Below are positions 1-39,669 of a stretch of 39,669 nt of DNA, piece by piece. Below the pieces are notes generated by a model. The model made no database searches and was not told the origin of the DNA. It worked only from the letters and a program-made list of their open reading frames with translations. The DNA is from Chthoniobacteraceae bacterium (lineage in GTDB: Bacteria; Verrucomicrobiota; Verrucomicrobiia; Chthoniobacterales; Chthoniobacteraceae), in NCBI GenBank assembly GCA_947471505.1, contig CANIWM010000058.1:1-39669 (forward strand), given 5' to 3'. The stretch's first letter is position 1, and every line of letters starts with the position of its first letter. A program made the position numbers and the translations under genes.

Positions 1-73
1 CGGAGTAGCTCAATGGTAGAGCACGCGACTGTTAATCGTGTGGTTGTAGGTTCGAGCCCTACCTCCGGAGCCA
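1..73 (+). tRNA. tRNA-Asn (GUU), lacking two 5' bases
   Basis: The anticodon loop CTGTTAA (29-35) carries GTT at 31-33, which decodes asparagine. The anticodon stem pairs 24-28 with 36-40 (one G-T wobble). The T stem pairs 46-50 with 58-62 around the standard TTCGAGC loop. The 3' acceptor strand (63-69) is followed by discriminator G and an encoded CCA at 71-73. The acceptor strand predicts a 5' strand TCCGGAG, and the window opens at its third base, so the first two bases lie just outside. Everything visible looks functional. Its 3' part is copied at 349-420. Confidence 0.95.
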
Positions 74-85
74 GTTTTGAGGAAA

Positions 86-382
86 ATGAACGAATCCGCA
101 AAATCCCAAACTTACTGGACTTATATCCTCCAGAATCTTGCCGGAAAATTCTACATCGGTCACACCGAAGACGTAGAAAGGCGACTTACGGACCACAACA
201 ATCCTCAGATCGGAAAAGGCAGATTCACTCACAAGCACGACCCATGGCAATTGGTCTGGACCGAGCCACACCCCAGTCGTTCCGAAGCGATGAAGCGCGA
301 GAAGGAAATCAAAGCGATGAAGTCAGCCCGTTGGATTCGAGAGACGTTGCTCAATGGTAGAGTCCCGACGAGTCGGGATTAA
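86..382 (+). CDS. GIY-YIG nuclease-domain protein
   Basis: This 98-residue protein is a single-domain GIY-YIG endonuclease of the UPF0213/YhbQ-like size class. The GIY-equivalent TYIL is followed by FYIGHTEDVERRL, which supplies the second tyrosine and the conserved arginine; EAMKREKEIK holds the likely metal-binding glutamate. The chosen ATG at 86 follows a GAGG at 79-82; a TTG at 77 is an alternative start. The gene begins 12 bases after the tRNA-Asn CCA. Its last residues (about LLNGRVPTSRD) and its TAA stop are encoded by a degenerate second copy of that tRNA. Small GIY-YIG genes adjoining tRNA genes, with tRNA sequence repeated at their far end, suggest a small mobile unit that exploits tRNA loci. 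That role is inference. Similar proteins are also annotated as excinuclease-like or housekeeping nucleases, so the function is not certain. Confidence 0.85.
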   Translation: MNESAKSQTYWTYILQNLAGKFYIGHTEDVERRLTDHNNPQIGKGRFTHKHDPWQLVWTEPHPSRSEAMKREKEIKAMKSARWIRETLLNGRVPTSRD

Positions 383-420
383 TCGTGTGGTTGTAGGTTC
401 GAGCCCTACCTCCGGAGCCA
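349..420 (+). pseudogene. tRNA-Asn remnant with a palindrome in place of the anticodon
   Basis: Positions 349-362 match bases 8-21 of the upstream tRNA-Asn, and 379-420 match bases 32-73 exactly, including CCA. Between them, the ten tRNA bases 22-31 (5' half of the anticodon arm and first anticodon base) are replaced by the 16-base perfect palindrome TCCCGACGAGTCGGGA (363-378). The 5' acceptor strand is absent. It therefore cannot fold as a normal tRNA and is read instead as the 3' end of the GIY-YIG gene, whose stop codon is the TAA at 380-382. Confidence 0.9.
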
Positions 421-594
421 ATATCGGATCAGACTCATATTGGAACGTCAGCACCGTGCGTTGGTCGGCATTGGCGGAGCCGGGAAACGTTTCAGTAACC
501 GGATGCAATGCACCTACTCGCGATTGTCCGTTCGAACCGAAGTCGAATGGCTTGCCAAAAACGGCCGTCTTTTTGCAGCCTCAAACTGCTACTT

Positions 595-1224
595 ATGAAA
601 AATCGATCCCGATTCCATCGACTCCGCTCCCTCGTCGCCTGTCTCGCGCCGCTGGCGGCTTCACTGTATGCGGCCGAGACCCCCGTCGCTCCCTTGGACG
701 GCGGCACCAACTCCAGCACGTTCGAGACTTCGAATGAGCAGAGCCTGCCCGCTCTCGGTTGGTCGAATGTGAGCGGCGCTGCTCGCGTCTTCGACCTTGC
801 CACCAATGGCGCGCTCGTCGGCACGACGCCCTACGATAACTACGAGGTGCAGCACGCGACGAGCACGGCGGTCGCGGCAAATACGCACTACCGCGTGCGT
901 GTGAAAATGGGCTTCTTCGCGGGACTGGGCGGCGCCACGGCGGGCTACCGGCTCGAACTTGGCACGGTGAATGGCGGCGTCTTTTCCCAGATTGGAACCA
1001 CGACGGGCAGCGTGAGCTACGCGGGCTATATCGGCTCCGGCACGTTTTCCGGAAACGCGGTGCTCGACGTAAATACCGGTGCGACTGTGAGCGGCGATGC
1101 CCTCGCGGTCCGCTGGGCGCAGACTTCCACGACGGGCGCGGGCACTTCGGATTTTTTCGGCATTGATGAGCCAAATCCAAAGTGGTCGCTGCATTCACTT
1201 TTTGGAAATCCGCAAGTAACTTAG
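595..1224 (+). CDS. Exported protein, probably truncated at the C-terminus
   Basis: This 209-residue product starts at the ATG that directly precedes a signal peptide: basic MKNRSRFHRLR, a hydrophobic stretch, then a likely cleavage after SLYAA. An upstream ATG at 508 would add 29 residues in front of the signal and is unlikely. The mature part is small-residue-rich beta-type sequence (for example STFETSNEQSLPALGW, and repeated T/G/V/A runs), resembling secreted proteins common in Verrucomicrobiota that end in a PEP-CTERM anchor. The beta pattern stops at SDFFGIDE, followed by an unrelated tail ending in TAG, with no sorting signal. I infer a 3' truncation. A short dispersed repeat (1278-1301) follows in the intergenic region. 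The specific function is unknown. Confidence 0.65.
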   Translation: MKNRSRFHRLRSLVACLAPLAASLYAAETPVAPLDGGTNSSTFETSNEQSLPALGWSNVSGAARVFDLATNGALVGTTPYDNYEVQHATSTAVAANTHYRVRVKMGFFAGLGGATAGYRLELGTVNGGVFSQIGTTTGSVSYAGYIGSGTFSGNAVLDVNTGATVSGDALAVRWAQTSTTGAGTSDFFGIDEPNPKWSLHSLFGNPQVT

Positions 1225-1277
1225 TATCAGGCACTCACTACGCATCAGAATTTTTAGCAGCGGATATTTCATGCAAA

Positions 1278-1301
1278 AGTACGACGGGGACAGACTGATT
1301 A
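1278..1301 (+). repeat. Dispersed 24-bp repeat, copy A
   Basis: This matches copies at 6552-6575 (one mismatch) and 8264-8287 (identical), plus a 13-base partial at 6538. The core is TACGACGGGGACAGA. It lies between two convergent genes. Just downstream, AGACT GATT AGTCT can form a short hairpin. Confidence 0.8.
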
Positions 1302-1373
1302 GTCTATCAACGAGCTGAAAGCGACTGACCGTGAAAGCTGTTCCGTTTTCCCACAAGGAGCGTCCAATCCTGC

Positions 1374-1931
1374 CTACTTCAGCTTTTTCTCTTCCTGATA
1401 GCGCGCTTCGTAATCCTCTGCGTTCGTCTTGAGGACAGCCAGCGCGTTGTCCGACCAGGCCTTCAACTGCGGGTTCTGAATGCTCTTCGCGGCATTCTCC
1501 ATATCCTTGTGCGCTTTCTTGGATGATTTCGCGAGGGTCTCGAGGTGGGCGAGGCGGAATCCTTTTTCCTTTGCGTTCGGGTTTGCCGCGAGCTCTGCCG
1601 CTTCCTTTTTTGAAATATCCGTTGCGAGCCCCTTCACTCCATTGTCCACGCACATGGTCGCGAAAGGCGTCCAGAGTGCGATGAGTTTCACGTGTCGCGG
1701 CTGCAGCCATTTTGAGAAATCCGGCTCAAGCTCTTTGATTCCGTTCCAGCGTCCGGCCAGCTTGAGTTGAAAGTGCATAATCTCCGCGGTGGTCTTGGCG
1801 AAGCGATTGTCGGTCGGCCCGAAGGGTTTTGCCGTAGTGGTCGTCGTCCCAGCGACTGGAGTGCCGGGCTGTGCGTTCTGCGCGTGAGCCGCGCTGGCGA
1901 GGAGAGTGATGGCGAAAATGATGGTTTTCAT
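1374..1931 (-). CDS. DUF4142-like exported protein
   Basis: This 185-residue protein has a clear signal peptide (MKTIIFAITLLASAAHAQ, cleavage after AHA). A short T-rich linker and a helical domain follow. The pattern DNRFAKTTAEIMHFQLKLAG, an H-rich middle helix and a lysine-rich end with KKAHKDMENA fits the four-helix DUF4142 family (predicted ferritin-like, periplasmic or outer-membrane associated, often stress-linked). The match is by pattern only and is somewhat diverged. It ends with TAG, which matters because two other genes here contain in-frame TAG codons: this one shows that TAG is a normal stop. It is divergent from the sigma factor at 2251. Confidence 0.7.
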   Translation of the reverse strand: MKTIIFAITLLASAAHAQNAQPGTPVAGTTTTTAKPFGPTDNRFAKTTAEIMHFQLKLAGRWNGIKELEPDFSKWLQPRHVKLIALWTPFATMCVDNGVKGLATDISKKEAAELAANPNAKEKGFRLAHLETLAKSSKKAHKDMENAAKSIQNPQLKAWSDNALAVLKTNAEDYEARYQEEKKLK

Positions 1932-2250
1932 GGAAGCATTCTTTAGCAGTCCGTTGAGAAACTGGGAAATAGCGAATACGAATCAGACTGAAGCGATTTC
2001 TCAAAGAGCTGAAAGTGAATTGTTCTTTCCCGATTCGGAATGAAGTCGCAGAGAGCGCCGCGCTAGGAAAATCGGTGTCGAAAAAGTTTGGCACAGGGGA
2101 GCGGACGGTCATGCTCCGAGTCATCCTCATGAACGTCTTAATTTCATCGCGAGCGCGGATCCGCCGGAAATTCTCCTCCCGTCCTGACCGTTTCCGGTGC
2201 GGCGGACGCGAAAGCAATTTCTTAGCAGATGTGCATGATAGCCGGAGCTC
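1932..2250. other. Intergenic region between divergent genes
   Basis: These 319 bases must hold the promoters for the DUF4142-like gene (minus) and for the sigma factor (plus). No gene, RNA structure or convincing sigma-70 hexamer pair stood out. A GGAG at 2244-2247 probably serves the sigma factor ATG. Confidence 0.4.
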
Positions 2251-2967
2251 ATGAGAATCCGTGACGACGCTCCCGACTTTGCCACCACCCGCTGGAGCGT
2301 CGTGCTCGCGGCGGGCGGCACGGGGGCGGGCGGGGAGCGGGCGCTGGCGGAGTTGTGCGAGGGCTACTGGTACCCGCTTTACGCATTTGTCCGGCGGCAG
2401 GGGAACGCGCCCCATGATGCGGAGGATTTGACTCAGGAGTTTTTTGCCCGCCTGATCGAAAAGGGCTGGCTCGGGGATGTCGGGCGCGAGCGCGGGAAGT
2501 TCCGCTCGTGGCTGCTCGCGGCGATGAAACACTTTCTGGCAAACGAATGGGATCGCGCCCGCGCACTGAAACGCGGCGGCGGCGGAGTCGTGTCTTTCGA
2601 CGCCCTCACTGCCGAGCAGCGCTACGCCGCCGAGCCGGTGGACGGCGCTGGCGCGGAAAAGCTCTTCGACCGGAGCTGGGCGCTCCAGCTCCTCGACCGC
2701 GTGCTCTCGCGGCTTCGCGCCGAGTTTGAGACGCAGGGAAAAGCGCGTGCCTTTGAGGAGTTGAAAGCGACCATCCTCGGCGATGCCGCGCCGCTCGCGG
2801 AAATCGCAGCCCGCCTCGGCACGAGCGTGAGCGCCGTGAAAGCCGCCGCGCACCGCCTGCGCCACCGCTACCGCGAATTGTTGCGGGCGGAAATCGCCGA
2901 AACCGTCCCCCTTGCAGCCGACATCGATGACGAACTCGCGCACCTGTTTTCCGCACTCAATGAATAA
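2251..2967 (+). CDS. ECF-type RNA polymerase sigma factor
   Basis: This 238-residue sigma factor has region 2 signatures (YWYPLYAFVRRQG, then DAEDLTQEFFARLIEKG, and FRSWLLAAMKHFLANEWDRARA) and a C-terminal region 4 helix-turn-helix (PLAEIAARLGTSVSAVKAAAHRLRHRYRELL). The opening DFATTRWSVVLAAG is typical of large sigma factors found in Verrucomicrobiota beside Ser/Thr kinases. At 238 residues it is longer than classical ECF factors because of extra sequence between regions 2 and 4. There is no anti-sigma gene; the kinase starting 66 bases downstream is the likely partner, so control may run through phosphorylation. The start ATG follows GGAG with a short spacing. Confidence 0.9.
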   Translation: MRIRDDAPDFATTRWSVVLAAGGTGAGGERALAELCEGYWYPLYAFVRRQGNAPHDAEDLTQEFFARLIEKGWLGDVGRERGKFRSWLLAAMKHFLANEWDRARALKRGGGGVVSFDALTAEQRYAAEPVDGAGAEKLFDRSWALQLLDRVLSRLRAEFETQGKARAFEELKATILGDAAPLAEIAARLGTSVSAVKAAAHRLRHRYRELLRAEIAETVPLAADIDDELAHLFSALNE

Positions 2968-2981
2968 ACCGCAAAATAATC

Positions 2982-3008
2982 TGCAACCGTCGGCCCGGTG
3001 ATTCTTAT
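2982..3008 (+). promoter_or_regulatory. Possible ECF promoter before the kinase gene
   Basis: TGCAACC at 2982-2988 resembles the AAC-type -35 element of ECF sigma factors, followed by ATTCTTAT at 3001-3008, where a -10 element would lie if spacing is short. It sits in the 66-base gap between sigma factor and kinase. GCAACC also occurs in the gap upstream of the second sigma factor (near 16945 on the minus strand). No start site is known; this is a weak inference. Confidence 0.2.
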
Positions 3009-3033
3009 GTAACAGGCGAACACCACACACACC

Positions 3034-6000
3034 ATGAACGAAACCTTACGCCAGTGCCCGCAATGCAACGCCCCGCTCCCTCCCAACGCGCCGCAGGGAC
3101 TTTGCCCGCGATGCCTTCTCAACGCCGCCGCCCCGCCCCCGGAGGCCATCCCCGGCGACATCATCGACATCGGCGATGCCGCCGAGGTCGCAAAGGCGCT
3201 GCCGCAGTTTGAAATCATCGAGATGCTCGGGCAGGGCGGCATGGGCGTCGTGTACAAGGCCCGGCAGATCGTGCTGGACCGCGTGGTCGCGCTGAAGATC
3301 CTCCCGCCCGCCGATGCGTTCTCGCCGGATTTCGTCGAGCGCTTTCGCCGCGAGGCCCGCTCGCTCGCGAAGCTGAACCACCCGAACATCGTCAACGTTT
3401 ACGACTTCGGCGAAACGGGCGGGCTTTACTACATCATCATGGAGTTCGTGGACGGCGCGAACCTGCGCCAGCTTTTCCAGACGCGGAAGCTCACGTCCGC
3501 CGAGGCGCTGGCCATCGTGCCGAAGATTTGCGACGCCCTGCAATACGCGCACGAGGAGGGCCTCGTGCATCGCGACATCAAGCCCGAGAACCTGCTCATC
3601 GACAAAAAGGGCCGCGTGAAAATCGCCGACTTCGGCCTCGCGAAACTCCTGCGCCGCGAACCGCTCGACATGACGCTCACGCTCTCCGGCACGGCGCTCG
3701 GCACACTGCGCTACATGGCCCCGGAGCAGATGGACAAGCCCGAGACCGTGGATCATCGCGCGGACCTGTATTCGCTCGGCGTGGTCATCTACGAGATGCT
3801 CACCGGCGAGACGCCCGTGGGCCGCTACGAGTTGCCGTCGCAAAAGGCGCAGGTGGATGTGCGCTTCGACGAGATCGTGCTGCACGCGCTAGAGCGGGAA
3901 CCTTCCCGCCGCTACCAGCACGCGAGCGAGGTGAAGACGGACGTGGAAAACGTGACGGGCAAGCCATCACCTCAAGCAATAACAGGTCGAGCCTCTGAGG
4001 CTCCTCCCTCACTCCAGCACACGGTGGCGTTGCAAAGCACAGCCGATTTTCGGAAGGAGGACGCGAAGGGCATTCTCCGGGTCGTCATGGCCATCCTCGT
4101 GAGCCTGAGCGCCATCGGCACTGCGGCGGGTGTCGTCGGTTTCGCACGGGTGATCGTGCCGGCGTTTCGCCCGGACACAATCCGCGGTGCGGTGGAAACC
4201 CTCGGTCGGGACGCCTTTCAATTCATCGGCATTCTGATCCTCTCGCTTATGGGACTTTTCCTTTTGCCCAAGGCGATACGGCAGGGACGCGACCGGCTGG
4301 CGCGAGTCGTTGCGTTCGACCTTGTGATCATGGGCGCGATGCTGACGCTGGCGTGCGAGAAGCAATGGTTCGGGCCAGCGGTGCCGTATTGGGTGGGCGG
4401 GCTGGTTTCGATCGCGGCTTTCGCCTGCTGGATTGTTTTGCGTGGGAAGGACGTGCGGGCAGTATTTACATCGCCAGAAAGACCGGGAGGTTTCGAGGCC
4501 GCAGGCGAGGCTGGTGCTCCCGCATCGTCTTCCGAAGTCACGCCGTCCCAGCCAACACGCCATCTGCTCTCCGCCGCGCTCGTGCTGCTGTGCCTCTTCG
4601 GGTTCTTCTTCGGTCTCAGCTTCCAGGCGAAAACCGGAGGGACCGCTGCGGGCGTCACGGAGATCATCACGGTCGGCGCGCTCGATCCGCTTTTCGTCCG
4701 GGAAAAGGGGCCGTCGGGTTTCGAGACGGGCCTCAACTTTTTCTCGTGGTCATTCTTCGCCGTGGTCGTCGGCGGGATCGCGTTCGGTGCGGTGTGGCGG
4801 ATCGGTCGTGAGGATCGGGCAAAGGTGCCGCGCGATGCGGCGTGGTGGCGCGGCTGGTGGAAGCAAGTCGGCGTGTGGGGCGGACTGCTGCTCATCGTGT
4901 GCATCGTCCGCACCGTGATGGATCCGGCGAAGGTCTTGCAACTGCCCGGCAACCGCACCGTGTCGGCCAAATACAACAAGCAACTGGCACCGTCCATTCC
5001 GCCCCTCGGCACCATCACGAATGGCATCGGCGCGCAGTTCACCGTTCCCGCTGGGCAGGTGGCGATCTTTGAAATTGTGACACGGAAGGACAAAGCCACC
5101 GTGCCCGTTCCTCCCCATTGCGCGTACGTTCTTGCCGGGGAAGGACCAATTGCAGGGACATTTCGCTGGTCGCGTGAACCGGAGCAGAAGGACGGCCCTT
5201 TCCGGAGGTGGCGGATCGAACTCGTTTCGGAAGCGGGAACCGGATCCACCGGCGGCATCGCCCTGCCGGAGGCGTTGGACGCCGTGGTCGGCGCGCGCGG
5301 CCTCGGACTTGGGGTTCTCGAACCGAATGAGGAGAATGTCCACTGGGGAACCGCTGACGTGGAGAACCTGCCGACCAACGGGCTCGTCGGGCTGCGGGTG
5401 ACCACCACGGCTCACAATCTAAAGACCGGCGGGGAAGGCATCGCCACGACCGAATGGAAGGGGGCAAAGACGGGGCCGACTTCCTCCTCGGGTAAGGTGG
5501 AACCCCCGAAGCAGCCGTTCATGATCGGACTGGCCGGCCCGGAACTGACGAATGAAGCGATGAAGGGTCTGAAGCTCTCCAAGCTGCAGACCGATGAGAT
5601 CAACCGGATCGTGATGGCGTATCACCGCGACTACCTCGCGCTGCAACGGCAGCACTCGACGGTGGGCAAGGATGACGCGGGACGGATCGTTGTCACCATC
5701 ACGCCCTTCTACGATGAATGCCTCGCGCTGGCGAAGCGCTTGCAGACGGAACTCGGCGGCATCGTCGATCCGGCGCTGCTGCCCGTGGTGAAGGACGGCG
5801 AGCTGCCGTTTCAGATCTTCAATTGGGGCGGGGCCTACAACGAGACGATCACGATGTGGAAGACCGATGGAAAATATTTCGTCGAAGAAAAACTCACGTC
5901 GTCACAGGGACATGACCGCGACCCTTACACGTTCAACATGTCGGGTCCGAAGCTCGAAGAGATCCCCGAGTCGTTCCGCATTTACTGGCGCGAAGAATGA
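3034..6000 (+). CDS. Membrane Ser/Thr protein kinase with zinc ribbon
   Basis: This is a 988-residue receptor-type kinase. Residues 8-27 form a zinc ribbon (C8-x2-C11 and C24-x2-C27). The kinase domain spans about 63-310: glycine loop GQGGMGVVY, lysine K88 in VALKIL, catalytic HRDIKPEN (about 178-185), DFG at about 199 and APEQ in the activation segment, so it should be active. About seven hydrophobic segments follow between residues 345 and 645 (for example VVMAILVSLSAIGTAAGVV and LLSAALVLLCLFGFFFG). A roughly 340-residue C-terminal part then follows, probably outside the cytoplasm. It likely senses an envelope signal and acts on the neighbouring sigma factor; that link is inference from gene order. 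Its stop overlaps the start of a small lipoprotein gene (ATGA). Confidence 0.92.
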   Translation: MNETLRQCPQCNAPLPPNAPQGLCPRCLLNAAAPPPEAIPGDIIDIGDAAEVAKALPQFEIIEMLGQGGMGVVYKARQIVLDRVVALKILPPADAFSPDFVERFRREARSLAKLNHPNIVNVYDFGETGGLYYIIMEFVDGANLRQLFQTRKLTSAEALAIVPKICDALQYAHEEGLVHRDIKPENLLIDKKGRVKIADFGLAKLLRREPLDMTLTLSGTALGTLRYMAPEQMDKPETVDHRADLYSLGVVIYEMLTGETPVGRYELPSQKAQVDVRFDEIVLHALEREPSRRYQHASEVKTDVENVTGKPSPQAITGRASEAPPSLQHTVALQSTADFRKEDAKGILRVVMAILVSLSAIGTAAGVVGFARVIVPAFRPDTIRGAVETLGRDAFQFIGILILSLMGLFLLPKAIRQGRDRLARVVAFDLVIMGAMLTLACEKQWFGPAVPYWVGGLVSIAAFACWIVLRGKDVRAVFTSPERPGGFEAAGEAGAPASSSEVTPSQPTRHLLSAALVLLCLFGFFFGLSFQAKTGGTAAGVTEIITVGALDPLFVREKGPSGFETGLNFFSWSFFAVVVGGIAFGAVWRIGREDRAKVPRDAAWWRGWWKQVGVWGGLLLIVCIVRTVMDPAKVLQLPGNRTVSAKYNKQLAPSIPPLGTITNGIGAQFTVPAGQVAIFEIVTRKDKATVPVPPHCAYVLAGEGPIAGTFRWSREPEQKDGPFRRWRIELVSEAGTGSTGGIALPEALDAVVGARGLGLGVLEPNEENVHWGTADVENLPTNGLVGLRVTTTAHNLKTGGEGIATTEWKGAKTGPTSSSGKVEPPKQPFMIGLAGPELTNEAMKGLKLSKLQTDEINRIVMAYHRDYLALQRQHSTVGKDDAGRIVVTITPFYDECLALAKRLQTELGGIVDPALLPVVKDGELPFQIFNWGGAYNETITMWKTDGKYFVEEKLTSSQGHDRDPYTFNMSGPKLEEIPESFRIYWREE

Positions 6001-6149
6001 ACTCTGTGAAATCACCACTCCGCTTCCTCCTTCCCGTCGCGAGCAGCGCAGTATTGGCCGCCTGCTACGCGACGCAAACACCACGTCGTAATTCACCTTC
6101 AAAAATGAAACCACGCTCCACATTCACACTCTCCCCGCCTGACCGATGA
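5997..6149 (+). CDS. Small lipoprotein, 50 residues
   Basis: This short gene overlaps the kinase stop (ATGA at 5997-6000), and its own stop overlaps the next start (ATGA at 6146-6149). The product begins MNSVKSPLRFLLPVASSAVL and runs into AAC, giving a basic N-terminus, a hydrophobic core and a lipobox with the acylated cysteine at position 23. About 27 polar and basic residues follow. The double overlap implies translational coupling within the sigma-kinase operon. A lipoprotein next to a membrane kinase could be an accessory or input factor, but that is inference; no family is recognised. Confidence 0.6.
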   Translation: MNSVKSPLRFLLPVASSAVLAACYATQTPRRNSPSKMKPRSTFTLSPPDR

Positions 6150-6529
6150 ATCCTGACACCAAACCATCTGGCCTGCCGACGTTCCTGACGTTCACGTTCA
6201 ACAGACACTTTTTCACCGGATTTTTCGTGGCGTTCGGCCTTTTCATCGCGGTCAACGTGAGCTCGTATTTCTTTACCCATAACCTTCCCAATCCCAAGTC
6301 AGGCACTCCGAACGCATACGAAGTTGGGTTTCCGAAAATATTCTGGGTCGTCGGCCTGCCCTTCGCCCAGAGTTCAGAACGCTCGAACCCGGATTTGCTT
6401 TATCCCGGCTTCTACTGGCGCTCCCTCCTCGCCGACATCGCAGTGCTCTTCGCGTGCAGTTTCATCGTCGGGGACTTGGTTCAGAAACGGAAGGCGCGAA
6501 GGGAAATGCGTCAACCATCGGGAGGATGA
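6146..6529 (+). CDS. Small membrane protein of the sigma-kinase operon
   Basis: This 127-residue protein has two hydrophobic segments: FFTGFFVAFGLFIAVNVSSYFF near the N-terminus and SLLADIAVLFACSFIVGDLV near the C-terminus, with a polar loop between them and a basic tail (QKRKARREMR). By the positive-inside rule the tail is probably cytoplasmic. I do not recognise a family. It is translationally coupled to the lipoprotein gene before it, so it probably serves the same membrane signalling unit. Confidence 0.65.
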   Translation: MNPDTKPSGLPTFLTFTFNRHFFTGFFVAFGLFIAVNVSSYFFTHNLPNPKSGTPNAYEVGFPKIFWVVGLPFAQSSERSNPDLLYPGFYWRSLLADIAVLFACSFIVGDLVQKRKARREMRQPSGG

Positions 6530-6537
6530 TCTTATGG

Positions 6538-6575
6538 AGTACGACGGGGAGAGTACGACGGGGACAGAGTGATTA
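6538..6575 (+). repeat. Dispersed repeat, copy B (one partial plus one full)
   Basis: A 13-base partial copy at 6538-6550 is directly followed by a full 24-base copy at 6552-6575 that differs from copies A and C at one base (GAGTGATT for GACTGATT). It lies at the 3' end of the sigma-kinase operon. Confidence 0.75.
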
Positions 6576-6600
6576 TTCTCCTGCGTTGTGCGGAGACCCT

Positions 6601-6635
6601 GTAGGGCAAAGACGGGGCCGGGACGGCCCCGCTAC
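6601..6635 (+). repeat. GC-rich hairpin
   Basis: A 7-bp stem CGGGGCC (6613-6619) and GGCCCCG (6625-6631) encloses a 5-base loop; outer GTAG/CTAC at 6601-6604 and 6632-6635 can also pair. There is no T-run, so it is not a classical terminator. It may be a REP-like element or a weak transcription end for the operon. Confidence 0.5.
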
Positions 6636-6732
6636 TTTGGCGCTTCTTTGCGGTTGGGTTGCGCGGGGTGGCGAAAAGATGGCTCTTTTTGACCATGTCT
6701 CTCAAGAATGAGTGAGCAAAAGTCCTCATTAT

Positions 6733-7014
6733 GCCACCTTGGACGGACAAGGTAACGCAACGAACGCTCGTCGTGCCACCTTGGACGGACAAGGTGACGC
6801 AACGAACGCTCGTCGTGCCACCTTGGACGGACAAGGTAACGCAACGAACGCTCTTCGTGCCACCTTAGACGGACAAGGTAACGCAACGAACGCTCGTCAT
6901 GCCACCTTGGACGGGCAAGGTAACGCAACGAACGCTCGTCATGCCACCTTGGACGGGCAAGGTAACGCAACGAACGCTCGTCGTGTCACCTTGGGCTGGC
7001 AAGGCGGGATGACG
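6733..7014 (+). repeat. 42-bp tandem repeat array, six units plus a degenerate seventh
   Basis: Units start at 6733, 6775, 6817, 6859, 6901 and 6943; a diverged partial unit follows at 6985. Units differ from each other at one to three bases. Each contains ACCTTG-N6-CAAGGT (the fourth has ACCTTA), an inverted repeat with 6-base arms. Because 42 is a multiple of three, all frames stay open. The plus-strand frame from GTG at 6712 would encode repeats of ATLDGQGNATNARR, ending at 7089, and the minus strand is open too. I see no unique spacers as in CRISPR, and cannot show that any frame is translated. Confidence 0.85.
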
Positions 7015-7171
7015 ATGGATTTTTACAATAAATTGCTGGGAGTTTTCAAACGCCGCTCTTTCTTCAAGCTCTCAATAGGACGGCCATAGTAGCCATGAGA
7101 GCTTTACACTAGGTGTCTTGCGCCGGGGCATCGTTGCGGGCATTGTGGACGCCTCAATCAAACCTATTTCT

Positions 7172-8245
7172 ATGATCATCAATACGACCGGCTGGCACTA
7201 TCTCGACAATCAATTCCTCAACGCCACTTTTGAGAACCGCAAGCGGATGCACGCCATCTGCACGGATGCTGTAGCCAAGATGACTGCGGCGGCGGCGGCG
7301 GCTCCGGGGGTTTTCGCTCCGTTGCTGGTCAACATTCTCGCTCCGGCGACTGCTTTCAGCGCGGCCTATTTGCAATGGAAGGATGCGCGGGCGGGTTATC
7401 GTTCGGCTACGCAAGGGTTGGATAACCTGTTTGCCACTCTGCTCGTCGCGCCGGGCGCGGGGTTGCGTTCGGAGTTGGATAAGTGGGAGTCGAAGGCACG
7501 CAGTTTCTGGTCGCCGGGGCATCAGTCTTATGATCTGCTTTTTCCGAGCGGTCGGGAGCCTTTTAACTCTGGTGCGCGCGAGGAGCGCATCGCGGCGGTG
7601 GCTGGTTTGGGCACGCGCGCCACGGCGCTTTCGGTCACGCTGGCGGCTCAGGCTGCGGCGCCGGGAACGCCTCCGGCGCTAGCGACGGAGCTGACCGAGC
7701 AGTCGGATGCGATGGATGATTTGGGCACGAAGGTGACCGCGTTTCACGCGCTGCTGGCGGGGGCGCGGATGACTCAGACACAGAAGGAGGGGGCGGTGGA
7801 CCAGCTCGCGAATCAACTGGAACCGCTGCGCGAGACGGTGGGCGTGGCGCTTTATAGAAACGTCGGTTTGCTAATGGCGCATTTTGCGGAAAATCCGAGC
7901 GAGGTGGCGGGTTATTATGACTTGGAGTTGCTGATGTCTTCAACCCCCGAAGATGAGGACGAGGAACTGCCCGCGCCGGGCGCTGTAGAGATTGATTCGG
8001 GCACGGTGGTAGGCGTGACGAGTGCGTTGCTAACTTTCTCCACAATAGGCGGGGAGACGGCGACTTCGCTAGTCGTGCAATGGAAGGTGCCGGGCGAGCC
8101 GGATTTCGGTCACGATACGCCGATGACGCGCCCATCGCAGACCATCACGCACCCGTCCTTCGAGCAGACGCCGGTGACGTTCCGCACGGTGGTCGGCAAC
8201 AGCACAGGCTCGGCTACGAGCGATGAGACGGTGGTGAATTTTTAA
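7172..8245 (+). CDS. Conserved-looking hypothetical protein
   Basis: This gene encodes 357 residues from the ATG chosen here (TTG at 7118 would add 18). The N-terminal 280 residues are mostly helical and alanine-rich (for example AVAKMTAAAAAAPGVFAPLL, and leucine/alanine heptads around 150-260). An acidic linker (STPEDEDEELPAPG) leads to a beta-rich C-terminal domain of about 90 residues that resembles a fibronectin-like fold: TFSTIGGETATSLVVQWKV and TFRTVVGNSTGSATS. No signal peptide is evident. I do not recognise a family. It lies alone between the tandem array and a convergent LRR-like gene. Confidence 0.7.
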   Translation: MIINTTGWHYLDNQFLNATFENRKRMHAICTDAVAKMTAAAAAAPGVFAPLLVNILAPATAFSAAYLQWKDARAGYRSATQGLDNLFATLLVAPGAGLRSELDKWESKARSFWSPGHQSYDLLFPSGREPFNSGAREERIAAVAGLGTRATALSVTLAAQAAAPGTPPALATELTEQSDAMDDLGTKVTAFHALLAGARMTQTQKEGAVDQLANQLEPLRETVGVALYRNVGLLMAHFAENPSEVAGYYDLELLMSSTPEDEDEELPAPGAVEIDSGTVVGVTSALLTFSTIGGETATSLVVQWKVPGEPDFGHDTPMTRPSQTITHPSFEQTPVTFRTVVGNSTGSATSDETVVNF

Positions 8246-8263
8246 GGGCGGCGGGCCGCGCAG

Positions 8264-8287
8264 AGTACGACGGGGACAGACTGATTA
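8264..8287 (+). repeat. Dispersed 24-bp repeat, copy C
   Basis: This is identical to copy A over 24 bases and lies in the 53-base gap between two convergent genes (stops at 8245 and 8299). All copies in the window are at gene 3' ends, which suggests a REP-like element or a role in transcript ends. Confidence 0.8.
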
Positions 8288-8298
8288 TTTTCGCGTCC

Positions 8299-10245
8299 TT
8301 ACGTGTCGCCGGGTTTTTTCGGGGAAAGGTCGGCGTCCACTTTCCTGCCCATGAGGGATTCTGCGGTGCCGACACAGTTTGGCCATACGTAGAATGTGTC
8401 CATGGTGAGGAGGGCGTAAAGACGGTAGGAATCGGCGAGGGGGTGTCCGTCGGGGTCTTCGAGGAACCAGTGGGGCGGGTCGTCGTTGGTGTCCACGGCG
8501 GTGGTTCCGTCGTCGTCGGTGTCGTCGTCGTTTTGGTCCTGTTCGTCGAAGGGTTTCAGGGCGAAGTCTTTTTCTTTTTCGTCCGCTGGGTCGGCGGTTA
8601 TGCCGACTGGCTGGCGGTAGGGCTCCGGGCGGATTTCGTCGGGTGGACGGAGGTCCTCGGGGTCGGGGGTTTCGCCATCCTCCTCGGCGGTGCGGACGCG
8701 GAAGTTGCTCTCGATGAGGTGGGATTGGCGCAGCTTCCATTTCCTGACACTCTCGTCGCTGTCTTCCTCGTCGTCCCACCCGACTTGAAGTTTATCCCAC
8801 CACCGCTGGCGCTCGGGCCCCCATTTGTGCCGGGGGACTTTGAGGCTGATGCAAAAGTGAAAGTGCCATTCGTGGGGGGACTCGGCCATGGCGCGGCGGA
8901 GTGCGTCGAGGACTTCCGGGAGGCGTTGGGCGGCTTCAATGGTGGAGATTCCCGTGGAGATGACGCGCTGGACGGTGAAGGAACCCGGATAGGAGAGTCT
9001 GCAAGACGCGTTGTCCTCGCCCATCAGGTCGTCCACGGCCTTTGCTGTTTTGCGGAACATCCATGAGAGTTCGCGTTGGAAAACCACGGGGCTGTCTTTG
9101 CAGTCCTCGTGGGGAGTCTCCGGCATCCGCGGAACGTCGCGAGGGTGTGCGGATACAAAAAGGAGCGGAGGGATGAGCCGGGGTGGTGTGCAGCCAAAGA
9201 CGACATCCCAGGAGGTGAGCGCGGCGTTGATGGCCTGCACGTCGAGCTCTACGGATTTGCAAGAATTGACCTCCAGTTCGCAGAGCTTTGGAGCGCCGGT
9301 GAGCGGCCAGTAATTGCGCGGCATTTCCCCGGTGAAACGCAGCCAGCGCAGCTCCCGAGCGGCGGCGAGTGGTGCGACGTCCCTCGGCCATCCGCAGATG
9401 GTGCCCACTTCGAGGCATTTCAAATTTGGCAACGCAGCAACGTCGCCCCATCCCCGAAGAGGCCCGCCGATTTCCAGACTGCGGAGTTCTGAAAAACGGG
9501 AGATGCCGGTGAGAGTCTGCACGCCGTCGAGCTTCAATTGGCGCAGTGCAGGCATGTCGGGGAGAAAGGTGCAGTCCCTCTGTACGGTGCTGCCGCAGCT
9601 CAGCGTCGCAGTGATCAGCTTTGGAAAGCGCAGCCCGGCAAGCACCGCCGCGTTTGGGTGGATTTGAAGCGACTCGAGTTCTTGCAGCCCGGCGAGAGGC
9701 GACGCATCCCACCAAAAAAGAGGAGGAGCAAACGAGGGATACGTGGCACCCGACAGGCCGAGCGAGAGAGCGCGCAATTTCGTACACGCGGCGAGCGGTG
9801 AAAGGTCGGTAAGCTCCCCGGAGTGCAGCATAAGAGAGCGCAGTTCGGTGAGGTGCCGGAGGGCCGAGATGTCGCTCACTTCGGATACGCCAATGGAGAG
9901 TTCTTCCAGTGCGGTGAGGAACCGCAGCGCGCCTAAGTCACGCACAGGCCGCGTATCATGCCCGCATGGCGAATGATGCGGGAACTTCTTTGTATGCGGA
10001 ATCATCCGCGCCGCCAACTCCGTGTCCGACTCGCCAAAAGGCGGCACGAGCGCCGGATTCAGGAAAAGCTCTTTGTAGTATTCCGCCGGTGGCGTGCGAA
10101 ACGGGGTGCGAGGGTTTTCCTTCGCTCGGAAGCAGAAGTCCAGAAACCGGGCCGATTCGCAGATCAGCCAGATCGTGTAGCGTTCATCAGCAGTGCGCGC
10201 GGGCTCCAGTGCCCATCGGGAAAATTCGGAAAGGGACGTGCTCAT
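8299..10245 (-). CDS. Leucine-rich-repeat-like protein
   Basis: This gene encodes 648 residues from MSTSLSEFSRWAL; an in-frame ATG at 10389 would add a 48-residue proline-rich stretch and overlap the neighbouring gene, so I reject it. The first 110 residues are alpha-helical with several conserved-looking W, C and R residues. Residues 110-400 hold irregular internalin-like LRRs (SDISALRHLTELRSLMLHSG, LTDLSPLAACTKLRALSLG). The final 250 residues are highly acidic, with D/E runs and a W-rich segment (HKWGPERQRWWDKLQVGWDD). There is no signal peptide or membrane segment, so it is probably cytoplasmic and protein-binding. Similar repeat style appears in the LRR protein at 12843-15068. Confidence 0.75.
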   Translation of the reverse strand: MSTSLSEFSRWALEPARTADERYTIWLICESARFLDFCFRAKENPRTPFRTPPAEYYKELFLNPALVPPFGESDTELAARMIPHTKKFPHHSPCGHDTRPVRDLGALRFLTALEELSIGVSEVSDISALRHLTELRSLMLHSGELTDLSPLAACTKLRALSLGLSGATYPSFAPPLFWWDASPLAGLQELESLQIHPNAAVLAGLRFPKLITATLSCGSTVQRDCTFLPDMPALRQLKLDGVQTLTGISRFSELRSLEIGGPLRGWGDVAALPNLKCLEVGTICGWPRDVAPLAAARELRWLRFTGEMPRNYWPLTGAPKLCELEVNSCKSVELDVQAINAALTSWDVVFGCTPPRLIPPLLFVSAHPRDVPRMPETPHEDCKDSPVVFQRELSWMFRKTAKAVDDLMGEDNASCRLSYPGSFTVQRVISTGISTIEAAQRLPEVLDALRRAMAESPHEWHFHFCISLKVPRHKWGPERQRWWDKLQVGWDDEEDSDESVRKWKLRQSHLIESNFRVRTAEEDGETPDPEDLRPPDEIRPEPYRQPVGITADPADEKEKDFALKPFDEQDQNDDDTDDDGTTAVDTNDDPPHWFLEDPDGHPLADSYRLYALLTMDTFYVWPNCVGTAESLMGRKVDADLSPKKPGDT

Positions 10246-10367
10246 GGGGGGCGTGAAATAACCGCGAGAACGGGAATTGGCGAGCGAGTAAAACGGCGGC
10301 GACGGGGACGGCGGGGAATTGACGAATGGCGAATGACGAAGTTCGCGAGGTTCGTCATTTGTCATTT

Positions 10368-11228
10368 TCAAACGCCCACCGGATGCCACGCCGTCTTCAT
10401 TTCCACGGTATCGAGAATCCAGTAAGGGGACTGCGCCTTATCGCTGGCCCACTCTGCGGCGGTGAGTGTGCGGCTGGCGTACCGCTTCATATTCAGCGCG
10501 CTGCCGGAGCGGAGGATGGCGCTGATGGCGGAGTCTCCGGCCCCGTCCACGATGGCGTTGATGTCCATGTGGCTGGCGAAGTGGGGCGCGAGTTCTGCGA
10601 GGGAGCCGGTGAGCACATTCACTACGCCGCCGGGCAGATCGCTCGTGGCGAGGACTTCGGCAAAAGTGATGGCGGGCAGCGGGGCCGTGTTGCTGGCGAG
10701 GACGATGCAGGTGTTGCCGCTGGCGATGATCGGGGCGACGAGCGAGACGAGCCCGAGCAGCGCCGGTGCGTCGGGGCAGACGGCGACCGTCACGCCGGAG
10801 GCTTCGGGGAAGGTGAAGTTAAAATGGGGCGAGGAGACGGGATTCACGGTGCTGAACACTTGCGAGTATTTATCCGTCCAGCCCGCGTAGTGGACGAGCC
10901 GGTCAATCGCGGCATCCACTTCCGCAGCGGCTCCTTTTGTCCCCGCGCGGGAAAGCTCGGCAGCAAGCTCGGTGGCGCGCATTTGCAGCATCTCGGCGGC
11001 GCGGTAGAGGATTTGGCCACGGAGGTAGGCGGACGCTTTTTCCCAGCCGGGCTGGGCTTTGCGGGCGGCGACGGCGGCGTCGCGGAAGTCCTTGCGCGAG
11101 GCGACGCAGTAGTTGCCGAGGTTTGTGCCATCGGGCGCGAGAGCGGGGGTAACGCGACCGCTTTCGCCGCGCGGGAATTTCCCGCCGATGGAGAGTTTGT
11201 AGGTTTTCAGAACATTGAGGCGTGCCAT
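10368..11228 (-). CDS. Short aldehyde dehydrogenase-like protein
   Basis: This 286-residue product aligns by eye with the N-terminal NAD-binding half of aldehyde dehydrogenases: KLSIGGKFPRGESGR, the helical YLRGQILYRAAEMLQMR segment, and PLPAITFAEVLATSDLPGGVVNVLTG. It ends at MKTAWHPVGV, so the second half of a usual 480-residue enzyme, including the catalytic cysteine and the ELGGK glutamate, is missing. I remember short forms like this beside deoC and a full-length ALDH in several phyla; here it stands alone. It may be a non-catalytic partner or act on an unknown substrate. ATG 11228 is preferred over 11243. Confidence 0.75.
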   Translation of the reverse strand: MARLNVLKTYKLSIGGKFPRGESGRVTPALAPDGTNLGNYCVASRKDFRDAAVAARKAQPGWEKASAYLRGQILYRAAEMLQMRATELAAELSRAGTKGAAAEVDAAIDRLVHYAGWTDKYSQVFSTVNPVSSPHFNFTFPEASGVTVAVCPDAPALLGLVSLVAPIIASGNTCIVLASNTAPLPAITFAEVLATSDLPGGVVNVLTGSLAELAPHFASHMDINAIVDGAGDSAISAILRSGSALNMKRYASRTLTAAEWASDKAQSPYWILDTVEMKTAWHPVGV

Positions 11229-11316
11229 GCGCGCAGCATCCACGGCGGCGCACGATGTTCAACGCGGAAATGCGGGACATTTGCAAAACGAGCCGATAGG
11301 AAGCGCGTTCTATCCT

Positions 11317-12636
11317 ATGAGCGAAAACCTAGACCGCCTGCCTCCGCAGACCAAATTCATCGTCGGCAACGAAGCCTGTGAGCGCCTGAGCTACTACGGC
11401 GTCTTGGCCATCCTCACCGGATACGCGACGGCGCTTTTCGGCGGCGGCGAGCAAGGCGGCATCGAGGCGAAAAAGCTCGTCCACGACTGGAAGAGCGTCA
11501 CCTACCTCCTGCCGCTTTTGGGTGCATGGATCGCGGACCGTTATTGGGGGCGCTACAAGACGATCCTCTGGATTTCTATGGCCTACTGCGTGGGGCACGC
11601 GGTGATGTCTGGGACGGAGGGCACGCGCTGGGGCTTGCTCGCCGGGCTCGGCCTGCTCGCCATCGGCTCTGGGGGGATAAAGCCGTGCGTCTCCGCATTT
11701 GTCGGCGACCAGTTCGGGCCGGGGCAAGAGGCGCAAATGGCGAAGGTGTATGGGCTTTTCTATTGGTGCATCAATTTCGGCTCCTTCTTCGCGTTCTCCT
11801 GCATCCCCTACATCCGCGAGAAGACCGGTTCGTACTCGGTCGCCTTCCTCATCCCCGGAATCTTCATGCTCAACGCCACGATCCTTTTCTTCATGGGCCG
11901 CAAGCAGTACGTCATCAAGCCGCCAAGCTCCAGTCTGCCACCACCCGACGATGCGACGAGAGCCGCCGATTTCAAAACACTCCTCCGCATCCTCGGTGTC
12001 TTCGTGCCTGTGATCGTCTTTTGGTCGCTCTTCGATCAACAGAACACCACATGGGTGCAGCAGGGGGCGCAGATGATCCCGGTGAAACTTGGCGACTACA
12101 CCATCAACGGCGAAACCATGCAGTCGGTGAATCCGCTCTACGTCATGAGCATCATCCCGCTCTTTCTCATCGTCGTGTACCCCGCGCTTACTCGCGCAGG
12201 ACTACGCCCCACGCCTCTTCGCCGCATGGGTAGCGGGATGATCCTTGCCGCGTTCGCATTCCTCATCTCCGCATGGCTGCAACGCCGCATCGAGGCGGGC
12301 GAGCACCTCAGCATCCTCTGGCAGCTCATTCCCTACGGCGTCATGACCGCTGGGGAAGTTCTCATCTCCGCCACCGGGCTGGAGTTTGCCTTCTCCGTCG
12401 CCCCTGCGCGGCTCAAGAGCACCATCATGAGCTTCTGGCTGCTCACTGTCGCCGTTGGCAACCAACTCGCCTCCCTCATCACCTCGCTCAACAGCACGAA
12501 AACGGACGACGGCAAGACCATCCGCCGCATCTCCGAGTCCAACGAAATGCTGGCCTATGTCGTCCTCATGCTCCTCGTAGCAGGCATTTTCGCGCTCATC
12601 GCTCGCAAGTTCCCTGAACAACACCACGCGACGTAG
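11317..12636 (+). CDS. POT/PTR-family proton-dependent peptide transporter
   Basis: This 439-residue inner-membrane protein belongs to the proton-coupled oligopeptide transporter branch of the major facilitator superfamily. The N-terminal motif NEACERLSYYG matches the family ExxER(F)xYY signature that couples protons to peptide uptake. About 12 hydrophobic segments are visible (for example LAGLGLLAIGSGGIKPCVSAFVG, the second POT motif, and MLAYVVLMLLVAGIFALIA at the end). The length is slightly short of, but consistent with, bacterial members. ATG 11317 is chosen because it begins just before the first family motif; the open frame extends upstream without homology. It is divergent from the ALDH-like gene, with 88 bases between starts. 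It ends with TAG. Confidence 0.92.
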   Translation: MSENLDRLPPQTKFIVGNEACERLSYYGVLAILTGYATALFGGGEQGGIEAKKLVHDWKSVTYLLPLLGAWIADRYWGRYKTILWISMAYCVGHAVMSGTEGTRWGLLAGLGLLAIGSGGIKPCVSAFVGDQFGPGQEAQMAKVYGLFYWCINFGSFFAFSCIPYIREKTGSYSVAFLIPGIFMLNATILFFMGRKQYVIKPPSSSLPPPDDATRAADFKTLLRILGVFVPVIVFWSLFDQQNTTWVQQGAQMIPVKLGDYTINGETMQSVNPLYVMSIIPLFLIVVYPALTRAGLRPTPLRRMGSGMILAAFAFLISAWLQRRIEAGEHLSILWQLIPYGVMTAGEVLISATGLEFAFSVAPARLKSTIMSFWLLTVAVGNQLASLITSLNSTKTDDGKTIRRISESNEMLAYVVLMLLVAGIFALIARKFPEQHHAT

Positions 12637-12717
12637 GCTTGAAACAAACAGTTGGCACAGCGGCGCGATCCCACTCCAATGAGCGAAAGACAGTGGCGCG
12701 CGGACGGGTTTGGTCCC

Positions 12718-12825
12718 AAGGAGGGGGAACGTCCCGTTCCCCTGAACCACGAAGTGGTTCCCGAGTTACTCGCAGTTTAAGAGCGGCGCTCCGCGCCTTA
12801 GGGGAACGGGACGTTCCCCCTCCTT
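12718..12825. repeat. 26-bp inverted repeat with nested palindromes
   Basis: The arms 12718-12743 and 12800-12825 are perfect reverse complements. Each arm is itself a hairpin (GGGGAACG-TCC-CGTTCCCC). The 56 bases between them contain another hairpin, GAACCAC-GAA-GTGGTTC (12744-12760). It lies between convergent genes (stops at 12636 and 12843), so it could end transcription from both sides. The composite structure resembles paired REP elements (BIME type). Confidence 0.85.
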
Positions 12826-12842
12826 GTGGGCTTATCGATTTG

Positions 12843-15068
12843 TCACTTGCCGTTTTTCCAAAACTCTTCTGCAGTCTGCGCGGGTTCGCCGTTCTTGCTC
12901 GGGCGTGTGGAGATGCGTTCGAGCTTCGGCAGTTTTTTTAGGACGTCTGTATTCGCTGCGGCTTCGGGGAAGGTGAGATGACGAAGCGTGGGAATCGTGG
13001 CGAGCGGGGTGAGATCGGTGACGCCAGTTTTGCGGATATCGAGGCCGGTGAGCTTGGATTTGGCGAGCACGGGCAATGTGTTAAATGCCGGGTCCCGAAT
13101 GACGAGAGTCGTGATCCCGTCTGCGTGCTGAGCGATCGCAAAATCAACCCCAGTGAGTGCTGGCAGCCACGTAAAACCCTCCCACTCTTGCCAAAACTCA
13201 GCCACGGTTCGTGTGGGCCGGAGCGTCTTGGTATTGAAATTGAATGCGAGGTGGCGCAGTCGCTCGTGGTTGCGCAGACTTTCGACGGATGTTGGATGTT
13301 CGGGCAGGATGACTTCTTCCAGCGTGGCGATTTTTGCCAAAGGTGTGACGTCCACGGGGAGCGGGCATTTGTCGAAAAAGATTCGGCGTAACGCGAGCCC
13401 TGCGAGCGGCGTGAGGTTGCTGACTTTGGTCTCGGCGAACCAAAGTTCTTCCAAGTGCATGTCGCTTACCGGGGAGAGGTCTGTGACTTTGGTATAGGCG
13501 AACTTGAGCACCTTGAGCGGTAGCCCGACGAGAGGCCGTAGATCGGTGACATTGGCGCAGAGGCTCACGTCCAGAAGGCTGATATTTGCTGCCTTGAAAA
13601 TGGAGAGGTCGGTGATGCTTGGCTGATCCCAGGCGGTGACGTGCCAAGAGCCGTCCGACTGCCTTGTTATCCGGGCTGTGACGCCCATTTTGCGCAAAGT
13701 GCGCTGCCATGAGACATCGTGGTCCCATTCCGCCCAGAACTCATCGGTGGTCTGGGTTGCTGCGGGGACGGAGCCTTCGGGCAGTCGGCTGCTCAGGCGT
13801 TCGAGCATGGGATGGGTGCGCAGTTTCTCGATGGCATCGAACTCCTCATCCGCGAGCTTTTCGAGTTCGCTTGGGAGGGCGAGTGTGTTGAGCGTTTTGA
13901 CGTTCGCGAGAGCGGTGAAATTGGTGGCCGATTTCGCCTTACTGAGAATGAGAGTGTCGAGCGGCAGTTCGCGGAGAAAGTCGAGGTTTCCCACGGTGCA
14001 TCCTTGAAGCCAGAGCTTTTTCAGCGGGAGCTTGGCGAGCGGTGTGAAGTCGGTGACGTTGACGTAAGAGCAGTTCAGCCACGAGAGCGGCATGTCCGCG
14101 AGCGCGGCAAGTGAGCCCACGCCGCGAGCATTCTCCAGATCGAGATAAACGATCGGGAGTTTGCTCAGCGGCGTGAGATCGCGAGCCTCGCTGTACCCGA
14201 GCTGCAGCGTGCTGAGCTTGAGCTTGGCGAGGGGGCCTAGGTCGGATGCCGGGGTGTAAGAAAGATTGAGGGCGGTGAGTGTGCTCATGTCGGCCAATGG
14301 GGTAAGGTCGGACACCGATGTGCGAGCGAGGCTGAGGGAAAGGAGTCGCATTTTCCGCAGGGGCCCGATGTTCCTGACTTCGCGGCAGTCGCCGAGGTCT
14401 AGGCTGCCGAGTGGGGCACCAACGAGTGGACGGAGGTCCGAGATTCCTGTTCCTTTGAGGTCGAGATCGAGGAACCCGTCGTTGCGCGCACTGAGGCGCT
14501 GGGTGATTGGTTTTTCCGTCGGATTCGGCAGGTTGCGTAGGCGTGTGCGCCAGTAGTCGAGAGCGATCTCGTTCTCTTGTCCGATTCGCCGCGCGACGAG
14601 CATGATCTCCGCAGCCGGGCGTTTTTCCGCCGACATCGAGACCCGGAGCTTTGCGAGTGATTCGCGACTGAGACTTCCGTCGGGCTGGCGCGACATGGCG
14701 AGTAATTCTTCGCACAACGCGAGATTGGCCGTGGCGCGAGGGTGGCCGGGTAGGGCGATGAGAGCGCCGCGATAGTCGAGCGCCGCATCCTCCAAGCGGC
14801 CCAGTGCTTGGAGGATGTCGGCGCGAGACAATCGAAACTCGACGGAGTCCGGCTGAAGACGAATGGCGTAGCCGAGTTTCTCGATGGCTCCGTCGAACGA
14901 TTCTGAGATGGCCAGTTCGCGAGCCAGCGATGCGAAGGCCGGCGCGGTGGCGCGCAGTTCTGCTAGGGCGTTGTTTGCCCGGATCGCTTGGGTGACGCTC
15001 ACGGTCGTCGCAACGACAAGGGTCGCGGCGATGGCGCTCGTCGTGAGGAACGCCGTTTTATTCCGCAT
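12843..15068 (-). CDS. Membrane-anchored TPR/LRR protein, split from the kinase
   Basis: This 741-residue product begins with a membrane segment (AFLTTSAIAATLVVATTVSV, residues 5-24). TPR-like helices follow (about 40-115: LRLQPDS-type spacing in YAIRLQPDSVEFRLSRADIL, ALGRLEDAALDYRGALIALP). Two blocks of internalin-type LRRs of about 20-23 residues come next (SDLTPLADMSTLTALNLSY, TDLTPLAKLP-like), separated by a segment containing TTDEFWAEWD. The start lies six codons after the TAG that ends the kinase gene, in the same frame. In relatives, kinase, membrane helix and TPR/LRR part form one chain, so this is the detached sensor half. Whether it is translated separately, from the ATG at 15068, is unknown. 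Confidence 0.8.
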   Translation of the reverse strand: MRNKTAFLTTSAIAATLVVATTVSVTQAIRANNALAELRATAPAFASLARELAISESFDGAIEKLGYAIRLQPDSVEFRLSRADILQALGRLEDAALDYRGALIALPGHPRATANLALCEELLAMSRQPDGSLSRESLAKLRVSMSAEKRPAAEIMLVARRIGQENEIALDYWRTRLRNLPNPTEKPITQRLSARNDGFLDLDLKGTGISDLRPLVGAPLGSLDLGDCREVRNIGPLRKMRLLSLSLARTSVSDLTPLADMSTLTALNLSYTPASDLGPLAKLKLSTLQLGYSEARDLTPLSKLPIVYLDLENARGVGSLAALADMPLSWLNCSYVNVTDFTPLAKLPLKKLWLQGCTVGNLDFLRELPLDTLILSKAKSATNFTALANVKTLNTLALPSELEKLADEEFDAIEKLRTHPMLERLSSRLPEGSVPAATQTTDEFWAEWDHDVSWQRTLRKMGVTARITRQSDGSWHVTAWDQPSITDLSIFKAANISLLDVSLCANVTDLRPLVGLPLKVLKFAYTKVTDLSPVSDMHLEELWFAETKVSNLTPLAGLALRRIFFDKCPLPVDVTPLAKIATLEEVILPEHPTSVESLRNHERLRHLAFNFNTKTLRPTRTVAEFWQEWEGFTWLPALTGVDFAIAQHADGITTLVIRDPAFNTLPVLAKSKLTGLDIRKTGVTDLTPLATIPTLRHLTFPEAAANTDVLKKLPKLERISTRPSKNGEPAQTAEEFWKNGK

Positions 15069-15086
15069 GATCAGTCGGCGTGTGCG

Positions 15087-16286
15087 CTAGCCGAGGGTGG
15101 GTGGTCGGGCGACGACTGGCTCGGCCCGTAGGTGTCGTGCGATGTCTTCGGCGAGCGCGGATGCAGAGTCGTACCTGCGATTACGGTCTTTCTCGATCGC
15201 TCGCATGACGATCCAGTCGAGGTCGCGCTTCAGTGCCCCGATCAGGCGCGGGGCCTCGATGTGCCGATGTTGTGCGATCGTGCGCAGTGCGTCATCTCCG
15301 AGTGTCCCAAGCGCAGTGGATGGACGTTTGGGCTCGGTGGTCTTGATGATTCGCCGGATCGTTTCGATGCTGTTGTTCTCGATGACCTCTCTGCCAAATG
15401 GCGTGCTCCCGGTGAGTAATTCGTAGAGTAGAATCCCGAGGCTGTACACGTCGCTTCGAGTATCGATATCGAGCGCCGTCGTCTCTGCTTGTTCGGGGGA
15501 CATGTAGAGCGGCGTGCCGACGATCTGACCAATTTCAGTGAAGAGCGAATGCTCGGTGAGACGAGACTGGGTCGCTTTGGCGACTCCGAAATCAATCACC
15601 TTCGGGTCGGGCACGCCGTCGGTCATTCCGACGAGGATGTTCGAGGGTTTTAGGTCGCGGTGAATGATTCCTTTTTGGTGAGCGTGATGAACCGCGCGGC
15701 AAATACGAATGAATAGTTCCAGCCGCTGAATCATCGAGAGATTCTGCTCGTCGCAAAACTCCGTGAGCTTCGTCCCTCTCACGAGCTCCATGACAAAGTA
15801 GGGGCGGCCAGAGGGTGTCATCCCGGCATCGAACACTCTCGCGATATTCGGGTGATCCATCAGCGCCAGCGCCTGCCGCTCCTGATCAAATCGGGCGATG
15901 ACTTCCTTCGTATCCATGCCGAGTTTGACGACCTTGAGTGCCACCCGACGCCGAACCGGTTGGTGCTGCTCGACCATCCATACAGTCCCAAACCCGCCGT
16001 GCCCGATTTCTTGCAGAAGCTTATACTGCCCGATGAAGTCCCCTACGTCTTCGGGCTTAAGGCGTTCGATTTCTGCCTGAATCGCGGGCGAAATCGGCGT
16101 GTCCATGAATCCCTCGGATTCGTGGGAAAGTAGCAAGCTCTCCACTCGCTTGCGCAGGGCTGGATCATTTTGACATGCGGCGTCGAGGTAGTGAGCCCGT
16201 TCGAATACGGGCATTGCGGCGGCGCATTGGAAAATCTCTTCCTCGGTCAAATGTGGTATGTCGGGCATGGGAGCAATCGTGCTCAT
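15087..16286 (-). CDS. Ser/Thr protein kinase, ends at an in-frame TAG
   Basis: This 399-residue kinase carries the full active set: IGHGGFGTVW, VALKVVK, HRDLKPSNIL, VIDFG, MSPEQ and SDVYSLG. The N-terminal PDIPHLTEEEIFQCAAAMP and the ALRKRVESLLLSHE helix are typical of planctomycete and verrucomicrobial kinases coupled to sigma factors. The chain stops at ARPPTLG followed by TAG (15087-15089). The frame then stays open through RTRRLI into the membrane/LRR protein, and family members usually have tyrosine here, so TAC to TAG is likely. Start codons at 16313, 16286 and 16268 are all possible. It lies 53 bases after the sigma factor gene and probably forms an operon with it. Confidence 0.88.
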   Translation of the reverse strand: MSTIAPMPDIPHLTEEEIFQCAAAMPVFERAHYLDAACQNDPALRKRVESLLLSHESEGFMDTPISPAIQAEIERLKPEDVGDFIGQYKLLQEIGHGGFGTVWMVEQHQPVRRRVALKVVKLGMDTKEVIARFDQERQALALMDHPNIARVFDAGMTPSGRPYFVMELVRGTKLTEFCDEQNLSMIQRLELFIRICRAVHHAHQKGIIHRDLKPSNILVGMTDGVPDPKVIDFGVAKATQSRLTEHSLFTEIGQIVGTPLYMSPEQAETTALDIDTRSDVYSLGILLYELLTGSTPFGREVIENNSIETIRRIIKTTEPKRPSTALGTLGDDALRTIAQHRHIEAPRLIGALKRDLDWIVMRAIEKDRNRRYDSASALAEDIARHLRAEPVVARPPTLG

Positions 16287-16339
16287 ACCTATACATGCGA
16301 AAAAATCCGACAAAACGTATCACTCGGGGCGCAGATATT

Positions 16340-16924
16340 TTAATTATTTTTTCTACGGGCCTCCAAAATATCCTGGTGCAACCACGCTCGGGCGTAGGTC
16401 CAGTAACGATTTGCGGTCGGAATCGAGATATTTAACAGCGCGGCGGTTTCTTCGATCGTGATTCCGGCGAAGTATCGCAGTTTGACCAAATCGGCTTTGC
16501 CTCGATCCACGGCGGCCAGGCGCTCAAGTGAGTCGTGTACGGCGAGTAATTCGTCATCCGTCCCGCTTGGTGCGATGATTTCCACCTCCGAAACATCGAC
16601 GTGCTCGGCACCCTCTCCGCGCTTTTTGCTCAAGCGTCGAATCGCGCTTTCCACAAGGATGCGGCGCATCGCTTCCGCTGCCGCGCTGAAAAAATGGGCG
16701 CGATTCTCAAACGAGACGCCGTCGTCATCCACGAGTCGCATCCATGCATCGTGAACGAGCATCGTTGCCTGAATCGTGTGCCCGTGGTTTTGAGGAGAGA
16801 GTTTGGTGCGGGCCATTCGGCGCAATTCTACATAAACGAGAGGGAGAAGGTCTTCTCCCGCTTGTCGATCGCCAGTTCGAATGGCATCAAGAATCATTGT
16901 GATCTCCTGCACGCTCCGTTCCAT
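16340..16924 (-). CDS. ECF sigma factor, TIGR02999-like
   Basis: This 194-residue sigma factor has region 2 in LPLVYVELRRMARTKLSPQNHGHTIQATMLVHDAWMRL and HFFSAAAEAMRRILVESARR-type sequence, and region 4 in LVKLRYFAGITIEETAALLNISIPTANRYWTYARAWL. The LVHEAY/LVHDAW and AAEAMRRILV pattern is the mark of the TIGR02999 group, which is usually found next to Ser/Thr kinases. It is followed by the kinase on the same strand and preceded 27 bases upstream by the glycosyltransferase stop, so the four genes may be one transcript. There is no anti-sigma factor. Confidence 0.9.
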   Translation of the reverse strand: MERSVQEITMILDAIRTGDRQAGEDLLPLVYVELRRMARTKLSPQNHGHTIQATMLVHDAWMRLVDDDGVSFENRAHFFSAAAEAMRRILVESAIRRLSKKRGEGAEHVDVSEVEIIAPSGTDDELLAVHDSLERLAAVDRGKADLVKLRYFAGITIEETAALLNISIPTANRYWTYARAWLHQDILEARRKNN

Positions 16925-16951
16925 ACCAATGGTGCTCAGGCGGTTGCCATT

Positions 16952-18556
16952 TTATTCGGCGGGTAAAACCCATTCCCGACGGGCAAGCCATGCTCCGTTT
17001 GCAAACGGGAGCACGACCACCGACAGCGGCCCCTGCTGGTAACGGACGGTCGCAGACAACCCTTGCCCTTGGAGCGCAGCGTAATCCCGAGCACTTTGGC
17101 GCAGCACAAAAACATCGCGCGGCGTCGCGTCGCGGATGGCGATGTACACCGATTCGTGAGGTTCATCGGCCAACGATGGCAGCGCGGCTTTCACCGAGCG
17201 TGAGTGGACCAACCCGGCTGCGAGCGCCCATCCTTCCTCAGCCTCGCTGGGCGGCGGTGCGCCGGTCAGCGCGGAGGGGTGGATGACTCGCAAACGAAAG
17301 TCCACCCCGGTCCATCGTTCAAACTCCCCGAGCGAGCGGAGAGTCCCTAGCCCATCCGCCTCCGCGACCAGTGGCTCATCCGCGAATATGCGTCTCCATT
17401 TCTCCAAGCTCTTGCGTTGAATATCGCCCCACGTTGAATGGTCATTCCAATGCCGCCGCTCGGTCATTCTCCCATAGCGATGCCACGCGACCGTTCGCCG
17501 CGGATGAAACACATCGAACCCGTGCGTGAAGGCCCGGGCGCTGAGGCTTACTTCCTCGCCGAAGAAGTAGAAATCGGGATCGTAGGGCACCTTCCCGACG
17601 AATTCTCCCGTGGAAAAAATAAAGTGTCCCGAGAGATAGCTCCCTCGAACTGGCGGGCTATCGAGATCGCCGTTGGTTGGGTGGGACTTGATGTGAAGCA
17701 CGCCTTCGTGGTCGAAATGCGATGCGTGCAGCGTGCCGCCGCACGGATCCGGAGTTTGATCTTCGATGAGCGGAGGGAGATAGCCGCTCAAAATCGGGTG
17801 AGGCGAGGGGCAACGCGAAAGCTCCGCACACAGCGTAGAATCCCATCCCGGAGAAAACCGGTGATGGCCATCGAGTTGAAGATAGTAACCTTCGCCATCG
17901 AAGTGCCCCTGAAGCCGTGCCCGTGCCCAGCCGACCCCGCGGCTCTCCTCCGCGCGACAGTGATCGTGGATTAACGTGACCCCTCCCGGAAACGCGGATC
18001 GCGGCAACGCAGCATCACTTTGCTCCAACAGCGCAATCACCAGTCTCTCCGGTCGCGCTGTATGGGAAACGAGGTCGGAAACCGTCCGCGTCAAATCCGC
18101 ATCACGGTATGCGGCAATGGAGACGAAAATCCGCTCCCGAGATGTCAATGACGTGCCGGTGTCGGTGTCGGTGTCGGCGTCGGTGTTGGTGTCGGCGTTG
18201 GTGTCGGCGTTGGTGTCGGCGTTGGCGTTGGGATCGGCGTCGGCGTCGGTGTTGGGATCGGGGTGGGCGTCGGCGTTGGGATCGGCGTCGGCGTCGGTGT
18301 TGGGATCGGCGTAGGCGTTGGCGTTGGGATCGGGGTGGGCGTCGGTGTTGGGATCGGGGTGGGCGTCGGTGTTGGGATCGGCGTCGGCGTCGGCGTTGGG
18401 ATCGGGGTGGGTGTTGGCGTCGGAGTTGGTGTCATGGCTTGGATATTGAGTAATTTTGGGACCTCGTTGATGAGCTTTCAGACACTCGCTGAAGCTCTCT
18501 CGTCGGAAGGCCCATATTGCCCGTCGAATACTTGCGTTCAAGCTGATTAACGCCAC
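16952..18556 (-). CDS. GlcNAc-type glycosyltransferase with a repeat-rich N-terminus
   Basis: The open frame encodes 534 residues. From about residue 138, [30 protein letters not shown] (a D-x-H nucleotide-sugar site), [15 protein letters not shown] and [20 protein letters not shown] fit the PF11397 family (UDP-GlcNAc transferases of the Skp1 Gnt1 type). About 140 extra residues at the C-terminus are not recognised. Residues 41-138 are a D/N/A/P/T low-complexity tract encoded by a 24-bp minisatellite, preceded by a 40-residue leader from [10 protein letters not shown]. In another frame the same tract reads PTPTPTPI, so the true N-terminus is uncertain: the original protein could have had a PT-rich linker or a later start. 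It is the first gene of the sigma-kinase cluster on this strand. Confidence 0.75.
18155..18432. repeat. Minisatellite with a 24-bp unit on a 6-bp base pattern
   Basis: GGATCGG recurs every 24 bases at 18231, 18255, 18279, 18303, 18327, 18351, 18375 and 18399. The flanks keep a 6-bp GGCGTC/GGTGTT rhythm. On the minus strand it reads as DPNTDADA-type repeats in the glycosyltransferase frame and PTPTPTPI in another; on the plus strand it reads as VGVGVGIG. All frames stay open because the unit is a multiple of three. Length variation by slippage is likely. Confidence 0.9.
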
Positions 18557-18707
18557 GATAGTCGTTTAAGCAGGTATTACCCGACTTTCCCAAAAACAGA
18601 CACCGTCACCATCTCCCGTCTCCCTTGCTTCCAGCCCCTGTGCTTTCTTGCCGGTAAATCGACCGTCTGCCTTGCCATCGCGTCGAAAGTAGATACTGAG
18701 AATAGCC

Positions 18708-18962
18708 ATGAGCACCGCGAAAATCTTTTAGCACGGAGGCAGTCAGGCAGTCCGCCTGCCTCGGGCCTTCCGCTTCGAGGGCAAGGAGGTTTTGATCGAA
18801 AAGCATGGCGACGAAGTCGTGCTCAAGCCCATGCCAGCGCAGAAGTTTTCCACGTTTACGGAGATTGGGAAGTTTCTCGCCGAGAAGTTTCCGGATGGTA
18901 GCGACTTTCCCGAACCGCCCCCGCGTCCCAAAAAGCACGATCGCCCTATCCTCGAACTCTGA
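18708..18962 (+). pseudogene. vapB: VapB-type antitoxin gene with an in-frame TAG
   Basis: Reading from ATG 18708 gives MSTAKIF, then TAG (18729-18731), then HGGSQAVRLPRAFRFEGKEV and a VapB tail (TFTEIGKFLAEKFPDGSDF) to TGA. This is an SpoVT/AbrB-fold antitoxin in which family members have an ordinary residue, often Q or W, where TAG stands. CAG to TAG is the simplest cause. Without readthrough only seven residues are made. The toxin gene starts 12 bases downstream and is also damaged. Confidence 0.8.
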
Positions 18963-18974
18963 TCCGCATCTTCT

Positions 18975-19368
18975 GTGAAGCCATCCTTTCTCCTCGATTC
19001 CAGCGCGTGCATTCCGGTGCTGCGCAACAAAGCCGGTATCGGAAAACTACCCGACCCAAAGCTGACCGGCATTCCTGTGATCGTCGCCGCTGAACTTTGG
19101 ACCGGCGTAAAGAAGAACATGGATACCCATCCGCATCACGCCGCGCGGCTCGAAGCGTTTCTCGATCTCTTTGTGCTCGCAGACTTCGATCTCGAAGCCG
19201 CACTGCACTACGCCGATATCCGTGCCACGTTGGAAGCGGTTGGCAAATCCATCGGCCCGCTCGACCTCCTCATCGCCGCCTAAGCCCGCAGCCTCGGAGA
19301 CCCTCGTGACATCCAACTTAGCCGAGTTCAAACGCGTCAAAGGACTCAAGGTTCTCGGATGGAGATAA
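18975..19368 (+). pseudogene. vapC: VapC-type PIN-domain toxin gene with stop and frameshift
   Basis: From GTG 18975 the frame reads KPSFLLDSSACIPVLRNKAG, then IPVIVAAELWTG and ADIRATLEAVGKSIGPLDLLIAA, a PIN-domain VapC with its first acidic residues (D in LLDSSA, E in AAELWTG, D in GPLDLLIAA). It stops at TAA (19281-19283), where relatives continue with HARSLGATLVT. The continuation TLVTSNLAEFKRVKGLKVLGWR is present up to 19368 but in another frame, consistent with a lost pair of bases near 19300. The last acidic/asparagine site is therefore cut off. The pair is probably dead. Confidence 0.8.
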
Positions 19369-19444
19369 GAGCCCACGCATGGACGATTTATCAATGCCGG
19401 CATTGAAAGTGGTCCCGTGTCCCCGATAGATTGGCCCGAACCTG

Positions 19445-19714
19445 ATGCACGACGTTTTGCTCAATCCTTTAGCCGACAGCCCGGAGAAATCACGGGGCGC
19501 GATTTACACGCGGCGTGAGGTCGTCGAGACCATCCTCGACCTGATTGGTTACTCGCCAGAGTCGCCCCTGTGGGAGAAGACCGTGCTTGAGCCGTGCTGC
19601 GGTCAGGGCGATTTCCTGCTCCCTATCATCGCACGCTTGCTCGCCTCGTATCGACGCGAACACGGCTCCATGTTCGGCGCTGCATCCCCTTTGCTATCCG
19701 CAGAATTTGCGTAA
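19445..19714 (+). pseudogene. N-terminal fragment of an Eco57I-like N6-adenine methyltransferase
   Basis: The 89 residues include GAIYTRREVVETILDLIGY and the SAM-binding motif I LEPCCGQGDFLLPI, followed by a helix and then a stop. The start of an Eco57I-type (type IIG or BREX/DISARM-like) methyltransferase looks like this, but those enzymes exceed 500 residues, and the catalytic NPPY is absent. Downstream sequence to 19915 shows no continuation in any frame that I can recognise. I read it as the remnant of an older defence gene at the edge of the island. Confidence 0.65.
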
Positions 19715-20026
19715 GTCTGCGTTGTCATAGAGAGATAGTCATTACCCAGTAAAGCGACGTATCGCAAGGTTTCGTTGCTTCCACGCGCGAATTGCGTGGA
19801 ATCTGCATGGAAATGGCAGCGTCAGTGATTGCCTGTAAGCCCCGTCAGTTCCAACGGTTGGTAGTCGCGTATTCCCCGAGTTGCTTTTCGGCTTCGGTTC
19901 GCTGTCGGAGGTAGGATGTCCCACTGGTCGGTGCTCCCATCCGCCTGTTGGCAACAAACCGGATCACATGGCACAGATCGCCACTCGCCTGTTGCATTCA
20001 GCAGGCGTTCGGGGCTTCACTCAGCC
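19715..20026 (+). other. Spacer upstream of the WYL regulator
   Basis: These 312 bases hold no convincing gene. They contain a perfect 8-base inverted repeat at 19779-19801 and GTAGGA-T-GTCCCAC at 19911-19924, which echoes the candidate operators at 21059 and 23120 but with one base between arms. The promoter of the WYL gene should lie here. Confidence 0.4.
19779..19801. repeat. 8-bp inverted repeat with 7-base spacer
   Basis: TTCCACGC (19779-19786) and GCGTGGAA (19794-19801) are perfect reverse complements around GCGAATT. It lies about 225 bases upstream of the WYL regulator start. It could be an operator or a transcript hairpin; there is no T-run after it. Confidence 0.5.
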
Positions 20027-21055
20027 ATGAAGCGCTCGACGCCCGCAATCCGCCTTTCTAAAGCTCAACGGTTTTCAAGACCGCCGCTCGCTCGAATGCT
20101 CCAGCTTCATCAGCATTTGCAGGCCGGGCGATTCCCGAACTGCCGCAAGCTCGCGGATGCGCTGGAGGTGTCGAGCAAGACGATTCAGCGCGATATTGAG
20201 TTCATGCGCAGCCAGCTCGGGCTGCCCATCGAATACGATCAGCTTCAATTCGGCTTTTTCTACACGGAGCCGGTGACTCATTTTCCGAGCATCGAAGTAT
20301 CGGAGGGCGAAATCGTCGCGCTGTTCGTCGCGCAGAAAGCGTTGGAGCAGTATCGCGGCACTTCTTTCGAGAGGCCGCTGACGGTGGCGTTTCAAAAGAT
20401 CGCCGATGGGTTGCAGGACAAGGTGGCGTTTGAGTGGAGTACCCTAGAATCTTCGATTTCGTTTCGCGGGCTCGGTACGACAACGGCAGATTTGGAGCTG
20501 TTCGAGACGGTCAGCGGGGCGGTGCTCAAATCGCACGAGATCACGTTTGAGTATCGAAAGCTCGGGGACGCGGACTACGAGGAGCGGCGGGTGCAGCCGT
20601 ATCATCTCGGCTGCATTGACCAGCAGTGGTACCTTTTCGCCCACGATCTTGCGCGCAAGCAACTGCGGACGTTCGTGCTTTCGCGGATGCGCAAAGTTCA
20701 GAACGCGCGGACCCAATTTCACCGACCGGCTGATTTTTCGATCAACAAACACCTCGGCGATAGCCTCGGAGTCTTCACGGCGAAGGGTCATGTCAAAGTG
20801 CGTATCCGGTTCGATGATTTCGCCGCTCGGCTCGTCAGCGAGCGTCTGTGGCACAGCTCGCAGCGCATCCGCGACCTTGGCGACGGCGCGGTGGAGCTGA
20901 GTCTTGAGCTGGCGAGTCTGGAAGAAGTCGAGCGCTGGGTTCTGAGTTGGGGCGCGCACGCTCGCGTGCTCGAACCCGTCGCGCTGCAAACGCTCGTCCG
21001 CTCGGCGGCGGAAGCCGTGCTGGCAGCCTCACGCGATATTTCTGAAAATAGTTGA
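20027..21055 (+). CDS. WYL-domain transcriptional regulator
   Basis: This gene encodes 342 residues from MKRSTPAIRL; the frame is open upstream to 19916 but that extension looks non-coding. An N-terminal helix-turn-helix (GRFPNCRKLADALEVSSKTIQRDIEFMRSQLG) is followed by a WYL domain with the name-giving WYLFAHD in VQPYHLGCIDQQWYLFAHD, then a WCX-type C-terminus (VKVRIRFDDFAARLV, LSLELASLEEVERWVLSWG). Regulators of this build (BrxR, CapW and others) repress phage-defence operons and release them on sensing infection or DNA damage. It is the first intact gene of the island and runs in the same direction, 45 bases ahead of the ARPP-1-like gene. A role as island repressor is inference from family and position. 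Confidence 0.88.
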   Translation: MKRSTPAIRLSKAQRFSRPPLARMLQLHQHLQAGRFPNCRKLADALEVSSKTIQRDIEFMRSQLGLPIEYDQLQFGFFYTEPVTHFPSIEVSEGEIVALFVAQKALEQYRGTSFERPLTVAFQKIADGLQDKVAFEWSTLESSISFRGLGTTTADLELFETVSGAVLKSHEITFEYRKLGDADYEERRVQPYHLGCIDQQWYLFAHDLARKQLRTFVLSRMRKVQNARTQFHRPADFSINKHLGDSLGVFTAKGHVKVRIRFDDFAARLVSERLWHSSQRIRDLGDGAVELSLELASLEEVERWVLSWGAHARVLEPVALQTLVRSAAEAVLAASRDISENS

Positions 21056-21058
21056 GCG

Positions 21059-21079
21059 GTAGGACCGCGATTGTCCCAC
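21059..21079. promoter_or_regulatory. Candidate WYL operator 1
   Basis: GTAGGAC (21059-21065), seven bases, then GTCCCAC (21073-21079) form an inverted repeat with one mismatch. It lies between the WYL stop and the ARPP-1-like ATG at 21101. The upstream half with its flank, GCGGTAGGAC, recurs exactly in the second site (minus strand, 23134-23143). Confidence 0.45.
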
Positions 21080-21100
21080 CACCGGCGCTAGGGTTCGGGT

Positions 21101-22048
21101 ATGAACCTAAATCGCGTCGCCGTCGCTGGCCCTTACACTCACGAAAATCTCAGCCTCTTTCTCCTGCTCGGCGCGGACGCGTTTGACGGCAATCGCTTCA
21201 TCCCGCTCGACGAAGCGCTGGAGCAAAAGTGCGTCACCGTCCACGAGACCGGCGACGTCGGGCAACTCGAAATCGAAAACCTCTCCGAGCTTTTCGACCT
21301 CTACATCCAAGCCGGCGACGTGGTGAAAGGCGGACGGCAGGATCGCACGCTCGGCGTGGATTTTGTCCTCCCGGCAAAATCCGGACGCGTGTCCATTCCG
21401 TCGTTCTGTGTGGAGAGCGGGCGCTGGCACAGGCGCGCGGGAGAGGACGTGGGTTCGTTCTCCAGCTCGAAAGCCTGCCTCTCCAGCAAAAAACTCCGCA
21501 TGGCCGCGAAGCTCAGCAAGAACCAGAGCGAGGTGTGGGAGAAAGTCGCCGAGACGCAGGATGACCTCAGCGCGAGCCTCGACAAACCGCTTTACTCGGA
21601 GGAATCGCCCACGAGCTACCAATTGTCCGTCGAGGACGAGGACCTGCAAAAGCGGAAAGAGAACTACCGAGCGGCGCTGGCAAAAATCATCGACGAAAAG
21701 CCCGATGTGGTGGGCTACGCGTTCGTAATCAACGGCGAGATCAACACCGCCGACACTTACGGCTCCGGCGTCCTGTTTCGGAAACTCTGGAACAAGCTGC
21801 TCGATGCAGCAGTGCTGGAGGCCATCGCTGAACTCCGCAGGGAGACGAAGGCGGAGGCTAAGCCGGTCACGTCCGAGACGATTCAAGAATGGTTCATCGA
21901 AGCCGAAAAGACCGCCGTCTCCAACCGGCAGGAAGTCCCGCCGCGCGTGTGCGTGGATACGCGACGCGGCGAGAAGACCGTTATTTTCGACACGCTCGAT
22001 CACGGCTTCAACGATGCTGTGCTCCACAAGAATCTCGTCGCAAACTGA
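21101..22048 (+). CDS. ARPP-1 / DUF6569-like protein
   Basis: This 315-residue protein resembles the ARPP-1 domain (ARG and rhodanese-phosphatase-superfamily associated). It has an early N-L-x-L-F-x-L block (ENLSLFLLLG), the segment DVVKGGRQDRTLGVDFVLPAKSG, and SIPSFCVESGRWHRR, all in the family order. The family's biochemical activity is not established; it was named for genomic association with stress and conflict systems. The final 70 residues are not recognised. It starts 45 bases after the WYL regulator and 9 bases before the DUF932 gene, so these two are probably cotranscribed. Their consistent place ahead of the mod-res operon suggests an ancillary role in the island, which is inference. 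Confidence 0.7.
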   Translation: MNLNRVAVAGPYTHENLSLFLLLGADAFDGNRFIPLDEALEQKCVTVHETGDVGQLEIENLSELFDLYIQAGDVVKGGRQDRTLGVDFVLPAKSGRVSIPSFCVESGRWHRRAGEDVGSFSSSKACLSSKKLRMAAKLSKNQSEVWEKVAETQDDLSASLDKPLYSEESPTSYQLSVEDEDLQKRKENYRAALAKIIDEKPDVVGYAFVINGEINTADTYGSGVLFRKLWNKLLDAAVLEAIAELRRETKAEAKPVTSETIQEWFIEAEKTAVSNRQEVPPRVCVDTRRGEKTVIFDTLDHGFNDAVLHKNLVAN

Positions 22049-22057
22049 CCCACCGCC

Positions 22058-23032
22058 ATGCCGCGCCTCACCCATCTCGATGATGTCCTTTTCCCCGTAG
22101 CCGAGCACCCGGTCTTCGTCAGCCTGCCCGATGGCAAAACCGTGCGCCACGTGCCCGTGCCGGAAAAGAAAGCCATCGTGAACATGACGCGCAACCGCGT
22201 GCTCGGCATCGTCAGCCGCGACTACCGGCTCGTGAGCGATCGCGAGGCGCTCGAATGGGCCGCGCAATGCTGCCGCACCGTCTTCCCCGAAACGAAACCC
22301 GCCGAGTGGGACGTGAGCGCGACCGACGCCCCCTCCACTGGCGGCCACTGCACCATTGATCTCAAGCACAACTCCACCGCGCTCGACTTCAGCTTCGTGC
22401 CGCCGCATCAGCGCCCTGAAGCGTTCGGCCCATTCATCCGCGTGACCAACAGCTACAACGGACTTCGCGCACTCGGCTTCGATATCGGGTTCTATCGGAA
22501 GGTCTGCAAAAACGGCATGATCCTCCCCGGCACGATCATCCAGTTCAAATTCACCCACCTCCGCCGCGACCTTGGCGAAGAGGTCACTTTCGACGTGGCA
22601 CTCGACCGCCTCGCGAAAGTGAAGAGCAGCTTCAGCCAATATCTCGGCGCGCTCAGCGATTGCACCATCGCGCACGCCGACTTCGTGCCGATGCTCATGG
22701 CCGTCATGCGCATCAAGCAGCCCGACCCGCTAAAGCCCGAGAGCACTGTGGCCACCGAATGGGCCGCGCTCGACGCCCACCTTCACGAGATCGCCGACCG
22801 CTACTTCCACGAACTCGGCGGCAACGCCTACGCCGTCTTCAATACCATCACAGACTTCGCCTCGCACCCGCCGCCGAACCGCCTGCTGCACCGCGACCGC
22901 CACAGCCTCCAGCGCCGCGCCGGTCTTTGGCTCGCCGACTTCAGCCAAAAATGCCGCCAGCCCGACTTCGCCATTCGCACCTACGTCGAGAAACTGAACC
23001 TCAACCCCGCCATCGAGGCCTCTCTCTCGTGA
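22058..23032 (+). CDS. DUF932-like protein
   Basis: This 324-residue protein matches the DUF932 pattern: an N-terminal segment with NRVLGIVSRDYRLVSDREAL, a central beta-rich part, the GFRITNSYNG-like FGPFIRVTNSYNGLRALGFDIGFYRKVCKNGMI block, and a helical tail. The family is common in phages, plasmids and mobile regions and has no agreed function. The gene lies 9 bases after the ARPP-1-like gene and very likely shares its transcript. No membrane segment or signal is visible. Confidence 0.7.
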   Translation: MPRLTHLDDVLFPVAEHPVFVSLPDGKTVRHVPVPEKKAIVNMTRNRVLGIVSRDYRLVSDREALEWAAQCCRTVFPETKPAEWDVSATDAPSTGGHCTIDLKHNSTALDFSFVPPHQRPEAFGPFIRVTNSYNGLRALGFDIGFYRKVCKNGMILPGTIIQFKFTHLRRDLGEEVTFDVALDRLAKVKSSFSQYLGALSDCTIAHADFVPMLMAVMRIKQPDPLKPESTVATEWAALDAHLHEIADRYFHELGGNAYAVFNTITDFASHPPPNRLLHRDRHSLQRRAGLWLADFSQKCRQPDFAIRTYVEKLNLNPAIEASLS

Positions 23033-23119
23033 ACAACACACATGAACTGCGTGACGTTATGGGTGAATCCGGACGTATGCCTCCTCGCAATGCCAGGAAA
23101 TTGTCCGCCAATTTGAGGG

Positions 23120-23140
23120 AGTGGACCGTATTTGTCCTAC
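23120..23140. promoter_or_regulatory. Candidate WYL operator 2
   Basis: GTGGAC (23121-23126), seven bases, then GTCCTAC (23134-23140) form an inverted repeat with the same GGAC-N7-GTCC core and spacing as the site at 21059. Read on the minus strand, 23143-23134 is GCGGTAGGAC, identical over ten bases to 21056-21065. It lies 316 bases upstream of mod and about 30 bases upstream of a small open frame. Confidence 0.45.
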
Positions 23141-23169
23141 CGCTATGGTATCATCGACCCACAAATTCA

Positions 23170-23301
23170 ATGAGTTCAAAAACCACTGTGCATTCGCCAA
23201 ACCTCATCGTTACCCGCCTCCGGATCGGGTCTGATATGATGGCTCGCAAGAGTGTTGCCGAATTGCTGCCAATCGATGAAAACGAGAAAGATGCAGAATG
23301 A
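23170..23301 (+). CDS. Possible 43-residue protein
   Basis: ATG 23170 opens a frame that encodes MSSKTTVHSPNLIVTRLRIG and continues to an acidic tail ending in TGA at 23301. There is no good ribosome site, homology or membrane segment. It lies just after the operator-like site and could be a leader peptide or chance. Low confidence. Confidence 0.25.
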   Translation: MSSKTTVHSPNLIVTRLRIGSDMMARKSVAELLPIDENEKDAE

Positions 23302-23455
23302 ATTCTCTCAAAACATCTCGCACTGCTAATTTCGAGGTTGCCGCGGCGAAAGGTTCAAGCTTTCAGTCGCCAATGTATTGTGCGAAGGGAGATTCACACG
23401 TAGCGGCATTGTGTGCTTGCCGCCGGGCCGGCAGACCGTTTTCTAGCAGCGCTAC

Positions 23456-25954
23456 ATGACTCCACTTTCCGAGATCGAGAAGAACGAATTACTCCGGCTG
23501 ATCGAAGCTGATCGCCCGCTGCCGGAGCAGTGGCGTGGGCGGCTCTTTCCGGGCGCGGGTCGAAAGGCGGAGATCGGCAAGGAATACCGGCTGGTGTATG
23601 ACGGGAAGCTGACGCGCGAGGAGGTGCTCGCGCAGACGCCTGCTGCACCGTGGCAGTTGGAGCGATCGTTCTGCGCGGAACGGCCGCACGCGGACGGCTG
23701 GCGGAATCTGCTGGTATGGGGCGACAACCTGCTCGCGCTGCGCGAACTGCTGGCCGACCAGCAGGGGCCGAACCGGCTCGGCACGCGCGGGAAGATCAAA
23801 TTGATCTACATCGATCCTCCGTTCGCCACCAAGCAGGACTTCATGAAGGACAAGGAGAAGGCGTATCGTGACAAGGTGCTCGGCGCGCAGTTCATCGAGT
23901 TCCTCCGCCGCCGTCTCATTCTCCTCCGCGAAATCCTCGCCGACGACGGCAGCATCTTCGTCCATTTGGACTGGAAGAAAGGCCACTACCTAAAGGCCAC
24001 ATTGGATGAATTGTTCGGAGAGGAGAATTTCGTGACAGAGATCATCTGGCGCCGAACGACCGCCCATTTTACTGCTGAACGTTTCGCGTTTGTTCACGAC
24101 TCGATTTTCCAATACAGCCGAGCCGGAAAATTTCTTTACCGAAAGCCCGAAAGTAGCCATTCGCGCGAATACCTGGCGGTCAAATACAAGAACCAAGAAG
24201 CAGATGGACGACGTTACCGTCTCAGCGATGCCTCTGGCGCAGGCCAAGGTGAACCGAGAGTTTTTTTCGGAAGGAGGATTTCTCCGCCGACCGGCCGCCA
24301 CTGGCCATCGCAGCACTACATCGATGAAAACTTGGAACAATATGTTCTTGGCGCGGACGGGATGCCGCAGAAAAAATCGTATCTCAAGGGAGCGACTATC
24401 GGTTCGGTCTGGGACGATATTTCACCGATAAATTCACAGGCAGAGGAGCGGTTGGATTATCCAACCCAGAAGCCCGAAGAGTTGCTCGAACGGATCCTTT
24501 CCTCCACCTCCAACGAAGGAGACATCGTGCTCGACTGTTTTGCCGGCAGTGGCACAACTGCGGCAGTAGCAGAGAAGCTGGGCCGGCGTTGGATCGCGAT
24601 GGATTGTGGCAAGCTGGCCATCTACACCGCGCAGAAGCGGTTGTTCTCCCTAACCAAGAGCATCGGCGCTCCAACGAAGGACAACCGCGCAGAGCCGGAG
24701 CGAGTGGAGGATTGGGCAGACCATCTCAAGGGAGCGCCCGGCGTGCTGCTCATCACCGAAAAGGCCCGCAACGGCCAATGTGAGGTGACGCTGGAGTTAC
24801 TCCATGATCTCGCCGCGCTCGCCAGTAAACACGACTTGGTGAAGAAGGGCACGGCGCTGTCGCTCATCTGCCCAGAGGAGAAATTGCGTATTCCCGAGGA
24901 TCAACTGGAGGAACCGGAGGATGCGCCGGGCACCAAGCGCATCGTAATCGAACTGAAGGAGGGCAAGAAGGTCGTGGCCACGGTAGAGTTCCGGATCTCG
25001 CTTATCGCGCCCAAGGACAAGGCGGAAAAGGAGCAGCCGTTACCAGCCAAAGAATTCGCGCTCTTCCGGGCGGGCATCTATGACATGGCCGCCATCAGGA
25101 ACCTGCCGTGGGGGGATTACCGGCCATTTGTCCTGAAACTCTTTGGCGTCCGCGAGCATCCGCACGAGCGCTACGGTTTCGCGCTGGACGGATACAACGG
25201 CACACATTCCACCCTCGTTTGGAATTACCCGGATCATCCCACGCTCACGCTGGATTACGGCTACGTGGACGACCTGCACAAGACATTGCGCGGCAAGCCC
25301 GGTGAGCGCTTCTACGTCATCGCCCCGGTGGTGGCGATGGACTTCGCCGAGGACGAGGTGACACGCCACGAGACGACGTATGTCTTCCTCAAGGTGCCGC
25401 TCTCGGTCCTGCTGCGGCTCATCGAGCGCAAGGTGCCGGCCGCGCTCAAGCAGCCGGCCAAGGAAGAGGACGTGAACGAGGTGATCGACGCCGTGGGCTT
25501 CGACTTCATCTCGCAGCCGCAGGTGGTGTGGAAGGCGAAGGCGGACAGCGGCAAAGACGGGCTGTTCGCCAAGTCCGATTACGTGCTGGAAATTTCCGAA
25601 TTTCGCGCCCGGACGCTGGCCACGGACCCGGAGGATTTTCAAAACTTCGAGACCTTTTCGATGGCGATGGTGGACACGGATTACGATGGGGATGTTTTCC
25701 GCCTGAGCCGGGTGTTCTGGGGCGAGGATGTGCTCAAGGCGGCGGGCGGGCTGGAGAAGGCCGAGCGGCTGGAGTTGCGCGTCTCGGAAGCAGATTTCAC
25801 CGGGAAGCAAATGATGGTGATTCTCTGCGACCGCTACGGAAACGAGAAGGCGTTGAACCTGGAGAAGGGTGACTTCGAGGGCGGGCCGCGCCGGGCGGCA
25901 AAGGCGCCCGCGAAGAAGTTGGCTGCCGTCACGAAAGGGAGGAGCGCGAAATGA
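23456..25954 (+). CDS. Type III-like (Mod) DNA adenine methyltransferase
   Basis: This 832-residue site-specific DNA methyltransferase of the beta class has catalytic motif IV DPPF at 120-123, ahead of SAM-binding motif I DCFAGSGTT at about 360-368, followed by AAVAEKLGRRWIAMD. In between lie FLRRRLILLREILADDGSIFVHLDW and the DYPTQKPEELLERI box, both typical of Mod subunits. It should transfer methyl groups to adenine N6 in a specific sequence. The C-terminal 400 residues are longer than in common Mod proteins and could bind DNA or partners. Its stop overlaps the start of the Res-like gene (ATGA). Pairing with Res matches type III restriction-modification, but the genes that follow point to a larger system. 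Confidence 0.9.
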   Translation: MTPLSEIEKNELLRLIEADRPLPEQWRGRLFPGAGRKAEIGKEYRLVYDGKLTREEVLAQTPAAPWQLERSFCAERPHADGWRNLLVWGDNLLALRELLADQQGPNRLGTRGKIKLIYIDPPFATKQDFMKDKEKAYRDKVLGAQFIEFLRRRLILLREILADDGSIFVHLDWKKGHYLKATLDELFGEENFVTEIIWRRTTAHFTAERFAFVHDSIFQYSRAGKFLYRKPESSHSREYLAVKYKNQEADGRRYRLSDASGAGQGEPRVFFGRRISPPTGRHWPSQHYIDENLEQYVLGADGMPQKKSYLKGATIGSVWDDISPINSQAEERLDYPTQKPEELLERILSSTSNEGDIVLDCFAGSGTTAAVAEKLGRRWIAMDCGKLAIYTAQKRLFSLTKSIGAPTKDNRAEPERVEDWADHLKGAPGVLLITEKARNGQCEVTLELLHDLAALASKHDLVKKGTALSLICPEEKLRIPEDQLEEPEDAPGTKRIVIELKEGKKVVATVEFRISLIAPKDKAEKEQPLPAKEFALFRAGIYDMAAIRNLPWGDYRPFVLKLFGVREHPHERYGFALDGYNGTHSTLVWNYPDHPTLTLDYGYVDDLHKTLRGKPGERFYVIAPVVAMDFAEDEVTRHETTYVFLKVPLSVLLRLIERKVPAALKQPAKEEDVNEVIDAVGFDFISQPQVVWKAKADSGKDGLFAKSDYVLEISEFRARTLATDPEDFQNFETFSMAMVDTDYDGDVFRLSRVFWGEDVLKAAGGLEKAERLELRVSEADFTGKQMMVILCDRYGNEKALNLEKGDFEGGPRRAAKAPAKKLAAVTKGRSAK

Positions 25955-28545
25955 GCCTGCAATTCCGCATCGCCGATCAGGTGTTGAAGGTGGCCGACAA
26001 GCGCGACCTCGTGGAGGCGGTGGTCCACAAGTATGACGCCTTTTTGAATCTGCTCTGCGCCGACCGCTACGCCTTCCAGCGCGACGCGGTGCGCGAAACG
26101 CTGCGTTTCCTCGCGTCGAACAAGTATCGGGATCTCGAAGATTTGGCGAAGGAGAACTGGAGCAACAGTGAAGCCATCCAGCACCGGCACGAGGCCGGCG
26201 TAGATTCCTACCTGGCCCGGATGCCACTCAAGAACCGCAAGGCGGTGTCACTCGATCTCGCGACCGGCACCGGCAAGAGCTACGTGATGTATGGACTGGC
26301 GGCGATTGCGCTGGCCGAGGGATTGGTGGACCAGGTGCTGGTCCTGTGCCCGTCGCTGACCATCGAGGAAGGGCTGCTGGAAAAGTTCACGGCGCTGGCG
26401 GGCAATGGTGAGTTGTCCGGCATCATGCAGGATCTGGGCGCGGCGGTTCCCATTCCCGCCATCAAGCGCGGCAACGAGACGATTCGAGCCGGCGATATTT
26501 GCGTAGAAAACATTCATGCGGTTTATGAGAGCACCGGCTCATCCATCCGCGACAGCTTCAATGGCAAAGGGATGCGCACTCTCGTCCTGAACGACGAGGC
26601 CCACCACCTGTTCAGCCAGCCGGATCGGGCAATGAAGGAGTGGATGAAGTTTTTGCAGGGCGGGGAATTCTGGTTCCAGTTTATCGTGAACGTCACAGGC
26701 ACGCCTTACGTGGAGAACGACTATTTCCCCGATGTCGTTTTCCGCTATGGCCTCAAACAGGCCATCGCCGACGGCGTCGTCAAAAAACCCGATTACAAGA
26801 TCGAGGACACCTACACGGAACACGACTGGCAGAAGACGTACGCCATCCACGCGCAGAACCAAAAGGACTACGGCAAGCATCTCAAGCCGATCTCCATCGT
26901 CGTCACGCAGGAGATTGCCACCTGCGTCGAAGTCTGGCGCGAGCTGGTGGATTTTCTGGTCGAGAAAGAAAAGATCAGCCGCGAGGAGGCGGAACGGAAG
27001 GCGATTTGGGTCACTTCGGGCGTGCCATCCAGCGGCCCCGCCAAGTCGCGCGTGGAGGCGGCTCACATCCCGCGCAACGACAAGGATTCACCTGAGAAAC
27101 GCCGGCAGGAAAACTTGGCGCTGCTCAAGCAAGTGGACGATCCCGCGTGTCCGGTGGAGTGGATTGTCTCGGTGTCCATGCTCACGGAAGGGTGGGACGT
27201 GAAGAACGTGTTTCAAGTGGTCCCGCATGAGTCGCGCGCGTTCAACTCCAAGCTGCTCATCCAGCAAGTGCTCGGTCGTGGCCTCCGCGTGCCGCCCGGC
27301 CTCGCGGCCCAGCCGCGCGTGAAGATTAACAATCACGAGGCATGGTCCCAGGAGATCGCCAATCTGCTCAAGGAAGTGCTGGAAGTGGAGAGCACCCTTT
27401 CGTGGGGATACGATCCACGCCGCAGCGAGTATGTCTTCCCGCTCCACAATCTGCGTTACGAGCCGGAGCAGAAGACGGTGGAGATCAAGCGCGAGCAGGC
27501 GCGCGAACCCGTGGTCAATTTCCGACCACAAGACCGCAAGACCACGGAATATTCCAAATTTTCCGAGAGCGGCACTCTCGCGGTTGAGATTCAGCATCAC
27601 GGGCTCTTTGAAATAAGTGCGGCCGCCAAGTTGTTGCACGCGTTCCTGAGTGGCAAGAGCGAGAAGATCGCCGCAACGTGGCCGAAGAAGCGGATTCGCG
27701 ATTTCATCATCACCCGGCTGAACGCGGCGCACCAGGACGCGACGTTCCTGAGCAAGGAAAACCTGCTGCTCCTGCAGCAGTGCTTCGGCCCGATGTTCCG
27801 TGAGCTCGACAAGGAACATCCCCGCCTCAGCCAGACCGCGAAGGAGATCGTGGCCGTGGATCTGGCCAAGGTGCCGAAGCAGTCGGTTTCTGAGAGCATG
27901 TTGAAAGAGCACGGCGCGCTCTACGGCGTCGAGGGAGACACGAAGGCCTTTGATGGCCACGAAGTTCACCTTTGGGAGCAGTATCAGAAGTTCAGGAAGA
28001 TGTGCGCCGATTACGGTGACGATGCCTCGGACCAGGCCAAGGCCATCGGTTCGCGGATTCAGCAGGTGAATTTGAGCGCCTTCAAGTCGCCGTGGAATGT
28101 TCACTACGCCAGCTACGAGCCGGAACGAAAGTTCTCCGACCTGCTGTTTGCCAACGGTCATTTGTTCGACTCGTTCGTGAAGATGCCCAACACGGGCGGC
28201 TACGCCTTTCCCTATTCCTACAAGCCGGCCAAGGCCGTCAAAACCCATGTGGCCAATGAACATTTCAATCCTGATTTCTTCCTCAAGGTCAGGGATGCCG
28301 AGGACATTCTCGTGGTGGAGGTGAAGATGGATGACGACGACACGAATCGAAACCGGGCCAAGTGTCGCGACGGCCTGAAGCACTTCGAGACGCTGAACGA
28401 ACGGCTGAAGGACGCGGGCGAGCCATGGCGCTACCACTTTTATTTTCTGTCCCCGGACGACTACACCAGCTTCTTCCAGCAGGTGCGCGACAAGACCTTC
28501 GCACCGTGGCGTTCAACGCTCATGCAGGAATTGACCGCCAGATGA
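25951..28545 (+). CDS. Type III Res-like helicase-nuclease
   Basis: This 864-residue superfamily 2 enzyme has Walker A in LDLATGTGKS (K109), DEAH box D215-H218, motif III VTGTP, motif IV-V around WIVSVSMLTEGWDVKNV and motif VI QQVLGRGLRVPPG. Near the C-terminus, P774-D775 and E790-V-K792 (ILVVEVK) form a PD-(D/E)xK nuclease site. ATP-driven translocation plus cleavage is the expected activity, as in type III Res subunits. The start overlaps the Mod stop by four bases, so the two proteins are probably made in fixed proportion and act together. All motifs are intact. Confidence 0.9.
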   Translation: MSLQFRIADQVLKVADKRDLVEAVVHKYDAFLNLLCADRYAFQRDAVRETLRFLASNKYRDLEDLAKENWSNSEAIQHRHEAGVDSYLARMPLKNRKAVSLDLATGTGKSYVMYGLAAIALAEGLVDQVLVLCPSLTIEEGLLEKFTALAGNGELSGIMQDLGAAVPIPAIKRGNETIRAGDICVENIHAVYESTGSSIRDSFNGKGMRTLVLNDEAHHLFSQPDRAMKEWMKFLQGGEFWFQFIVNVTGTPYVENDYFPDVVFRYGLKQAIADGVVKKPDYKIEDTYTEHDWQKTYAIHAQNQKDYGKHLKPISIVVTQEIATCVEVWRELVDFLVEKEKISREEAERKAIWVTSGVPSSGPAKSRVEAAHIPRNDKDSPEKRRQENLALLKQVDDPACPVEWIVSVSMLTEGWDVKNVFQVVPHESRAFNSKLLIQQVLGRGLRVPPGLAAQPRVKINNHEAWSQEIANLLKEVLEVESTLSWGYDPRRSEYVFPLHNLRYEPEQKTVEIKREQAREPVVNFRPQDRKTTEYSKFSESGTLAVEIQHHGLFEISAAAKLLHAFLSGKSEKIAATWPKKRIRDFIITRLNAAHQDATFLSKENLLLLQQCFGPMFRELDKEHPRLSQTAKEIVAVDLAKVPKQSVSESMLKEHGALYGVEGDTKAFDGHEVHLWEQYQKFRKMCADYGDDASDQAKAIGSRIQQVNLSAFKSPWNVHYASYEPERKFSDLLFANGHLFDSFVKMPNTGGYAFPYSYKPAKAVKTHVANEHFNPDFFLKVRDAEDILVVEVKMDDDDTNRNRAKCRDGLKHFETLNERLKDAGEPWRYHFYFLSPDDYTSFFQQVRDKTFAPWRSTLMQELTAR

Positions 28546-28649
28546 ACACTGTCTCGCAAATTCAGGAGGTAATGACCTCGATCTCAACGCCCGCTGCGAG
28601 CTCTCGTCGCCAAAAATCCCAAGTGAACAACCTATGGCCGCAAAAATAA
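28542..28649 (+). CDS. Possible 35-residue coupling peptide
   Basis: This frame starts inside the Res stop (ATGA at 28542-28545) and ends at TAA 16 bases inside the next gene, bridging an 88-base gap. The product, MNTVSQIQEVMTSISTPAAS and onward, has no recognisable domain. Its value may be to carry ribosomes to the next start; AGGAGGT occurs at 28564-28570. Chance is possible. Confidence 0.25.
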   Translation: MNTVSQIQEVMTSISTPAASSRRQKSQVNNLWPQK

Positions 28650-31600
28650 TTCGCTTTAGCGAACCGGTAAACGCCAGTGAGGTCGCCGCCCAGGCCAAAT
28701 GCAAAGCGGCTCTCGACGCTCTCGCTGACCCTGTCCCTTGGATCGTATTCGCCGGCCTCGCTTCATCCTCATCGCCCCTACACCAATCCGACGACTTGGA
28801 TCTCGTGCCAATCGGCCCGCGCGGTGTGTTCTTGATTGAGGTTAAGCATTGGGACGCCGCCTGGATCAACGACAACCGCGCAACTGCCGACGCCGAAGCG
28901 GAAAAACTGACCATCAAAGCCAAGCGGCTCGCCGGTCGTGTCAAAAGGGCGCTCTCCAATACTCCCAAAGTTACCCAGGCGTTTCTGATTACGCGCGAGC
29001 CAGCCGGCCCGAATTTGCCAGCGACGATCCGCGGTGTGCCGGTGTGGACTTTACGCGAGCTCGCCAGGGTGTTTCGCGAGCTCCCCAAAGGCCTCCTTAA
29101 CGAACTGCAGGTAAATCTTCTCGTCGGTTCGTTGGAACCTGCGGTCAAGGTTCAGTTGGACGGCAAGATTCGGCGTATCGCCGCCTACCAGAACTTGGAA
29201 CTCCAGACACCAAAGGAACAGGCGTTCCACCGGATTTACAAAGGCGCTCACCAGCGGACCAAGGAGCGCGTCATCCTCCACCTTTACGATCTGTCAGCCA
29301 GTGAGGATAAGAATCCCTCACGCCAGGCCGAGCGAGAATCGCGTGCATTGCAAATGCTCCAGACCACGAGATTTGTTCCACGCGTTCGGGATACGCTGCG
29401 CGACCTGCCTGAATTCCCCGGCGAACTGTCCTACTTCACGTTGATTGACCCTGGCGCGCCCACCCTTGCCGAGCGGGCTGCCGATGGGGCTTGGACCACG
29501 GCTGACCGAATAGAGTTCGCCGCCAACTGCTGCACGGCACTGCACGACATTCACTCCCTAACCGATCCGGAGGAGGTGAAGATCGTGCATCGCAACCTTT
29601 GCCCGAAGAGCCTGCTTGTCGGCCCGGGTAAAGAGCCAGTTTTCGTTGACTTTGATCTCGCCCGATTGCCGAGCACCGAGACTTTGGGGGACGTTCGTTC
29701 CGCCGATTCGGAGTTCGACGCTCCCGAAGTGCGGGCTGGTGGCCTTACTGCGGCATCGCAACGGAGCGATGTGTTCTCGCTTTGTTCCGCGTTGCTCACA
29801 TTGTTCGCAACCGCCACCGATAAAAAATCTGAGGCGGCCCGCAACGCTTTGCTCACAGGATGCGCCGAGTCGCCCGAATCCCGAGCCTCACTGACAGATA
29901 TTGAACAGGCAATACGTTGCCTACTGCTAGCCTCGGCCGAACCAGATACGCCCTTTGCGCCACCGACCGACGCCGACGTTCCGGCATCGGAATATTGGTC
30001 CGAAGGCGAACTTTTGCCATTCCGCGACATGACTCTCCGCATCGTCAGTCGTTTGGGATCGGGTGGTATCGGCCGAACCTTCAAGGTCGAGCAGGTAGAT
30101 CCGGTCAGCGGCGAGAATTTCGGCACGTTCGTTGCAAAGGTCATGAAGTCTCAGGATTCTGGGCGCGCCGCGCTTCATGCTTACCAACGCGTGCGCAGCC
30201 ATACTACTTCACCCGGTCTATCGGTTGTTTTCGAGACCGCTCGCAATTGGCAGCGGGATCGTGTCGTTGCCCTGTTGAAATGGATCGAAGGCGATTCACT
30301 TGACGGCTTGGCTGGTGTTTTACCCATCGCTGCCGAAGAAGCGGGTTATGAAACGGTCGAAAAAATGCTCATTCGTTGGTGCACGGAGGTGTGTCATTCC
30401 CTCGCGAGCTTGCACGCCCAAGGCCTAGTTCACGGCGATGTCAGTCCCCGCAATTTGATCTGTGATCGTGGCGGACTGACGCTTACGGATTACGACCTCG
30501 TCACGACGGTGGGAAAACAATCCTGGGGCACGGGCGCAACCGCCTATTGCTCACCGGAAGCGCAGCGGCGCGAACCATTGGAACCGTCCGACGATTTCTT
30601 TGCGCTGTCCGCCAGTTTGTTCGAGGTGGCGTTCAATCATCCCGCGTTTTCCAGCCCGCACGGCGCAATGGACAAGGGACACGGCTTGGATTGGCGTGCG
30701 GGCGAGCGTGAATCGCTCCCTAAACTCGCTGAGTTCTTCGCTCAGGCCACACATCCTGATCGCTCTCGCCGCTTTCAGGAAGCCTCTGCCGCGATCAAAG
30801 CCCTTGCTTCGTTCAACGACATCCCCATCACGCCCTCAGAACCAATCGAGATGGAGGTCGTGCGTCGTTCACCACAGCATGTGAAATGGCTGGAATCCCT
30901 GCTACGGATATATCCTGGTTCGCCCCACGGAAACCTTGAGACCCGCGGCCTAGACAGTGAGTTTGCTCTCGCGACCTACGTCGAGACCCCGCTCGAACAA
31001 TCGCTGTTCGATTCTGTCCGCAACCGAACCACGCGTTTGGTTTTGTTGTGCGGCAACGCGGGGGATGGCAAAACCGCGCTGCTTCAGCACTTGGCCGCAA
31101 AATTCGGCATTGCTAGACACCAGTCCGCCGATCGTATTTGGGAAGCTCGAACTCCGGACGGGCTTTTGCTCCGTGCGAATCTTGATGGGTCCGCATCGTT
31201 TCAAGGGCGCAGCGCGAATGAATTGTTGGATGAATTCCTTCAGCCTTTCTTGGACGGTTTGCCTGGAGAAGACATCGCCCATCTGCTGGCCATAAATGAC
31301 GGACGTCTTTACGAATGGCTTGAAAGCCGTGAGCGCACGTCTGGCACCAGCCCTTTCACTCGTGCGCTTCGCGCCTTTCTCGCTCACGACGACGAAGACG
31401 GGGAGCCACTAGCTCACGTTCAGTTCATCAGCCTAAACCATAGATCGCTCGTCGGCGGCCGCACACCTTCAGGCCAGTGGTCAGATGACTTTCTTGATCG
31501 GCTCATCCACCGGCTTTTGGGAGGGGAGAGCGCCCTTCAGAACTGGTCACCTTGTCTGAAATGCGAGGCTTGGGATCGATGCACCGCTGGCCCGAATGCG

Positions 31601-32629
31601 CACCGCCTTTTCGCGGCCGATGACACCCCCCAAGGCCAACTCGGTCAACGGATACGCGCCCGCTTGGCAGAAACGCTTCAGGCGGTTCACCAGCGCGGAC
31701 AAATTCACATCACTACCCGCGAACTGCGTGGCGTGCTCAGCTACGTACTGTTCGGCGTGCATTCCTGCGCGGAACTCCATCAAGACCCTAGTCTGAAACC
31801 CGACCCATTGTGGGACATGCTCTTTTCACCGGTATCACCATATCGCCAAGGCGACCTGTTGCGCGAGATCGCGGCGCTCGATCCCGCATTGGAATCACAT
31901 CCCCAACTTGATCGGTGGCTCATGGGGCGCACCGCGCGTGAGGTTCCCGGTGCCGGCCCAGGCTACCCGGGGCTATGGCGTGATTCCGCCCGTCGTCGTG
32001 CCTATATCGAATGGAGCGAACAGCACCTTGAGGCGCTGACGGGCGACTCCAATTCACTCCCATTGGCGAATGGGGATCACCTTCGCTTCTTCAAGGAGGC
32101 CGCACTCAAGCATGCCGTCGAGAATTCCGACCTCTGCGCCCGGCTCTGTCGTGGTATCTCCCAACTGGAGAGCCTTCCACAGCTGGCCTTGGCGCGCACT
32201 ACTATCGTTCCATTGCGCATCACCCCGCGCACGCCCACGGAAACCTACTTCTGGGTTGAGAAACCGTCGGAGCGCTTTCGGCTCGAAGCCGAATGGCCCC
32301 ACATTCGCGACATCCCGTTGCCGGTGCTACCGCGCCGTCTGAACCTAATTTACCGCAGCGCAAATGGACGCGAAGACGTGTTATCGATGGGTTACGAACT
32401 ATTCCACACGCTCTTGTCGCTGGCTTCGGGCGAGCAATTGAGCGAGCTCCGCTCTGACGACCTCTTTGCTAACCTTGCCATTTTCACTCAACGGCTCGCC
32501 AAGGAAGACGAAGGACACCTTCTCGCATGGAATCCAAAGGTGGATTCGACCTTGTATCGCTTGGGAATTCAACGAAGGGCCGACCGGCAGATTTTGGCGT
32601 GCGAGCCCATCAACATGACAAACACATGA
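28634..32629 (+). CDS. NERD nuclease-pseudokinase-kinase-ATPase fusion protein
   Basis: The product has 1331 residues. The N-terminal NERD nuclease domain shows D54/D56 and E69-V-K71 in LVPIGPRGVFLIEVKHW. A first kinase-like domain (about 190-430) has HRN (319-321) in place of HRD and DFD (339-341), with no clear glycine loop, so it is probably a pseudokinase. A second kinase domain (about 468-735) has GSGGIG (475-480), VAK with K502, HGD at 600-602 with N607, and DYD at 619-621, and looks active. The C-terminal ATPase region carries Walker A GNAGDGKT (807-814) and a possible zinc site C974-x2-C977-x5-C983. NERD-kinase fusions occur in PglW of Pgl/BREX type 2. The P-loop (CGNxGDGKT style) is like DndF/DptF, and the gene order is like the kinase end of MADS. 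Its stop overlaps the next start. Confidence 0.8.
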   Translation: MAAKIIRFSEPVNASEVAAQAKCKAALDALADPVPWIVFAGLASSSSPLHQSDDLDLVPIGPRGVFLIEVKHWDAAWINDNRATADAEAEKLTIKAKRLAGRVKRALSNTPKVTQAFLITREPAGPNLPATIRGVPVWTLRELARVFRELPKGLLNELQVNLLVGSLEPAVKVQLDGKIRRIAAYQNLELQTPKEQAFHRIYKGAHQRTKERVILHLYDLSASEDKNPSRQAERESRALQMLQTTRFVPRVRDTLRDLPEFPGELSYFTLIDPGAPTLAERAADGAWTTADRIEFAANCCTALHDIHSLTDPEEVKIVHRNLCPKSLLVGPGKEPVFVDFDLARLPSTETLGDVRSADSEFDAPEVRAGGLTAASQRSDVFSLCSALLTLFATATDKKSEAARNALLTGCAESPESRASLTDIEQAIRCLLLASAEPDTPFAPPTDADVPASEYWSEGELLPFRDMTLRIVSRLGSGGIGRTFKVEQVDPVSGENFGTFVAKVMKSQDSGRAALHAYQRVRSHTTSPGLSVVFETARNWQRDRVVALLKWIEGDSLDGLAGVLPIAAEEAGYETVEKMLIRWCTEVCHSLASLHAQGLVHGDVSPRNLICDRGGLTLTDYDLVTTVGKQSWGTGATAYCSPEAQRREPLEPSDDFFALSASLFEVAFNHPAFSSPHGAMDKGHGLDWRAGERESLPKLAEFFAQATHPDRSRRFQEASAAIKALASFNDIPITPSEPIEMEVVRRSPQHVKWLESLLRIYPGSPHGNLETRGLDSEFALATYVETPLEQSLFDSVRNRTTRLVLLCGNAGDGKTALLQHLAAKFGIARHQSADRIWEARTPDGLLLRANLDGSASFQGRSANELLDEFLQPFLDGLPGEDIAHLLAINDGRLYEWLESRERTSGTSPFTRALRAFLAHDDEDGEPLAHVQFISLNHRSLVGGRTPSGQWSDDFLDRLIHRLLGGESALQNWSPCLKCEAWDRCTAGPNAHRLFAADDTPQGQLGQRIRARLAETLQAVHQRGQIHITTRELRGVLSYVLFGVHSCAELHQDPSLKPDPLWDMLFSPVSPYRQGDLLREIAALDPALESHPQLDRWLMGRTAREVPGAGPGYPGLWRDSARRRAYIEWSEQHLEALTGDSNSLPLANGDHLRFFKEAALKHAVENSDLCARLCRGISQLESLPQLALARTTIVPLRITPRTPTETYFWVEKPSERFRLEAEWPHIRDIPLPVLPRRLNLIYRSANGREDVLSMGYELFHTLLSLASGEQLSELRSDDLFANLAIFTQRLAKEDEGHLLAWNPKVDSTLYRLGIQRRADRQILACEPINMTNT

Positions 32630-34407
32630 GCGCAAGCGCCAAAGAAATAATCGAGGAGGTGTTCACCAAAGCTGTGGCCGACCAGTTGTGGACGGCAAAT
32701 ACTCTTTTGGTTCTTCCGCTCACGCCGCAGGGGTTCGCTGTTGGCTCGGTCCTCCCAGCGGTCTTTTACATGTGTCGCCGTGCCTGTCGTCGCGGGAAGG
32801 GGCGTTTTCAGCAAACGTTTTCCCCTGCGGAAGGAATGAGAGCGGACATCCATTCAGTGGCCGGAAAACTGTCTCAGGATACTCAGTCTTTCGCAGGATT
32901 CAGCTCAGAGGTAACAAAAGACATACTAGGTGACCTGCTTCTCTGCGACCAATTGGAGAACAAGAGTCATACGGAAGGGCATCGCGAAGAAATCCAGCGT
33001 GCCTTTCCTGTCCATTTTTTTGCGTCGTGGCTGGACTTGCCGCCGTTCGTTGGACACCTCCGTTTCGTCCCCGAAATGATCGTATGTTTGCTAGCCAATC
33101 AGCAAGCAGGACAGAAGCTGTTAGCTACGGCTCCCGGCACCGAAAGCGCATTTCCAGTGGGTCGCTCTCCCGAGAGTAACTTGTTTTTCAGTATTTTTGG
33201 ACGGGGTGTTTCCTTCGGCGCAAACACGGCCAACCTCTGCACCGACACAATCGACGAACAGGCTCCCCTCTCCATTGAGGAGCTACTGATGATCCGTCTA
33301 GCGATGACCTGTGAGGAAGCTCCGGAGACCGCACGGCCATCACACAACGCCGTTCCACACATTCAGAATATATGGCCCGTGTCGCAACGCGCCGCTGCGG
33401 TGTTCAGGGCCGACCTTACCAATTTTCTACAAACCTACGGAAACGCAATCCCAAGGCGATCCATTACCCCGATGCTTGAATCGTTGCTCGGTTTGGGTTT
33501 GCTGTCCATTTACTTGGAGAGTTGTTCCATCGCGGTCGCATGGGAAAGGACCGGCGACATCCCAGTTCCTTCAGCTCAAGTCCCGGTGTCGATTTTCGCC
33601 GATGCGTCGAACGGAAGCGACTCACGTTTACGCGATCTTTCCGAGCAATCGTTCGAGGAATGCGTTCGATTACTGGATCAGTCGGTGATTTCAATGGCGC
33701 AAATCCGCGTTTTGAGTGCGCTCTTGTGGGACGATCCCGATTTAGCCGGCTCCAAACCTAATGGGCCTGATACATCTCCGTGGCTCAGGTTACTCGCTGA
33801 CGTTCGCAAGGGGCGGCATGAAGTATCAGGACTAACATTGCGTGACATAAAGCTCAAGAATGGCCGATTGGCAGAAAAACTCGAAGCCGCGGGCATTGAA
33901 CCTGACGCAATCGATATTCTCCGCTCAACGCATGCGAGTCAGGATCCTGCCCAGACGGCTGCGGAGGCCCTCTGCGCGATGATGGGAGAGAAGCTGCTTC
34001 GAACACATCATTTTAAGTTCTTAGATTCATGCCTGATGGTAAACGAACCGCACGGGCTCGGACGTAAGCGCCGCGTTTCCCGCAATTTTGGCGGTCGCAA
34101 ACGGAAGATGATGGACGTGAGATCAGCGATTCTTTCCAACACGGTCTTGGAAACATTGGTTCATCTCCACTTGGTAGGCCGCCAGGGCGTCCTCTCCTAT
34201 GCCGAGTTCCTCCGTATCTTGCGCGAACGATACGGCATTTGGGTGGATGAGTGCCCCCCGGGTGTCTCCGCATCCCGCGAGGATTTATTGGGCAACCGCG
34301 CGATGCTGGAGCGCCGCCTTCGCGACCTTGGTTTGCTCGTCGGCGTCAACGACGCGGAATTCATGAAACACCTTCGCCCTCGATTCAAAATTAACCTTCG
34401 GCCATGA
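32626..34407 (+). CDS. DndG-like position, unknown protein
   Basis: This gene encodes 593 residues from the ATG that overlaps the previous stop (ATGA at 32626); the longer open frame from 32527 lies inside the upstream gene and is rejected. The product is mostly helical with no catalytic motif that I recognise. Near the C-terminus a basic patch (GLGRKRRVSRNFGGRKRKMM) is followed by a predicted winged-helix-like stretch (ILSNTVLETLVHLHLVGRQG, LSYAEFLRILRERYGIWVDE), suggesting nucleic-acid contact. It lies between an ATPase/kinase gene and a very large HerA-type ATPase gene, the place taken by DndG/DptG in DndFGH and by MAD7 in the MADS order as I remember it. The name is positional, not by homology. 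Confidence 0.65.
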   Translation: MSASAKEIIEEVFTKAVADQLWTANTLLVLPLTPQGFAVGSVLPAVFYMCRRACRRGKGRFQQTFSPAEGMRADIHSVAGKLSQDTQSFAGFSSEVTKDILGDLLLCDQLENKSHTEGHREEIQRAFPVHFFASWLDLPPFVGHLRFVPEMIVCLLANQQAGQKLLATAPGTESAFPVGRSPESNLFFSIFGRGVSFGANTANLCTDTIDEQAPLSIEELLMIRLAMTCEEAPETARPSHNAVPHIQNIWPVSQRAAAVFRADLTNFLQTYGNAIPRRSITPMLESLLGLGLLSIYLESCSIAVAWERTGDIPVPSAQVPVSIFADASNGSDSRLRDLSEQSFEECVRLLDQSVISMAQIRVLSALLWDDPDLAGSKPNGPDTSPWLRLLADVRKGRHEVSGLTLRDIKLKNGRLAEKLEAAGIEPDAIDILRSTHASQDPAQTAAEALCAMMGEKLLRTHHFKFLDSCLMVNEPHGLGRKRRVSRNFGGRKRKMMDVRSAILSNTVLETLVHLHLVGRQGVLSYAEFLRILRERYGIWVDECPPGVSASREDLLGNRAMLERRLRDLGLLVGVNDAEFMKHLRPRFKINLRP

Positions 34408-37400
34408 ATACTGAAATTTTAAGCTGCGCCATGGAACGGCTTCTCGGGCGAGGATCCGACGGAGATATGGCTTTCACCCGCGCATTCTCACGTGATGATA
34501 TACAGGAAGTCCTCGCCGCGGGAATCCGCACGGTTTCAGGGTGGGAGGTTGTTGCGGTTGGATCTAGGAGCGGTGATGGTTGGCTGACCGCTGATCAGGC
34601 CGTCGAATTGCGCGAGAATAAGGGCACGGCCACGTTCCTAATGATTGATGCACACGGCGCCGGCGCTGGCATGGATGGCATTTACAGTGCGGCCCGTGAA
34701 ATCGACGAGAAGACGTTGTTCAAAGAGGCGGTTTCAATCCTGCAGAAAAACACGGAACGCTCCTGGCGGGACTTCGCCGAAGAAGCAATCAAGCGTGCGC
34801 GGCGTTTGGGCGGCAAACGCAACAGCACTTCATTGCGTCAGGAATTCGAGTTTTTTGGACGACTCTCGCAACACCCAGTGGACGGCGGACGGCTAATTCA
34901 CGTGCTCGGCCTTTGGCCGGTCGTGGGCACCACCGCCGCGCAGGCGAGCAGTCTCTTGGCGGAATCTGCGCTGATGGTGGAGAAACTCCTCATGCCCCCG
35001 GCCACCAGCCAGGCTCCTTCGATGCGCATTAGCGGGCTAGTCTTGTCCAATCCTGCCGCCGACCAAATTTCATCGCTTGATCAAGTCCTCCGCAACTCCG
35101 GCGCACAACCGCGATCCGTGGTTCTCGAAGCGGTCGTCGCGTCCACCCAGCTCTGGCTCGGGAATCTTTGTCCGGCTTTCTTGGACAATAGCCTCGCCAA
35201 GGTCGAAATCGCGTCGTGGCGGCGGCCAAACAATAACCTTTGGGCTTGGTCCGGACTTCGGGTAATCCCAGACGAGAGCCTGCCACATCTCATCATCGAT
35301 CCGGAGAACCCAAAAACAAAATTGGAAATCCGGTGGACGACAGAGCCGGAAACTTTGCCTAGAGGCTCGGTAAACTATGAAGTCCGTGTTCTTGCTGGCT
35401 CGGAGGTGCTCGCCTCCCGCCAAATCGAACATAGCGGCAAATCCGAGCAGAAGGTGATTTTCACCCACGAGGACTTTGAGGACTTGGATTCAACGTCAAA
35501 ACTCGAAGCATTCGTCGAAGTTTCGGCGGCGGCCCAAACCAAACTAAAACCAGCCAAAACCGAGGATTTTATCATTACCTTTGGCGAGGCGCCCGTTTCA
35601 CAGCGCGTCAGCAGCGGCGAGATCCAGCGTTGTCTCGCCGACGGGCTGATTCAGGCGGGATCGCGCGAGGATATCGAGGCGTTCCTTGAGCTACGTCAGA
35701 AGGGTGAACAAGCCGTCGCGGATAAGCATGGTTTTGTCACGTGCCGCCTACCTGGCATGCGACGCGGCTTTCGTGTAGAGCGCCCGCGCCTACTCCAAGA
35801 AGTAGAGCGGAACTGGGCACGACATGGCGATGCCAGCATCGGACGCTGGATCATTCGTTGCCGCGCAGACGGCTTTTGGACCGCGCCGCTGGAATTCAAA
35901 TCGATGACTGGCGGTGCAACTGACGAGTCTCTCACAAGATTGCAAGACGTTTCCCGTCGCTTTCGCGACAACACTCTCAAGGCTGCGGGCACTTTGTCCC
36001 GTTTCTATCTCCACGGGCACAGTTCGGCTGCACTCACGGCTGAATACCTGAACGCTTGGCAAACCGCTCTTGAGTCTGGCGATCCTCAGCTTGCTCTGGC
36101 CCATACAATTGAAGTTCAGAATCCGGCTGGCCGAACTACAGGCCTGATCGTCCTACCTTCTCATCCCATGCGGGTTGCCTGGCAAAGTGCCTACGACGAT
36201 CTCGCTTTCCAAATGCGCTTCGAGGAACAAATGCCTTATAAACGTGTTCGCAAGACGCTCGGCTGGCTGGATGCCGCTCATTTTCCGTTCATACTCCCCG
36301 GCCTTCAGCCCGACACCCACTTCGTGTTTGGTGATGTGCTTGGGCTCGCGGCGATTGCGATGGTCGCTGACCGCGACCGCGAGCCAAAATCAGCAATTTC
36401 GACCCTCGCCGCTTGTTTCGCCGGTGACTCGGAACGGATTGTGCCGGGATTGAGTGCCAACTCCGGCGATGCGCTGGCGCGAGAGGTCGCTCACTACCTC
36501 GATTCCCATCCCGAGTGCTCCGTTGTCCGGGTTCACGCACTGCGCCCCGGGGATGCCGCTACGGTTGTCCGTGCGCTCGGCAAAGCACTCGCAGCCGAAC
36601 CTGCTCCTGATGGCGAGCAAGACGATGGTCCATGCCTTCGGGATGTCGCTTACCAGCTAGATATTCACCCTTCTGAAGCCCAGTCCGGTGCTGCAGGAGC
36701 ACACTTGGTGAAAATCAACCAGCGCCGCCGTGCCGGCGTCGCCAGCGTTCCCGCCGTGGATGCGTGGAGTCTTGAATCGCTCAGCCGTGGCGGCGGACGC
36801 ACCTTGCCGCGCCTCCGTTGGGCGCGCCGCGATCCTAACACCCTCAGTCAGTCGGCACACCTTGCCATTGCTTTCGACTCCTTCACATCACACGTCGCCG
36901 TCGAAGAAAGGCGACCCACACCAAGCCCAATTCTCGCTTACGGTTTGGCGGCCAACTTGCAGCGCGTCTTTTCGATGCGTGATTCCCAACCATGCTGGCG
37001 GCTTTTTGTTTCGATCGAACAAGACGGCTTAAAGCTTCCAAATCGCGCGGTTACGGAACGACTTCAGAAGGTCCAAAACGCCATCGCCGCCGCCTCAGCG
37101 CGGTGGGCGGGCACTGAGAATTCCCAGCCGATCATACTGACCATCCCTTCCGGCGATGACGTTGAGATGTTGGATAAACTCCACCGCCTTTGCGATTGGG
37201 TGGTGACCGTGGATCGCAATGCCGGCGTGGAGTACTTCGATTCCCCTCGCTCGTCTCCCGCCATTTACGACGCCTACCTGATTGACGCCGTACCAGAGCG
37301 CGATGACCTAGGGTGTTTGCAGATGATTACCTCTACAGCGCATTTCGACGAAGTGCGCCACCTGCTCGATCAAACGCTTGCGCTTATGGGCCTAAGTGGA

Positions 37401-39392
37401 TCGATGCGTAATTGCGAGTATTTGCTGGGGCAACTCAAAGGCCTGAGCGGAAGGCTCGCGATGCGCTTGGCTGCGGGGGGCGACGACTTGCCGGCAAAAC
37501 GTGTCGGCGCGGAACTGGTCGCCCTGTCTCTTGTTCGAGCCAATTGTCTCAAGCGCGAGGTCGAATCGAACTGTTGGTTACCGCTGTCATCCGGTTTCCT
37601 TGTTCCCTTGGATGACGTGCGCGAACTTGTGCCGGCAGAGACTTTGGAGGAGGCCTCAGAGTCAGCCGAGGGCGGCAACGCCAGCAAGGACGATTCTAGG
37701 CGCGCCGACTTACTATTTGTCTCAGTGGTGCCTAAAGGACGCCTCCAATTTAGATTTGTCGAAGTAAAGTATCGTCGGCATCTCGCCATGGCCCGCGCGG
37801 CGATGCTGGTTAGTTCTGTGCTCGAACAAACGAGCAGCACCCGCACCCGTTGGATGGATTGGTTTTTCGGCACTTCTCTGAAACCTTCTGAACGCGCCAT
37901 TCGAGCCGGACGCCTCGTCCGGACGCTCCGATTTTACGCCGACAAAGCCCGCCGCCATCATCTCGAAGAATCGATCTACAATCGCGCATGCGAAGAGCTG
38001 GACCGCCTCCTCCGCGAACCCATTGACTACGAACCTAACGTCGCCGAGCGCTCGGACCGCGCATTCATTTTTTGTCCCGATTTCACGCCAACGAACCCAG
38101 AAGAACTGTTCCCAGGCTTAGATGAAGAATGTCGCGTCTGGCTCTTCGGCCCTGACACGTTACCAGATAAGCCGATCGAGATCGCAGATGCGGCGCAACC
38201 GCCACCGACACCCGATCTTTCGCCGGAGAGCACGAGCCCGGCAACTGCGCCATCCGCGCCAATGGCGGCTGCCAAAACGGAAACGGTACCCGGTGCTTCA
38301 GAAATTTCCATCGCCGCTCAGATCGCCCCGTCAGCAAAAGCGCAGCCTGGAGCGCCAGTAGTGCCGCTCGGTATTGCGCGCGGCGGACAACCTGTAAACT
38401 GGTCGCCTTCCATCAATAGCAATCCCCATTTAATGATTGCTGGACTCCCAGGTATGGGCAAAACGACCTGCCTCATCAACATCTGCAAGCAATTGGTCGC
38501 AGGAAACGTCCAGCCCATTATCTTCTCCTATCACGACGATATCGACGACAAACTTTCGAGTGAGTTCACCAATTTGGCTTGTAGTGATGGAAGAAGTTTG
38601 GGCTTCAACCCAATGCGCGTGACGCATGATGGTCCGTTAGCTCACGTTGAGAGTGCAGGACAGTTACGCGACATCTTTGCCGCGATCTTCCCAGACCTCG
38701 GTGATTTGCAACTCGAGCAGCTTCGAGGAGCCATCAAAGCCAGCTACCAGGAACAGGGTTGGGGAAACGGCCCAGCCGCTGGTTTACAGCCGCCGCAATT
38801 CCGCCGTTTTGTCGAACTTCTGCGGCAGCAGGAGCGGCCAGACACCCGGACACAGACACTCCTAGCCCGCCTTTCGGAGCTAGACGACTTCGAGTTTTTC
38901 CGAGGCGAACAAGGTGCGAGCAGTCTGCTTGATTCCACATGCCCCCAGATATTGCGCGTCCACGCTTCTAAGAGTGACGCCATTCAACGAGCCTACGCGA
39001 GCTTCGCCCTCTACAGCATTTACCAGGATATGTTCCGGCGTGGCCGGCCCGATCGGATAACTCATGCGATCATCTTCGACGAGGCACACCGTGCCGCAAA
39101 ACTGAAACTCATTCCGACCATGGCCAAAGAATGTCGCAAATACGGTCTCGCGATGATAGTAGCCTCACAAGAGGCCAAAGACTTTGATTCCAGCCTCTAT
39201 TCAGCAATAGCCAATTACCTAATCCTGCGCGTCACCGATCAGGATGCTAAAACTCTTGCACGCAACGTCGCTCCTTCGGAAATTGAACGCCGCACAGCGG
39301 ACCGCCTTAAGATGCTGCCGAAGTTCGAAGCTATGTTTTTCTCCGAAGCTTATAGGCAGCCCGTGCATTTGGCTTTGACCCAAGGGTTCTAA
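34404..39392 (+). CDS. DndH-like HerA/FtsK-type ATPase, 1662 residues
   Basis: This is a giant protein with a C-terminal motor: Walker A GLPGMGKT (1347-1354) in MIAGLPGMGKTTCLINICK, Walker B IIFDEAH with D1559-H1562, and a HerA-like end (MIVASQEAKDFDSSLYSAIANYLILR). About 1300 residues come before it; a segment near 1100 (LLFVSVVPKGRLQFRFVEVKYRRH) resembles a nuclease-like beta strand-E-x-K but I cannot confirm it. A proline/alanine/threonine-rich linker lies at about 1270-1320. Size, C-terminal position of the motor and place as last gene match DndH/DptH (about 1700 residues), and also the ATPase at the end of MADS. The start overlaps the previous stop (ATGA). The likely role is DNA translocation in attack or sensing. 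Confidence 0.85.
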   Translation: MNTEILSCAMERLLGRGSDGDMAFTRAFSRDDIQEVLAAGIRTVSGWEVVAVGSRSGDGWLTADQAVELRENKGTATFLMIDAHGAGAGMDGIYSAAREIDEKTLFKEAVSILQKNTERSWRDFAEEAIKRARRLGGKRNSTSLRQEFEFFGRLSQHPVDGGRLIHVLGLWPVVGTTAAQASSLLAESALMVEKLLMPPATSQAPSMRISGLVLSNPAADQISSLDQVLRNSGAQPRSVVLEAVVASTQLWLGNLCPAFLDNSLAKVEIASWRRPNNNLWAWSGLRVIPDESLPHLIIDPENPKTKLEIRWTTEPETLPRGSVNYEVRVLAGSEVLASRQIEHSGKSEQKVIFTHEDFEDLDSTSKLEAFVEVSAAAQTKLKPAKTEDFIITFGEAPVSQRVSSGEIQRCLADGLIQAGSREDIEAFLELRQKGEQAVADKHGFVTCRLPGMRRGFRVERPRLLQEVERNWARHGDASIGRWIIRCRADGFWTAPLEFKSMTGGATDESLTRLQDVSRRFRDNTLKAAGTLSRFYLHGHSSAALTAEYLNAWQTALESGDPQLALAHTIEVQNPAGRTTGLIVLPSHPMRVAWQSAYDDLAFQMRFEEQMPYKRVRKTLGWLDAAHFPFILPGLQPDTHFVFGDVLGLAAIAMVADRDREPKSAISTLAACFAGDSERIVPGLSANSGDALAREVAHYLDSHPECSVVRVHALRPGDAATVVRALGKALAAEPAPDGEQDDGPCLRDVAYQLDIHPSEAQSGAAGAHLVKINQRRRAGVASVPAVDAWSLESLSRGGGRTLPRLRWARRDPNTLSQSAHLAIAFDSFTSHVAVEERRPTPSPILAYGLAANLQRVFSMRDSQPCWRLFVSIEQDGLKLPNRAVTERLQKVQNAIAAASARWAGTENSQPIILTIPSGDDVEMLDKLHRLCDWVVTVDRNAGVEYFDSPRSSPAIYDAYLIDAVPERDDLGCLQMITSTAHFDEVRHLLDQTLALMGLSGSMRNCEYLLGQLKGLSGRLAMRLAAGGDDLPAKRVGAELVALSLVRANCLKREVESNCWLPLSSGFLVPLDDVRELVPAETLEEASESAEGGNASKDDSRRADLLFVSVVPKGRLQFRFVEVKYRRHLAMARAAMLVSSVLEQTSSTRTRWMDWFFGTSLKPSERAIRAGRLVRTLRFYADKARRHHLEESIYNRACEELDRLLREPIDYEPNVAERSDRAFIFCPDFTPTNPEELFPGLDEECRVWLFGPDTLPDKPIEIADAAQPPPTPDLSPESTSPATAPSAPMAAAKTETVPGASEISIAAQIAPSAKAQPGAPVVPLGIARGGQPVNWSPSINSNPHLMIAGLPGMGKTTCLINICKQLVAGNVQPIIFSYHDDIDDKLSSEFTNLACSDGRSLGFNPMRVTHDGPLAHVESAGQLRDIFAAIFPDLGDLQLEQLRGAIKASYQEQGWGNGPAAGLQPPQFRRFVELLRQQERPDTRTQTLLARLSELDDFEFFRGEQGASSLLDSTCPQILRVHASKSDAIQRAYASFALYSIYQDMFRRGRPDRITHAIIFDEAHRAAKLKLIPTMAKECRKYGLAMIVASQEAKDFDSSLYSAIANYLILRVTDQDAKTLARNVAPSEIERRTADRLKMLPKFEAMFFSEAYRQPVHLALTQGF

Positions 39393-39574
39393 TTGGCAGC
39401 CGAGCTTTTTGACATCAGTTCTGGTCTCAGCCGATAATACCCATCTTTACCGGAACCAAAGAATTCGATTCGGTCGCATAGGCCGCCGAGGTCGCGTTTT
39501 GCCGTGATACTGGATACGTTGAACCTAAATAAAGCAGTTAGCCGGATGTGAAAATGGCGGAAGTCGTGCAACAA
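39389..39574 (-). CDS. Possible short HTH protein or gene remnant
   Basis: A 61-residue frame from TTG overlaps the DndH-like stop by four bases in convergent orientation. FNVSSITAKRDLGGLCDRIE followed by FFGSGKDGYYRL looks like the end of a winged helix-turn-helix (VSxxTAKRDL is the recognition helix style of DeoR-like or Fic-associated domains). The upstream frame is closed by TGA a few codons earlier. It could be a remnant. The rest of 39575-39669 shows nothing. Confidence 0.35.
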   Translation of the reverse strand: MLHDFRHFHIRLTALFRFNVSSITAKRDLGGLCDRIEFFGSGKDGYYRLRPELMSKSSAAN

Positions 39575-39669
39575 CAGAGAGATGCACGACGAAACGAGCG
39601 CGAAAAACGTTCACCTATTGGGTGAGGCCGCAGTGGTGGGCAAAATCCTGCCGCCGGACCTGACCAAGC

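What the first reader, a model, noticed from the sequence alone, without database searches (positions are those of the whole stretch)
23456..39392. Hybrid defence operon: type III Mod-Res plus kinase/ATPase module resembling DndFGH and MADS
Seen: five large genes on one strand, joined by ATGA overlaps at 25951, 32626 and 34404 and one 88-base gap, encoding Mod, Res, a NERD-kinase-ATPase fusion, a 593-residue protein and a 1662-residue HerA-type ATPase. Known: DndFGH consists of an ATPase, a mid-sized protein and a giant HerA-like protein, and needs DndABCDE; MADS couples a type I-like methylation module to a kinase and ATPases; PglW carries NERD plus kinase. Inference: a DndFGH/MADS-like effector has been paired with a type III-like Mod-Res module as its marking arm. 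I know of no described system with exactly this set.
Basis: partly seen in the sequence, partly recalled or inferred. Interest (0 to 1): 0.88.

Follow-up and report, generated by a model that had tools for sequence, protein, structure and literature searches.

The report
Two DNA-restriction modules side by side
A bacterial DNA stretch carries two apparently complete anti-virus DNA-cutting systems next to each other, a common methylate-and-cut pair and a rarer three-protein machine with protein-kinase parts; close relatives show each of them without the other beside it, so they are probably neighbours rather than one new machine, though a link between them is not ruled out.

Summary
The five genes exist as described. 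Genes 3-5 form a DndFGH-class module: a DndF with NERD, dead-kinase and live-kinase domains in front (a fusion published in 2024), a protein with the DndG fold (model against solved DndG: Z 18.8, next row 4.7), and a DndH-like giant whose end matches solved DptH. MAD6-7-8 of MADS are gene-by-gene homologues on a separate branch. Genes 1-2 are an intact type III-like Mod-Res pair.

Of 60 relatives found by gene 3, one has this Mod-Res upstream; one more has a distantly related pair. DNA methyltransferases were seen upstream in 6 of 40 loci. One close relative's homology starts at the gene 3 start codon; a same-genus genome has Mod-Res with no F-G-H beside it. Yet the five-gene block is shared with a genome of another family, and all 8 readable MADS-side loci carry linked methylase and S-like genes. 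Best reading: two restriction modules, sporadically joined; a shared methyl mark stays possible (about 0.25).

Extra lead: phosphorothioation genes, not found in the host genome, occur in 18 of 52 genomes with this module against 13 of 198 background genomes.

The parts
23456..25954 (+). Mod: beta-class N6/N4 DNA methyltransferase, 832 aa; DPPF motif at residues 120-123 ahead of the SAM-binding motif DCFAGSGTT (about 360-368); long C-terminal region
   Evidence: (PF01555, 2.7e-45)
25951..28545 (+). Res: SF2 (ResIII) helicase with C-terminal PD-(D/E)xK-type nuclease signature (D775, E790, K792 by count), 864 aa; overlaps Mod by ATGA
   Evidence: (PF04851)
28546..28633 (.). 88-base spacer between Res and gene 3; homology to the relative L012 (no Mod-Res upstream) begins at 28633, homology to L081 (Mod-Res without F-G-H beside it) ends at 28529
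28634..32629 (+). F: DndF-class protein, 1331 aa: NERD nuclease domain (D56, E69, K71), pseudokinase (HRN, residues 319-321), active-type kinase (K502, D602, D619), DptF/SspF P-loop core (GNAGDGKT 807-814, INDGR, Cys 974/977/983)
32626..34407 (+). G: DndG-fold protein, 593 aa
   Evidence: (MAD7 model, 107.7 bits, below cut-off 410)
34404..39392 (+). H: DndH-class protein, 1662 aa: methyltransferase fold without a [NDS]PP[YFW] motif (about residues 655-979), PD-(D/E)xK (D1102, E1120, K1122), HerA ATPase (Walker A 1347-1354, DEAH 1559-1562, R1578, Q1589)
   Evidence: (7es4 DptH, 1.6e-18)

Best explanation
The locus is a composite of two self-sufficient restriction modules. (1) Mod-Res: Mod methylates a host sequence; Res, with its own helicase motor and nuclease, cuts unmethylated DNA as type III enzymes do. 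(2) F-G-H: a DndFGH-class machine. G (and H's methyltransferase-like region) binds DNA, H's HerA motor moves along or pumps it, and H's PD-(D/E)xK domain cuts or nicks it. F is the sensor and regulator: a nucleotide-binding P-loop core fused to NERD, a dead kinase and a live kinase that may serve as activity gate or back-up effector. In this host the two probably work in parallel. Shown here: homology, fold of G, active-site conservation, gene order, separability. Inferred: DNA cutting, sensing, order of events, phage defence, independence in action.
For: F-G-H is one unit: of 60 relatives brought in by the F core, G is present in 55 and H in 51, and each of the 9 loci that lack one or both stops at a contig end; order G-H-F in 2. 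Active sites: NERD D56 and K71 47 of 47; first kinase catalytic Asp 0 of 47 (Asn 33); second kinase Asp 42 of 47; three Cys 47 of 47; H PD-(D/E)xK residues 31-32 of 34, ATPase residues 34 of 34. G fold = DndG; H C-terminus = DptH. Separability: this Mod-Res upstream in 1 of 60; DNA methyltransferases seen upstream in 6 of 40 loci with more than 3.5 kb upstream, 4 of them co-directional; genomes holding L010 and L012 (F 80 and 77% identical) and G066 gave no Res match; L012 homology starts at the F start, L081 homology ends at the Res end; G612 (same genus) and G439 have Mod-Res without F-G-H in the stretches read.
Against: Within the stretches compared, the window and L009, whose genome is placed in another family, match over the five-gene block (71-83% protein identity) and not in the DNA upstream of it: moved or kept as a block. 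Only 277 bases of window lie beyond H, so that side is barely tested. A distantly related Mod-Res stands before F-G-H in L041 and type I R-M genes in L018. On the MADS side N6 methylase and S-like genes are linked in 8 of 8 readable loci. No DndC or SspD match in the host genome, so the module has no known phosphorothioate mark there and might use Mod's.
Confidence: 0.62

Rival explanations
1. One coupled system: Mod methylation is the self mark read by F-G-H, Res being a second nuclease. F-G-H would be a mark-agnostic restriction machine that has been plugged into phosphorothioation (Dnd, Ssp), type I-like methylation (MADS) and here type III-like methylation.
For: Five-gene block shared with L009 while the DNA upstream of it is not; separate Mod-Res + F-G-H in L041; MADS side linked to methylase and S-like genes in 8 of 8 readable loci, and in L119 these genes lie between G and H; no DndC or SspD match in the genomes of the window, L009, L041 or L018; a review reports that DndFGH can be toxic without its modification genes (PMC12707154, passages).
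Against: In 34 of 40 relatives no DNA methyltransferase was seen among the upstream genes (Pfam lists capped, supplemented by motif search). Very close F-G-H (L010, L012) in genomes with no Res match (Mod was not searched there). Mod-Res has its own nuclease signature and stands alone in the stretches read of G612 and G439. An 88-base gap separates the modules although the other three junctions overlap.
Confidence: 0.25
2. F-G-H depends on a DNA phosphorothioate mark supplied in trans, as canonical DndFGH/SspFGH does; in the window it is idle or uses another mark.
For: DndC (over cut-off) or SspD (E below 1e-50, a line I drew after seeing the scores) in 18 of 52 tested genomes with window-type F-G-H, against 13 of 198 Acidobacteriota background genomes (Fisher p 1e-6). 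In 21 of 22 fetched stretches around those genes, several short, no Ssp-, MADS- or window-type F-G-H was seen.
Against: 34 of 52 genomes have neither gene at these thresholds, the window's own (96.7% complete, no match at E 0.001) and its nearest relatives among them. Background from one phylum; defence-rich genomes may carry more of everything; distant canonical DndFGH could be missed by tblastn.
Confidence: 0.08
3. Not a working defence locus: decayed, or serving another role such as plasmid or DNA maintenance.
For: No functional test exists; H is interrupted or split in some relatives (L042, L049); 5 of 47 F lack the second kinase's catalytic Asp.
Against: All five window frames are open, active-site residues are kept across relatives of many phyla, and R-M genes, integrases and two conjugative plasmids occur among the surroundings.
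Confidence: 0.05

Closest known systems
DndFGH (standalone form; Rakesh, Aravind and Krishnan 2024, PMC10853773)
   Same: Three adjacent genes; DndF P-loop core with ND motif and Zn-type cysteines, which that paper already describes fused to NERD plus inactive and active kinases; DndG fold; DndH plan of inactive methyltransferase, REase and HerA; often without the full DndABCDE set.
   Different: Scores below NCBIfam's DptF cut-off (22 against 50 bits); beside a type III-like Mod-Res, a linkage I did not find in the sections and passages read.
MADS, proteins MAD6-MAD7-MAD8 (names from PADLOC and NCBIfam models)
   Same: Gene-by-gene homologues in the same order: NERD-kinase-P-loop, DndG-like, DndH-like.
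   Different: The MADS-side loci form a separate, fully supported branch and have linked N6 methylase and S-like genes in 8 of 8 readable loci; the window has neither and scores far below the MAD6 and MAD7 cut-offs.
SspFGH
   Same: Same three-gene class; PADLOC SspF and SspG models hit window F and G.
   Different: SspF in L120 is 635 aa, without room for NERD and kinases, and sits with SspBCD.
Type III restriction-modification (Mod-Res)
   Same: Beta-class methyltransferase followed by SF2 helicase with PD-(D/E)xK signature.
   Different: Mod's best PADLOC model is a type II methyltransferase; recognition site and translocation untested.
PglW / BREX type 2
   Same: NERD + inactive + active kinase arrangement (PMC12839542, passages).
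   Different: Followed here by a DptF core; no PglZ or BrxC model among the NCBIfam hits of the operon.

Membership tests
DndFGH class (architecture as in PMC10853773) | F, G and H as three adjacent genes | tested here: met
DndFGH class (architecture as in PMC10853773) | DndF core: P-loop with ND motif, lid with optional Zn site | tested here: met
   Sequence level only: P-loop Lys 47 of 47, Asn888 47, Asp889 43, three Cys 47. The P-loop and INDGR stretches were also the fetch patterns, so their conservation is partly by selection; the core was not folded
DndFGH class (architecture as in PMC10853773) | DndG fold | tested here: met
   7exx: Foldseek E 2.7e-5, the one match under 0.001; Z 18.8, 406 residues, rmsd 6.6, next row Z 4.7
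DndFGH class (architecture as in PMC10853773) | DndH: inactive methyltransferase, REase, HerA/FtsK | tested here: met
   methyltransferase-fold rows, Z up to 11.4; Foldseek itself was weak; [NDS]PP[YFW] in 0 of 34 H
DndFGH class (architecture as in PMC10853773) | DndH: SWI2/SNF2 C-domain, HTH, two beta-sandwiches, TRDs | tested here: inconclusive
   model mean pLDDT 80.7 with a poor N-terminus; no convincing Foldseek match for these parts
Canonical Dpt/Dnd | DptF model TIGR03238 over its curated cut-off | tested here: not met
   22.1 bits, cut-off 50
Canonical Dpt/Dnd | phosphorothioation genes in the genome | tested here: not met
   no DndC or SspD match at E 0.001 in the host genome; other dnd genes not searched
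MADS | MAD6, MAD7, MAD8 models over cut-off | tested here: not met
   MAD6 177.6 (cut-off 460), MAD7 107.7 (410); no NCBIfam MAD8 hit, PADLOC mad8 hit on H without a cut-off
MADS | linked HsdM-like (MAD2) and S-like (MAD5) genes | tested here: not met
   the neighbouring genes are N6_N4 Mod and ResIII Res
Type III R-M | Mod-Res pair with beta-class methyltransferase, SF2 motor and PD-(D/E)xK signature | tested here: met
Type III R-M | asymmetric site, two-site ATP-dependent cutting | not testable with these tools
   needs biochemistry or long-read methylation data
BREX | PglZ and BrxC in the locus | tested here: not met
   no PglZ or BrxC model among the NCBIfam hits of the seven proteins scanned (only PglW and a weak BrxF P-loop hit, both under cut-off)

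The most novel reading that the evidence does not exclude
DndFGH-class complexes are general-purpose restriction machines that can read different self marks: phosphorothioate (Dnd, Ssp), type I-like methylation (MADS) and, here and separately in Xinfangfangia, methylation by a type III-like Mod. To my knowledge the locus would be the first case of the last kind, with Res and H as two nucleases sharing one mark.
Probability: 0.23. Interest if true: 0.78.

Novelty: new variant of a known kind. Interest (0 to 1): 0.46.

Why it matters
It places MAD6-7-8, DndFGH and a widespread F-G-H form with kinases in one comparative frame and indicates that the last usually travels without a linked modification gene, which sharpens an open question: how does such a complex tell self from non-self? 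Loci with a linked Mod, loci without one, and genomes with unlinked phosphorothioation genes make a ready set for a direct test.

Tried and rejected
Considered and rejected: BREX/Pgl membership. Considered and rejected: WYL-ARPP-1-DUF932 genes upstream as part of the system (WYL and DUF932 had no tblastn match at 1e-4 in the loci held then; ARPP-1 only about 27% in L009 and L037). Timing block transfer by housekeeping identity failed: no rpoB match in the L009 genome, and AlaRS matches are fragmentary (60-79% for that genome), no better or worse than the block. The promoter/terminator scan found nothing above shuffles, so whether the 88-base gap holds a promoter is unknown. Foldseek with the H model: its only two matches under E 0.001 are spliceosomal chains of low probability, then weak methyltransferase folds; BpuSI did not appear among the rows shown. 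PDB sequence search with the G profile found nothing relevant. The first tree fell back to a quick method and was replaced by a careful one without three long-branch rows, L119, L120 and L062; F cores under 380 residues, L012's among them, were left out of both. The family tallies show 25 families each, so I added a motif search of all ORFs (amino-methyltransferase and C5 signatures) and a direct scan of seven proteins; this confirmed the six upstream methyltransferases, dismissed L011 and L062, and revealed one downstream in L040 that the tally had not shown. Paper searches brought up no description of Mod-Res + F-G-H in the titles, abstract starts and the passages I opened; the original MADS paper was not seen (recalled only), and subscription papers and supplements were not searchable.

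Full report
WHAT IS THERE. Five co-directional ORFs lie exactly as reported. Gene 1 has PF01555 and gene 2 PF04851, with methyltransferase motifs in beta-class order and, in Res, a P-loop, DEAH box, GRGLR and a C-terminal PDFF...EVK nuclease signature, seen in closely similar form in relatives at 83, 68 and 41% identity (the fourth relative, L041, at 22%, does not align there). Gene 3 scores with MAD6, PglW, SspF and kinase models; gene 4 with MAD7 and SspG; gene 5 with mad8 and DndH. The window is the whole of contig 58 of a 6.07 Mb, 96.7% complete genome. It is in the same class as the genome of L009, titled uncultured Verrucomicrobia subdivision 3 bacterium.

GENES 3-5 ARE A DndFGH-CLASS MODULE. 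One scan of the genome collection (one genome for each of 84,980 species) with the DndF core gave 60 loci, 42-84% identical, with record titles from more than 15 phyla. The scan used two peptide patterns, so conservation of those two motifs is partly by selection. F-G-H is uncommon: the G protein matched in 4 of 387 genomes of the host's phylum, and the G profile in 6 of 398 Pseudomonadota, MADS- and Ssp-type relatives included. Of the 60 loci G was found in 55 and H in 51; the 9 with a miss end at a contig end. Two loci have the order G-H-F (L055, L068). Across 47 aligned F, two of them MADS-type, the NERD residues are D56 47 of 47, E69 45 (D in 2) and K71 47. The first kinase has the catalytic Asp in 0 of 47 (Asn 33, Ala 8). 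The second has K502 in 41, D602 in 42 and D619 in 43; five F lack D602. Three cysteines of a Zn-like site are in all 47. Across 34 H the PD-(D/E)xK residues are kept in 31-32 and the HerA Walker, Arg and Gln residues in 34. The G model (50 sequences, pLDDT 93.4) has one significant PDB match, DndG 7exx, Z 18.8 over 406 residues, next row 4.7. The H profile matches DptH 7es4 at 1.6e-18. The H model of residues 50-1245 (pLDDT 80.7) contains a methyltransferase fold at about H residues 655-979, and none of 34 H has the catalytic [NDS]PP[YFW]. This is the DndH plan described in PMC10853773 (abstract, sections 12, 18, 19, 21, 22, 25 and passages read). That paper already reports DndF fused to wHTH, NERD, inactive and active kinases, and gives 316 taxa with all eight dnd genes against 1798 with DndFGH. 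The SWI2/SNF2, beta-sandwich and TRD parts of H were not confirmed.

RELATION TO MADS. Homologues of the three genes in L008 stand behind genes matching mad2, mad3 and mad5; F, G and H align with the window's at 22-24% identity. Nine MADS-side loci were collected from the phylum, plasmid and Pseudomonadota searches. Eight can be read for neighbours and all eight have a linked N6 methyltransferase and an S-like gene, by annotation, tblastn or Pfam (L086). The ninth, L007, is cut off upstream. In L119 the order is F-G-M-S-H and F (643 aa) has no room for NERD and kinases. In the careful tree (69 rows) the MADS side (8 rows, L119 left out as a long branch) and the window side (61 rows) are separated with 100/100 support; the root is a midpoint, so which is older is not shown.

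IS MOD-RES PART OF IT? Mostly no. tblastn finds this Res in 1 of 60 loci, L009, and Mod similarity in three, L009, L041 and L068. Among 40 loci with more than 3.5 kb upstream, 139 upstream ORFs of 250 aa or more were scanned. DNA methyltransferases appear in six loci, each confirmed by a direct hit: L009, L041, L068, L036, L018 and L038; those of L036 and L038 lie on the opposite strand. A motif search of the same ORFs found no further one. The other upstream families shown are mostly transporters, metabolic enzymes and some mobile genes. Downstream, L040 has one DNA methylase-like gene on the opposite strand, not visible in the capped tally of 56 ORFs from 31 loci; one plasmid copy, L085, has two methyltransferase genes downstream. 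The window's Res matches something in 84 of 384 genomes of the class, but near full length or above 37% identity over long stretches only in the host and three others: G571 (the L009 genome, 83%), G612 (same genus, 68%) and G439 (38-47%). In G612 and G439 Mod-Res stands without F, G or H in the stretches read, 19.9 and 12 kb. Genomes holding L010, L012 and G066 have no Res match. Nucleotide comparison: L012 matches from window 28633 onward, the F start; G612 matches from inside Mod to 28529, the Res end; L009 matches from 23576 to 39367, and the rest of its 21.7 kb does not match the window. So there are two modules with sharp edges.

WHAT SPEAKS FOR COUPLING. The block is shared whole between two families of the class (G000 in f1, G571 in f18), Mod 78, Res 83, F 82, G 71, H 81%. 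L041 (Xinfangfangia) has a distantly related Mod-Res, 30% and 22% identical, before F-G-H with a 118-aa ORF between, and sits in the tree beside L084, which has no methyltransferase annotated in the stretch shown: most simply two separate joinings. L018 has type I M, S and R genes upstream. The host genome has no DndC or SspD match, nor do those of L009, L010, L012, L041 and L018.

PHOSPHOROTHIOATION IN TRANS. The SspD line is mine, drawn after seeing the gap in scores; SspD matches at E 0.001 also occur in 7 of 14 control genomes. In 199 Acidobacteriota the numbers are 7 and 8, together 14, or 13 of 198 without the centre genome, which itself bears F-G-H. Fisher p 1e-6; for Acidobacteriota alone 4 of 8 against 13 of 198, p 0.002. 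Of 22 stretches fetched around these genes (5-20 kb, several cut by contig ends) one, L158, shows SspFGH at this sensitivity. Defence-rich genomes could explain this; it is a lead only.

MECHANISM. From the anatomy: G and H bind DNA, HerA moves it, H cuts, F senses and gates; Mod-Res restricts on its own. The published statements that DndFGH nicks and translocates (PMC11662687, abstract start in the listing), and that it can be toxic without its modification genes (PMC12707154, passages), fit but were not tested for this clade.

VERDICT. Observation confirmed. Interpretation partly supported: the effector is DndFGH/MAD6-8-type as guessed, but a linked marking arm is usually not seen, and Mod-Res here is most likely a separate R-M system next door.

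Noticed in passing
L039 11686-19412 and L026 11734-15437: G is tandemly repeated: four G genes in Thioalkalivibrio sp. HK1 (54-86% identical) and two in a Caldilineaceae genome (94%), between F and H. Suggests G is a diversifying recognition subunit.
   Followed up: partly
L119 7907-19901: MADS-side locus with the methyltransferase and S-like genes between G and H, and an F of 643 aa, too short for NERD and kinases.
   Followed up: partly
genomes of L014-L017, L025-L028, L033-L035, L038, L043, L045-L047, L054 and G066: DndC or SspD genes are over-represented in genomes with window-type F-G-H (18 of 52 against 13 of 198).
   Followed up: partly
window 19916-23032: WYL-domain regulator, ARPP-1 protein and DUF932 protein on the same strand just upstream of Mod; ARPP-1 also upstream in L009 and L037.
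   Followed up: partly
window 3034-6000 and 15087-16313: Two further protein kinases (988 and 408 aa) in the same contig, with two LRR proteins at 8299-10389 and 12843-15068.
   Followed up: no
L055 3223-11720 and L068 7614-11790: Gene order G-H-F instead of F-G-H; the F ORFs are short (582 and 644 aa), so NERD and kinases seem to be missing, and in L068 the H ORF is only 244 aa, the ATPase end.
   Followed up: no
L042 13560-21133: H split by two genes on the opposite strand, looks like an insertion.
   Followed up: no
L085 20906-25127: On a conjugative Rhizobium plasmid F-G-H is followed by two DNA methyltransferase genes and a phospholipase D family gene.
   Followed up: no
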